This document shows, piece after piece, positions 1 through 43,670 of a DNA stretch of 43,670 nt. Below the pieces are notes generated by a model. It ran no database searches. It saw only the letters and a program-made list of their open reading frames with translations, and was not told the DNA's origin. The translations under genes were made by a program, and so were the position numbers. This DNA is from Candidatus Nanopelagicaceae bacterium (lineage in GTDB: Bacteria; Actinomycetota; Actinomycetes; Nanopelagicales; Nanopelagicaceae). The DNA is taken from positions 1 through 43,670 of the forward strand of contig CANGLK010000009.1 in NCBI GenBank assembly GCA_947454735.1, read 5' to 3'. How positions within the stretch are numbered: position 1 is the first letter of the stretch; every line of letters starts with the position of its first letter.

Positions 1-337
1 GGCCCGCTTCATCTTTAGCTGCGATGGAGACATTCCAGCCGGGTAGGTCATAGAGATAGTTGACGGTGCCATCGAGCGGATCGATGACCCAGGTGATTCC
101 AGATTGGCTCGCGCGTTCTGCGCCTTCTTCACCGATCAATCCATCGTGAGGGCGGGCGGCTAAGAGTTCTGCGACGATAAATGCTTCGACCTTGATATCC
201 ATCTGAGTTACGACATCGATTGCTGTCGACTTAGTGTTGACCTCAAGTTCGGCTGGGCGCTCGCTCAACATCGCAGCTGCCTCCCGACCAACGCGCTGGG
301 CAAGTGCGAGAAGTTCAGCGGTGTTGTGAGCAGTCAT
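1..337 (-). CDS. suhB: Inositol monophosphatase family protein, 3' end outside window
   Basis: About 112 N-terminal residues are visible; the gene runs off the left edge, so its C-terminus is missing. The translation begins MTAHNTAELLALAQRVG and carries the inositol monophosphatase metal-binding motifs GEEGAE and WVIDPLDGTVNY (the DPLDGT core). Family members hydrolyse inositol-1-phosphate or related small phosphomonoesters with Mg2+. The substrate here cannot be fixed from a fragment; histidinol phosphatase or 3'-phosphoadenosine phosphatase paralogues share the motifs. The ATG at 337 was chosen because TAGAAT (350-345, minus strand) ends exactly 7 nt upstream and no Shine-Dalgarno is present, the leaderless pattern seen repeatedly in this window. 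It is divergent from sepH with only 40 bp between start codons. Confidence 0.9.
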   Translation of the reverse strand, partial: MTAHNTAELLALAQRVGREAAAMLSERPAELEVNTKSTAIDVVTQMDIKVEAFIVAELLAARPHDGLIGEEGAERASQSGITWVIDPLDGTVNYLYDLPGWNVSIAAKDEAG

Positions 338-344
338 AGCCTCA

Positions 345-370
345 ATTCTACCTGCCTCATCAGTTATTCT
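345..370. promoter_or_regulatory. Divergent leaderless -10 elements for suhB and sepH
   Basis: Minus strand: TAGAAT at 350-345, 7 nt before the suhB ATG at 337. Plus strand: TATTCT at 365-370, 7 nt before the sepH ATG at 378. The two hexamers are 14 bp apart, so any -35 region of one promoter lies on the -10 or start codon of the other. Transcription start at the A of the ATG is inferred, not measured. Confidence 0.6.
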
Positions 371-377
371 CACCCCC

Positions 378-1244
378 ATGAGTGAGCTCCGATTAAATGG
401 CAAGAACAATGAAGGCACCCATCTCACATTGGTTGATAACGATGGCGTCGAATTCTCTCTTCGCATTAGCGACACTCTCCGCGCCACAGTAAATCAACCA
501 CGCCTCTCAGCTGTGCAGTCGGCTGATCAAGAAGCGACAGTTTCAGTTAAAGAGATTCAACGTCGTCTTCGCGCGGGAGATGCACCAGAGGTAATTGCTC
601 GCGAAGGAAACACAACAGTTGACAAGGTCGCTCGATTTTCTGGCCCTATCTTGCAAGAGCGCGAATACATTCTCTCTCAAGCACGTTCTGCTGGTCTTCG
701 TAAAGATTCCACTCGTCTTGATATCTCTTTCCTTGAAGCAGTAATCGGAAAGTTAGTTCCACGTGGAGTAGATGCAGATGATCTCTCATGGAATACATGG
801 CGCCTTCCAGATGCAACATGGCATATTGAACTTCACTACCCAAACCGCGATGGCAATGGAATCGCAACATGGAATTTTGATACATCACGTCGCACTATCA
901 ATCCAACAGATGACAATGGAGCATGGCTCATTGGTGAGGAAGCACCTGCTCGCGTAATCGAGCCAGGCTTTATCACTGCCGAGCCAACACATCCATCACG
1001 CAATGAGACACCGGCACCAGTAGAACTTCCTGGCGCTAGCTCACTCTTCTCCCCTGTTGTTGTTGAGGAAGAGAAGCCAGAGACACCACGTCTTGTTGCT
1101 ATTCGCGATACACCTACCGCTGCAGATTCAGAAGATGGCGTTGTAGCTCGCGCAAAGATTCCTTCATGGGATGAAATTATGTTTGGCTCAAAAGCTCCAG
1201 TTGCTGATGCGACAGAGTCTGAAGAAGATTACGACAACAACTAA
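378..1244 (+). CDS. sepH: Septation protein SepH (DUF3071)
   Basis: 288 aa. The N-terminal part (about 1-165) matches the DUF3071 domain of actinobacterial SepH: it opens MSELRLNGKNNEGTHLTLVD and contains a helix-turn-helix-like segment around residues 62-100 (AGDAPEVIAREGNTTVDKVA). The rest is acidic, Pro/Ala-rich and probably disordered, ending in a short conserved-looking segment near IPSWDEIMFG. In Streptomyces and mycobacteria SepH binds FtsZ and stimulates its assembly during division. No transmembrane segment is evident, so a cytoplasmic septal protein is expected. The neighbours (inositol monophosphatase upstream, sigA/parE/parC a few kb away) fit a gene neighbourhood also known in Streptomyces. 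The start is fixed by the -10 hexamer 7 nt upstream; there is no ribosome binding site. Confidence 0.9.
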   Translation: MSELRLNGKNNEGTHLTLVDNDGVEFSLRISDTLRATVNQPRLSAVQSADQEATVSVKEIQRRLRAGDAPEVIAREGNTTVDKVARFSGPILQEREYILSQARSAGLRKDSTRLDISFLEAVIGKLVPRGVDADDLSWNTWRLPDATWHIELHYPNRDGNGIATWNFDTSRRTINPTDDNGAWLIGEEAPARVIEPGFITAEPTHPSRNETPAPVELPGASSLFSPVVVEEEKPETPRLVAIRDTPTAADSEDGVVARAKIPSWDEIMFGSKAPVADATESEEDYDNN

Positions 1245-1245
1245 C

Positions 1246-2217
1246 TCACATCACCTCTGCAAGTAACTTCGCAATCTCAAGATAGAGCGGAATTCCCACA
1301 AGAAGATTGAATGGGAAAGTAATCCCAATACTTGCAAAGAGTGCAAGCGATCCTTTGGCCGATGGCAGACCCAGAGAGACAGCAGCGGGGGCTGCAATAT
1401 AAGAAGCGCTCGCCGCCAGAATTCCGAGAATCGTTGCACCACCTATCGAGAGTCCGGCAAAGTTTCCTGCAATTACACCTAATGTGCCGGCAAAAATCGG
1501 GAAGAAGATACTGAAGATTGCCAATCGAACACCTGCGCTCTTCATCTGATGCAATTGACTTCCCGCGATAAAACCAAGATGGAGTAGAAAGAGGGCAAGG
1601 ACTCCCGATTGCAGATCGATAAAGAATGGCGAAGCCTTCTGATAACCAACTTCAGATGCGAAGTAACCGATAAATAAGCCACCTACAAGCAAGGTAATCG
1701 TCTTGCCCGTGAGGGTCTCGATAAGAGTCTCTCTCCACTTCACTGAAGCTTTGATTCCTCGTGAGCCAAGGTAAATTCCAACAACTATTCCTGGGAGCTC
1801 CATCAAAGTCAGTAGCGCTGTTGCAAAGGGTTCTACTTCGATAGCCCGGCTCTCTAAGTAGACGAGGCCAGCGGTGAAGGTAACCAGTGAGGTTGAACCA
1901 TAGTGAGCAGCAAACGCTCCTCGATCCGCGCGACTGAGGTTCTTTATCAATCTCAAGGCAAAGAATGCTGAGGCAGGTATAAGCGTTCCGAGAATAAGAA
2001 CGGCAAGTGCGGGTGAAATAAAATCTGAAAATGCGATCTCTTTGAGAGAGTGCCCACCCTTCAGTCCAATTCCGAAGAGGAGGAAGATTGAGATTGCCTG
2101 GTAAACCGGATCGGGAAGGCGGAGATCGCTTCGAGCCAAGGCCGCCAGGACGCCCAATACAAAAACAAGGACCGGAACCGATAACAGATTGCTCGCCAAT
2201 AAAGATTGACCTGACAT
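1246..2217 (-). CDS. SbtA-family sodium-dependent bicarbonate transporter homologue (DUF897)
   Basis: 323 aa, almost entirely hydrophobic with about ten predicted membrane segments. The pattern matches the SbtA/DUF897 family: LPDPVYQAISIFLLFGIGLKGG near residues 34-55, an AAHYGSTSLVTF motif near 103-115, and a second symmetrical half with LLHLGFIAG and AASASYIAAPAA. Cyanobacterial SbtA takes up bicarbonate with Na+; heterotrophic homologues are less studied and may serve carboxylation or pH reactions. No SbtB-type PII gene is adjacent; instead the gene is divergent from a small winged-helix regulator. A Shine-Dalgarno (GGAGG, about 2225-2221) precedes the ATG at 2217, unlike the leaderless neighbours. 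A TATATT hexamer on the minus strand (2245-2240) lies within the inverted repeat. Confidence 0.82.
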   Translation of the reverse strand: MSGQSLLASNLLSVPVLVFVLGVLAALARSDLRLPDPVYQAISIFLLFGIGLKGGHSLKEIAFSDFISPALAVLILGTLIPASAFFALRLIKNLSRADRGAFAAHYGSTSLVTFTAGLVYLESRAIEVEPFATALLTLMELPGIVVGIYLGSRGIKASVKWRETLIETLTGKTITLLVGGLFIGYFASEVGYQKASPFFIDLQSGVLALFLLHLGFIAGSQLHQMKSAGVRLAIFSIFFPIFAGTLGVIAGNFAGLSIGGATILGILAASASYIAAPAAVSLGLPSAKGSLALFASIGITFPFNLLVGIPLYLEIAKLLAEVM

Positions 2218-2238
2218 AAGACCTCCAGAGTTTTGGAG

Positions 2239-2284
2239 AAATATAGCGGAAATACATTTCAGGTATCAAATTTCTGCTATATTT
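2239..2284. promoter_or_regulatory. Inverted-repeat operator spanning two divergent promoters
   Basis: Left arm AAATATAGCGGAAAT (2239-2253) and right arm ATTTCTGCTATATTT (2270-2284) are reverse complements at 14 of 15 positions, with a 16-bp spacer and arm centres 31 bp apart (about three helical turns). Each arm contains a TATATT -10: minus strand 2245-2240 for the transporter, plus strand 2278-2283 for the regulator, which then starts 6 nt later at 2290. This suggests symmetric repression of both genes, probably by the adjacent winged-helix protein (inference). Confidence 0.65.
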
Positions 2285-2289
2285 GCGCC

Positions 2290-2577
2290 ATGGGAAAAAC
2301 ACCTGTCGATAGCACATGGACCTTCCTCTCTAACCATGGCCATGTTTTGGTGCATCTCAGCCGCAACTCTGAATCGAAGGTAAGAGAAATCGCCGAGGCG
2401 GTTGGAATCACAGAGCGCCGCGCTCAATCCATCTTGGCTGATTTAGAAGAGTCTGGGTATGTATCCATCACTCGAAATGGTCGGCGCAATAGCTACTCCA
2501 TTAAGTCAGGTAAGAAGTTTCGCCATCCATCTGAGGCTAATAAACCTATTAGCGAACTTCTCGCAATTTTCAAATAA
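2290..2577 (+). CDS. Small winged-helix transcriptional regulator (MarR/ArsR-like)
   Basis: 95 aa. Residues about 10-75 form a winged helix-turn-helix: KVREIAEAVGITERRAQSILADLEESGYVSITRNGRRNSYSI has the recognition helix (ITERRAQSILADLEESG) and the beta-wing (VSITRNGRRNSYSI). There is no ligand or metal-binding domain beyond the wing, so the sensed signal is unclear; the C-terminal 20 residues (HPSEANKPISELLAIFK) may mediate dimerisation. A longer reading frame begins at 2233, but ATG 2290 is preferred because TATATT ends 6 nt before it, giving a leaderless transcript. The gene is divergent from the SbtA-like transporter and its own -10 lies inside the inverted repeat, so autoregulation plus control of the transporter is the simplest model. 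Confidence 0.72.
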   Translation: MGKTPVDSTWTFLSNHGHVLVHLSRNSESKVREIAEAVGITERRAQSILADLEESGYVSITRNGRRNSYSIKSGKKFRHPSEANKPISELLAIFK

Positions 2578-2591
2578 GAAATCTCTTCGCA

Positions 2592-3446
2592 ATGTCTCTC
2601 ACATCCCATCCATATTCTGGTCGAGATGTAGTGCTGACCAGTAAGCATAAAAAACTTGAACTCTTTCGTTCTCATTTTCAATCTCAACTGAAGATGAATG
2701 TGCGAGTACTCCCCCTTGATACAGATCTCCTCGGCACATTCTCTGGGGAGATCGAGCGCGTTGATTCTCCTCGTGAGGCTGCAATTAAGAAAGCTCGCAT
2801 GGGAATTCAGGCATCGGGAATCCCATTTGGTATCGCCTCCGAAGGTTCTATCGGAGCAGATCCCGTTATTCCTTGGATTCAATGTGATTATGAACTTGCA
2901 CTCTTCCTCGATGACGAGAAAGGTCTTGTTATCTCCGAATCAATTTCATCCAATGAAATTGTTGCCGCCACTATCAAGGCGCGTATCGGAGATGATCTTG
3001 ACGAATTTCTCCGCAAAGCAGATTTCCCTCGTCACCATTTGATTGTTCGCCCTGAATCTAGAGTTGGCTCACTTGTCGTAAAGGGCATAAGCGATTTATC
3101 TTCGCTATTAAGTGCAATTGAAAGCTGCTCACTGGAGTCACCTACCGGTCAAGCGCGAATTGAATCTGATTTTCGTGCCCTTCACTCTCCCAGTAGGCAA
3201 TCAAATATCTCAATGGCTGCTGAACGGCTTGCACGGAGAATCGCTTCGCTCTGCCCGGAATGCCATGTACCTGGCTGGGGTCGCGTCGATTACATCAAAG
3301 GCGTCGAATGCAGCGGATGTGGCGATATCAATCCCGATAAAGTTCGACAAGAAATTTTGGGCTGTTCAGGTTGCGGGCTGAGCAAGCCGGGAAAAGTCCT
3401 CAATGCCGTGATAGGCCCTGCACAATGCTTTAGCTGCAATCCTTAG
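2592..3446 (+). CDS. DUF6671 family protein with C-terminal zinc ribbons
   Basis: 284 aa. The N-terminal two thirds resemble DUF6671 proteins: LTSKHKKLELF, GTFSGEIERVDSPREAAIKKA near residues 48-70, and IASEGSIGADP near 81-92. The C-terminal part (about 215-284) has the family's cysteine pairs CPECHVPGWG, CSGCGD, CSGCGL and a terminal CFSCNP, which should bind two zinc ions. The biochemical function of DUF6671 is not established, and I do not assign one. The gene follows the small regulator by 14 bp on the same strand and may be co-transcribed. Its stop codon overlaps that of the convergent phosphodiesterase gene in the sequence TTAG (3443-3446), so there is no room for a terminator. Confidence 0.75.
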   Translation: MSLTSHPYSGRDVVLTSKHKKLELFRSHFQSQLKMNVRVLPLDTDLLGTFSGEIERVDSPREAAIKKARMGIQASGIPFGIASEGSIGADPVIPWIQCDYELALFLDDEKGLVISESISSNEIVAATIKARIGDDLDEFLRKADFPRHHLIVRPESRVGSLVVKGISDLSSLLSAIESCSLESPTGQARIESDFRALHSPSRQSNISMAAERLARRIASLCPECHVPGWGRVDYIKGVECSGCGDINPDKVRQEILGCSGCGLSKPGKVLNAVIGPAQCFSCNP

Positions 3447-4555
3447 TGTTGGGAATGTGAAACTGCAGTGAGTAATGGCACGGTTGATTCTGTGGCGCTA
3501 TCTCCACCATGGTGACCCACCATTGCGCCCTCTTTATCGGCGCGCTCTGGATCAAGCAACACAACCTTCTCTTGAGCAATCGCGATGATGTCACCAATGC
3601 GCTCTGATGCATCTAATGAGACATCACTTCCGAATAATCCTGCAGCGATTGCACTCTCGCGCGTAAACATCTTTACCTTTGAGCCCAAAGTCTCTTCCCA
3701 GCGAGCGATGATTTCAGCGCGAGGAGCAAGATCTGCATCCTGTGGAAGATAGAGGTGGCGCGTGCGGGGTTCACCTGCAATGGTTTCAATGCCGTCGAGA
3801 AGCGAGTTATCAACGCCCATCACAATCTTCTCTTCTACATTGATCATGCCGTGATCTGCTGTAACCCAGATACGCACGCCTTTGGGAAGCTTCTCTAGCA
3901 ACTGTGCAACCATGGCATCGATACTTGAAAGCGCTGCAATCCACTTATCTGAACCCACACCATCTGAGTGTCCAGCTGAATCGAGATCGTTGACGTAGAG
4001 ATAGACAAACGATGGAGAATTTTTCAGAGCGGCTACAGTCTCGCCAACTAAGTCAGTTGTGACATTTGCCCCGCGATAGTGAGCCCCGCGAAATACTGCG
4101 CGAGTAAATCCTGTTCCTTCGTAACGCTTTGCAGCAACATGAGAGACGGTGACGCCTGCATTGGTTGCTCGCTCGAAGAGAGTGGGAACTGGTTGCCAGA
4201 TTTGAGGGTCAACGCGTTCATCCCACTTCAGTGAATTAAGTACGCGGCCGCTGCTGCGCGGAACTCGAACTGTGTAACCCATCATTCCGTGAGCACCTGG
4301 CATCTCACCAGTAGTCAGCGTTGCAAGACTTGTCGATGTTGTAGATGGGAAGGATGTCTGCACAAGTTGCGCTTGGGTCAGTGATGACAAAGTCGGTGCG
4401 TGTTCTCCATATTGCGTAAGGAGATCTGCGCCGAATCCATCGATAAGAAAGAGAAGTTCTCGGCCAGTGGGACTTTCGCCACAGCCTGCGAAATCATTGG
4501 TCCCATCGACGCGAAGTCCCGCAAAAATTGAGGGCATGATCTGCGATAGGTGCAC
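3443..4555 (-). CDS. Alkaline-phosphatase-superfamily phosphodiesterase / nucleotide pyrophosphatase
   Basis: About 370 aa from the GTG at 4555. It shows type I phosphodiesterase/nucleotide pyrophosphatase features: LFLIDGFGADLL with the first metal-binding Asp, a FPSTTSTSLATLTTG segment carrying the Thr nucleophile, the GAHGMMGY motif, YVNDLDSAGHSDG with Asp and His metal ligands, VTADHGM, and a terminal GHHGG-like histidine segment. The family hydrolyses phosphodiester or phosphomonoester bonds with two metal ions. There is no obvious signal peptide, so it is probably cytoplasmic. The start is uncertain. ATG 4615 would overlap the divergent psuG start. ATG 4537 would remove the conserved LSQIMPSIFAGL segment. 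GTG 4555 keeps that segment and avoids the overlap. Confidence 0.78.
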   Translation of the reverse strand: MHLSQIMPSIFAGLRVDGTNDFAGCGESPTGRELLFLIDGFGADLLTQYGEHAPTLSSLTQAQLVQTSFPSTTSTSLATLTTGEMPGAHGMMGYTVRVPRSSGRVLNSLKWDERVDPQIWQPVPTLFERATNAGVTVSHVAAKRYEGTGFTRAVFRGAHYRGANVTTDLVGETVAALKNSPSFVYLYVNDLDSAGHSDGVGSDKWIAALSSIDAMVAQLLEKLPKGVRIWVTADHGMINVEEKIVMGVDNSLLDGIETIAGEPRTRHLYLPQDADLAPRAEIIARWEETLGSKVKMFTRESAIAAGLFGSDVSLDASERIGDIIAIAQEKVVLLDPERADKEGAMVGHHGGDSATESTVPLLTAVSHSQH

Positions 4556-4574
4556 GGGGCAATCATCCCACGAG

Positions 4575-4580
4575 TATTGT
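4575..4580 (+). promoter_or_regulatory. -10 element of leaderless psuG transcript
   Basis: TATTGT at 4575-4580 is followed by 7 nt and the psuG ATG at 4588, with no Shine-Dalgarno. The spacing matches the other leaderless promoters in the window. Confidence 0.5.
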
Positions 4581-4587
4581 TCGGGGC

Positions 4588-5502
4588 ATGTCACAGTTAA
4601 ATTTCCACACATCACCCGAGGTCGCCGAAGCTCTCAAGAGCGGTAAGCCGATCGTGGCCCTTGAATCAACAATCATCAGCCATGGATTGCCTCGTCCATC
4701 CAATTTAACTGTTGCGCGCGAAGTAGAAGAGATTGTCCGCTCACGTGGTGCAGTGCCTGCAACGATTGCAATTCTCGATGGCATCGTCCATATCGGTCTT
4801 ACAGATGATCAGCTCGTCGATATTGCAAACCGTGATGACATTGCAAAGGCATCGAGCCGAGATCTCGCCATCATTGCAGCAAGTGGAAAGTCTGCAGCGA
4901 CAACAGTTGCAGCTACCGCTCACTTGGCAGTGCTTGCAGGAATTCATGTATTTGCCACAGGCGGCCTTGGTGGAGTTCACCGTGGCGCCAATGAAACATT
5001 TGATGAATCTGCAGATCTCACTGCTCTCTCACAACTCGATATCACCATCGTATGCGCTGGTGTGAAGTCAATCCTCGATGTTGCCGCAACGCTTGAGCGT
5101 TTAGAAACACTTGCTATTGGTGTAGTTGGATTTAAGACAACTGCATTCCCAGGCTTCTACCTCACTGACTCTGGCTTCACAATTGAGCATCAGGTCAATA
5201 GCGCAGAAGATATTGCGGCTGTTATTGCACAACGCGTTGCGCTGAAAACCAATAATGGACTCGTTGTTGCAAACCCTGTCGCGAAAGAGATGGATCGCGC
5301 TCGTCACGATGCAATTTTGAAGAGCGGACTTGAAGGTGCAGAGAAGGCTGGCATCCACGGTAAGTACGTCACGCCATTCTTGCTCGAACACTTCCATACC
5401 GCTTCAGAAGGTGAATCACTGAAGGTCAATATCGACATCATCAAATCTAACTCAGCACTCGCAGCTGATATCGCTGTCGCATCCCTTAAGACTGCTCGCT
5501 AA
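4588..5502 (+). CDS. psuG: Pseudouridine-5'-phosphate glycosidase
   Basis: 304 aa, normal length for PsuG. Family signatures include VALESTIISHGLPRPSN near residues 23-39, RSRGAVPATIAILDG near 51-66, VFATGGLGGVHRGA near 121-134, and NPVAKEMD in the C-terminal part. The enzyme reversibly splits the C-glycosidic bond of pseudouridine 5'-phosphate to uracil and ribose 5-phosphate in the cytoplasm. It uses a Mn2+ site and a catalytic Lys. It is followed after 2 nt by a PfkB-type kinase gene, the expected psuG-psuK pairing for salvage of pseudouridine from RNA turnover or from the environment. No pseudouridine transporter is adjacent. Confidence 0.94.
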   Translation: MSQLNFHTSPEVAEALKSGKPIVALESTIISHGLPRPSNLTVAREVEEIVRSRGAVPATIAILDGIVHIGLTDDQLVDIANRDDIAKASSRDLAIIAASGKSAATTVAATAHLAVLAGIHVFATGGLGGVHRGANETFDESADLTALSQLDITIVCAGVKSILDVAATLERLETLAIGVVGFKTTAFPGFYLTDSGFTIEHQVNSAEDIAAVIAQRVALKTNNGLVVANPVAKEMDRARHDAILKSGLEGAEKAGIHGKYVTPFLLEHFHTASEGESLKVNIDIIKSNSALAADIAVASLKTAR

Positions 5503-5504
5503 CA

Positions 5505-6410
5505 ATGAGAGCGCACGTTCTCTGCATTGGTGATGTGATGCTCGATGTCATCACCAAGATTGCAGTGATGCCCGATAAAATTAACTACGGCAGCGATACT
5601 CCGTCGAAGATTTCAACGCACGGAGGCGGAGCTGCAGGAAATGTGGCTTCATGGCTTACTCGTACAGATGCAGAGGCAACGATTGTTGGACATGTTGGCG
5701 ATGATGCTGCTGGTTCGGCGCTGACCAGTGAGTTCGATTCCCTTGGAGTTCACCACAATAATTTGATGGTCGATAAAGGATCTTCCGGAGTTGTCGTTGT
5801 ACTTGTAGATCCCACAGGCGAGCGCACAATGTTTCCAGATAATGGCGCAAACTCAGGTCTGCATATCGGAGACCTTCCAACCCTCGATAACTTCAACGCC
5901 GTCTACCTCTCTGGGTATTCACCGCTCGATCCGCTCTCTCGCCCTGGCGTGATGGCGATGATTACAAAGATTAAGGCAGCCGGCCTACCTCTCTACTTCG
6001 ACCCTGCATCGGTCGGTGGAATGATGGAAGTTCCCCTTGATGAAGTGAAGTCATGGATTCGCTTGATGGATGTCATTCTGCTCAATGAGGAAGAGGCTAT
6101 CTATCTCACCGGTGAGACCAACGCAGAGAAGGCGCTTGAGCTGCTCCTAGAAGATTGCGAAACAGTTGTTATTAAACGCGGCTCTCATGGAGCTATTGGT
6201 AAATCTCGTGGCTCCATTCAAGTCTCAGTCCCTGCAATCGCTACCGAGGTAATTGATACAACTGGAGCCGGTGATTCATTTGCGGCCGGTTTTATCGCAA
6301 CATATGCCACTTCGAAGAATATGCAGCATGGCCTTGAGGCCGGGGCGAAGGTCGCAGCCCGCTGTGTTGCAATCGTTGGCGCCCGTCCGCGTGTAGGTAC
6401 CGTCATTTAG
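5505..6410 (+). CDS. psuK: PfkB-family kinase, probably pseudouridine kinase
   Basis: 301 aa. The ribokinase/PfkB fold shows in VLCIGDVMLDVI at the N-terminus, the STHGGGAAGNVASWL substrate-binding segment near residues 36-50, and the C-terminal DTTGAGDSFAAGFIATY signature near 251-267, with the catalytic base Asp in GAGDSF. Family members transfer the ATP gamma-phosphate to a sugar or nucleoside. Placement 2 nt after psuG strongly suggests the substrate is pseudouridine, supplying pseudouridine 5'-phosphate to PsuG; by sequence alone ribokinase or adenosine kinase activity cannot be excluded. Translation is probably coupled to psuG. No signal or membrane segment is present. Confidence 0.85.
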   Translation: MRAHVLCIGDVMLDVITKIAVMPDKINYGSDTPSKISTHGGGAAGNVASWLTRTDAEATIVGHVGDDAAGSALTSEFDSLGVHHNNLMVDKGSSGVVVVLVDPTGERTMFPDNGANSGLHIGDLPTLDNFNAVYLSGYSPLDPLSRPGVMAMITKIKAAGLPLYFDPASVGGMMEVPLDEVKSWIRLMDVILLNEEEAIYLTGETNAEKALELLLEDCETVVIKRGSHGAIGKSRGSIQVSVPAIATEVIDTTGAGDSFAAGFIATYATSKNMQHGLEAGAKVAARCVAIVGARPRVGTVI

Positions 6411-6423
6411 CCTCTTCCCACGG

Positions 6424-6429
6424 CAGAAT
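6424..6429 (+). promoter_or_regulatory. -10 element of leaderless parC transcript
   Basis: CAGAAT at 6424-6429 is followed by 7 nt and the ATG at 6437. The same hexamer and spacing precede the heme-type binding protein gene at 21835. No Shine-Dalgarno is visible. Confidence 0.4.
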
Positions 6430-6436
6430 ACGCGCC

Positions 6437-7969
6437 ATGGCAACGAAGAAAGCCGCGGCAACCACTAAGACCGCAAAAGGTAAAGCGACAGGTCCTAAGC
6501 CGGGAGAATTCCCAGGCAAGATCGTCGATATTGATGTCTCCTCAGAGATGTCAGAGTCATTCCTTGAATATGCATACTCAGTTATCTACTCTCGCGCGCT
6601 TCCAGATGCTCGCGATGGTTTGAAGCCGGTACACCGCCGCATCCTTCACCAGATGGCAGATATGGGTCTTCGCCCAGATCGTGGCCATGTGAAATCTGCA
6701 CGTGTTGTCGGTGAGGTTATGGGTAAGTTGCACCCGCACGGTGACTCAGCAATTTATGACGCGCTCGTACGTATGGCTCAATCATTTTCAATGCAGCTTC
6801 CACTCATCGATGGCCACGGAAACTTTGGCTCGCTCGATGCAGGTCCCGCAGCGATGCGTTATACAGAGGCGCGCCTTGCAGCTGCTGCAATGACGATGGT
6901 TGCTGAATCTGATGAGAACACAGTCGACTTCGGCCCAAACTATGACGGTCAGCTTCAAGAGCCACTCGTACTTCCTGCAGCCTTTCCTAACCTTCTCGTC
7001 AACGGCTCTTCAGGAATCGCTGTCGGTATGGCAACAAATATGGCTCCCCATAACTTGGGTGAAGTGATTGCAGCGACAAAGTTCTTGATTGATAACCCAA
7101 AGGCGACTTTGAATCAATTGATGAAGCATGTTCCTGGACCTGACTTCCCAACAGGCGGCGAGCTCGTTGGCGCAGATGGAATCCGTGAAGCGTATGCAAC
7201 AGGTAAGGGCTCATTTAAGGTCCGCGCAACTGTTGAGATCAGCAAGGTGACTTCTCGCAAGATGGGAATCGTCATCAAGGAGCTTCCATTTAATATCGGT
7301 CCTGAGAAAGTTGTTGAGCGCATTGCAGATCTTGCAAAGGCGAAGAAGATTCAGGGGATCTCAGACATCGTCGATCTCACAGATGGCCAGACAGGCACCA
7401 ACGTTGTCATTGAGTTGAAGAATGGCTTTGAACCAGAGGCAGTTCTTGAGCAGCTCTACAAGCTCACTCCAATGGAGGATGGCTTTGCTATCAACGCTGT
7501 GGCACTTGTAAAGGGTCGCCCACAGACACTTGGTCTCAAGGAGCTCTTGCAGGTCTTTATCGAGCACCGTATTGAGGTTGTTCGTCGCCGTTCAGAATTT
7601 CGTAAGGCAAAGGCTGAAGATCGCCTCTCATTGGTCGACGGTCTCCTCAAGGCGATTATCGATATTGATAAGGTCATCAAGATCATTCGTGGCTCAGATG
7701 ATGCATCTGCGGCTAAAGAGGCGCTCATTAAGGGCTTTAAGCTCAATGATCAGCAGGCCACTTATATCCTCGATATGCCACTTCGCCGTCTAACAAAGAT
7801 GAGCAAGCTCGAACTTGAGAGCGAATCGAAGGAACTCAAGGCAACAATCGCTGCTTTGACCACACTTTTGAAGTCTGAAGAAGCGATGCGCAAGCAGGTT
7901 TCTGATGAACTTACAGCAGTTTCGAAGGCGTACGCAGTACCGCGTCGCACTCGTCTTGCAAGTGCGTAA
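6437..7969 (+). CDS. parC: DNA topoisomerase IV subunit A lacking the C-terminal propeller domain
   Basis: 510 aa, against about 750-850 aa for typical ParC/GyrA. A basic, Lys/Ala-rich tail (1-25) precedes a complete breakage-reunion domain: YSVIYSRALPDARDGLKPVHRRIL near 47-70, GKLHPHGDSAIYDALVRMAQ (quinolone-resistance region, Ser104), and the active-site Tyr142 in AMRYTEARL. The coiled-coil arm and gate region (IEHRIEVVRRRSEFRKAKAEDRL, then LKAIIDIDKVIKIIR) are also intact. The protein ends at VPRRTRLASA, where the first blade of the C-terminal beta-propeller normally begins; the stop TAA is followed 9 nt later by the ABC-F start, so no remnant of the domain exists here. The subunit should still pair with ParE (9636-11741) to pass DNA strands, but without the DNA-wrapping domain. 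GyrA is an alternative name; nearby parE and actinobacterial synteny favour ParC. Confidence 0.88.
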   Translation: MATKKAAATTKTAKGKATGPKPGEFPGKIVDIDVSSEMSESFLEYAYSVIYSRALPDARDGLKPVHRRILHQMADMGLRPDRGHVKSARVVGEVMGKLHPHGDSAIYDALVRMAQSFSMQLPLIDGHGNFGSLDAGPAAMRYTEARLAAAAMTMVAESDENTVDFGPNYDGQLQEPLVLPAAFPNLLVNGSSGIAVGMATNMAPHNLGEVIAATKFLIDNPKATLNQLMKHVPGPDFPTGGELVGADGIREAYATGKGSFKVRATVEISKVTSRKMGIVIKELPFNIGPEKVVERIADLAKAKKIQGISDIVDLTDGQTGTNVVIELKNGFEPEAVLEQLYKLTPMEDGFAINAVALVKGRPQTLGLKELLQVFIEHRIEVVRRRSEFRKAKAEDRLSLVDGLLKAIIDIDKVIKIIRGSDDASAAKEALIKGFKLNDQQATYILDMPLRRLTKMSKLELESESKELKATIAALTTLLKSEEAMRKQVSDELTAVSKAYAVPRRTRLASA

Positions 7970-7978
7970 ACTGCACCA

Positions 7979-9577
7979 GTGATTTCAACCTCTGCACTCG
8001 AACTCCGCGCTGGCGCACGCCTTCTCGTAAGTGGCGTAAACATCCGCGTCAATAGCGGGGACCGCGTCGGCTTCGTGGGCCGTAATGGTGCCGGTAAATC
8101 AACTCTTGCAAAGGTCCTTGCCGGTGAGAATCTACCTGCAGGTGGCGGCGTTCAGCGCACAGGAAAGATTGGTTATCTCCCCCAGGATCCTCGCACCGGT
8201 GAAGATCAAGGAACAGCGCTCGATCGCATCCTGTCGGCACGTGGCCTTGATGAGATTGCAAAGCGCATGACAGCAGTCGAACATGAACTATCAACTACTG
8301 AAGGCGAAGAGCTAGAGAAGGCTCTTGAGCGCTACACCCGTGTTGATGCAGAGTTCAATGCAGCAGGTGGATATGCAGCAACATCTGAGGCAGAGGCGAT
8401 CGCTTCATCACTCGGTGTCTCTGAAGATGTTTTCCATAATGAGATTGCAACGCTCTCTGGTGGTCAGCGCCGACGTATCGAACTCGCCCGTATTCTCTTC
8501 TCTGGCGCAGAGACACTACTTCTCGATGAGCCAACGAACCACCTCGATGCTGATTCAATTATCTGGCTCCGTAACTACCTGACTAACTATGCGGGTGGAC
8601 TTGTCATCATCTCTCACGATGTGAATTTGATTGAGACTGTTGTCAATAAAGTTTTCTACATCGATGCCAACCGCAATGTGATCGACGTCTACAACATGGG
8701 TTGGAAGCAATACCTCTTGCAGCGTGAAGCAGATGAGCATCGCCGTAAGAAGGAGCGCGCCAATGCAGAAAAGCGTGCAGAGATTTTGCAGAAGCAGGGC
8801 GAGAAGATGCGTGCAAAGGCTTCGAAGGCAACTGCCGCGCAGGGAATGCTCCGTCGCGCTGAGAAGCTTCGTTCATCACTGGATGATGTGCGTGTGGCCG
8901 ATAAGGTTGCAAAGCTTCGCTTCCCAACTCCTGCTCCATGTGGCAAGACTCCCCTTTCAGGTGAAGAGCTCTCAAAGAACTACGGATCTCTTGAAATCTT
9001 TACCGATGTTTCATGTGTAATTGATAAGGGCTCTCGTGTTGTGATTCTCGGCCTTAACGGTGCTGGAAAGACAACGCTCCTTCGCATCCTTGCAGGTGAA
9101 CTTGAATCAGATACCGGCAAGGTTGAAGCTGGACATGGATTGAAGATTGGTTACTACGCGCAGGAGCACGAATCTCTCGACTTCGAGCGCACAATCCTTG
9201 AGAACATGATGTCTGCAACCCCTGATATCCGTGAGCCAGAGGCTCGCAATGTTCTAGGTTCATTCCTCTTTGCAGGCGATGATGTTCATAAGCCGGTAAA
9301 GGTTCTCTCAGGCGGAGAGCGAACACGCCTTGCCCTCGCAACGATCGTTGTATCTGGCGCGAATGTCCTCTTGCTCGATGAGCCTACAAATAACCTTGAT
9401 CCAGCATCTCGTGAAGAGATCCTTGCAGCTCTCGGTGAATACCAGGGCTCAGTTGTCATGGTCTCTCACGATGAGGGCGCAGTTCAGGCCCTTAAGCCAG
9501 AGCGCGTCATCTTGTTGCCTGATGGTGATGAAGATATTTGGAAGGATGAGTATTTCGATCTCGTCTCTATCGACTAA
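7979..9577 (+). CDS. ABC-F family ATPase (translation-associated type)
   Basis: 532 aa with two ABC cassettes and no transmembrane domain. Cassette 1 has GRNGAGKST near residues 35-43, LSGGQRRRIELAR and LLLDEPTNHLD. A charged linker rich in Arg/Lys/Glu (about 240-300, READEHRRKKERANAEKRA) follows. Cassette 2 has GLNGAGKTT, LSGGERTRLALA and LLLDEPTNNLD. ABC-F proteins bind the ribosome near the E-site and modulate translation or protect from antibiotics; the specific subtype (EttA, Uup or YdiF-like) is not decided. The start is GTG at 7979, 9 nt after the parC stop, so both genes probably share a transcript. It ends before a strong bidirectional terminator. Confidence 0.9.
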   Translation: MISTSALELRAGARLLVSGVNIRVNSGDRVGFVGRNGAGKSTLAKVLAGENLPAGGGVQRTGKIGYLPQDPRTGEDQGTALDRILSARGLDEIAKRMTAVEHELSTTEGEELEKALERYTRVDAEFNAAGGYAATSEAEAIASSLGVSEDVFHNEIATLSGGQRRRIELARILFSGAETLLLDEPTNHLDADSIIWLRNYLTNYAGGLVIISHDVNLIETVVNKVFYIDANRNVIDVYNMGWKQYLLQREADEHRRKKERANAEKRAEILQKQGEKMRAKASKATAAQGMLRRAEKLRSSLDDVRVADKVAKLRFPTPAPCGKTPLSGEELSKNYGSLEIFTDVSCVIDKGSRVVILGLNGAGKTTLLRILAGELESDTGKVEAGHGLKIGYYAQEHESLDFERTILENMMSATPDIREPEARNVLGSFLFAGDDVHKPVKVLSGGERTRLALATIVVSGANVLLLDEPTNNLDPASREEILAALGEYQGSVVMVSHDEGAVQALKPERVILLPDGDEDIWKDEYFDLVSID

Positions 9578-9590
9578 TTCTTGGAAGCAT

Positions 9591-9626
9591 AAGAAAAGCC
9601 CCGCCGGCATCAGCGGGGCTTTTCTT
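9591..9626. terminator. Bidirectional rho-independent terminator
   Basis: A perfect 14-bp stem: left arm 9591-9604, loop 9605-9612, right arm 9613-9626. The GC core is GCCCCGC/GCGGGGC, flanked by AAGAAAA and TTTTCTT, so it gives a U-tract on either strand. It sits between the convergent ABC-F gene (stop 9577) and parE (stop 9636) and can serve both. Confidence 0.93.
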
Positions 9627-9635
9627 ATTTAAGAT

Positions 9636-11741
9636 TTAAGCGTCGATTGAATCGCGATCGATCTCAGCGTTAGCGATGAACTCCTTGCGAGGGGCAACCT
9701 CTGAACCCATAAGAAGTTCAAACATCGCCTCAGCTGCAGCAGCGTCTGTCACGGTAATGCGACGAAGTGTGCGGACATCTGGATCCATCGTAGTTTCACG
9801 GAGCTGATCTGCATCCATCTCACCAAGACCCTTGTAGCGCTGAATCGGTTCTTTCCAACGCTTGCCATTCTTTGCAAGGTCAGCAGTTACCTTCTTCATC
9901 TCATCATCTGAGTATGTGTAGATGTAATTGCCCTTCTTACCGCCGCCACCCATGACCTCAATACGGTGCAATGGTGGAATAGCAGCAAAGACGCGACCGG
10001 CATCAATGAGTGGACGCATGTAGCGATACATCAATGTAAGGAGCAAGCAACGGATATGTGCACCATCAACGTCAGCATCTGACATGAGGATGACGCGACC
10101 GTATCGTGCATCATCGAGCTCAAATGACTTTCCAGAACCAGCACCGATTACCTGAATAATCGATCCACATTCCTTGTCATCGAGCATCTGTGAAAGTGAT
10201 GCCTTCTGGACGTTCAAAATCTTTCCGCGGATTGGAAGGATCGCCTGGAACTCAGAGTTACGAGCTGCCTTTGTAGTACCGAGCGCTGAGTCACCCTCAA
10301 CGATGAAGAGCTCGGTACGAGTGACATCCTCTGAACGGCAATCTGAGAGCTTTGTAGGAAGCGCTGAAGATTCAAGCGCGTTCTTACGGCGCTGGAGGTC
10401 CTTATGAGTACGAGCGCTAATACGTGTACGTGATGCGCCAGCAACCTTCTCCATAATCAACTTGCCGTTCGCCTTATCGATGCGGCGAGAAGTTGCGAAG
10501 AATTCCTTCAACTTATCGGCAACGACTGTGCTGACAATCTTTGTTGCAGCAGCTGTTCCGAGAACTTCCTTCGTCTGTCCTTCGAATTGAGGCTCTGACA
10601 TGCGGACTGTGACGACCGCTGTAATGCCTTCCATAACGTCATCCTTGATGACATCTGCCTCGTTCTTCTTCAAGATACCTGCGCTGCGCATAGCCTCATT
10701 AAATGACTTGGTGATTGCGCGCTCAAAGCCCTGAAGGTGAGTTCCACCCTTAGGTGTTGCAATGATGTTTACGAAGGAACGGATTGTTGAATCAAATCCA
10801 TCGCCCCACTTCATCGCAATATCAACTTCCATATCGCGCTCGACCTCAGTCGAGACCATGTGGCCCTTATCGTCGAGAACAGGAACTGTCTCTTGATAAT
10901 GACCAGTGCCGTAGATGCGAATGACATCGCCTACTGGCTGATCAGGCTGCAAGAAATCGCAGTACTCAGAGATTCCGCCCTTATGGAAGAAGGTCTGTGT
11001 TGTCTTCTCTTTTGTGCGGTTATCGTTAACAGTCAATGAGAGACCAGGAACCAAGAATGATGTCTGGCGTGCACGTGCGTAGATATCTTCGATATCAAGT
11101 GATGCATCCTTAAGGAAGATCTGCTTATCTGACCACCACTTAACGCGGGTACCGGTTACCTTGGCAGAGACTTTTCCAATTGTGCGAAGACCTGATTGCT
11201 CGGTGAATGCAGCCTTAGGTCCATCGCCATCAAAGATGCCTGGTGTTCCGCGCTTAAATGACATCCAGTAAATCTTGCCGTTACGGTCAACTTCGACATC
11301 AAGGCGCTCTGCGAGAGCGTTAACAACAGATGCGCCTACGCCGTGAAGTCCACCAGATGCTGCATATGAGCCTCCGCCGAACTTTCCACCTGCGTGAAGC
11401 TTTGTTAGTACGACCTCAACACCTGTCAGACCCGTCTTAGGTTCCTTATCGACAGGAATTCCGCGGCCATCATCGTGAACCTCAACAGAGCCATCGGCTT
11501 CGAGGTTAATCTCAATCTTCTTACAGTGGCCTGCAAGGGACTCATCTACTGCGTTATCGATGATCTCCCAGAGGCAGTGCATGAGTCCTCGTGAGTCGGT
11601 AGAACCGATATACATACCTGGGCGCTTGCGAACGGCATCAAGGCCCTCAAGGACCGCTAGGTCCTTTGCGGTATAGCTGTTCTTATCATCTGTCGCTGTT
11701 GGGGCTGGAGCGTCAAAATTCAACTCATCATTGGCAGTCAC
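9636..11741 (-). CDS. parE: DNA topoisomerase IV subunit B
   Basis: 701 aa, full length for a type IIA topoisomerase B subunit. The GHKL ATPase domain shows RKRPGMYIGSTD near 38-49, EIIDNAVDE near 58-66, DDGRGIPVD near 90-98 and GGLHGVGASVVNAL near 130-143. The transducer domain follows, then a TOPRIM domain with FIVEGDSALG and ILMSDADVDGAHIRC carrying the metal-binding acidic residues, and a C-terminal KEFIANAEIDRDSIDA end. It supplies ATP hydrolysis for strand passage by the ParC partner encoded nearby on the opposite strand. The start is GTG at 11741; TAATCT on the minus strand (11755-11750) lies 8 nt upstream, suggesting a leaderless message. GyrB is the alternative; adjacency to DUF7455, sigA and parC supports ParE. 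Confidence 0.92.
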   Translation of the reverse strand: MTANDELNFDAPAPTATDDKNSYTAKDLAVLEGLDAVRKRPGMYIGSTDSRGLMHCLWEIIDNAVDESLAGHCKKIEINLEADGSVEVHDDGRGIPVDKEPKTGLTGVEVVLTKLHAGGKFGGGSYAASGGLHGVGASVVNALAERLDVEVDRNGKIYWMSFKRGTPGIFDGDGPKAAFTEQSGLRTIGKVSAKVTGTRVKWWSDKQIFLKDASLDIEDIYARARQTSFLVPGLSLTVNDNRTKEKTTQTFFHKGGISEYCDFLQPDQPVGDVIRIYGTGHYQETVPVLDDKGHMVSTEVERDMEVDIAMKWGDGFDSTIRSFVNIIATPKGGTHLQGFERAITKSFNEAMRSAGILKKNEADVIKDDVMEGITAVVTVRMSEPQFEGQTKEVLGTAAATKIVSTVVADKLKEFFATSRRIDKANGKLIMEKVAGASRTRISARTHKDLQRRKNALESSALPTKLSDCRSEDVTRTELFIVEGDSALGTTKAARNSEFQAILPIRGKILNVQKASLSQMLDDKECGSIIQVIGAGSGKSFELDDARYGRVILMSDADVDGAHIRCLLLTLMYRYMRPLIDAGRVFAAIPPLHRIEVMGGGGKKGNYIYTYSDDEMKKVTADLAKNGKRWKEPIQRYKGLGEMDADQLRETTMDPDVRTLRRITVTDAAAAEAMFELLMGSEVAPRKEFIANAEIDRDSIDA

Positions 11742-11749
11742 GGTGGGAA

Positions 11750-11755
11750 AGATTA
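11750..11755 (-). promoter_or_regulatory. -10 element of parE
   Basis: TAATCT on the minus strand, 8 nt before the GTG start at 11741, with no Shine-Dalgarno. The same hexamer precedes two other genes (starts 18787 and 21921) at 7 and 6 nt. Confidence 0.4.
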
Positions 11756-11887
11756 GCTAGCGAATGGTTTGCAATCAGTTAAGCGCGCCGAGATGTATCT
11801 CATATAGTGATAGATATAGATAAATAGATGAGATTTTCCCTCAATTAGACGGGCGGGGAATAAAAGTAACTGGCATGATGTTCCAGT

Positions 11888-11913
11888 ATCAGAGGGAATA
11901 AACCCCCTCTGAT
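11888..11913 (+). other. Hairpin in the leader of the DUF7455 gene
   Basis: ATCAGAGGG (11888-11896) and CCCTCTGAT (11905-11913) form a perfect 9-bp stem with an 8-nt loop, 30 nt upstream of the DUF7455 start at 11944. It is followed by TGTTATT rather than a clean T-tract, so it may be a weak attenuator, an RNA-stability element, or a DNA-binding palindrome. The rest of the 202-bp intergenic space (11742-11943) is AT-rich and probably holds the plus-strand promoter, which I could not place confidently. Confidence 0.45.
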
Positions 11914-11943
11914 TGTTATTAACCGGACCGAACGGAGAGCGCG

Positions 11944-12153
11944 ATGACCGAGCAAGTACTACTCGAATCCACACCCCTCAATGCCCTAGACCGCTGCGAT
12001 CGTTGTGGCGCACAGGCCTATGTCCGTGCCGTCCTGGCAACTGGTGGCGAACTCATGTTCTGCGCACACCACGGTAAGGAATATGCCGAGAAGCTTGCAG
12101 CAGTGGCAGTCAAGATCCAGGACGAGACAGAGCGTCTGGTTGAGAGTAAGTAA
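11944..12153 (+). CDS. DUF7455 family small zinc-ribbon-like protein
   Basis: 69 aa. It contains DRCDRCGAQAYVRAVLATGG near residues 18-37 and FCAHHGKEYAEKL near 39-51; CxxC plus CAHH gives a likely single zinc site. The end is AVKIQDETERLVESK. The family is widespread in actinobacteria and commonly lies next to parE and the principal sigma factor gene, as here; its function is unknown to me. The start is supported by a GGAG Shine-Dalgarno 6 nt upstream (GGAGAGCGCGATG), which sets it apart from the leaderless neighbours. Single-gene unit, divergent from parE and followed by its own terminator. Confidence 0.85.
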   Translation: MTEQVLLESTPLNALDRCDRCGAQAYVRAVLATGGELMFCAHHGKEYAEKLAAVAVKIQDETERLVESK

Positions 12154-12168
12154 ATTAAAGAATTAATT

Positions 12169-12201
12169 GAACAGGCACTCGCGTCTAGCGGGTGCCTGTT
12201 C
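12169..12201. terminator. Bidirectional terminator between DUF7455 and the glycine-rich protein gene
   Basis: A 14-bp stem with one mismatch (wobble): left arm GAACAGGCACTCGC (12169-12182), right arm GCGGGTGCCTGTTC (12188-12201), loop of 5 nt, followed by TCTTTCC on the plus strand. The stop codon of the convergent glycine-rich gene (12185-12187) lies in the loop. Confidence 0.78.
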
Positions 12202-13456
12202 TCTTTCCTACTGCAATCAATAAAGTTTGAGATGTATTGAGGATGGCGTTCAACGGCCCTATCGTGGCGTAAATCCTCACTGACTTTTGGACCGTAGGTT
12301 TCCAGGAACACGTTTTAACGCCTACGGATGCACTCAAATTAATGCAACCAGCAATCTTCTTGCCATCTGCGTAGAAAGTGATTTTCCCAGCTTGATCAAT
12401 GGAAACTTGGAGTGAAAAATTTAGACCTTTGTATGCGACATTCTGTCCACTTGATGATGTGAGAGTTATTGAAGGTGGCGCAACCGCACTGATTGTCACG
12501 TATCCACTTACATTTTCTGCCACTGCATCTACCGTTGTTACTCTATTTACATTAAGGCCGTTAGAAAAGTAGGAGCCTCCTCCACCACCAGAAGCGCCGC
12601 CGGCATTGTCGCCACCGCCACCACCTGAGTAACCACCGCCACCACCAGCTCCGCCACCAACGCCTTTACCTGCCGCTGCGCCACCGCCGCCGAATCCACC
12701 AGCGATTGCAGAGCTTGGACTCGTAGTGCCTGCTGCTGCGCCACTTCCGCCATTTATAAAAGCTGAACCTCCGCTGTTATCCCAGAAAGTATTTCTTGTT
12801 CCATCGGTGAGAAATCCCCCGCCACCGCCACCGCCGTTGGATGACGTTGCAACGGCTCCACCAGAGCCGTTCGTACCGCCGGCACCACTTCCATTCGGAT
12901 CGACCGTTCCACTTCCATTGTTTCCGGAGTTAGTGATCGAGGCGTGTGCAACAGCATTCTGCGAGAGGCCCGACTCCGTTCCACCGCCACCTCCGGCGAT
13001 AATCAAGATTGATGCATTGGTTGTAAATGGAGACCGAATCACAAATGTTCCACCGCCACCAGCATTAGCGTTGACTGCAGAAGAGGCAGGTGTTTGGCCG
13101 ACCAGGATACGAATAACTTCACCTTCAGTAAGGTTAAAGGTATCGGCTACTCGCGCACCTCCGCCGCCATATGCGCCTCCACCGCCTGCTCCGTAAGCAT
13201 CAATGTAGTAACGGCCCGTCGCCGGGACTGTCCAATACTGAATACCGCTGGCAACTGTGTAGTTCGAACTATCTTCATCCCAAACTGTTGTGTAGGAAGA
13301 ACGACAAGTTGTCTGCGACGGTCCAGTTGGACCTGTCGTTCCACATGAAGTGAATGTGTGACTCGTGAATGAATATAGGGCGGCATGAGCGGACGGAACA
13401 AGTAGTGTGGAAATGGCAACACATCCAGCTGTAACTAATCCGAATGCTTTTTTCAC
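12185..13456 (-). CDS. Secreted glycine-rich protein with ALK-type Gly-rich domain (PF12810-like)
   Basis: 423 aa. A Sec signal peptide (1-25: MKKAFGLVTAGCVAISTLL, cleavage after AHA) is followed by FTSCGTTGPTGPSQTTC and GIQYWTVPATGRYYIDAYGAGGGG. This order is typical of the glycine-rich domain shared with the extracellular part of the receptor kinase ALK. Residues about 90-320 hold many GGGG runs separated by short beta-strand-like segments. The C-terminal 90 residues (APPSITLTSSSGQ to the end) look like an Ig-like domain with two Cys (GCINLS, KTCSW). There is no membrane anchor or sorting signal, so it is probably released or held non-covalently at the surface. Start is GTG at 13456, 6 nt after the CDGSH gene stop, so it is likely in the sigA transcript. 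The role is unknown; adhesion or matrix is a guess. Confidence 0.72.
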   Translation of the reverse strand: MKKAFGLVTAGCVAISTLLVPSAHAALYSFTSHTFTSCGTTGPTGPSQTTCRSSYTTVWDEDSSNYTVASGIQYWTVPATGRYYIDAYGAGGGGAYGGGGARVADTFNLTEGEVIRILVGQTPASSAVNANAGGGGTFVIRSPFTTNASILIIAGGGGGTESGLSQNAVAHASITNSGNNGSGTVDPNGSGAGGTNGSGGAVATSSNGGGGGGGFLTDGTRNTFWDNSGGSAFINGGSGAAAGTTSPSSAIAGGFGGGGAAAGKGVGGGAGGGGGYSGGGGGDNAGGASGGGGGSYFSNGLNVNRVTTVDAVAENVSGYVTISAVAPPSITLTSSSGQNVAYKGLNFSLQVSIDQAGKITFYADGKKIAGCINLSASVGVKTCSWKPTVQKSVRIYATIGPLNAILNTSQTLLIAVGKRTGTR

Positions 13457-13462
13457 GTCTGT

Positions 13463-13651
13463 CTAACCTTGCGTTATCGCTTTATGCGAGCCATCACAGA
13501 AAGGCTTATCTTTCGAGAGTCCACATCCGCAGAACTTTGGGTTTTCTACGGTGCTGGTGGTGTTGCCATCAGCATCGACAAAATCCACTGTTCCGGTGAT
13601 GCGGATAGATCCGCTCTTCGGATTAACGAATACCTTGACGTTCTCGCTCAT
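13463..13651 (-). CDS. CDGSH iron-sulfur domain protein
   Basis: 62 aa. The C-terminal half has the full CDGSH signature CGCGLSKDKPFCDGSH (C-x-C-x2-S-x3-P-x-C-D-G-x-H) that binds a [2Fe-2S] cluster through three Cys and one His. The N-terminal half is a short beta-rich segment (VKVFVNPKSGSIRITGTVDF). No membrane anchor is present, unlike mitochondrial mitoNEET. Bacterial members are small cytoplasmic redox or cluster-carrier proteins. It begins 9 nt after the sigA stop codon and is probably co-transcribed with it. Confidence 0.9.
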   Translation of the reverse strand: MSENVKVFVNPKSGSIRITGTVDFVDADGNTTSTVENPKFCGCGLSKDKPFCDGSHKAITQG

Positions 13652-13660
13652 CTTTATGGC

Positions 13661-15670
13661 TTAATCGAGATAGTCGCGCAGTGCCTGCGAACGAGATGGG
13701 TGACGAAGCTTCGACATAGTCTTTGACTCAATCTGGCGAATACGCTCACGTGTAACACCGTGAACCTTTCCGATCTCATCAAGTGTCTTTGGCTGTCCAT
13801 CTGTAAGTCCGTAGCGAGCCTTGATGACATCTGCTTCACGGTTGGTAAGCCCACCGAGAACCTGCATCAACTGTTCCTGCAAGATAGTAAATGTCACAGA
13901 CTCTTCTGGCTTGATTGCCTCTGAGTCTTCGATGAGATCACCGAACTCTGAATCTCCTTCTTCACCAAGAGGTGTGTGCAGTGAGATTGGCTCGCGGCCG
14001 TACTTCTGAACTTCGACAACCTTCTCAGGTGTCATATCAAGTTCTTTAGCGAGCTCTTCTGGGGTCGGTTCGCGACCGAGATCCTGAAGCATCTGGCGCT
14101 GCACACGTGCAAGCTTGTTGATGACTTCAACCATGTGAACCGGAATACGGATCGTACGAGCTTGGTCAGCCATCGCACGAGTAATCGCCTGACGGATCCA
14201 CCAAGTTGCATATGTAGAGAACTTGTAACCCTTTGTGTAGTCGAACTTCTCAACTGCGCGGATAAGACCGAGGTTACCTTCCTGGATCAAGTCCAAGAAC
14301 AACATTCCACGACCGGTGTAACGCTTTGCAAGTGATACAACGAGACGGAGGTTCGCTTCAAGAAGGTGGTTCTTTGCGCGCTTTCCATCTTCAACAATCC
14401 ACTCGAGCTCACGCTTAAGCTTCTTATCGATCTTCTTCTCATTGACCAACTTCTCTTCTGCAAAGAGACCTGCTTCAACGCGAGTTGCGAGTTCAACTTC
14501 GAGCTCTGCATTAAGGAGAGCTACGCGGCCGATCTGTTTGAGGTAATCCTTTACTGGGTCAGCTGTCGCACCTGCAGTAAGAACTGTCTGCTCTGGTGGG
14601 AGGCGCTTGATCTCAGTCTGTACGAAACGAGCCTGCTCGTTAAAGAAGTACAACAAATCTTCGAGGTTCTTGAGATATCCCTGATTAACAGATTCTGTGA
14701 TGATCTTCGCTGACTTATCAGTGAATGTATTCATCGCAAACATCTGCTGGATCTGCTTGAAGGTCAACGCCTTCGCCTCTGCCTGATCGATATTGTGCTT
14801 TGCAGCAACATCGCGACCTTGGCTCTTTCCATTGATCGCTTCGATGATCATATGGATGTTCTTAAGATCCTTCTTATGCTTTTCGCGCTCGTTCTTATCC
14901 TCTTCATCATCATCTGACTCAGAATCAAGAAGGAGGAAAGAACCTTCTTCAAACTTATTTGTCTCTTCAGTGACATCAACAACGCGAGGCTTTGCGCCTT
15001 CACCTTCAGCATCGATGATCTCGGCTGCTTCTGCAATTAGAGTATCTACATCTTCGAGTTCAACCTCTTCGACAACAACTTCATTGCCATCTTCATCGAG
15101 CACAACTGCCTTTGCGGCTTTTCCATCTTCGGCAACTTCTGGAGCCTTTACAGGTTCTGGTGCCGGTGCGATGAGTGCAAGCTGTGCCTTTGAAAGGATG
15201 CGGTTAGGTCCACCAAGACCTGCCTTGCGTGCCTTCTCTGTATCAACTGGAATTGAGAGAGCGAGCGCACGAGCCTCAAGGACGAGAGGCTGGAACTCCT
15301 TCTTCACAATCTTGTTGATATTTGTAATTCCTGCAGCTTCTAATGAAGCGAGAATTTCTTTCTGGCGCTCTACGGCGTGCTTGAGATCTACTAGCTGCTG
15401 AACTTCCTTTGCGCTGAGATCTTTCTTTAGTTCAATCTTGACTGGCTTTGCGGCAACCTTCTTAACCGGTGCAACCTTCTTCGCAACTGCCTTCTTTGCA
15501 GGAGCAGCCTTCTTAGCGGGCGCAGCTTTCTTCGCCACCGCTTTCTTGGCAGGGGCAGCCTTCTTTGCAACTGCCTTCTTTGCGGGAGCTGCCTTCTTTG
15601 CGGGAGCTGCCTTCTTAGCAACAGTCTTCTTCGCTGCTACCTTGTTTTTGAGCGCACTAATTACAGCCAC
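13661..15670 (-). CDS. sigA: Principal RNA polymerase sigma factor (SigA/HrdB) with extended N-terminus
   Basis: 669 aa. The C-terminal 300 residues are canonical sigma-70: region 1.2 at [18 protein letters not shown] (about 368), region 2 with [19 protein letters not shown] and [11 protein letters not shown] (-10 recognition), region 3, and region 4.2 [20 protein letters not shown] near the end (-35 recognition). Ahead of these are three unusual parts: Lys/Ala/Pro repeats of the KKAAPAKKA type (about 12-75), a long acidic stretch (about 170-265), and an extra, apparently folded segment of about 100 residues (about 265-365, [20 protein letters not shown] and [20 protein letters not shown]). 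Start is GTG at 15670 with AAAGGA upstream. It should direct housekeeping transcription, including the TATAAT promoter of its own gene. Confidence 0.95.
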
Positions 15671-15687
15671 AATTGTCCTTTGGTTTT

Positions 15688-15727
15688 TTCGAACTAATCT
15701 CGAAACCTTTATTTCGAACTGCTCGAA
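15688..15727. repeat. Imperfect direct repeat in the sigA leader
   Basis: TTCGAACTAATCTCGAA (15688-15704) and TTCGAACTGCTCGAA (15713-15727) are near copies 25 bp apart, each TTCGAACT, a short spacer, then CTCGAA. On the minus strand they lie between the sigA -10 and the ribosome binding site, in the transcribed leader. Four TTCGA-type half-sites in 40 bp suggest a protein-binding site or an RNA structure. Confidence 0.5.
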
Positions 15728-15738
15728 GTGATAGGCAT

Positions 15739-15767
15739 ATTATACCCAGACGAATTTAGCTTTTCAG
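15739..15767 (-). promoter_or_regulatory. sigA promoter
   Basis: On the minus strand, CTGAAA (15767-15762) is separated by 17 bp from a consensus TATAAT (15744-15739). Transcription would start near 15732, leaving a leader of about 60 nt that contains the TTCGAA/CTCGAA repeats and an AAAGGA ribosome binding site. The -35 overlaps the metX stop codon region. Confidence 0.65.
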
Positions 15768-16900
15768 CGTGAATTTTGCGCAACGGCGAGGGCGTGGCGG
15801 ACTGCCGCCCCCACAGATTCGGCCTCAACCAAGAATCCATCGTGGCCGAAGTCAGAATTTATGGAAATCAGAGGCTGCGCAGTCGGAACTAGCTCAGATA
15901 TCTCAACCTGAAGTCGAGGTGGGAAGAGGCGGTCGGTATCAATCGAGACGACCACGACGGGCACTGAAATCGATTGAAGGGCCTCTGCGACTCCCCCGCG
16001 ATCTCGACCTACATCGTGAGAATTCATCGCATCAGTCAGAGCTATATAGGTGTTTGCATCAAAACGCTTGGCTAGCTTATTTGCCTGATGATCGAGGTAG
16101 GACTCAACGGCATATCGCCCTGTTTCATCCCCTTGTAATTGACGGCCAAAACGAACATCCATCTCAGATTCAGTGCGATAAGTGAGATGAGCTATTCGGC
16201 GAGCGATACCCATGCCTTCAACTGGTCCGCGCACTTGTTCGTAATAATCGCCCTTATTAAAAAGTGGATCGCTCTTAATTGCGCGAATCTGAATTGAAGC
16301 TGTTCCAATCTGATCGCCAGTAGCTACTGCAGATGAGCCAATGGTGCAGATTGCACCGACTCGCTCAGGTAATTGAATAGCCCATTCGAGTGAGCGCATT
16401 CCACCTAAGGAAGGACCCACTGAGAGTAAATACTTTTCGATTCCAAGAGCATCGCTAAATGCGACCTCAGCGTTGACCATGTCGCGAATATTGATGATCG
16501 GAAAGCGGGAACCGTAACGCTTTCCATCAGGTGCAATACTCGATGGCCCAGTGGAACCTTGACACCCACCGATGACGTTGGGGCAGATGATGAAATATTT
16601 ATCGGTATCAAATGGAAGACCTGGACCCACCATCTGAGGCCACCATGCCGGAACATCAGACCATCCGGTCATCGCATGGTTGATAAGAATTGCATTGTCC
16701 TTAGCAGCGTTGAGCGTGCCCCAGGTTTGGTATGCGATGGTGATATCGGGCAGTACTTCGCCATTTTCTAAGAGAAGGAAACCAATTTTTATAAATTTAC
16801 GTTCGCCTGGATCATCGCCCTCAAGCCATGCGCCAGTGACATCGTGCTTTTCACTCAAGCCGGAATCGCTCTGCTTATCCGGTTCTATGGTTCTACTCAT
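15764..16900 (-). CDS. metX: Homoserine O-acetyltransferase
   Basis: 378 aa, normal for MetX. Alpha/beta-hydrolase features: NAILINHAMTGWSDV (oxyanion region, about 70-84), CPNVIGGCQGSTGPSS near 111-126, and the nucleophile Ser in VGPSLGGMRSLEW near 167. The acid Asp is in VVSIDTDRLFPP and the catalytic His in DFGHDGFLVE at about 353. The enzyme acetylates L-homoserine with acetyl-CoA as the first committed step of methionine synthesis by direct sulfhydrylation. Succinyl-CoA use occurs in some homologues and cannot be excluded. The SAM-IV riboswitch immediately upstream indicates repression by S-adenosylmethionine. The ATG at 16900 has a GAAGGAAG ribosome binding site. No metY is adjacent. 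Confidence 0.93.
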   Translation of the reverse strand: MSRTIEPDKQSDSGLSEKHDVTGAWLEGDDPGERKFIKIGFLLLENGEVLPDITIAYQTWGTLNAAKDNAILINHAMTGWSDVPAWWPQMVGPGLPFDTDKYFIICPNVIGGCQGSTGPSSIAPDGKRYGSRFPIINIRDMVNAEVAFSDALGIEKYLLSVGPSLGGMRSLEWAIQLPERVGAICTIGSSAVATGDQIGTASIQIRAIKSDPLFNKGDYYEQVRGPVEGMGIARRIAHLTYRTESEMDVRFGRQLQGDETGRYAVESYLDHQANKLAKRFDANTYIALTDAMNSHDVGRDRGGVAEALQSISVPVVVVSIDTDRLFPPRLQVEISELVPTAQPLISINSDFGHDGFLVEAESVGAAVRHALAVAQNSR

Positions 16901-16914
16901 TACGGACTTCCTTC

Positions 16915-17029
16915 ACGCACTTGCAACTCATCATCTGCGATGAACTACCTGGTCGTCACCCAGAGCACCCCACCGCGGTGGAGGGTTGCCGTCCGACTAG
17001 CCGGGGCTTAGCGTCGAAACTCATGACCT
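16915..17029 (-). ncRNA. SAM-IV riboswitch upstream of metX
   Basis: Read on the minus strand, the 5' arm GGTCATGA (17028-17021) pairs with the 3' arm TGACGACC region (about 16958-16951). Between them are the conserved AAGCCCCGGCT, CGGCAACCCTCC (16991-16980) and CGCGGTGGGGTGC segments of the actinobacterial SAM-IV aptamer, which senses S-adenosylmethionine. Downstream sequence to about 16915 holds the extra 3' stem and pseudoknot strand expected for this class; its exact boundary is approximate. The position 15-130 nt before metX fits feedback control of methionine synthesis. Confidence 0.88.
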
Positions 17030-17035
17030 GTCGAA

Positions 17036-17041
17036 ATTCTA
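17036..17041 (-). promoter_or_regulatory. -10 element driving the SAM-IV riboswitch / metX
   Basis: TAGAAT on the minus strand (17041-17036). A start about 7 nt downstream falls at 17029, so the transcript would begin essentially at the first base of the aptamer P1 stem. No good -35 was found. Confidence 0.5.
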
Positions 17042-17062
17042 ACCCATCCCGCTACCTGCGCA

Positions 17063-18055
17063 CTATTCAAATATTGCGGCAATTACCTTGGGGTGAAGCT
17101 CTGCTCGCATTGAGGCGAAGGATTCTGGAGGCCAGCCCGCGTTAAAGACTCGACGGAGCAAACTGGCGAGCGGGTAGTGGTCATCATCTTCAAATGCTCG
17201 ATCTAAAGCCTTCTGCGCCAGTGCGCCATCACCGCTCTCATATGCCATTGCAGCAACGATGCATGCGATAGGCGCAACAAAACCACGAGGGGCAAGGCGC
17301 AATAATTCGCGCCACATTGTGAAGTAGAGATCGTAGGTATCTTCACTATGCACGCCCAGTGCATAATCGCGGACCTGGACATCGATCATCCGTCCAACCA
17401 TTCGAGCAACAAGTGTGCGATTAGTTGGGCCACGACCAATTCGATATTCATCAAGTAATAGCTCCATACTCTCTACGCCATCGCGTCGTAGTGCACCAAT
17501 ATCTTCAGCATCTTCTGCAATGAAATAGCTTGCAACCTCTTCACTCCAATCGAAGTCGAAGGATGAAGGATCTGCAGCGAGGGTTTCAATGAGGTCTGCG
17601 ATATTTGCGTAGGGCATCGGAATTCCTGCAACAACATGCTCTGCAGCAATCAGTGACTCTTCAATTGCAGGCACCGTTATACCTACTTCAGGGCAACACT
17701 CGAGATCTCTACAGATAATCGATCTATAACGACCATCTCTGACGACGATTGATTCTTGAATCGAGACACCGCTGCGTATGAGACCTGCACCGAGTGAAAT
17801 CAGAAGTGAATCTCCATCCTTGCGCTCAATCGGCATATATGCCACCAAGAGCGCAGCATCTGCCTCATCTTTAATGAAGTGATGAGCTAAGAGATCTATC
17901 GCTTCACTATCTAACTGCTCTGGTAGATCGATGCGCATTGCAAGCCCAATGGCGCCACCTTTGACAGAGATCAGCACGAGAGAGCGCGTGGGGTGAAAGC
18001 CGATGAGAAATGGAACTGCGGTGATGAGATCGTGGGCGGAAGTTAGGGTGGGCAT
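17063..18055 (-). CDS. DUF4192 family protein
   Basis: 330 aa. The N-terminus MPTLTSAHDLITAVPFLIGFHPTRSLVLISV is the DUF4192 hallmark (Ser/Thr-rich start, then GFHP-x-x-S-LV), followed by ALLVAYMP and by LECCPEVGITVP in place of the family's cysteine-containing CCP segment. The C-terminal half is alpha-helical with tetratricopeptide-like spacing (YESGDGALAQKALDRAFEDD). The family is found in actinobacteria; its molecular function is not known. No signal peptide or membrane segment was seen. The ATG at 18055 has a GAGGAG ribosome binding site 2 nt upstream of AATG, close but plausible. It starts 6 nt after the upstream secreted-protein gene stops. Confidence 0.85.
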   Translation of the reverse strand: MPTLTSAHDLITAVPFLIGFHPTRSLVLISVKGGAIGLAMRIDLPEQLDSEAIDLLAHHFIKDEADAALLVAYMPIERKDGDSLLISLGAGLIRSGVSIQESIVVRDGRYRSIICRDLECCPEVGITVPAIEESLIAAEHVVAGIPMPYANIADLIETLAADPSSFDFDWSEEVASYFIAEDAEDIGALRRDGVESMELLLDEYRIGRGPTNRTLVARMVGRMIDVQVRDYALGVHSEDTYDLYFTMWRELLRLAPRGFVAPIACIVAAMAYESGDGALAQKALDRAFEDDDHYPLASLLRRVFNAGWPPESFASMRAELHPKVIAAIFE

Positions 18056-18061
18056 TTCTCC

Positions 18062-18787
18062 TCAATTCATAAAGCGGATGGGGGCGGCGACAACGGTGAT
18101 AGGTAGAACAGAGACGGTGGTGATCTCACCCGGGATTCGAGTAGAGATGCCATCAATAGTGAATTCGCCATCCCATCGAGTGATTAATTCGATGAGGTAG
18201 TGGCCAGGTTTTGAATAGGAATGTCGAATTTCACCGTCAGGAAAAGCGGCACCAACTTTGCGAGTTATATAGATAACGCCATCGCCGTAATGCCAGATGA
18301 AGGTGGGGCGCAGCCGCACCTCAACCATCTCACCGACAATCTCTACATTCTTTGTAACGAGAGTTGGGATATCAGACCAGAAATAGACAGGAGTCTGTAC
18401 AAGTGGAGAGAAAGAGGGCTGATATGAAATTCCTGCTGTCGGAATTGTCTCGACCAATTTATCTTGCAGAGAGGTCGAAGATGATGAGCTCTTCTTGACC
18501 TTCGCCTTCTTCTGAACCTTCTTTACAACAGGTCTCTTACTTGTCTTGGATGTTGGTAGTGGCGTTACAACTTTCTTTGTCGCCTTTGGCTTCGGAGTGG
18601 AGCTCTTCCGTGGCGCCGGAATGACTACCTTCGTTGACTTTGGACCGCTCCCCTTGCGACCTTCGATGACGATATGGCCATCTTGGGTATAGACATCAAT
18701 ACATGCCTTTTCAATGCAATCTGCAGCATGCGTAGTTGGCGAGGTAAGAATTGAAATTAAAAGAGATAGTGCGAAAGTTCGTTTCAT
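18062..18787 (-). CDS. Secreted protein with Lys/Ser-rich linker and PKD-like domain
   Basis: 241 aa. A signal peptide (1-22, MKRTFALSLLISILTSPTTHA, cleaved after THA) is followed by a short Cys-containing segment (DCIEKACIDVYTQDG), then a basic low-complexity linker (about 50-105, rich in Lys, Pro and Ser). The C-terminal domain (about 125-235) has FIWHYGDG and RHSYSKPGHYLIEL, the typical PKD spacing in which a W-x-x-GDG turn is followed by HxY-x-x-xGxY. Such domains mediate surface protein interactions. A longer frame to 19099 exists, but ATG 18787 begins a proper signal peptide and has TAATCT 7 nt upstream. Function unknown. Confidence 0.7.
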   Translation of the reverse strand: MKRTFALSLLISILTSPTTHAADCIEKACIDVYTQDGHIVIEGRKGSGPKSTKVVIPAPRKSSTPKPKATKKVVTPLPTSKTSKRPVVKKVQKKAKVKKSSSSSTSLQDKLVETIPTAGISYQPSFSPLVQTPVYFWSDIPTLVTKNVEIVGEMVEVRLRPTFIWHYGDGVIYITRKVGAAFPDGEIRHSYSKPGHYLIELITRWDGEFTIDGISTRIPGEITTVSVLPITVVAAPIRFMN

Positions 18788-18794
18788 CTGGCGG

Positions 18795-18800
18795 AGATTA
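18795..18800 (-). promoter_or_regulatory. -10 element of leaderless PKD-protein gene
   Basis: TAATCT (18800-18795, minus) lies exactly 7 nt before the ATG at 18787; no Shine-Dalgarno. This supports the start chosen for the secreted protein. Confidence 0.45.
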
Positions 18801-18866
18801 GATATTGGCCCGCTCTTAAAACCGAGTGGCAGAGACATCTGTGGACAAATGTGGAACTCTAGGTGC

Positions 18867-19337
18867 ATGAGCGCGCGCGATGGGGATGGCTGGATTGAGT
18901 GCGCCTGTGGTTCAAAGCATTGGGGTAAGCACGGCGCTGCCGGAATTCTCTTAATCCGTAACGGTGCAATCTTTCTCCAACATCGAGCGCCATGGGTCCA
19001 TAACGGTGATACGTGGGGAATTCCGGGTGGAGCACGCGATTCACATGAAAGCGTTGTTGAAGCCGCCATTCGTGAAGCGGTAGAAGAGACTGGCATCAAC
19101 CCAGATGATGTAACTCCGCTGACAACATTTACCGATGATCACGATGGCTGGAGTTACTCGACAGTGATTGCAATTGCTAGCAATAACTTAGAGGGACATG
19201 AACTCAATGACGAATCACATGAAGTGCGATGGGTTGCATTTGATGATGTCGAACGTCTGCAGCTTCATCCAAGTTTTGCAAAGAGCTGGCCTGCTCTACG
19301 GCTAAGCGCCGAAGATGCAATCGAACGAGCTATCTAA
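18867..19337 (+). CDS. NUDIX hydrolase
   Basis: 156 aa from ATG 18867. The Nudix box GGARDSHESVVEAAIREAVEETGI (quoted here only in part by its key residues: Gly, RE, EE, G) sits at about residues 53-76 and matches GX5EX7REUXEEXGU, which binds the catalytic metal. An N-terminal WIECACGSKHWGKHGAAG segment carries two Cys and two His and could hold zinc. The family cleaves nucleoside diphosphates linked to another moiety; the substrate is not predictable. It is divergent from the PKD-protein gene and convergent with the ABC ATPase gene, overlapping its end by 8 bp. A longer frame from 18714 exists but would overlap the divergent gene. Confidence 0.85.
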   Translation: MSARDGDGWIECACGSKHWGKHGAAGILLIRNGAIFLQHRAPWVHNGDTWGIPGGARDSHESVVEAAIREAVEETGINPDDVTPLTTFTDDHDGWSYSTVIAIASNNLEGHELNDESHEVRWVAFDDVERLQLHPSFAKSWPALRLSAEDAIERAI

Positions 19338-19941
19338 CCTCGAGCTCAATCACCTTGTCGCACCACGTTAATTCTTCTGGGCGGGCATGAGCGACGATGA
19401 CAATAGTCTTTCCTTCGCTCTTCTGAGCAACGAGGAAATTCTTGAGCCGCTCAATTGAGGCAACATCCTGTGATGCAAATGGTTCATCGAGGAGGACAAG
19501 TGGCGTATCGCGCATAAATGCGCGTGCAATCTCAATACGTTGAAGTTGGCCACCAGAGAGAGCCGTAACTTTCTGATCTAGAAATGCCTCCATATCCAAG
19601 GCACGGAAAATTTCTGAAACTTTCTCTGCTGGAGTTACATCATTTCCAAGTGCAAGAATCTCTCGAGCCGAATATGCCATCCAATAACTATGACTTTGTT
19701 GAGCAACAGATCGAATCTTTGAAAACTCTTCCACGCTGAACGAGGCGGTTGTGAGACCATTAATGAGAATTTCACCAGTTGTCGAGAAGCGCTCCCCCGC
19801 TATTGCAGCAAGTAGCGTTGACTTACCTACGCCGTTGGATCCAATGATGGCGGTAATCGCGCCCTCTGGGACTGTGCAGGAAAAATTCTTAATGATCTCG
19901 CGGTGGCCACGCTTGAGCGATAGCTCTTTGATCTCAATCAT
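19330..19941 (-). CDS. hmuV: ABC transporter ATPase, heme/iron-complex type
   Basis: 203 aa, short for the family (about 250-270), mostly because the C-terminal extension is missing. Walker A GSNGVGKST near residues 35-43, Q-loop SVAQQSHSY, signature LSGGQLQRIEIARAF, Walker B VLLDEPFAS and H-loop VAHARPE are all present. It powers the adjacent FecCD-type permease; start ATG overlaps the permease stop by 4 nt (19938-19941), indicating coupled translation. Last gene of a binding protein, permease, ATPase operon. Substrate inferred from the binding protein as heme or a related iron complex; cobalamin is the main alternative. Confidence 0.85.
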   Translation of the reverse strand: MIEIKELSLKRGHREIIKNFSCTVPEGAITAIIGSNGVGKSTLLAAIAGERFSTTGEILINGLTTASFSVEEFSKIRSVAQQSHSYWMAYSAREILALGNDVTPAEKVSEIFRALDMEAFLDQKVTALSGGQLQRIEIARAFMRDTPLVLLDEPFASQDVASIERLKNFLVAQKSEGKTIVIVAHARPEELTWCDKVIELEVR

Positions 19942-20924
19942 CGCCAGACCTCGCTGCTCTTGCGGAGAACAAGGACAAGAATTGGCGCACCGATGAGTGA
20001 GGTAATCAGACCGATAGGAAGTTCTAGTGGTGAGGCGATACTCCTTGCGGCGGTATCTGCAATGAGAAGTAAGCCTGCACCAATAACACCAGAGCCGATA
20101 ATCAGCGGCCTATTGGTAGGTCCAATAAGAAAACGAGTGATGTGCGGTGCTGCGAGTGCGAGAAAGGCGATCGAACCAACTGCGCTCACTGTCGATGCAA
20201 CTAATAGCGATGTAATAAGGAATCCGATCAGGCGAATTCGCTGTGGGCGGTGGCCGAGATATTCAACTTCTCGATCTCCCAAGACAAGGAGGTCCATCTT
20301 CTGTGAGTAGAACCAACCTGCAACCGAGGTAATAAGAACGACTGGCGCCAGGACCTGAACGGTGCCTGAATTTGCGAGGGCAAGTGATCCAAGTGACCAG
20401 AATGAGATGGATCGCGCCTCGGGATTATCTGCAATTGATATAGCAAGTCCAGAGATTGCACTTAAGAGAGCAGAAGTAGCAATTCCAGTGATTACTAGGT
20501 GGAGTGCATTCTTGGAGAGCGCCATTGTGAGCAGGGATGCAATAAGTGCCCCGATAGTCGCTGCGATTGTGATGGAGAAGGTACCGATTGAGGCAACTCC
20601 AAGAGTCAGTGCAATAGCAGCGCCGAGAGCGGCTCCAGCAGATGTTCCAATGATCGATGGATCGGCAAGCGGATTATTCGTTGCAGATTGCGAGAGAGCG
20701 CCTGCAACGCCCAGTGCAAGACCAACAAGAAGTGCGGCAAGTATTCGAGGGAAGCGGATGCCCCAGATAATGTCGTGCCCTGGCCCAGCTATTGATGGAT
20801 GGAAAATGTAACGCCATGGGGAATAAATCGATGCGCTTCCTGTAGAGAGTGCGATGAGAATAAATCCGGCAATAGCGATGAGAATTACGAGAAGAAGAAT
20901 TCTGCGACTACGAACTGAAATCAT
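19938..20924 (-). CDS. hmuU: FecCD-family permease, heme/iron-complex type
   Basis: 328 aa with about nine to ten membrane helices. FecCD signatures: WGIRFPRILAALLVGLALGVAG near residues 54-75, then SQSATNNPLADPSIIGTSAGAALGA near 78-102, and in the C-terminal part GSIAFLALAAPHITRFLIG, which holds the coupling helix contacting the ATPase. The permease forms a homodimer with two ATPases and moves heme, siderophore or B12 across the membrane. It overlaps both neighbours by 4 nt (20921-20924 and 19938-19941), so the three genes form a tight operon. Confidence 0.9.
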   Translation of the reverse strand: MISVRSRRILLLVILIAIAGFILIALSTGSASIYSPWRYIFHPSIAGPGHDIIWGIRFPRILAALLVGLALGVAGALSQSATNNPLADPSIIGTSAGAALGAAIALTLGVASIGTFSITIAATIGALIASLLTMALSKNALHLVITGIATSALLSAISGLAISIADNPEARSISFWSLGSLALANSGTVQVLAPVVLITSVAGWFYSQKMDLLVLGDREVEYLGHRPQRIRLIGFLITSLLVASTVSAVGSIAFLALAAPHITRFLIGPTNRPLIIGSGVIGAGLLLIADTAARSIASPLELPIGLITSLIGAPILVLVLRKSSEVWR

Positions 20925-21835
20925 TTGCGCACCGTATTCAGTGCTGCGGCAAGTTTATTGAGTAAATCCGGAGTTCGTGGACCAAAGGAGAGGAGGAGGG
21001 AATCATCGACTGCAATGATGCGAGAATTTTTACCGGCATCGGTCTGCGCAATACCAGGAAGATTTACCAATCCTTTGGCGCCTCCTACAGATGCAAGCCC
21101 CTTAATCATCACGAGAATAATCTGGGGATTTGCGCCGACGAGTGATTCACTTGTCAGATTTGAAAATGCGATAGAGCTCTTCTGCGCGCCCACATCTACT
21201 GCTCCAATCGATTCCAACATTGAATCTGCGCCAGAACCTTTACCACCAAGGAGATAGATGGAGTTTCCACCTCGCAGGTAAAGAAAGGCCACACGTGGTG
21301 ATCCAGTGACCTTTGCAGCGCTTCGAGCGATGCTCTTGGCCACCTCGGATGAGAGCGCCTGACCACTCTTCTCGACCTTAAGTATTCGAGCGATCTCGCC
21401 TATTTTCGATGAGATTGCTTCAACGTTCCACGTCTCTTTGATTGAGATGACGGTGATGCGAGATTTCTTCAGCGCATCAATTGCTTGCGATGGACCAACT
21501 GATGGATCGATAATCACAAGGTCTGGTGAGAGTGAAATGATTTTCTCGGCTACAACTTGGTGGCCAGAGGTGACAATCGGAATTGATTTCAATGACGAGT
21601 CAGTGCTTGCGATATCTCTTCCGATAAGAATCTTCTTCAACCCAAGAGCGTCGATGACCTCTGCAGAGCCATTGGCGAGAGCAACTACTCTGTGAAATGC
21701 CGGTGATTCCGTTGAAGTGATTCGCAATGAGGTGACGTCAGCGGCTGTGATTTCAATCGCAGCCGGCGCGCTCTTTCCACAGCCCGAGATAGGAATAAGA
21801 GCAACTGCTACGCATAGAAGAGCCCTCAATTTCAT
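20921..21835 (-). CDS. hmuT: Heme-type ABC transporter substrate-binding lipoprotein (HmuT-like)
   Basis: 304 aa. A lipoprotein signal peptide ends in ISGC (Cys19), so the protein is anchored to the outer face of the membrane. It has two alpha/beta lobes joined by a long helix, with HmuT-like segments EKIISLSPDLVIID near 93-106 and FLYLRGGNSIYLLGGKGSGAD near 185-205, followed by MLESIGAVDVG. Tyr192 and Tyr198 in that segment are candidate heme contacts (inference). It delivers substrate to the HmuU/HmuV pair encoded just downstream. CAGAAT 7 nt before the ATG suggests a leaderless message, and a TCCGACA inverted repeat lies between it and the divergent secreted-protein gene. Confidence 0.85.
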   Translation of the reverse strand: MKLRALLCVAVALIPISGCGKSAPAAIEITAADVTSLRITSTESPAFHRVVALANGSAEVIDALGLKKILIGRDIASTDSSLKSIPIVTSGHQVVAEKIISLSPDLVIIDPSVGPSQAIDALKKSRITVISIKETWNVEAISSKIGEIARILKVEKSGQALSSEVAKSIARSAAKVTGSPRVAFLYLRGGNSIYLLGGKGSGADSMLESIGAVDVGAQKSSIAFSNLTSESLVGANPQIILVMIKGLASVGGAKGLVNLPGIAQTDAGKNSRIIAVDDSLLLSFGPRTPDLLNKLAAALNTVRK

Positions 21836-21842
21836 AGGGGTA

Positions 21843-21914
21843 ATTCTGGCAGAGATGTTTCCGACAGCGCGCCAACTCTTGTCGGATAACTTTTTGCCAA
21901 TATTTCCTTAATCT
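21843..21914. promoter_or_regulatory. Divergent promoter region with TCCGACA-N13-TGTCGGA inverted repeat
   Basis: Inverted repeat: TCCGACA (21860-21866) and TGTCGGA (21880-21886), perfect over 7 bp, centres 20 bp apart (two helical turns). Flanking -10 elements: CAGAAT on the minus strand (21848-21843), 7 nt before the hmuT ATG, and TAATCT on the plus strand (21909-21914), 6 nt before the ATG at 21921. The repeat lies upstream of both hexamers, suiting an iron- or heme-responsive regulator. It does not look like a standard DtxR/IdeR box. Confidence 0.6.
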
Positions 21915-21920
21915 TTACCT

Positions 21921-22397
21921 ATGTTTCGAAGGGTTTCTCTGGTTCTAGCAATAGCTATTGCCCTGCCTTCCTCTGCTCAGGCCGCTACATCTTCATTAAG
22001 CGGCAATGGAGCATCGATCACAATCGCTCAAAAGGTGCTTGCTAACAATGCAAAGGTCGTTGTGACCGGCAAAAACTTTGATGAAACTGTCGGCATCTAT
22101 CTTGCATTCTGCGTCGTGCCGAAATCTGGACAGGCTCCAACTCCATGTGGCGGAGGTGTCAACAAATCTGGCACAGGTGAGGCCTCTTATTGGATCTCAT
22201 CAAATCCACCTCCCTACGGAATTGGTTTAGCTATTCCCTTCACAGCAGGTGGTCGATTCTCTGAAGTTGTTCAAGTTACACGCAAGATTGGAAAGTTTGA
22301 TTGCAAGAAAGTGAAATGTGCAATCACAGTGAGGTCAGATCATCTCCACGAAGGCGATCGAAGTCACGATATTTTTATTCCGATAACAATCAAGTAG
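21921..22397 (+). CDS. Secreted neocarzinostatin-like domain protein, heme-locus paralogue 1
   Basis: 158 aa. Signal peptide 1-21 (MFRRVSLVLAIAIALPSSAQA), then one beta-sandwich domain. The layout resembles the neocarzinostatin family: VVVTGKNFDETVGIYLAFC, a second Cys in PTPCGGG, then a Cys pair in FDCKKVKCAITVRSDH close to the C-terminus. The two pairs fit two disulphides. It shares its pattern with the next gene product (Cys-Val-x-Pro, Pro-x-x-Cys, Asp-Cys-x-x-Val-x-Cys, Arg-x-Asp-His, and a final Phe-x-Pro-Ile), so the two are paralogues. It is divergent from the heme-type importer and shares its control region; extracellular heme or ligand capture is an inference. Ligand unknown. Confidence 0.68.
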   Translation: MFRRVSLVLAIAIALPSSAQAATSSLSGNGASITIAQKVLANNAKVVVTGKNFDETVGIYLAFCVVPKSGQAPTPCGGGVNKSGTGEASYWISSNPPPYGIGLAIPFTAGGRFSEVVQVTRKIGKFDCKKVKCAITVRSDHLHEGDRSHDIFIPITIK

Positions 22398-22421
22398 TTC
22401 TATATCACCGAGCAAAGGAAA

Positions 22422-23387
22422 ATGATGAAAAGACGTTCAGCGATTACTGCAGTAGTTATTGCGCTTTCTTCACTTGTCTTCACCACGCAGGCGCAGGCAG
22501 AAACTTTCGGATGGGCAAGTAGCCCACTGACAAACCTTGACTCCGCAGGTGCCACAGTCAATGGTGGCTTCACTAAATTTCCAACACAGGCAGGCATGTA
22601 TATCCAAGAGTGCGTTGCACCTGTAGGTACAGCGCGACCAACAACATGTAGCGATACTTTGCAGGTCTGGGTCACAGCTGCTGGAGGTCAAGGTTCAATC
22701 AGCTCAACCGGTGGAATCGCAGTGAAAGTTGCAGGCACAATCGTAGGTAAGGGCGTCTCAGTTGATTGCACCATGGTGCAGTGTGGCCTCTTCTTCCGTC
22801 TCGATCACACAGCTCCAACTGACTTCTCAGAAGATAAGTTCTTCCCTATCTCATTTAAGTCAGGAGCTGCGGCGCCAGTGCTCGCTGCTGATGAAATTAC
22901 TGTGACTCTTAACGGGACACCTTTGGTAAGAAATGTTCCCAGCAATCTCCCCTACCGCGCAGATGCAAAGATCGTAGCAACTGCAAAATCAGGAGCGGCA
23001 GTCTCTCTCACCTCTCTCACTCCAGATTGCACAATTGACAATGGAGTCTTCACTGCACTTAAAGGTTCTGGCCAGTGCGCCCTTGCGTACTCAACTACAG
23101 CATCTTCAACCACCGCGGCGGCTTCAGGAAACTTTCCATTCCTCCTGGTTCCTGGCGTTCAGAAGATTGCTCTGAAATCCCTCTCTATTGCAAAGGGAAA
23201 GACAAAAGCGCTTCCTGCGGCAACAAACTTCGGTAGCGATATCTCATATAAATCCAACTCTAAGAATTGCAAGGTTGAGCTCAATATCGTTCAAGTAAAT
23301 GGCGCTTGCACTCTCACAGCAACAGCTGCAGCAAAGGTAGATATGTGGGGTGCTCTCAAGAGCACGTTAAAGGTAACGATTAAATAA
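22422..23387 (+). CDS. Secreted two-part protein, heme-locus paralogue 2
   Basis: 321 aa. Signal peptide 1-26 (ending TQAQA). The N-terminal domain (about 27-150) repeats the pattern of the previous gene: GMYIQECVAPVGTARPTTC, VDCTMVQCGLFFRLDH, DFSEDKFFPISF. The C-terminal part (about 155-321) looks like two short Ig-like or beta-rich repeats with Cys pairs (LTPDCTIDNG with GSGQCALAY; SKNCKVEL with NGACTLTA). There is no sorting signal or anchor. AAAGGA precedes the start, and ATG 22422 or 22425 could be used. It starts 24 nt after the first paralogue and is probably co-transcribed. Confidence 0.66.
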   Translation: MMKRRSAITAVVIALSSLVFTTQAQAETFGWASSPLTNLDSAGATVNGGFTKFPTQAGMYIQECVAPVGTARPTTCSDTLQVWVTAAGGQGSISSTGGIAVKVAGTIVGKGVSVDCTMVQCGLFFRLDHTAPTDFSEDKFFPISFKSGAAAPVLAADEITVTLNGTPLVRNVPSNLPYRADAKIVATAKSGAAVSLTSLTPDCTIDNGVFTALKGSGQCALAYSTTASSTTAAASGNFPFLLVPGVQKIALKSLSIAKGKTKALPAATNFGSDISYKSNSKNCKVELNIVQVNGACTLTATAAAKVDMWGALKSTLKVTIK

Positions 23388-23388
23388 A

Positions 23389-23973
23389 TTAGTGGGCGAG
23401 AGTTTTTAGGCCGGCGATGCAGAAATTGGTGGTAGAAGAAATTACCTTCTCTGCATCGTCGCCACTTTCGATGCTTCTCGATGCTTTATCAGTCACGCTT
23501 TGAATCATAGATAATGCGAAATCAGTCTCACTTATCCCTACCTCTATAAGCTTGCCTCTCAATGGCGCAAGGAGAGCTCTATGGGCGTGGCCAATTTCAG
23601 CGCTACGGTTGCTTGGCAGATGGATCGCATTGAGAGCCTTCGCTAATAAATGTCGCCCATCGGCAATGTATTGAAGTGATGCTTCAATCCATTTTTCAAT
23701 CGCCTGTACCGGCAACTCTTCACCATTTGTCGCCTCTTCAAGAGTCTTTGTGAAGTTGTTTAGCTCATCAATAACTAAATCTGCGACCAAATCTGCACTG
23801 CTAGCAAAGTATTCATAGACAGATGTTCGAGAGAGCCCGGCACGTGTTGCCACTGCCGCAACTGTAATTGCCTCTCCCCCAGATTCAAGGGCAATTGTTG
23901 CTGCGGCTTCGATCAGCTGACCACGTCGCCAATCACGGTGATCTGCAAGTGTCGAGGTCTTGATGCGCGGCAT
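23389..23973 (-). CDS. TetR-family transcriptional regulator
   Basis: 194 aa. The N-terminal TetR helix-turn-helix is clear (about 12-60): AATIALESGGEAITVAAVA, then TRAGLSRTSVYEYFASSADL. The C-terminal ligand-binding part is all-helical and not specific to a subgroup. It begins 4 nt after dinG stops on the same strand and ends 1 nt from the stop of the convergent secreted-protein gene. Its target is not evident; the heme locus on its far side or dinG itself are possible. Start ATG at 23973 follows the dinG stop closely, suggesting coupled translation. Confidence 0.85.
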   Translation of the reverse strand: MPRIKTSTLADHRDWRRGQLIEAAATIALESGGEAITVAAVATRAGLSRTSVYEYFASSADLVADLVIDELNNFTKTLEEATNGEELPVQAIEKWIEASLQYIADGRHLLAKALNAIHLPSNRSAEIGHAHRALLAPLRGKLIEVGISETDFALSMIQSVTDKASRSIESGDDAEKVISSTTNFCIAGLKTLAH

Positions 23974-23977
23974 AACT

Positions 23978-25984
23978 TTATTCTTCCATGGACTTGGCTA
24001 GTCGGCTCAGTGAATCCCGCACCACCTGCTTATCGTTTGTCCGCCAGAGTGGTGGCATTGAGTTAAGAAGAACGCTTCCATAACGCTTGGTCACAATGCG
24101 CGAATCCATAATTGCCACAACACCGCGATCATCGATACTGCGAATCAAGCGACCAGCACCTTGTGCCAATAAGAGCGCAGCGCGCGGGACAGAGACCTGC
24201 ATAAATCCACTTCCACCTGCATTATCAGCCAGGGCCGAACGTGCAGCCAAGACTGGCTCATCAGGACGTGGGAAAGGTAAGCGATCAATGACTACGAGGA
24301 TGCATGAATTTCCAGGAACATCGACTCCCTGCCATAGAGACATAGTTCCGAGAAGAACTGATGTCTCATCCTTTGCAAAGCGCTCAACAAGTGGTGCGAC
24401 TGCATCGCCACGTTTCTGCGTAATGATTGAGATTGGTCGCTCTTTCAGAACATTTCGTAGGTGAGCATCTGCCGCCTCGACTCCGCGCCATGAACTAAAG
24501 AGGGCCAAAGTGCGTCCTCCGGCAGCATCGATCAACTCTCCAAGTTCTTCTAATACCTGAGGTGATGTTCCATCACGAGTCGGTTCAGGAAGATGCTTCG
24601 GAAGATAGAGCATTCCTTGATTGGCGAAATCAAATGGCGAACCAACATCTAAGAACTGCACATTTCCTGGATCAATCTCATCATCGGCAACCTCTTGATC
24701 TGCCTCATTGCCCACGACGAATCCAATGCTCTTGGCCATGGCATCGAAACCGTTTCCAACGGTGAGCGTTGCAGATGTAGCGATCACAGGGCTCTGCGTC
24801 AGCAAATTGCTGCGCAAGACATGCGAGACCGAAAGCGGTGCTAAGTGAAGCGTTGAAAATATTGGCTCATACCAGAGCACATGTGTATCGCCCATCTTGA
24901 GCAACTTTCCAGCTGTCGTTGCAATCTCTTGCACCGCGCCCTTAACGCGTGCGCGTTCTGCAAGTGCATCTGGTTCAAGTATCTCTTCATCCGATGCCAG
25001 TGACTGCACAAGTGAGGTCGCTGTCTCTTTCACCTTGCGGACCGGGTGCTCAAGAGACTGTGGAATCTCTTCTAGGCGTCCCTGCTTTGAGAAATCGCCC
25101 TTTACATCTTCACCGTAATCGGCCATCGCATCATGGAAAGAATCTGCTGCATTGGTAAAGGCATCCGATAACTTGCCGGACATATATTTACGAGCCATTG
25201 CAGCAGCGCGCTGAACTCGCGCCGAAGTTAACTCTTCAGTGACTGCTTGGGTGGTGCGATCCATAAATTCATGGGCCTCATCGAGGATGACTGCATCGCG
25301 CTCTGGCAGAATCGGATGGCTATCGACAATTTCGATTGCAAGAAGGGTGTGGTTTGTAACTACAACATCGGCATCTTGCGCCTTCGCCTTGGCTTTGGCT
25401 GCAAAGCATTGCGAGCCGTATGCGCAGGAATCTGCGCCAACACATTCGCGACCTGAGAGTGAGTTTGCAGCCCATACGCGCCGATCTACTTCAGGTGCAT
25501 CATCGCGATCTCCCGATACATCTTTACCCCGTGCCCATGCATGAAGTCTCTTCGCATCCTTTTCTAAGAAAGATGCCTCTAATAACAATTCGCCATCTGG
25601 GTCGGGCTCTTCGGAATTCATCTTTGCAAGGCATACGTAATTTCCGACGCCCTTATAAATTGCATAGGTAATTGGTCGTCCTAATTGCTTTTCAAGGGCA
25701 GGTACGACCGCTGGCAGGTCACGTTCTACCAATTGACGTTGAAGGGCAAGCGTTGCAGTTGCGACCAAGACTTTGCGGCCATGGACGAGGGCTGGAACGA
25801 GATAGGCGAGGGATTTACCGGTACCCGTGCCTGCTTGAACCATCAGGTGGTGGCGATCGGTGAGTGCGTTGGCAACAGCTTCTGCCATCTCAATCTGGCC
25901 ATCACGAGGCTTTCCACCGATTGCAGAGACGGCAGCATCGAGGGCTGCACGTACTTGGGCGGAAAGGTCACTCACACTGCGCAC
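23978..25984 (-). CDS. dinG: ATP-dependent helicase DinG (XPD-like, iron-sulfur)
   Basis: About 668 aa from GTG 25984. Superfamily 2 motifs: Walker A AGTGTGKSLAYL near residues 51-62, the DEAH box VILDEAHEF, and C-terminal motifs GTMSLWQGVDVPG and GAGRLIRSIDDRG. Four cysteines placed as in XPD/DinG (NYVCLAK, RECVGADSCAYGSQC) should hold a [4Fe-4S] cluster. It unwinds DNA 5' to 3' and acts on damaged or structured DNA. A longer frame to 26134 would run into the upstream EamA gene. GTG 25984 begins just after that gene stops (25995); GTG 25975 is an equally possible start. Confidence 0.9.
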   Translation of the reverse strand: MRSVSDLSAQVRAALDAAVSAIGGKPRDGQIEMAEAVANALTDRHHLMVQAGTGTGKSLAYLVPALVHGRKVLVATATLALQRQLVERDLPAVVPALEKQLGRPITYAIYKGVGNYVCLAKMNSEEPDPDGELLLEASFLEKDAKRLHAWARGKDVSGDRDDAPEVDRRVWAANSLSGRECVGADSCAYGSQCFAAKAKAKAQDADVVVTNHTLLAIEIVDSHPILPERDAVILDEAHEFMDRTTQAVTEELTSARVQRAAAMARKYMSGKLSDAFTNAADSFHDAMADYGEDVKGDFSKQGRLEEIPQSLEHPVRKVKETATSLVQSLASDEEILEPDALAERARVKGAVQEIATTAGKLLKMGDTHVLWYEPIFSTLHLAPLSVSHVLRSNLLTQSPVIATSATLTVGNGFDAMAKSIGFVVGNEADQEVADDEIDPGNVQFLDVGSPFDFANQGMLYLPKHLPEPTRDGTSPQVLEELGELIDAAGGRTLALFSSWRGVEAADAHLRNVLKERPISIITQKRGDAVAPLVERFAKDETSVLLGTMSLWQGVDVPGNSCILVVIDRLPFPRPDEPVLAARSALADNAGGSGFMQVSVPRAALLLAQGAGRLIRSIDDRGVVAIMDSRIVTKRYGSVLLNSMPPLWRTNDKQVVRDSLSRLAKSMEE

Positions 25985-25994
25985 TCTATCTTTC

Positions 25995-26873
25995 TCAGCG
26001 CGAAGATTCGCTCCTGACCACAAGGTAAACACCCATGAGAAGAATTGCGCCTGCGATGAGCTGAATTCCTCCGAGGCGTTGATCAAATGCAAAGTAACCA
26101 ACAACTCCGGCAACAAGTGGATTGACGAAGGCAAATGAGGTTAAGAGAGCTGGTGAGACTCTCCGTGAAATACCCAAGTAAGCCCAATACTGAGATGCAA
26201 GTGCTGCAACGAGGAAGATCATCGATGGATTAATGAAATCGCTCATCCCAGGTGCCGGTGTGTTACTGAAGGCGTGAACAATTGTTGTACCAATCGCCCC
26301 AATGAATACCTGTAAGAAGATAGCGAGAATGAGTGGGTAGCCAGTCTCATATTTGATCCATATCTCAGTTGCCGCAAACCAGGCGAAGGTTGAGATTAGT
26401 GCGCCGATAATTCCAGCAATCTGAACATCACCTTGCGGTGCGCCAATGAGAAATATGACTGCAATTGATGCAACTACAACTCCGGAGGTCGCAAGTGGAG
26501 ATGGTCGCTGCCCTTTTAATGCCAAGAAGATGATCGACATTGCAGGAAGAGTTGAGTAGATCAGCGCTGTAATTGCCCCCGGAACTCGTGAGCTCGACCA
26601 GGCAAGAGTCATGCTGCAGATTGGCGAGTAGAGAAGTGAAGAAATAACGATAGGAATTAATGACTTATCGAATCGAATTTCTCTGAGAGAGCGAGGGGCC
26701 ATCACGAGCACTGCGATGAGCAGGATGGTAGCTGCGCCCCAAGCTCGGATGAGAACGATATTGATTGGATTGATCGTCCCTGCTGCATGCGAGAGGAAGG
26801 GATAGATTCCACCGCCAACAAACCACATGACCGCAAGACCGAAGATGGTCGAGCGGCTCAAGCGGTTAGTCAT
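25995..26873 (-). CDS. EamA/DMT-superfamily transporter
   Basis: 292 aa with about ten membrane helices arranged as two EamA repeats (MWFVGGGIYPFLSHAAGTINP in the first, FAATEIWIKYETGYP opening the second). DMT transporters export or import small metabolites such as amino acids and their analogues; the substrate cannot be read from the sequence. It follows the reductase gene by 23 nt on the same strand and may be the last gene of the long catabolic operon, which would suit export of an end product or uptake of a related solute (inference). Confidence 0.8.
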   Translation of the reverse strand: MTNRLSRSTIFGLAVMWFVGGGIYPFLSHAAGTINPINIVLIRAWGAATILLIAVLVMAPRSLREIRFDKSLIPIVISSLLYSPICSMTLAWSSSRVPGAITALIYSTLPAMSIIFLALKGQRPSPLATSGVVVASIAVIFLIGAPQGDVQIAGIIGALISTFAWFAATEIWIKYETGYPLILAIFLQVFIGAIGTTIVHAFSNTPAPGMSDFINPSMIFLVAALASQYWAYLGISRRVSPALLTSFAFVNPLVAGVVGYFAFDQRLGGIQLIAGAILLMGVYLVVRSESSR

Positions 26874-26896
26874 GCTAATTAATTGTTAATTCAAGA

Positions 26897-27787
26897 CTAC
26901 TTGAAGCGAAGAGGTGTATTTGTATCGTCTTCGTACATCTTCGCAGGAATCATCTCACCGGCCTTATCGCCGTAACGGGCGCGTGCGCGACGATAGACAT
27001 TCTCGACAGTTGCACCAACTTCCATTGGAACTCCAACGGAGCGAGCGAGATCCCCGGCGAGGCGAAGATCCTTACACGCAAGAGCAACAGCAAATCCTTC
27101 GTCGTAATCGCCATCCTTGAGCATGCCTACGATGTCGCGCTCTAGGAGGATAGAGTTACATGGAGATCCGATCAAAGATTGACGAAGTACTTCAAGGTCC
27201 ACGCCTGCCTTGACTCCGAGAAGGAGTGCCTCTGTCGTTGCAACAAATGAGTTGAACCAAAGCATATTGAGAACGAGCTTTACCGCATAACCAGTTCCGC
27301 GTTCTCCGCAGTTAAAGAACTTTGCTGGATCTCCCATGATGTCAAAGAGTGGCTTGGCATAAGCAAAATCTTCGCCCGATCCACCAGCGAAGATCGACAT
27401 TGTTCCCTTATCTGCACCGACCGACATACCTGCAACAGGTGCATCGATAATGCGAACCGAGGAATCGAGAGCCTTCTCTACAGCCTTTGCTGTCTCTGGC
27501 ACTGAGGTAGACATATCAATCCACATTGAACCTGGCTTCATTGCAGCTGCAACGCCCCCAGCAATCATGCAACCTTCAATCGCCTGCGGTGTCGGAAGCA
27601 TTGTGATGAGGACATCTGCACCGGATACGCAATCGACGCCAGAAGTTGAACCCTTTGCCCCCGCTGCAATCGGCTTCTGCATGCTCTCTGTATTCAGGTC
27701 AAAGACAGTGATATCAATGCCAGCTAACGCCAGGTTGCGCGACATGCTTCCGCCCATACTGCCTGTTCCAATAAATGCGACCTTCAC
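26897..27787 (-). CDS. NAD(P)-dependent 3-hydroxyisobutyrate-dehydrogenase-family reductase
   Basis: 296 aa. N-terminal Rossmann fold GTGSMGGSMSRNLALAGIDI (residues 7-26), substrate-binding DAPVAGMSVGADKGTMS near 116-132, and the catalytic Lys in GTGYAVKLVLNML near 170. The family oxidises beta-hydroxy acids (3-hydroxyisobutyrate, tartronate semialdehyde in the reducing direction, and others). Start is GTG 27787 with AAGGAG 5 nt upstream. It lies 29 nt downstream of the aldehyde dehydrogenase gene on the same strand, so it should act on a hydroxy acid or semialdehyde in the same pathway (inference). Confidence 0.88.
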   Translation of the reverse strand: MKVAFIGTGSMGGSMSRNLALAGIDITVFDLNTESMQKPIAAGAKGSTSGVDCVSGADVLITMLPTPQAIEGCMIAGGVAAAMKPGSMWIDMSTSVPETAKAVEKALDSSVRIIDAPVAGMSVGADKGTMSIFAGGSGEDFAYAKPLFDIMGDPAKFFNCGERGTGYAVKLVLNMLWFNSFVATTEALLLGVKAGVDLEVLRQSLIGSPCNSILLERDIVGMLKDGDYDEGFAVALACKDLRLAGDLARSVGVPMEVGATVENVYRRARARYGDKAGEMIPAKMYEDDTNTPLRFK

Positions 27788-27816
27788 CTGTGCTCCTTAG
27801 GGTTGTTGTGAATGAA

Positions 27817-29307
27817 TTAAGAGAGATCAATCCAAGTTGTCTTCAGTGCGCTGTAATTCTCAAGTGCATGAAGCGACTTATCGCGACCAGCACCTGAACC
27901 ATTAAAGCCACCGAAAGGTGTGATGACATCAGATGCATCAAATGTATTGACCCATACCGTGCCTGCACGAAGTTTGCGGGCGAAGTTATGTGCGCGAGAG
28001 ATATTGCCCGACCAGACAGATGCGGCAAGTCCGTACTCAGTGCCATTTGCCTTTGCAAGTGCATCAGCCTCATCAGTTGCATCAACTGCGACGATTACTG
28101 GACCGAAAATCTCTTCTTGCGAGAGGACGGAGTCGTGCTTGACTCCATCAATCAGCGTTGGCTTAATCAGAGTGTCGCCGCCTTGTGGTTGTTCGCCACC
28201 ATAGATGAACTTCTCGCCGTTGGCACCGACTAGATCGAGGTAGTGATTAACGCGATCGCGCTGTTGCGTTGAGACGATAGGGCCCATATAGACACTCGGA
28301 TCTAGGCAATCTCCGACTGGGAAGGTATCTACAAATGCAGACATCTTCTCGAAGAGCTGTTCTTTAATCTTCTGACCTTGAACAATAACTCGCGATCCTG
28401 CATTACAAGTCTGTCCTGCGTTGTAATAGATACCCCATGCAAGAGTTGATGCACATGCATCGAGATCCTTTACATCATCAAGAACAACTTGTGGGCTCTT
28501 GCCACCGAGTTCGAGAGCGACCTGCTTCATATTTGACTCAGCTGCATACTGAAGCATCTTCCGTCCTGTTGGACCGCTTCCTGTGAATGCAAGCTTTGCA
28601 ACATCCATGTGACGAGCAAGTGCTTGACCTGCTTCTGGTCCAAGACCAGTGACAACGTTAAAGACACCGTTGGGCATTCCTGCCTCTGTCGCAAGTCGCG
28701 CAAGGAGAATTGCGGAGAGTGAAGATTGCTCAGCAGGCTTGAGTACAACGCTATTGCCCATAGCAACTGCTGGCGCAACCTTCCATGATGCGATGATTAT
28801 TGGATAGTTCCACGGAACGACTGCGCCGATAACTCCGAGTGGTTCGCGTGTAATCATGGCAAGTGCGTTGCGCGGAGCAGGTGCTATCTCATCGTAAGTC
28901 TTATCGATTGCTTCACCATACCACTGGACTGTTCGAGCGCAGCCCATAACATCAACGTTGAGAGAGTCAGAGATTGGCTTACCCACATCGAGAGTCTCAA
29001 GTAGCGCTAGCTCTTCTTGATGTTCGCGAATGAGATCTGCCCATTTGAGCATGATTGCTTTCTTATCGCGTGGATTCATCTCGCGCCATACGCCAGAATC
29101 AAATGCAGCTTTACCAGCTGCCACGGCACGATTGACATCTTCGGTATCGCCGGCAGCAATCTTTGCAATGACGCGTTGATCGCGCGGTGAGATATCATCG
29201 AAAGTCCTGCCTGATACAGAATCTACATATGCACCGTTGATGTACATACGAGCCTCTGGCTTAAGTTCGAGGGCACGCTTAACCCATGCATCTTTATCTA
29301 ACGCCAC
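27817..29307 (-). CDS. Aldehyde dehydrogenase, PuuC-like
   Basis: 496 aa from GTG 29307. Catalytic Cys in YYNAGQTCNAGSRV, general-base Glu in ALELGGKSPQ, and the NAD site FTGSGPTGRKM are all present. The C-terminus (VWVNTFDASDVITPFGGFNGSG and KSLHALENYSALKTTW) resembles gamma-glutamyl-gamma-aminobutyraldehyde and betaine-aldehyde dehydrogenases. A longer frame to 29358 exists, but the GTG at 29307 has AAGGAG 6 nt upstream and clears the previous gene's stop at 29318. In this operon it would oxidise an aldehyde derived from the imported solute, possibly an amino- or betaine-aldehyde; this is inference. Confidence 0.9.
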   Translation of the reverse strand: MALDKDAWVKRALELKPEARMYINGAYVDSVSGRTFDDISPRDQRVIAKIAAGDTEDVNRAVAAGKAAFDSGVWREMNPRDKKAIMLKWADLIREHQEELALLETLDVGKPISDSLNVDVMGCARTVQWYGEAIDKTYDEIAPAPRNALAMITREPLGVIGAVVPWNYPIIIASWKVAPAVAMGNSVVLKPAEQSSLSAILLARLATEAGMPNGVFNVVTGLGPEAGQALARHMDVAKLAFTGSGPTGRKMLQYAAESNMKQVALELGGKSPQVVLDDVKDLDACASTLAWGIYYNAGQTCNAGSRVIVQGQKIKEQLFEKMSAFVDTFPVGDCLDPSVYMGPIVSTQQRDRVNHYLDLVGANGEKFIYGGEQPQGGDTLIKPTLIDGVKHDSVLSQEEIFGPVIVAVDATDEADALAKANGTEYGLAASVWSGNISRAHNFARKLRAGTVWVNTFDASDVITPFGGFNGSGAGRDKSLHALENYSALKTTWIDLS

Positions 29308-29317
29308 AATGTACTCC

Positions 29318-30421
29318 TTACGCGACAGACTTTTTAAAGAGAGACCAGTTTGGCTCAATTCCTAGACCAGGTGCTGCTGGGACATGAAGAAGTCCATCAC
29401 TTCCGACGAGCATCGGCTCTGCCATCAGGAAGTCGCGACGCTCTGCCGTCCATGTCGGTGGATCAAATGGGAATTCAATAAATGGAGCACTTCCGATTCC
29501 TGCAGTCACCTGAAGGTTGGCAGCGAGACCGTACCCATTAGACCAGGTATGTGGCGTGAAGATATGGCCACGTGACTTTGCTAGCTCAGCAATCTGAATA
29601 GAGTGGTGCATACCTGCGGCGAGGACAACATCTGCCTGAATGACATCAAGGGCATCGTTCTCTACAAGTGTAAGAATTTCATGAATAGTACGGACCATCT
29701 CGCCGCCAGCAATACGGGTACCGCGACCACGAAGAGATTTAAGGCCTTCGATATCCTCCATGGGAAGTGGCTCTTCAATCCAGTAGACACCGTATTCAAC
29801 TGCAGCATCCACGAAGTTCATCGCTGTCTTACGATCAATTGATTTACGAGTATCACCTGGCATGCGCCATGCCTGATTGAGGTCGACCATAATTTCTAAA
29901 TCATTCCCGACCTCTTCGCGAATAAGCTTAAGAGTTTCGATTCCGAGGTCGAGCTGTGTCTGAGGTACGCGAATCTTCATCGCCTTATATCCGGCATCGC
30001 GAATAGCCCGTGCGCTCTGTGCTCGCTCTGGCGCTGTCATCACTGCACCAGTTGATGCGTATGCAGGAATTGATTTCTCAGCGCCACCAAAGAGTTGTGC
30101 AACTGTCTGGTTCTTCGCCTTGCCAATTGCATCCCAGATTGCAGCCTCTATCGGCCAGTATCGACCGGCGTGAAAAGTGATTGTCTCGAGAGTACGCACA
30201 TGCTCTTCGATATCAAAGAGATCCTTACCGATAAAGTACTTCTCGTATCCATCAAAACCGCCCATATCATCGCCTGCGCCATACCCGGTGACACCTCCAT
30301 CTGTTTCGATGATTGTGAGGGTCGCGCCAAATGTACGACGTGGAGTTGGGTCCCAGTTAGGACAAAATGGCGGATCGAGTTGTAGGGAGGTGCGTTCAAA
30401 GCGAACGTTAGTAATCTTCAA
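29318..30421 (-). CDS. Enolase-superfamily enzyme, mandelate racemase subgroup
   Basis: 367 aa. The capping domain (about 1-125) is followed by a (beta/alpha)7-beta barrel with the mandelate racemase residues in register: K149-x-R151, metal ligands D180, E216 and E241, the D264/H291 general acid-base dyad, and E316. Spacings D264-H291 (27) and E241-H291 (50) equal those of mandelate racemase. The usual second Lys of K-x-K is Arg here. Members racemise, epimerise or dehydrate carboxylates via an enolate. The start appears to be TTG 30421 (TTG AAG ATT ACT), with no good ribosome binding site. Context with a betaine-type importer makes a betaine epimerase or acid-sugar dehydratase possible; neither is shown. 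Confidence 0.85.
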   Translation of the reverse strand: MKITNVRFERTSLQLDPPFCPNWDPTPRRTFGATLTIIETDGGVTGYGAGDDMGGFDGYEKYFIGKDLFDIEEHVRTLETITFHAGRYWPIEAAIWDAIGKAKNQTVAQLFGGAEKSIPAYASTGAVMTAPERAQSARAIRDAGYKAMKIRVPQTQLDLGIETLKLIREEVGNDLEIMVDLNQAWRMPGDTRKSIDRKTAMNFVDAAVEYGVYWIEEPLPMEDIEGLKSLRGRGTRIAGGEMVRTIHEILTLVENDALDVIQADVVLAAGMHHSIQIAELAKSRGHIFTPHTWSNGYGLAANLQVTAGIGSAPFIEFPFDPPTWTAERRDFLMAEPMLVGSDGLLHVPAAPGLGIEPNWSLFKKSVA

Positions 30422-30451
30422 GGCGTACTCAAATCTATGTAGTAGTGGAAA

Positions 30452-30955
30452 TTACTTCTGGCGGAAGAATGGATTAGCAACGTTTTCAGATGCCTTAATG
30501 ACATCTGCTGCAGTGGGCCTTCCGTTCTTGCCATTGGTAAGAGCATCAATCATGGCTTGACGTTGATTTTGATAGACCTCTTCCTCGTCATTGGCGCTCG
30601 GGTTTAACCAAACAGCTGCAATGATCACGAGGTCATCGGTTGAATTAACATCGATAATTCCAGTGCGCAGGGCCTCTCCGACTCCTGCTGCAACACCTGC
30701 TTGAGCCGCTCCCCAAGTAAAGAGACCGTGTTGATCTCCCTCAACCGCTGCCTTATTTACAAAGAGCGTAGGAGGTGTAACTGCGACTCCGGGTTGGGCT
30801 ACGACCATATATGGCACGTGACCCGCGCGAGGAGTGGCAAGGGCTGTTGCCCATGCCACTCCAGCGGGCCCAGATCGGGCTCCGAGAATTGTGTTGGTGT
30901 GTGCCGCATTAGGGCCTGAACCCACAAAGCCTTCGCCGATCTGGATTTCAATCAT
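30452..30955 (-). CDS. fae: Formaldehyde-activating enzyme homologue
   Basis: 167 aa, the usual Fae length. Family features: GEGFVGSGPNAAHTNTILGARSGPAG with the conserved His19 at the position of the Fae catalytic His17, then GVAWATALATPRAGHVPYMVV, TLFVNKAAVEG near 62-72, and WGAAQAGVAAGVGEAL near 79-94. In methylotrophs Fae joins formaldehyde to tetrahydromethanopterin. Actinobacteria are not known to make that cofactor, so the role here may be a different acceptor, a formaldehyde trap, or another aldehyde. It lies 4 nt after the binding-protein gene stops, inside the betaine-type transport operon, so formaldehyde may arise from demethylation of the imported compound (inference). Confidence 0.85.
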   Translation of the reverse strand: MIEIQIGEGFVGSGPNAAHTNTILGARSGPAGVAWATALATPRAGHVPYMVVAQPGVAVTPPTLFVNKAAVEGDQHGLFTWGAAQAGVAAGVGEALRTGIIDVNSTDDLVIIAAVWLNPSANDEEEVYQNQRQAMIDALTNGKNGRPTAADVIKASENVANPFFRQK

Positions 30956-30959
30956 CTTA

Positions 30960-31892
30960 TTACTTTACCAATCCTGATGCTGACAAGAAGCTCTTCGCAA
31001 CTGTGTCTGCATCTTCGCCGAGAACGTCAACACGAGCGTTGAGGTTCTGCATTGTTGCATTGCTGATCTTTGCTGCAATTGGAGCCAAAGCCTTTACGAG
31101 CTGTGGGTACTTCTTTGCAGTTGCATCAGTCATTGTGATTGCAGCGTTGTAAGGTGGGAAGTAAGAGATATCTTCTGATGGCACCATCAAGCCAAGAGCT
31201 CCGATGCGTCCGTCAGTTGCGAATACTTCACCAACCATGCACTGTCCATCCTTTGTCGCCTGGTAGATAGCACCAGTATCAAGGACCTTAGTTGTGATAT
31301 TTGAATCTGAGATTGAGTAAGCCTTCTTAAAGCCTGCCCATCCATCGGGACGGCTCTGGAACTCTGACTCTACACACCATGCAGATCCTGCAGGAAGCTT
31401 CTTTGCGAGATCTGAGTATGTCTTGATGCCGTACTTAGTTGCATTTGCCTTTGTGATTGCCCATGCATAAGTATCATTAAATGAAGTCATAGGTCCCCAT
31501 GTGACCTTGTTCATCTTGTCGCCAGCGGCGACCTTGGTGTAAAGAGTGCTTGGAGCGATATTTACATCAGTCTGCTTCTGGTATACCAACCATGCTGTAC
31601 CTGTATATTCCCAGTACAAGTTGATATCTCCGCTGACCATAGCTTCACGAGTTGTTGAAGAACCCTTGATGTTTGTCTTATCAACGACAGTTCCACCGTT
31701 AGCGATGATGAACTGCTTCACTATCTTTGAAAGAACGATTGACTCTGTGAAGTCCTTCGAACCAACAATGACCTTAACTCCCTTGAGGGACTTTCCAGCT
31801 GCGTTAGCTGATGTTGATGTTGCGACTGTTCCGACAACTGCGAGAGCAATTGCAGCTGCAATAGCAACTACTTTGTGGCTTTTTACCTGCAT
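30960..31892 (-). CDS. Osmoprotectant/betaine-type ABC transporter substrate-binding protein
   Basis: 310 aa. Signal peptide of about 32 residues ending SANA/AGKS, without a lipobox Cys. The mature part is OpuAC/ProX-like: VIVGSKDFTESIVLSKIVKQF near 41-61, INLYWEYTGTAWLV near 96-109, and RIGALGLMVPSEDISYFPPYNAAIT near 218-242. The family binds quaternary amines such as glycine betaine, choline or carnitine in an aromatic cage; the Trp and Tyr in LYWEYTGTAW and SYFPPYN are candidates. AGGAAGG precedes the ATG. A catabolic rather than osmotic role is suggested by the enzymes encoded downstream. Confidence 0.88.
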   Translation of the reverse strand: MQVKSHKVVAIAAAIALAVVGTVATSTSANAAGKSLKGVKVIVGSKDFTESIVLSKIVKQFIIANGGTVVDKTNIKGSSTTREAMVSGDINLYWEYTGTAWLVYQKQTDVNIAPSTLYTKVAAGDKMNKVTWGPMTSFNDTYAWAITKANATKYGIKTYSDLAKKLPAGSAWCVESEFQSRPDGWAGFKKAYSISDSNITTKVLDTGAIYQATKDGQCMVGEVFATDGRIGALGLMVPSEDISYFPPYNAAITMTDATAKKYPQLVKALAPIAAKISNATMQNLNARVDVLGEDADTVAKSFLSASGLVK

Positions 31893-31911
31893 TTTTTACC
31901 CTTCCTAGGTA

Positions 31912-32703
31912 TTAAATCCCTCGTGGTCGAAGGAGTTCTTCAGCAGCACGTGCAAGCCAATCCATTGTGAATGCCACAATAACTGTGAGCACTCCTCCGG
32001 TGACTAGTACGAGCTCCCGATTGAGCTTTAGGCCAGGGATAATCAACGTCCCTAGACCTCCCCCGTTAACAAAGACACCTAATGTGGCGATGCCAACGGT
32101 AAGAATGAGTGTGGTGCGAACACCGGCCAGAATAACTGGCACAGCGAGTGGGAGTTCGATCTGACGAAGCGCTTGCTTAGGCGTCATACCCATACCCATC
32201 GCTGATTCGATAATAAATGGATCAATCTCTTGCAGGCCCACGATGGTGTTACGCAAGATAGGAAGGATTCCAAAGGCAGCAAAAGAGAAGATTGCAATCG
32301 GCTTTCCGAAGCCAAAGAGGATTCCAGCGATGATGAGGACGCCGACAGCAGGAAAAGCCTGTCCGATGTTGGCAAGAATCAAAACAATTGGTGTGAACTT
32401 CTTATAGCGACGACGGGTCAACAAGATTCCTGCAGGAACAGCGACGGCGAGAATCACTGCAGCAGATGCGAAGGAGAGGATGAGGTGATCCTGAATCGCT
32501 CTGAAGATAAATGCCTTGTTGATTGTTACTTTCTCGATGACATCAAGATGTGCGCGGCTCAAACTGAGCGCGAGTCCTAACGAGAGAAGAGCGATAAGAA
32601 TCGGTTGAATAATGAGTGAGCGATGGCGCTTAAAAATCAAACGAGCAGATTGCGAGTAGAGAGATCCCGCAGTCAGGTTTGGTTTTGCAAGTGCCTTTGC
32701 CAT
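31912..32703 (-). CDS. Osmoprotectant-type ABC transporter permease
   Basis: 263 aa with about six membrane helices. The binding-protein-dependent transport motif ESAMGMGMTPKQALRQIELPLAVP (EAA loop, about 150-173) contacts the ATPase. HLILSFASAAVILAVAVPAG and GILPILRNTIVGLQEIDP match OpuCB/OpuCD-type permeases. Compared with the other permease of this operon it has an extra 60-residue N-terminal extension with one further helix. It starts 2 nt after the ATPase gene stops and forms the transporter with the permease at 33664-34347. Confidence 0.9.
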   Translation of the reverse strand: MAKALAKPNLTAGSLYSQSARLIFKRHRSLIIQPILIALLSLGLALSLSRAHLDVIEKVTINKAFIFRAIQDHLILSFASAAVILAVAVPAGILLTRRRYKKFTPIVLILANIGQAFPAVGVLIIAGILFGFGKPIAIFSFAAFGILPILRNTIVGLQEIDPFIIESAMGMGMTPKQALRQIELPLAVPVILAGVRTTLILTVGIATLGVFVNGGGLGTLIIPGLKLNRELVLVTGGVLTVIVAFTMDWLARAAEELLRPRGI

Positions 32704-32705
32704 GG

Positions 32706-33671
32706 TTACTGAGCTCCTGCACGTGTGTGAGAGATTGCACTTTGGAGAGCTTCAAATGTGAGGTGGCCTTTTGTGCCGACGTTAATCGCCTTTGCGCCAG
32801 TAATGAAACCTTCCATCGCCTCGCGAAGAGTTGCTGTCTCAGGAAGTGTTGGGCCGTCAGCAGTTCCTGATGCAAGGCTGACGCTTGCAAGTGAAACTAG
32901 TCCGAGCATACGAACACTTGCAGCTTCTCCTACAAAACTTTCAACTTTCTTCGTTGCAGGTGCAGAGAGAATCTCAAGTGGAGTTCCATACTGCTCAACC
33001 TTTGACTGCTCTGAGAGAACTGCGATGCGATCTCCAAGGAGAAGCGCTTCTTCAAAGTCGTGAGTAACGAAGACAACAGTCTTCTTGAGTTCGCGCTGAA
33101 GTGCACGGAACTCTTTCTGAAGACGAACACGAGTAATCGGATCTGTTGCACCGAATGGTTCATCCATCAGAAGTACAGCTGGGTCAGCAGCAAGTGCTCG
33201 CGCAACACCAACGCGCTGCTGTTGTCCACCTGAGAGTTGCTTTGGATAGCGCGCACCGTATTCAGATGGATCGAGTCCTACGAGCTCAAGGAGTTCGTTT
33301 ACTCGTGCCCTTGTCTTTGTCTTATCCCAACCTAGGAGTTGTGGAACAGTCGCAACATTGTCTGCAATTGTCATATGTGGAAAGAGGCCGATTTGCTGAA
33401 TTACATAGCCGATATTTCGACGTAGTTCATGCGCTGGAGTCTTTGTTACATCCTCGCCGCCGATGACGATACGTCCTGACGATGGCTCGATAATGCGGTT
33501 TATCATCTTCATCGTTGTGGTCTTGCCGCAACCTGAAGGACCAACGAATACGACGCACTCACCTGCGGGGATTACAAGGTTGAACTCAGATACCGCATCC
33601 TTCGCGGTATTGGGATAGCGCTTGGTCAGCTTCTCGAGACGAATTTCTTGACCGTGAGTTGTACTAGACAC
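32706..33671 (-). CDS. Osmoprotectant-type ABC transporter ATPase
   Basis: 321 aa. Walker A GPSGCGKTT near residues 38-46, Q-loop GYVIQQIGLFPHMT, signature LSGGQQQRVGVARAL, Walker B VLLMDEPFGATDP and H-loop VFVTHDFEEAL are all present. The match is to the OpuCA/ProV group. The C-terminal 70 residues are a regulatory-type tail (EKVESF-like segment, then LREAMEGFITGAKAINV) that looks like a single degenerate CBS half rather than a full CBS pair. It overlaps the first permease gene by 8 nt (33664-33671). Confidence 0.92.
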   Translation of the reverse strand: MSSTTHGQEIRLEKLTKRYPNTAKDAVSEFNLVIPAGECVVFVGPSGCGKTTTMKMINRIIEPSSGRIVIGGEDVTKTPAHELRRNIGYVIQQIGLFPHMTIADNVATVPQLLGWDKTKTRARVNELLELVGLDPSEYGARYPKQLSGGQQQRVGVARALAADPAVLLMDEPFGATDPITRVRLQKEFRALQRELKKTVVFVTHDFEEALLLGDRIAVLSEQSKVEQYGTPLEILSAPATKKVESFVGEAASVRMLGLVSLASVSLASGTADGPTLPETATLREAMEGFITGAKAINVGTKGHLTFEALQSAISHTRAGAQ

Positions 33672-34347
33672 GAAGCCCCCTTGGAGTTGTTACGCGACGG
33701 ATAAGAACAAAGACTCCATCGAAGATCAGCGCGAGCAGAGTGATGCCGAACGCTCCTACGAGAGTTTGATTCATAGAGTTGAATGAACCTAGATTTGCAA
33801 GACCACTAAAGAGATAATCACCAAGTCCTGGACCGCCGACATATGCAGCAATTGCTGAGATGCCGAAAATCAACATCGCAGAAACACGAATGCCGACAAT
33901 GATGACCGGCCATGCAAGTGGAAATTGAATCTTGCGAAGAATAGTTAATGGGCGCATTCCCATAGCTGCAGCAGATTCCATAATCGCTGGCTCTACAGAT
34001 CGAAGGCCAACAATTGTGTTTCGTACTACCGGAAGTTGTCCGTAAAGGACGAGTGCAATAACTGCTGGCAACCAACCCAAACCAAATGGACCGATGAAGA
34101 AGATAAACATTGCAAGTGATGGGATTGTGAAAACGATAGACCAGAAGCTGGTAACGATTTCAGAGACTGTCGTTGATTTCCAGACAAGTAAACCTGTAAC
34201 GATTGCAATGATTGAAACAAGAGTCATTACTAATAAAACTAATTCAATCTGCGCAATGACATCGTGAATAATCTTTTCGCGTTGTACCGAAATAAATTGC
34301 AAGAGATTCGGCGGCGTTAGCGGCACCAGAAAGTCTTCCATCTTCAT
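33664..34347 (-). CDS. Osmoprotectant-type ABC transporter permease, first gene of the operon
   Basis: 227 aa, about five to six membrane helices. The EAA loop MESAAAMGMRPLTILRKIQFPLAWP lies near residues 142-166; PVVRNTIVGLRSVEPAIMES precedes it. It pairs with the permease at 31912-32703. First gene of the minus-strand operon, divergent from iclR with 66 bp between starts. ATG 34347 (MKMEDF) or the next ATG 34341 may be used; AGGAG lies 11 nt before the first, so 34347 is tentative. Confidence 0.9.
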   Translation of the reverse strand: MKMEDFLVPLTPPNLLQFISVQREKIIHDVIAQIELVLLVMTLVSIIAIVTGLLVWKSTTVSEIVTSFWSIVFTIPSLAMFIFFIGPFGLGWLPAVIALVLYGQLPVVRNTIVGLRSVEPAIMESAAAMGMRPLTILRKIQFPLAWPVIIVGIRVSAMLIFGISAIAAYVGGPGLGDYLFSGLANLGSFNSMNQTLVGAFGITLLALIFDGVFVLIRRVTTPRGLRV

Positions 34348-34374
34348 GCGAGCATCTTGCTCCTGCGAATTGGC

Positions 34375-34414
34375 CGTTGCAATAGGCGCACCGAGAGTTG
34401 TATTATTTGCAACG
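34375..34414. promoter_or_regulatory. IclR/operon divergent control region with CGTTGCAA inverted repeat
   Basis: CGTTGCAA (34375-34382) and TTGCAACG (34407-34414) are a perfect 8-bp inverted repeat with centres 32 bp apart (three turns). The plus-strand -10 TATTAT (34401-34406) lies between them and is followed by 7 nt and the iclR GTG at 34414, so the right arm covers the transcription start of a leaderless iclR message. This is a good candidate for IclR autoregulation and operon control. Confidence 0.6.
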
Positions 34415-35181
34415 TGCCTAATTCACTCGTGCGTAATAACGGTTTAGAGCGAGATCTCGAAATAATCGAGGCTGTTGCTGCAGCATCACCCGTTCCCCAG
34501 CGCAATGGAGACCTTGCAATCGCTACATCACGCGAGAAGAGTCAGATTTCGCGCGCTGTTTCTCGCTTGTTAGATAACGGTTTGTTACTTAGACAGGGTG
34601 CCGGTGTCATCGTTGGTCCGCGCCTTTATGCAATGGCGCGATACACATTCGAAGCACAGCTCGTCACTGCGGCCAGAGGTGAGCTTCACGGCCTTGTACA
34701 TAAACTTGGCGAAACTGTTCATATGACCGTTCTGCAAGGTTTAGAAGTTGTCACGATTCATTCTGAGTCACCTGCCCACGGTTTTCGTGCGCTGAGTTGG
34801 ATGGGTGTAACAGCGCCTTCTTATATGACTTCATCTGGTCGCGTACTTCTATCGGGGCTCGATGATGATCAGATTGAACGCATCTACCCACTCAAGAAGA
34901 AGATCGATGGCGCTCCCCCTCTCTGTCTGACAAAGAATGGTGATGAGCTCATCAAAGTAATACATCAGATTCGCAAGGATGGATTTGCAACCGTCAATGA
35001 AGAGTATGAACCAGGACTCGTTGGAGCCTCTGTACCAATTCGTGATTTCAGTGGTTCAATTGTCGCGGCGATCAACGTCGCTGCACCAAAAGCTAGATTT
35101 GAAAGCAATCTCATAGCTGCGGCAAATGAGATGAAGGCCGCATCAGAACGTATAACAAAGAAACTAACTCACACCAAGTAA
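34414..35181 (+). CDS. IclR-family transcriptional regulator
   Basis: 255 aa from GTG 34414. The N-terminal winged helix (about 5-65: LERDLEIIEAVAA, then SREKSQISRAVSRLLDNGLLLRQGAG) is followed by the IclR effector domain (GETVHMTVLQGLEVVTIHSE, SYMTSSGRVLLSGL, FATVNEEYEPGLVGASVPIRDFSG, SIVAAINVAAP). A longer frame from 34357 exists, but TATTAT ends exactly 7 nt before the GTG, supporting the internal start. IclR proteins sense a pathway metabolite, often a small carboxylate, and commonly control divergent catabolic operons. It is divergent from the betaine-type transport and Fae operon and upstream of the iron-dependent alcohol dehydrogenase, so it probably controls both. Confidence 0.88.
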   Translation: MPNSLVRNNGLERDLEIIEAVAAASPVPQRNGDLAIATSREKSQISRAVSRLLDNGLLLRQGAGVIVGPRLYAMARYTFEAQLVTAARGELHGLVHKLGETVHMTVLQGLEVVTIHSESPAHGFRALSWMGVTAPSYMTSSGRVLLSGLDDDQIERIYPLKKKIDGAPPLCLTKNGDELIKVIHQIRKDGFATVNEEYEPGLVGASVPIRDFSGSIVAAINVAAPKARFESNLIAAANEMKAASERITKKLTHTK

Positions 35182-35210
35182 CAACATCAACCACGAGATA
35201 AAAAAGGCAG

Positions 35211-36350
35211 ATGATGAATACATTCACACTTACACCTGGCTCAGTTAATATTCGCTTCGGAGCAGGTTCTGTTGCACAACTTCCTGAAGTTGTTGCTGGG
35301 CTCAATAAGAAGAAGGTTTTCATCGTCACAGATCCCGGTGTTGCATCTGCTGGAGTTCTTGCAAAGGTTGAAGCCATTCTCGCCTCAGCTGGCATAGAAA
35401 CAGCGTCATACACTGACATTAAGCCCAATCCAACGACGACCTTGATTGATGCTGCTGCCAAGGCTGGCGTGGCATTCGGGGCAGATTGCATCGTCGCACT
35501 CGGTGGAGGATCATCTCTCGACTCATCAAAGGGAATTGCTCTCGTTGTTGCAAATCCAACATTTTCTTCAGCAAAGTTTGATTACTCAATTACTCCAGAC
35601 CGCCCTGCCGTTCCAATCATTGCTATTCCGACAACATCAGGAACTGGCTCTGAAACAAATAACTGGGGCGTCATCGATGATCCCATTCGTCAATGCAAGT
35701 TCTATGTTGGCGATGTGAGCACCACACCTGTCGTAGCAATCCTCGATCCAGAGCTCACACTTGGACTACCTTCTCGCCCAACAGCAGGTACAGGAATCGA
35801 TGCGCTGACACATGCAATTGAATCTCTCACTTCTAAGGGAAGCTCACCCGTCTCTGAGGCATATGCCCATCAGGCGGTAAAGCTGATCTCTCGTGCACTG
35901 CCTATCGCAGTAAAAGATGGCCAGAACGTTGATGCACGTGGCGATATGTTGATGGGTGCTCACCTAGCAGGACTTGCACTTACATTGTCAGGTCTTGGAT
36001 TAGTTCACGGTATCGCTCACTCTGTCTCTGCTCATGTTGGCGCAGCACATGGTGAAGCACTTGCAACCGTACTTCCAGAGGTAATGCAATTTAATGCTCG
36101 CGAAGTTAGTGACATCTATGCAACCGTTGGAAACGATATGGGAGTCTCCGCAAACTCTGACACCGCAATTGAGGCTGTTCGTGATCTCTCAGATTCAATC
36201 AGCATCCGCAATTCACTCTCTCATTACGGGGTTACGCAGGCGATGGTCTCAGATATTGCCAAGACTGTTCTCGCTGACTCAGTCACTGGAAACAATCCAA
36301 TTGCGCCGAGCGCTGGTGAGGTCGAGGGAATCCTTACTTCACGCCTCTAA
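35211..36350 (+). CDS. Iron-containing alcohol dehydrogenase
   Basis: 379 aa. The N-terminal NAD domain has the GGGSSLDSSKG loop (98-108); IPTTSGTGSETNNWGV (139-154) follows. The metal ligands are D197 and H201 (GIDALTHAIE), H266 (GLVHGIAH) and H280 (GAAHGE), typical of group III Fe-dependent dehydrogenases. The family reduces aldehydes or oxidises alcohols, including methanol/formaldehyde in some members, 1,3-propanediol and hydroxyacids. Start is ATG 35211 or 35214, with AAAAAGG upstream. It lies 29 nt after iclR on the same strand and probably belongs to the same regulon as the Fae operon, where it could reduce an aldehyde intermediate (inference). Confidence 0.9.
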   Translation: MMNTFTLTPGSVNIRFGAGSVAQLPEVVAGLNKKKVFIVTDPGVASAGVLAKVEAILASAGIETASYTDIKPNPTTTLIDAAAKAGVAFGADCIVALGGGSSLDSSKGIALVVANPTFSSAKFDYSITPDRPAVPIIAIPTTSGTGSETNNWGVIDDPIRQCKFYVGDVSTTPVVAILDPELTLGLPSRPTAGTGIDALTHAIESLTSKGSSPVSEAYAHQAVKLISRALPIAVKDGQNVDARGDMLMGAHLAGLALTLSGLGLVHGIAHSVSAHVGAAHGEALATVLPEVMQFNAREVSDIYATVGNDMGVSANSDTAIEAVRDLSDSISIRNSLSHYGVTQAMVSDIAKTVLADSVTGNNPIAPSAGEVEGILTSRL

Positions 36351-36366
36351 ACCAAGGATAAATCAT

Positions 36367-36398
36367 GTAGTTGAAATTTCAACTACTTCTGCTATCTT
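36367..36398 (+). promoter_or_regulatory. Perfect 20-bp palindrome overlapping the dioxygenase promoter
   Basis: GTAGTTGAAA (36367-36376) is followed directly by its exact reverse complement TTTCAACTAC (36377-36386). The -35 TTGAAA (36371-36376) lies inside it; 16 bp later comes the -10 TATCTT (36393-36398), then 6 nt and the ATG at 36405, a leaderless start. The palindrome looks like a MarR- or similar-type repressor operator; no regulator gene is adjacent. Confidence 0.72.
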
Positions 36399-36404
36399 TC
36401 GTCT

Positions 36405-37181
36405 ATGACAACGAAGATGCCGGCGCTCTACATCGGACATGGCGCACCGCTACTCCTTGATGATCCCGTCTGGAGCGGTGAACTCGCTGCGATTGCAAAG
36501 AAGTTTGATAAGCCCAAGGCGATCTTGATTATCTCGGCTCACTGGGAATCTGCACCTATTGCAATCACCAGCCCTTACGCTGGTACTCCGCTTGTCTATG
36601 ACTTCGGTGGCTTTGCACAAAAGTTCTTTGAGATGACTTATGAGACTCCTGATGCGACAGCTCTAGCTGCACGTATCTCTTCAATGATGCCTAAATCAGA
36701 TCCACTACATGAATCAAAGCGTGGACTCGATCACGGTGCATGGGTTCCGTTACGCGTGATGTATCCAGATCACGACATTCCTGTTCTGCAGATGTCTATG
36801 CCTACATCAGATCCTGGCAAGCTCATTGAGATTGGTCGTCGCCTTGCACCATTGCGCGATGAAGGTGTTCTTATTATTGGTTCTGGCTTTATGACGCATG
36901 GACTGCCATACCTTCGCGATTGGTCTATCAATGCGAAGGCACCGGGTTGGTCTTCAGAGTTTGATACATGGGCTGCAGAGCGCCTTGCAAAGGGTGATAT
37001 CGATTCACTTGCCGCATATAAAGATTTAGCTCCAGCAGTGCAGTATGCCCATCCCACTGTCGAACACTTCACGCCGCTCTTTGTCACACTCGGTGCAGGA
37101 GATGATATCGATGCAGCACCAGAGACACTTATTGAAGGCTTCTGGATGGGGCTTTCAAAGCGTTCGCTACTCGTTGCCTAA
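36405..37181 (+). CDS. LigB-family extradiol dioxygenase (DODA/YgiD-like)
   Basis: 258 aa. Class III extradiol ring-cleavage fold. Metal ligands and active-site residues appear in ALYIGHGAPLLLDD (His near 12), ILIISAHWES (His near 46) and YAHPTVEHFTPLFV (His near 218 and 223), with DHGAWVPLRVMYP near 110. YgiD/DODA members use Zn2+ or Fe2+ and cleave catechols such as 4,5-DOPA. The physiological substrate in heterotrophic bacteria is often unknown. It carries its own promoter and palindrome, so it is probably controlled separately from the preceding iclR and dehydrogenase genes. It ends 1 nt from the stop of the convergent kinase gene. Confidence 0.86.
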   Translation: MTTKMPALYIGHGAPLLLDDPVWSGELAAIAKKFDKPKAILIISAHWESAPIAITSPYAGTPLVYDFGGFAQKFFEMTYETPDATALAARISSMMPKSDPLHESKRGLDHGAWVPLRVMYPDHDIPVLQMSMPTSDPGKLIEIGRRLAPLRDEGVLIIGSGFMTHGLPYLRDWSINAKAPGWSSEFDTWAAERLAKGDIDSLAAYKDLAPAVQYAHPTVEHFTPLFVTLGAGDDIDAAPETLIEGFWMGLSKRSLLVA

Positions 37182-37748
37182 TTAAAGATTAAAGGATGCG
37201 AGATAGTTAATGGCCGCAAGTAAGTCTTTCTCACCTTTAATCTCAATCCATAACTGCCTTCGTTCCTTTTCGGCTTCTTCTGCCAATTGGCGAAGTTGCT
37301 CTTCATATGAGGCATGCTGTGTCCACGTCCACCTGATGATGTTCTTATAAGGACTCCATCGCAAGAGATTGAGGATGCTCTCTCGATTCCCGTTCCAGAG
37401 TTCTTCCCGCGTGAGTGCGCGACGAAGTGAGCGCTTGATAACACGTGACATCACCTCTGCCTTAGGCAAGTTAAACCAGATCACAACATCAGCGCGAGAG
37501 ATGATGAGATCGCCTAGTTTGCTGAGGTAATTTCCATCGACAATCCAACCATTAGCTATCTTCTCTGAGCGTTCAAGGGATTCACTGACCTCGCTCTTAA
37601 AGAGTTCATACGGTTTCTCTTGCCAATTCGGGAGATGGAAGACTCCATCGAGCTCTATTGCAGGGTATCCGAGCTCTTCTTCAAGCCGCTTTGCAAAGGT
37701 GCTTTTACCTGATCCAGAGCAACCCATCAACGCAATCTTCATATTCAC
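37182..37748 (-). CDS. P-loop kinase, FlaR/adenylate-kinase-like
   Basis: 188 aa. The Walker A motif MGCSGSGKSTFAKRL is near residues 9-22. DGVFHLPNWQEKP near 34-46 and WIVDGNYLSKLGDLIISRADVVIWFNLP near 68-96 are typical of topology-modulation (FlaR)-type nucleotide kinases. The C-terminus is helical and charged. The protein probably phosphorylates a small molecule in the cytoplasm; the substrate is not predictable. The start is GTG 37748 with AAGGAG 7 nt upstream, giving MNMK; the ATG at 37742 is possible but further from the ribosome binding site. Confidence 0.75.
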   Translation of the reverse strand: MNMKIALMGCSGSGKSTFAKRLEEELGYPAIELDGVFHLPNWQEKPYELFKSEVSESLERSEKIANGWIVDGNYLSKLGDLIISRADVVIWFNLPKAEVMSRVIKRSLRRALTREELWNGNRESILNLLRWSPYKNIIRWTWTQHASYEEQLRQLAEEAEKERRQLWIEIKGEKDLLAAINYLASFNL

Positions 37749-37846
37749 ATAGTAACTCCTTAGCGAATCTATCCACAGGCGATGTCAGAAAAACATTGTG
37801 AAATAGAAAGGAGTTCTATCTTTCGCCAACTTCCGCTCCCTAACCA

Positions 37847-37878
37847 ATTCGGATCCGTCACTCAAGTGAAACCCGAAT
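37847..37878. other. Nested hairpin in the 37749-38174 gap
   Basis: Outer pair ATTCGG (37847-37852)/CCGAAT (37873-37878) and inner TCACT/AGTGA around a CA turn. It lies about 40 nt before the ribosome binding site of the 33-codon ORF and may be part of its leader, or an operator-like palindrome. Confidence 0.35.
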
Positions 37879-37919
37879 CTCTCTGAGACTTTTGTCGCAG
37901 AGTAGAGAAGGGAGGAGTT

Positions 37920-38021
37920 ATGAAGATTCTCGATTGGCTCTCGCTCATTACCGCGATTGGCAAACTGGTATATCTAGCAATAGAAATCAGGAACGCCCGC
38001 CGCGGAAACGACGGGCGCTAG
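37920..38021 (+). CDS. Possible 33-residue hydrophobic peptide
   Basis: 33 codons, too short for usual ORF calling. The reading is MKILDWLSLITAIGKLV followed by YLAIEIRNARRGNDGR and TAG. It has one hydrophobic helix (residues about 6-24) and a basic tail. The layout (short polar start, D-W-L-S-L-I, hydrophobic core, positively charged end) resembles small holin-like or type I toxin peptides. The ribosome binding site GGGAGGAG ends 4 nt before the ATG and is among the strongest seen in this window. A GC hairpin CGCCCG/CGGGCG (37994-38017) overlaps the stop codon. No homologue is recognised; expression is unproven. Confidence 0.4.
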   Translation: MKILDWLSLITAIGKLVYLAIEIRNARRGNDGR

Positions 38022-38049
38022 CCTAAGAAATCTTCCTTAACGGGGAAGT

Positions 38050-38101
38050 GGCTGAGCCGCTATCGGAATTGATGAGAATCAACTACGGTGGCGGTTCAGT
38101 C
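38050..38101. other. Long imperfect stem-loop in the intergenic gap
   Basis: GGCTGAGCCGC (38050-38060) pairs with GCGGTTCAGTC (38091-38101) at 9 of 11 positions plus wobbles, and TTGAT/ATCAA around GAGA (about 38069-38082) forms an inner hairpin. It may be a small structured RNA or the 3' end of the peptide transcript. A short reading frame (GTG 38048 to TAG 38128, 26 codons, ending VVVKITLNP) overlaps it. The rest of 38022-38174 shows nothing else I can support. Confidence 0.3.
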
Positions 38102-38174
38102 GTTGTGAAGATTACTCTCAATCCATAGCGGGCTCAACAGATTTGGACTCTTGAAGCGAACTACTTTACGTTGA

Positions 38175-39566
38175 CTACTTAGACTCGATGAGGTCCCAGG
38201 CCAAGTAAATCGCGATGCCAACGATGGCAGGTGCGATGACTGAGACATCTACGCCACCGAGTGCGTTTGCAATAGGGCCCGTGTAATCAACACTCGAGAT
38301 TCCAAGTACGCCGCTGATGCTGGCAATCAACCAAGAGATCGTTGCTTTGAGCGACCATCCTGCTTGATACCAATACAAGCCACCTTGTGTGCGCTTGTTG
38401 AAGACCTGTAGATCTTCCTTATGGAATGTGCCGCCCATTCGGTAATAACCAAAGAGAGCGATTGCAATCCATGCAGTACCGAGTGCGGTAAGAAAGAGAC
38501 ATGCATTGGTGACGGCAGCTTCTGCGTCATAGATAAATTTTCCAATGAAGACAAGCCCTGTAGCAACGCCAGAAACGAGAAGCGTTGATTGCAGACGCGA
38601 AAGGCGAGGCAAGATCGCATCCATATCGAGACCCATTGAGTAAAGGTTTACAGATCCTTGTCCAAGAGATCCAACGAAGCCTACGAGAAGCAATGGGATA
38701 AGTAACCAAGTTGGTGAACCTGCAACATAGCCTGCAACAAATGAGTTCTCATCAAATGCGGCAACTGCGATAAATGCACCGAAGAGAGTTGGGACTGCGA
38801 GTCCGATAGACATCGCCCAGAAGGCACTGCGCACTACATCAGTCTTCTTCGCTGCTCCTGATACATAACGAGTCCAGTCACCAGTCTGAGTCACAACCGA
38901 GATAGGGCCTGCTGCGCCACATGTGAGTACTGCCAAGAACCATGTTGGCCAGAAAGTGCCAAGTGCATACATATCTGGGGTGCCAGCATAATTGAAATCA
39001 AATGAACCACTGAGAGCGATGATGGAGAGAATTGCGAGTGCATACATCGCATACACGATGAGGCCATTGAGCTTGACGAGGTATTTATATCCCAGCATCG
39101 CAAAGGCAACGGTGGCTAGAGCGATAATCAAATAACCGATTACAAGAAGTCCATCTGTGACATTGCCGCTTGTGATGCGAGCCCATCCTGAAGAGATGAT
39201 CTCTCCCCCGGTCCAGACTGTTAACGCTACATATTGAATACAGAGCAAGAGCCCGACAAAAGAAGCAACAAGGCGTCCGCGAACACCAAAGATTGCACCA
39301 GAGGCAACAGAGTTATTGGTAGCTCCGGTCCATCCAAGGAGGGCCGATGAAGATACAAATAGCGCTGCAACGATAGTTCCCACAAGAATCGCTGAAACAG
39401 ATTGCCACCAACTGAGGCCATAGAGAACTGCGAGCCAGCCAAAGACCATCACTGAGAGCGCCATATTGGAGCCCAAGAAAATTGGAATGATGCTTGCAGG
39501 CTTTGCTGTTCGCTCTGATTCTGGGATTGTGTCGACGCCGAGCGTCTCGACCGTTGATTGACTCAT
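38175..39566 (-). CDS. NCS1-family nucleobase/cation symporter (purine-cytosine permease type)
   Basis: 463 aa from ATG 39566, about twelve membrane helices. The N-terminus VETLGVDTIPESERTAKP and the first helices FLGSNMALSVMVFGWLAVLYGL match the purine-cytosine permease (PF02133) group; ATNNSVASGAIFGVRG and GAAGPISVVTQTGDWTRYVSG follow. NCS1 proteins import nucleobases, allantoin, hydantoins or thiamin with Na+ or H+. It lies 60 nt downstream of ribH on the same strand but has its own leaderless promoter: TAACCT (39579-39574) 7 nt before the ATG. A link to riboflavin synthesis is therefore weak. The frame could extend to 39596. Confidence 0.85.
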   Translation of the reverse strand: MSQSTVETLGVDTIPESERTAKPASIIPIFLGSNMALSVMVFGWLAVLYGLSWWQSVSAILVGTIVAALFVSSSALLGWTGATNNSVASGAIFGVRGRLVASFVGLLLCIQYVALTVWTGGEIISSGWARITSGNVTDGLLVIGYLIIALATVAFAMLGYKYLVKLNGLIVYAMYALAILSIIALSGSFDFNYAGTPDMYALGTFWPTWFLAVLTCGAAGPISVVTQTGDWTRYVSGAAKKTDVVRSAFWAMSIGLAVPTLFGAFIAVAAFDENSFVAGYVAGSPTWLLIPLLLVGFVGSLGQGSVNLYSMGLDMDAILPRLSRLQSTLLVSGVATGLVFIGKFIYDAEAAVTNACLFLTALGTAWIAIALFGYYRMGGTFHKEDLQVFNKRTQGGLYWYQAGWSLKATISWLIASISGVLGISSVDYTGPIANALGGVDVSVIAPAIVGIAIYLAWDLIESK

Positions 39567-39573
39567 GGCGAAA

Positions 39574-39579
39574 AGGTTA
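39574..39579 (-). promoter_or_regulatory. -10 element of the NCS1 permease gene
   Basis: TAACCT on the minus strand (39579-39574), exactly 7 nt before the ATG at 39566, with no Shine-Dalgarno. Confidence 0.4.
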
Positions 39580-39626
39580 CGGGTGCTCCCCGGCAAAGGA
39601 AAGAACCTTCGGGGGAAAATTAGGGC

Positions 39627-40076
39627 TTAAAGAAATGCGAGAGCTGCAATCGCTGCGTCGTAACCCTTATCTTCCTTTGATCCTGGAACTCCTGAGCGGG
39701 CAATCGCCTGGTCGAGGTCATTACACATTAATACGCCGTAGCCGATTGGCTTTGAGAATTTAAGCTGCACATCGATGACACCTTGAGTTACTCCTTGGCA
39801 GACATAATCAAAGTGCGGTGTCTCGCCCTTAAGAACGAGACCGACGGCAACAACTGCATCAAAGCCCGCCTCAAATGCGCGCTGTGCGGCAAGTGGAATT
39901 TCGAATGATCCCGGAACAAAGATTGTTTCAATCGTTGATACCTCTGCTGCCTCAAGGGCACGGTGAGCGCCAGCGATGAGATCGCCACATAGGTCTGGGT
40001 GCCATGAGGAAGAGATGATTGCAACCTTTGCTTGAGGATGCTTCTTGATTGCTATCTCTGGTGCGTGTCCGGCCAT
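39627..40076 (-). CDS. ribH: 6,7-dimethyl-8-ribityllumazine synthase
   Basis: 149 aa, typical length. SSWHPDLCGDLIAGAHRAL near 22-40, VPGSFEIPLAAQ near 54-65, and AVGLVLKGETPHFDYVCQGVT near 77-97 (catalytic His in PHFDYV). It condenses 5-amino-6-ribitylaminouracil with 3,4-dihydroxy-2-butanone 4-phosphate, the penultimate step of riboflavin synthesis, in a 5- or 10-subunit assembly of 60-mer type. The ATG shares a base with the ribBA stop (TAATG at 40076). Last gene of ribD-ribE-ribBA-ribH. Confidence 0.95.
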   Translation of the reverse strand: MAGHAPEIAIKKHPQAKVAIISSSWHPDLCGDLIAGAHRALEAAEVSTIETIFVPGSFEIPLAAQRAFEAGFDAVVAVGLVLKGETPHFDYVCQGVTQGVIDVQLKFSKPIGYGVLMCNDLDQAIARSGVPGSKEDKGYDAAIAALAFL

Positions 40077-41269
40077 TATGCATTACCTCTTTCGTGTCCG
40101 AGCTTTGCTCTCTTGGTCTCAATATATTGGCGATTAAATTCGTGGATCTCTGCTGCAAGATTTCTCTGAGTTACCGTCAAGCCAGCGCTGGTGAGCGCTG
40201 CAACCTTCTCGGGATTATTTGTCAGGAGTGTGAGATCGGAAAGGTGAAGGCTATTCAAGATTTCGATGACATCGCTCCAATCGCGTGCATCGATGGGATG
40301 GCCTAGTTTGAGGTTTGCTTCAACTGTATCGAGGCCCTGATCTTGTAGTTGATATGCCTTGAGCTTTTCGGCAAGACCAACTCCGCGACCTTCATGGTCT
40401 CGAATGTAGATAATGAAGCCATAACCGTGATCTGCAATTAACTTCTTTGAGAGCGCTAACTGCTCACCGCAATCACAGCGCATCGAGCCAAGAACATCTC
40501 CAGTGAAACATTCAGAGTGAACGCGAACTAATGGAGATTTGCCGGCTGTACCAAACTTTGCAATTACGTGATCGCGGGCTTTGAGTGCTGGATATGTTGC
40601 GAGCTCCCATAGCCCTTCAGGCAACTGCACCTTGCTCCAATTGAGCTCTACCGTTGAAGTGTGCTGTTGGTGGTTTTCGCGCCAATACTTCGTTAACTGC
40701 TCAATGGTAATGGATTTAATCTGATGTGCAGCAGCGAATTCGCGAAGCGCATCCCCACGAGCCATTGATCCATCATCGTTGACGATCTCTGAGAGCAGCG
40801 CAGCTGGAGATGATCCGACCAATTGCGCGAGTGCGATACCTGCCTCTGTGTGTCCCCCGCGAGCTACCAAGCCCTCTTCATGGGCTACTAAAGGAAAGAT
40901 GTGGCCAGGACGGATGAAATCTTTAGCCGCAGAAGTTGTTGATGCAAGAAGATTGATAGTTCGAGTTCTCTCGATTGCGCTCACACCTGTTGTTGTTCCA
41001 ACTGCTGCATCGACTGAGACTGTGAAGGCTGTCTTTCGAACATCCTGGTTGCTCTCATACATCATCGGAAGTTCAAGACGTCGCGCGGTCGCTTTATCGA
41101 TTGCAACGCAGAGGATTCCAGTTGTATGGCGGACCATAAACGCAGTCTGTTCGGCCGAAACCTTCTCTGCGAGAACAATGAGATCACCTTCATTCTCGCG
41201 AGATTCATCATCGGTAACGATCAGGAATTTACCGGCTTCGAAATCATCGAGCGCCTCTTTAATTAACAT
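40076..41269 (-). CDS. ribBA: Bifunctional 3,4-dihydroxy-2-butanone 4-phosphate synthase / GTP cyclohydrolase II
   Basis: 397 aa. The N-terminal DHBP synthase domain (about 1-200) has VTDDESRENEGDLI near 17-31 and RPGHIFPLVAHEEGLVARGGHTE near 119-141. The C-terminal GTP cyclohydrolase II domain has HSECFTGDVLGSMRCDCGEQL with the three zinc Cys, and YIRDHEGRGVGLAEKLKAYQLQD. Both active sites look intact. It supplies both precursor branches of riboflavin synthesis. Start and stop codons overlap the neighbours by a base (TAATG at 41269 and 40076), so translation is coupled. Confidence 0.95.
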   Translation of the reverse strand: MLIKEALDDFEAGKFLIVTDDESRENEGDLIVLAEKVSAEQTAFMVRHTTGILCVAIDKATARRLELPMMYESNQDVRKTAFTVSVDAAVGTTTGVSAIERTRTINLLASTTSAAKDFIRPGHIFPLVAHEEGLVARGGHTEAGIALAQLVGSSPAALLSEIVNDDGSMARGDALREFAAAHQIKSITIEQLTKYWRENHQQHTSTVELNWSKVQLPEGLWELATYPALKARDHVIAKFGTAGKSPLVRVHSECFTGDVLGSMRCDCGEQLALSKKLIADHGYGFIIYIRDHEGRGVGLAEKLKAYQLQDQGLDTVEANLKLGHPIDARDWSDVIEILNSLHLSDLTLLTNNPEKVAALTSAGLTVTQRNLAAEIHEFNRQYIETKRAKLGHERGNA

Positions 41270-41871
41270 TACTTTGCACCCTTTGAAATCAGACGTTCGA
41301 CATACTTTGCCAAGATATCTACCTCGATATTGACGATATCTCCTGGGATTTTGAGCGAGAGATTGGTCTTTGCAAGAGTTTCAGGGATGAGCCATAGAGT
41401 CACCTGGTTGTTTGAATCGTTGATCTTGCCGACAGTGAGCGAGACTCCATCGACGCAGATAGATCCTTGATTGACGATGTAGCGCGACAAATCTGCAGGA
41501 ACTTCAATGATGAATTGCTCCCACTTTTCTCCTGGCGTGCGAGAGATAACTGTTGCTACTCCATCAACATGGCCCTGAACAATATGGCCACCCATGCGCA
41601 TATCCATCTGCGCTGCGAGCTCTAAATTAACTGCTGATCCTTCTACTAGCTTTCCCAATGATGTAAGGGAGAGAGTCTGGACCATCACATCTGCGGTAAA
41701 TGAATCGGCGGTGAGAGAGGTTGCCGTTAAACATGTGCCATTGAGTGCGATTGAATCACCGATAGAGAGCTCTGGAGCGAGGTGTGGCGCATGAACAGTC
41801 AGTACTGATGAACTCTCACCGCGAGTTATCGCAGTGATTTTTCCTAGCTCTGCAACGAGACCTGTAAACAT
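41269..41871 (-). CDS. ribE: Riboflavin synthase alpha chain
   Basis: 200 aa from ATG 41871 ([12 protein letters not shown]). It has two lumazine-binding repeats, each with a similar pattern: GDSIALNGTCLTATSL near 37-52 and GSICVDGVSLTVGKI near 134-148, plus MRMGGHIVQGHVDGVA near 92-107. It dismutates two 6,7-dimethyl-8-ribityllumazine molecules to riboflavin. The ATG overlaps the ribD stop (ATGA at 41868-41873 region), and a longer frame to 41916 would lie inside ribD, so it was rejected. Confidence 0.95.
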   Translation of the reverse strand: MFTGLVAELGKITAITRGESSSVLTVHAPHLAPELSIGDSIALNGTCLTATSLTADSFTADVMVQTLSLTSLGKLVEGSAVNLELAAQMDMRMGGHIVQGHVDGVATVISRTPGEKWEQFIIEVPADLSRYIVNQGSICVDGVSLTVGKINDSNNQVTLWLIPETLAKTNLSLKIPGDIVNIEVDILAKYVERLISKGAK

Positions 41872-42872
41872 CAGCGCTTCTCCACTCTGTAACGGAATTT
41901 GAAATCTGGACCACACATCGTGGTGCTCGGCGCTGATAGCGCGTATGCATCTTTAATAGTTGTAACGCCAATATCTTCAAGCCAGTTTTTGCCAGATCCG
42001 AGCAGGATAGGTGCCTGATAGAGGATGACTTCATCGATAATTCCTGCAGCGAAAAGCGCACTGCCAAGTTCTGGTCCTGCCTCCACGAGCACTTGATTGA
42101 CTGGAATGTAGTCGAGGGCCTTCAGGAGGTCATCAGTTGAGTGACTCTTCAAGAAGATCGTCTGGCTCTGGCCATCATTGAGGTTGTAATCAGCCGGTAC
42201 ATCGCGTCCACCCATCACAATTCGAATCGGCTTCGTTGCCCCTTCAATTCGTGGGCGAAGTGTTGGATTATCTGCAAGAGCTGTGCCGGTACCGATAAGA
42301 ATCGCATCTGATTGAGCTCGCAGGTACTGAACATCTTCGCGAGATTCAGGAGATGAAATCCACTGAGATGTTCCATCACTTGCTGCAATTCGACCATCCA
42401 AGGATGCTGCAACTTTCCAAATAAAGTATGGACGTCCCGTTGCAATGCGGTGAAGCCATGCGCCTTGTGTCGCAGCCAATTGCTTGCTCTCAATGATTTC
42501 AACTTCAATTCCAGCGCTCATCAAACGTTCCGCGCCACCTGCGGCAATTGGATTGGGATCTTTAACTGCATAAATAACTTTCGCGATGCCGGCTTCGATA
42601 ATCGCATCAACACACGGACCGGTTGATCCGGTGTGGTTACAAGGCTCGAGTGATACAACGATTGTTGCACCGCGAGATTGTTCCTCTGCCTTCTTGATGG
42701 CAACTACCTCTGCGTGATCTGGCGAAACTAAACGGTTGTGAACACCATCGGCTATCAATGCGCCTTCTGCGCTATAGATAGCGGCGGCAACGTTTGGGTT
42801 AGGTGCGGTCTTTCCAAGATTTGCAGCAGAGAGGGAGGCAAGGCGAGCATAAGCATCGTTGATATCGATCAT
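41871..42872 (-). CDS. ribD: Bifunctional diaminohydroxyphosphoribosylaminopyrimidine deaminase / 5-amino-6-(5-phosphoribosylamino)uracil reductase
   Basis: 333 aa from ATG 42872. The deaminase domain (1-145) has [13 protein letters not shown] with the zinc His and catalytic Glu near 50, and [18 protein letters not shown] with two zinc Cys. The reductase domain (about 150-333) has [29 protein letters not shown] and [19 protein letters not shown]. It catalyses the second and third steps after GTP cyclohydrolase II. GGGGAG lies 4 nt before the ATG; a longer frame to 42956 would enter the riboswitch region. First gene of the riboflavin operon under FMN riboswitch control. Confidence 0.94.
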
Positions 42873-42964
42873 CGCACTCCCCTTCTCGCTTGTTGTTGCA
42901 CGAGTTATCGGGGGTAAGCAAAAGAGAACGCCAGCGCAGCCCAACATTGGGTGCACCTACGTAA

Positions 42965-43086
42965 TCGTTATCTCTCATCCGGACTTTAACCGTCGGTCCC
43001 AGAGTTTCACTGAGTCAACCGCGCGCTGGCTGCGTGCGGGTCGCGGACTATAACCGCCGGTTCGAAATTACATCGACCCCGATAAC
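42965..43086 (-). ncRNA. FMN riboswitch (RFN element)
   Basis: On the minus strand the sequence runs from TATCGGGGTCGATGTAATTTC to GGATGAGAGATAACG. Conserved RFN segments are present: ACCGGCGGTTATAGTCCGCGA, GCAGCC, GACTCAGTGAAACTCTGGGACCGACGGTTAAAGTCC and the 3' closing ATGAGAGA, quoted here in parts. It lies about 90 nt upstream of ribD. Downstream, CCCC and CTCG (about 42909-42895) can pair with CGAG and GGGG next to the ATG, covering the ribosome binding site, so translational repression by FMN is plausible (inference). Confidence 0.95.
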
Positions 43087-43095
43087 AATGCCTTA

Positions 43096-43101
43096 AATAT
43101 A
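43096..43101 (-). promoter_or_regulatory. Candidate -10 of the riboflavin operon
   Basis: TATATT on the minus strand (43101-43096), with TCGACC (4 of 6 to TTGACA) 17 bp upstream. Start near 43089, just before the riboswitch. Confidence 0.4.
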
Positions 43102-43130
43102 TTGCCAATCGCCTACTTGGTCGAATCAAA

Positions 43131-43166
43131 GGAAAAGCCCCGCCTGGATTACCAAGCGGGGCTTCC
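43131..43166 (-). terminator. Rho-independent terminator after nrdJ
   Basis: Minus-strand stem GCCCCGC/GCGGGGC with further AAG/CTT pairs (43135-43143 with 43156-43164), a 12-nt loop, then TTTTCCTTT. It follows the nrdJ stop at 43188 by about 20 nt. The GC core is the same as in the terminator at 9591-9626. Confidence 0.85.
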
Positions 43167-43187
43167 TTACTTTCTATTTGCTAGTGA

Positions 43188-43670
43188 TTAGCTGCAACCT
43201 GATGTGTTGCCGCAACCTTCGCATACGAAGCATGCACCTGACATACGCATCTTCACACCACATGTCATACAGAGCGGAGCATCAGACTTGATACCCATTG
43301 ACTCTAGAAGATCAGATGATGATCCAATTGTTGGAGCAAGTGCAGCTGGTGCTGCAACTGGCTTTGCCTCGATCTTGACCTCAGCCTTTACAACCGCAGG
43401 AGCCGCCGCAACTACAGGTGCTTTTGGGCTATCAACACTCGCAACAGGTGCGTACTCGCCACCATTGTTAAGTGCTGCTTCGCGCTCTGCGACTGTGTAG
43501 AGGCCCATTGCTGAACGCTGATCGAATGGCATGTAATCGAGTGCAAGGCGACGGAAGATGTAATCCATCATGGACTGTGCCATGCGGATGTCCTTATCAT
43601 CTGTCATACCTGCTGGCTCGAAGCGAAGGTTTGTGAACTTCTCTACGAATGTCTCAAGAGGTACTCCGTA
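43188..43670 (-). CDS. nrdJ: Vitamin B12-dependent ribonucleotide reductase, C-terminal part
   Basis: The 160 C-terminal residues only; the 5' end lies beyond the right edge. It reads [21 protein letters not shown] then [26 protein letters not shown], the conserved C-terminal body of class II NrdJ. An Ala/Pro/Val/Lys-rich flexible linker (about 70 residues) follows. The tail ends [20 protein letters not shown] then GNTSGCS, the cysteine-rich zinc/redox segment that re-reduces the active site. The enzyme makes deoxynucleotides with adenosylcobalamin, without oxygen. The reading frame is open from 43670 through the apparent start at 43607, so that Met is internal. Confidence 0.95.

Follow-up and report, generated by a model that had tools for sequence, protein, structure and literature searches.

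Gene content of the cluster

The window, i.e. the whole 43,670-nucleotide stretch of the Candidatus Nanopelagicaceae contig that was analyzed, carries a cluster of ten genes (Table 1). Profile matches confirmed the positions and families given to them by the initial annotation, with one correction: the aldehyde dehydrogenase gene (ALDH) probably starts at the GTG at 29307, behind an AAGGAG, rather than at the TTG at 29358, because the latter start would result in an overlap with the gene of the mandelate-racemase-type enzyme (MR). The true start of the IclR-type regulator probably lies downstream of the TTG at 34357, as its relatives align from further inside.

Table 1. Genes of the cluster, with predicted products and profile matches
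Gene	Position	Strand	Predicted product	Profile matches
HAR	26897..27787	-	beta-hydroxyacid dehydrogenase / semialdehyde reductase, HIBADH type	PF03446 + PF14833
ALDH	27817..29307	-	PuuC/BADH-like aldehyde dehydrogenase	PF00171 520 bits
MR	29318..30421	-	mandelate-racemase-type enzyme, enolase superfamily	PF13378 171 bits
FaeX	30452..30955	-	Fae-fold protein, non-canonical branch	PF08714, TIGR03126
SBP	30960..31892	-	OpuAC-type substrate-binding protein	PF04069 191.5 bits
PERM1	31912..32703	-	ABC permease, ProW/ChoW type	PF00528; ProW + ChoW best models, below cut-off
ATP	32706..33671	-	ABC ATPase, ProV type	TIGR01186 304.8 bits (cut-off 326.6)
PERM2	33664..34347	-	ABC permease, ProW/ChoW type	PF00528
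IclR	34357..35181	+	IclR-type regulator, divergent	PF01614 104 bits
FeADH	35211..36350	+	iron-containing alcohol dehydrogenase, divergent	PF00465, PF25137

The importer set is complete (binding protein, two permeases and ATPase) and belongs to the quaternary-amine OpuABC type, which is a predicted ligand class. The nearest solved relatives of SBP are 8dp6, an osmoprotection protein, and EgtUC; choline-type binders are also found among its relatives.

The scores of the dehydrogenases and of HAR stay below the cut-offs of the closest NCBIfam models. HAR reaches 180.8 bits for HIBADH (equivalog cut-off 291.6) and 175.8 bits for tartronate semialdehyde reductase (340.75). The best model of ALDH is PuuC, with 559.6 bits (cut-off 850), and FeADH obtains 293.6 bits for lactaldehyde reductase (cut-off 523). 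The pair that converts choline to glycine betaine is likewise missed by both proteins, FeADH scoring 249.5 bits for the choline dehydrogenase GbsB (cut-off 550) and ALDH 477.2 bits for BADH (cut-off 668.6). As for MR, it comes closest to the models of talarate/galactarate and galactonate dehydratases, without approaching the cut-off of any of them. MR has the features expected in the enolase superfamily, namely KxK/R on strand 2, three acidic metal ligands and a His-Asp pair, to which we attribute their presumed functional roles. Its motifs KxR, DxNQ, EEP, GEM, QxDVV and PHTW are kept across the alignment of the FaeX-linked MR family. In agreement with the initial annotation, Pfam reveals neither demethylase nor monooxygenase in the cluster.

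Conservation of the cluster

An identical ten-gene order was found in 11 of 11 acI-type loci, a figure that concerns loci retrieved through the Fae gene and has no bearing on acI genomes lacking it. The gene order proposed as a check in the initial annotation is thus conserved, and an assembly artefact as the origin of FaeX could be rejected because this order is common to all these loci. According to the same annotation, absence of Fae from the cluster of close relatives would have counted against its reading; no such case occurred among the acI clusters found, and it is in distant relatives that importer, MR, ALDH and ADH are seen without FaeX.

The cluster is rare: of 101 genomes from the bacterial family to which the window's organism belongs, 4 have PF08714. 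Among 396 sampled Actinomycetota genomes, 17 contain PF08714, 21 have an MR that is 40% identical or more, and 8 contain both, compared to 0.9 expected (Fisher p 2.7e-7, the genomes not being independent). All 8, the window included, have the Fae and MR genes separated by 11-30 bp; the remaining 9 of the 17 have no MR at 40% identity. Judging from the sequences, the arrangement of the cluster exceeds chance and the linkage of Fae with MR predates acI.

FaeX and canonical Fae

FaeX passes the Fae cut-offs, with 154.1 bits for PF08714 (cut-off 27) and 130.3 bits for TIGR03126 (cut-off 118.05), and source databases label proteins of this kind as formaldehyde-activating enzyme or 5,6,7,8-tetrahydromethanopterin hydro-lyase. 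Its AlphaFold2 model (pLDDT 91.8) matches 1y5y/1y60 with a TM of about 0.89 and 29-30% identity. In trees, of which one was without 6 of the 11 acI rows and another was built on 34 rows, FaeX constitutes a branch separate from canonical Fae. It is changed at 15 positions that are invariant in the 5 canonical sequences compared; these changes include Asp to Asn21, Phe to His46 and Gln to His76. The Asp, which we take to be a pterin contact in Fae, is replaced by Asn in 68 of 69 FaeX. The presumed catalytic residues His19, Lys68 and Gln85 are retained. His19 in particular, for which we assume the catalytic role of the Fae histidine, is present in the FaeX of the window, in 68/69 FaeX and in 5/5 canonical Fae.

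Tetrahydromethanopterin (H4MPT) is the usual cofactor of Fae. Related genomes were searched for H4MPT genes, as suggested initially, with two markers only: MCH (PF02289) and beta-RFAP synthase (TIGR00144) were each found in none of 22 genomes, including that of IMCC25003 (L003), while archaeal controls were positive. On this basis we discarded a true Fae that would rely on H4MPT synthesized from genes located elsewhere in the genome. Dependence of FaeX on H4MPT is unlikely, and since FaeX forms a separate branch, has altered conserved residues and occurs where H4MPT marker genes were not found, it probably performs a job other than formaldehyde activation.

Neighbours of FaeX across bacteria

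The environment of FaeX was examined in 62 loci. This table includes related genomes, two of its entries (L107 and L108) come from one genome (G700), and L079 and L081, which are the same contigs as L003 and L009, were omitted; genes in high-GC loci were called by rough ad hoc scripts. FaeX lies 8-55 bp before an orthologous MR gene in 30 loci, these gaps being distances between tblastn-matched segments; in 13 others it immediately follows the gene of a HalD-like oxygenase. The two partners never both adjoin FaeX, and neither is present in 19 of the 62. Three of the 13 oxygenases (L034, L037 and L103) were assigned with Pfam and the other ones by tblastn similarity (39-62%). S. clavuligerus has the order OpuABC-FaeX-HAR-ALDH; no Pfam family matched the segment between FaeX and HAR (L045:10541-11374) in the single reading frame examined. 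The same branch of FaeX adjoins MFS genes in f3 loci and in Caballeronia (sugar-type MFS), amino-acid permease and agmatinase-like genes in f19, and elsewhere Dpp-type importers. Because of this variety, a single substrate class for all FaeX loci is unlikely.

Related clusters devoid of FaeX were also found. OpuABC-MR-ALDH-FeADH is present in L119, L123 and L124 and in pieces in L120 and L122, OpuABC is located near ALDH-MR-ZnADH in L126-L128, and in L121 a quaternary-amine-type Rieske oxygenase and a dimethylglycine-dehydrogenase-like protein are encoded beside MR-ALDH-FeADH. The binding proteins of related clusters have motifs in common with the SBP of the window.

Demethylation genes in genomes with FaeX

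The Rieske family PF00848 and the dimethylglycine dehydrogenase (DMGDH) type PF16350 are both absent (0/6) from the genome of the window, which is 89.5% complete, and from five other acI genomes, one of which is a complete chromosome. Two further FaeX-carrying members of the family (G672 and G683) have PF16350 and not PF00848, which gives, for the family genomes tested, 0/8 with PF00848 and 6/8 without PF16350. Outside the family, 5/5 of the tested genomes with FaeX-MR have both families somewhere in the genome. The model of mycothiol formaldehyde dehydrogenase has matches in 13/13 genomes and exceeds its cut-off (512.9) only in G128, where this gene lies within 16 kb together with Rieske and DMGDH-type genes, FaeX being about 1 Mb away. 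In G111 and G175, FaeX-MR is flanked by Zn-ADHs with 249-283 bits for the same model.

The initial annotation had offered two readings, i.e. uptake and demethylation of a methylated solute with a dedicated formaldehyde step, or a Fae-fold protein acting on a different substrate. The quaternary-amine theme of the first is retained, given the FaeX-free relatives with the same importer type and MR-ALDH-ADH, and the Rieske and DMGDH-like genes of L121. Its formaldehyde role is not supported in the organism of the window, in view of the missing H4MPT markers, the missing PF00848 and PF16350 and the changed residues; the PF16350 genes of G672 and G683, and the occurrence of both families in the five FaeX-MR genomes outside the family, leave it some probability. 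The second reading is the better supported of the two.

Proposed pathway and alternatives

We propose that the cluster would serve the uptake and breakdown of a small zwitterionic solute under IclR control. The solute, for which a hydroxylated quaternary ammonium compound (betaine-like or choline-like) seems rather probable, would enter through the OpuABC-type importer, and FeADH and ALDH would oxidize its alcohol to an acid. MR would take the proton adjacent to the carboxylate, in a dehydration, an epimerisation or an elimination, and HAR would act on a hydroxyacid or semialdehyde. FaeX would be a pterin-independent Fae-fold enzyme acting on a pathway intermediate. For this outline as a whole, the precise step of FaeX left out, we consider the chances to be even. 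It is favored by the constant ten-gene order, the residue changes of FaeX, the missing H4MPT markers, the two alternative partners of FaeX, the OpuABC-FaeX-HAR-ALDH order of S. clavuligerus, the FaeX-free clusters and the motifs shared by the binding proteins. Against it speak the TIGR03126 score of FaeX above the cut-off, the varied transporters near FaeX, the 9 of 17 genomes without MR and the 19 of 62 loci with neither partner, the Zn-ADHs of G111 and G175 and the DMGDH-type genes of G672 and G683. The step that we would favor for FaeX is a C-N adduct chemistry of the Fae type, in which an iminium or a carbinolamine would be hydrolysed (or formed). In this cluster MR would make the adduct upstream, a task that would fall to a 2-oxoglutarate-type oxygenase elsewhere among bacteria; this assignment is tentative. 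Still a little more speculative is its generalization, in which FaeX would be a new enzyme type, a pterin-independent C-N hydrolase that databases call formaldehyde-activating, forming a portable module beside an adduct-making enzyme: MR in the quaternary-amine catabolism of acI and others or, in a different class of actinobacteria, an oxygenase of the HxD type.

Among the alternatives, the one that survives best keeps the formaldehyde step: the solute would be demethylated, and in place of H4MPT another carrier, e.g. tetrahydrofolate or a thiol, would be condensed with the formaldehyde by FaeX. The Fae fold with its catalytic residues, the betaine-type importer, the DMGDH-type genes of G672 and G683 and the formaldehyde dehydrogenase-like Zn-ADHs of G111 and G175 are consistent with it, and a folate role has been proposed for Fae-like proteins in the consulted sections of PMC11748545. 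L121 does join Rieske and DMGDH-like genes to the same core, but this only cluster with both demethylase types is without FaeX; moreover, the distribution of PF00848 and PF16350 in the family, the changed conserved residues and the distance of FaeX from the demethylation and formaldehyde dehydrogenase genes of G128 make this explanation unlikely.

The catabolism of a sugar acid or another non-betaine compound, with MR as an acid-sugar dehydratase and FaeX acting on a hydroxy-aldehyde, would agree with the best models of MR, albeit far below cut-off, and with the sugar-type MFS of the f3 loci and Caballeronia. The OpuABC importers of acI, S. clavuligerus, L119, L122-L124 and L126-L128, as well as the Rieske and DMGDH-like genes of L121, argue against it, and we regard it as rather improbable.

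In a further scheme MR would be a trimethylamine lyase: ADH and ALDH would produce a 3-trimethylammonio acid, from which MR would eliminate trimethylamine, HAR would take the remaining acid and FaeX would be a side step. MR-type chemistry commonly consists of the removal of a proton beside a carboxylate followed by loss of a beta leaving group, which fits; several conserved Trp of MR could bind a cation, and L123 and L124 have importer-MR-ALDH-ADH without further genes. We know of no MR reaction that eliminates trimethylamine, FaeX is left unexplained, and the transporters differ in the f3 and f19 FaeX-MR loci, so that this scheme has a slim chance. Finally, a non-catalytic sensor or binding function of FaeX, in line with the sensing or regulatory roles proposed for non-canonical Fae types in the consulted sections of PMC11748545 and PMC3728764, is very improbable given the retention of His19 in 68/69 FaeX and the position of the gene among enzyme genes with short gaps.

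The preferred reading, a FaeX with a reaction of its own, has consequences for annotation, as the present labels could falsely assign a methylotrophy step to freshwater and soil actinobacteria. If the reaction does differ, a known one-carbon enzyme fold would also serve in the degradation of nitrogen compounds, and the cluster would indicate that lake bacteria have an uncharacterised quaternary-amine route. This question lends itself to direct tests through the MR partner, the oxygenase found as its alternative and the clusters that lack FaeX.

Comparison with known systems

At the level of titles and abstracts, a literature search retrieved no work on a joint Fae and mandelate racemase cluster, although both terms co-occur in PMC5209427, and none on this cluster when Fae was combined with Nanopelagicales. 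Fae-like groups of unknown function have already been published: in the consulted sections of PMC11748545, groups 2-4 are, like FaeX, homologues beyond the two groups of known function, and the tree contains actinobacterial sequences, whereas no link to a betaine importer or to MR is described in those sections.

With M. extorquens Fae (1y5y/1y60) FaeX shares the fold, the presumed catalytic His, Lys and Gln and the passing of the TIGR03126 cut-off. It differs by its low identity and its 15 changed positions, and it occurs without H4MPT marker genes and outside any C1 gene cluster. The importer has the composition of the OpuB/OsmU-type quaternary-amine importers, but remains below the OsmF cut-off (136.9/400 bits), and its solved relatives include the ergothioneine-binding EgtUC.

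In the pathway of 4-hydroxyproline betaine epimerase (HpbD), a quaternary amine is likewise catabolized through a gene cluster that encodes both an importer and an MR-type enzyme. HpbD was not seen among the matches listed for MR (60 of 159 solved relatives), and the window has ALDH, ADH and FaeX in place of the demethylases of that pathway. As to betaine demethylation by Rieske oxygenase and dimethylglycine dehydrogenase, the Rieske family is absent from the family genomes tested (0/8), whereas in L121 the genes of this system stand beside the same MR-ALDH-FeADH core as in the window.

The conserved cluster in acI genomes

The presence and descriptions of the ten genes of the cluster, as proposed in the initial annotation, were borne out by coordinates and family profile searches. 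The genome of the window (1.40 Mb, 75 contigs, completeness 89.5%) is that of an acI-type freshwater actinobacterium. The eight minus-strand genes overlap or are spaced by 2-30 bases; the gene for the Fae-fold protein (PF08714; FaeX, a name also used for its non-canonical branch) starts 4 bases past the binding-protein stop, and the gene for the mandelate-racemase-type enzyme (MR) starts 30 bases past the FaeX stop. The gene order is conserved as well: the ten genes keep order and orientation in all 11 acI-type loci, which were retrieved with the Fae protein as query (one genome per species) and whose Fae is 75-98% identical to that of the window. The order is the same in L080, from a further member of the family. 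Relatives found by the Fae search include Actinobacteria bacterium IMCC25003 and uncultured Candidatus Planktophila; L006 and L007 are titled Streptomycetaceae yet carry acI-type clusters (Fae 80-89% identical to the window), and these titles look wrong. PF08714 is rare in the family despite the conserved cluster (4/101 genomes). It occurs in 12/199 genomes of the genus of G128, 21/148 of the class of G016, 7/149 of the class of G175 and 17/396 genomes sampled phylum-wide.

Gene contexts with and without FaeX (ALDH, aldehyde dehydrogenase; HAR, hydroxyacid reductase; FeADH, iron alcohol dehydrogenase; OpuABC, quaternary-amine-type importer; f, family code)
Locus or genome	Coordinates	Content	Remark
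Window	25995-26873	DMT-type transporter-like gene (named from reading), after HAR	Matched there in 11/11 acI-type loci; may belong to the operon
Window	29307	GTG, preceded by AAGGAG	Very probably the ALDH start
Window	36405-37181	Gene after FeADH, presumably LigB/DOPA-dioxygenase-like	Of 11 acI-type loci, matched in L001, L003
f3 loci		Sugar-type MFS, SSADH-like ALDH, IclR on one side; FaeX-MR-ALDH-HAR-FeADH on the other	
f19 L031, L033		Amino-acid permease, agmatinase-type ureohydrolase, FaeX-MR-ALDH-FeADH, ALDH, class III aminotransferase	Second ALDH whole in L033
S. clavuligerus		OpuABC-FaeX-HAR-ALDH	No MR gene found in the FaeX stretch
Caballeronia		FaeX-aldo/keto reductase-SSADH-MFS	IclR next
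Ensifer		AKR-like gene, FaeX, ALDH, Dpp-type transporter genes	In this order
G042, G111, G175		FaeX-MR amid Dpp-type importer and Zn-ADHs	
G208		FaeX-MR with Zn-ADHs	No Dpp-type importer within its stretch
L034-L040, L103, L107, L109, L111-L113		Oxygenase-FaeX	Two-gene unit
L108	8443-9615	Member of ~390-aa protein family	No Pfam match (single member searched)
f19 L123, L124		OpuABC-MR-ALDH-FeADH	Without FaeX
f19 L119		OpuABC-MR-ALDH-FeADH	Outermost permease uncalled near contig end
f19 L120, L122		Cut pieces of OpuABC-MR-ALDH-FeADH	
f40 L126-L128		OpuABC genes near or beside ALDH-MR-ZnADH	
L125		ALDH-MR-ZnADH	No OpuABC within part displayed
L121	4778-14412	Rieske oxygenase, FAD-GcvT protein, IclR, MR, ALDH, FeADH, homocysteine S-methyltransferase in a row	Likely a quaternary-amine catabolic cluster
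L118, Paroceanicella profunda plasmid	7384-10116	Fe-ADH, then MR gene 42% identical to the window's	Annotation shows no FaeX in the vicinity
G128:C1	8170427-8185917	Mycothiol formaldehyde dehydrogenase, Rieske, DMGDH-type genes clustered	Apparently a betaine demethylation region of its own

A Fae fold with altered residues

A tblastn search of plasmid records gave, among the 40 of 56 matches listed, homologues 45-56% identical in Streptomyces clavuligerus, Burkholderia, Caballeronia and Ensifer, and others at 29-32%. In three low-identity records Fae is accompanied by mtd and mch genes, and two of these stretches also contain beta-RFAP synthase. A Methylocystis stretch holds two Fae genes without neighbours of these types. 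These five sequences were taken as canonical, tetrahydromethanopterin (H4MPT)-dependent Fae and compared with 69 FaeX. His19, Lys68 and Gln85, which are active-site residues of Fae, are kept; 15 positions invariant in the canonical set hold another residue, conserved to at least 90%, in FaeX. The changes include Asp to Asn21, Phe to His46, Val to Ala69, Gln to His76, Phe to Trp81, Phe to Trp116, Trp to Pro119 and His to Asn161, and most of the 15 are common to eight more distant relatives. In the tree the canonical sequences group together (100/100) on a stem of 2.19 changes per column and attach beside S. clavuligerus (98/89); this attachment may reflect long-branch attraction, so that the tree does not fix the direction of evolution. 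A reading of FaeX as something other than Fae is opposed by the curated model TIGR03126, which scores above its cut-off. On its predicted model (mean pLDDT 91.8; TM about 0.89 and 29-30% identity to 1y5y and 1y60), FaeX is a Fae fold with altered residues.

Partner genes of FaeX

Neighbours were compared in 62 FaeX loci, related genomes among them. Downstream of FaeX, 30 loci have an orthologous MR gene on its strand at a distance of 8-55 bp (12 acI-type, 10 of f3, two of f19, six from f21, f47, f60 and f102); upstream of it, 13 others, all from the class of G016, have a HalD-like oxygenase gene at -1 to 81 bp. No locus among the 62 has both partners and 19 have neither. This pairing with one or the other, never both, suggests that FaeX does one chemical step beside either enzyme. 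In the 396-genome sample, an MR at 40% identity or above is present in 8/17 PF08714-positive genomes versus 13/379 others, and FaeX and MR adjoin in all eight genomes having both. An MR-type gene lies farther off on the opposite strand in L100, L102, L104 and L108 (class of G016). FaeX is flanked by two copies of the ~390-aa protein family in L100, L104 and L108.

In all 13 oxygenases beside FaeX the sequence WH[YF]D is present, an HxD pattern of the kind typical of hydroxylases, not halogenases. The pair is an uncharacterised unit worth separate study.

Given such different transporters, the FaeX clusters are unlikely all to share a single substrate. In L030, L031 and L033 an agmatinase-type ureohydrolase and a class III (GABA-type) aminotransferase adjoin FaeX, suggesting guanidino or aminobutyrate compounds as substrates of these f19 loci.

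FaeX-free versions and substrate class

The FaeX-free versions are the most telling of the contexts. Ten genomes with an MR 48-55% identical fall outside the 17 PF08714-positive ones, and the window's binding protein shares conserved motifs and 37-42% identity with nine counterparts in eight such loci outside acI. The Rieske oxygenase of L121 has GbcA as best NCBIfam model (148.3 of 670 bits), and carnitine monooxygenase 6y8j and demethylase 4qup are among the solved structures closest to it; the FAD-GcvT protein beside it is of the dimethylglycine/sarcosine dehydrogenase type. In L130 (MR 40-42%) an MttB-family protein and another FAD-GcvT protein are found. Together, the FaeX-free loci and related binding proteins suggest quaternary amines as the substrates of the importer-MR-ALDH-ADH set, with FaeX as an apparent addition to it. 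FaeX-linked and FaeX-free members are intermixed in the MR tree, which is compatible with repeated gain or loss.

Formaldehyde or another substrate

Two readings had been offered initially, demethylation with a dedicated formaldehyde step or a Fae fold acting on another substrate, and the second is the better supported. H4MPT genes, which were to be expected in related genomes under canonical Fae function, were represented by two markers rather than the whole pathway, MCH (PF02289) and beta-RFAP synthase (TIGR00144); both were absent from 22/22 genomes (the window's, five acI including IMCC25003, and 16 other PF08714-positive from the phylum sample), with positive archaeal controls. As possible formaldehyde sources, Rieske (PF00848) and DMGDH-type (PF16350) genes were absent from 6/6 genomes, the window's and five other acI, which leaves a formaldehyde step unsupported, though conceivable, in this organism. 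In favour of such a step, the cluster-bearing genomes G672 (L009) and G683 (L080) have one and two PF16350 genes respectively, both families occur somewhere in 5/5 FaeX-MR genomes tested outside the family, and Zn-ADHs flanking FaeX-MR in G111 and G175 reach 249-283 bits with the mycothiol formaldehyde dehydrogenase model (cut-off 512.9), so that a formaldehyde-like theme is possible in those two. The same model stays below cut-off in 8/8 family genomes. In G128 three genes, the best PF00848 match, the PF16350 match and a mycothiol formaldehyde dehydrogenase above cut-off, fall inside a 16-kb span that is about 1 Mb away from FaeX, a distance suggesting that demethylation is run separately there.

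Comparison with known Fae proteins

In the open-access literature, with most subscription papers outside the search, we found no paper that links FaeX to MR or to betaine importers. In passages of an acI genome paper (PMC5301498), formaldehyde comes up once, for hexulose-6-phosphate synthase, and an osmoprotectant ABC transporter has a row of its own. Fae-like groups 2-4, of unknown function, are already in print in a tree with actinobacterial sequences (PMC11748545), and sensing or folate roles have been proposed (PMC11748545, PMC3728764).

Acting on another substrate, FaeX might receive a carbinolamine, formed by hydroxylation next to nitrogen, or an enamine or imine, formed by MR-type dehydration next to nitrogen; either would invite C-N hydrolysis, a step that we tentatively propose for FaeX as one possibility, and not a probable one. 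The condensation of formaldehyde with H4MPT yields a C-N adduct. True Fae speeds this condensation (PMC8153426, PMC8879981). Catalytic residues kept while others are changed, as in FaeX, would be expected if the same chemistry served another compound.
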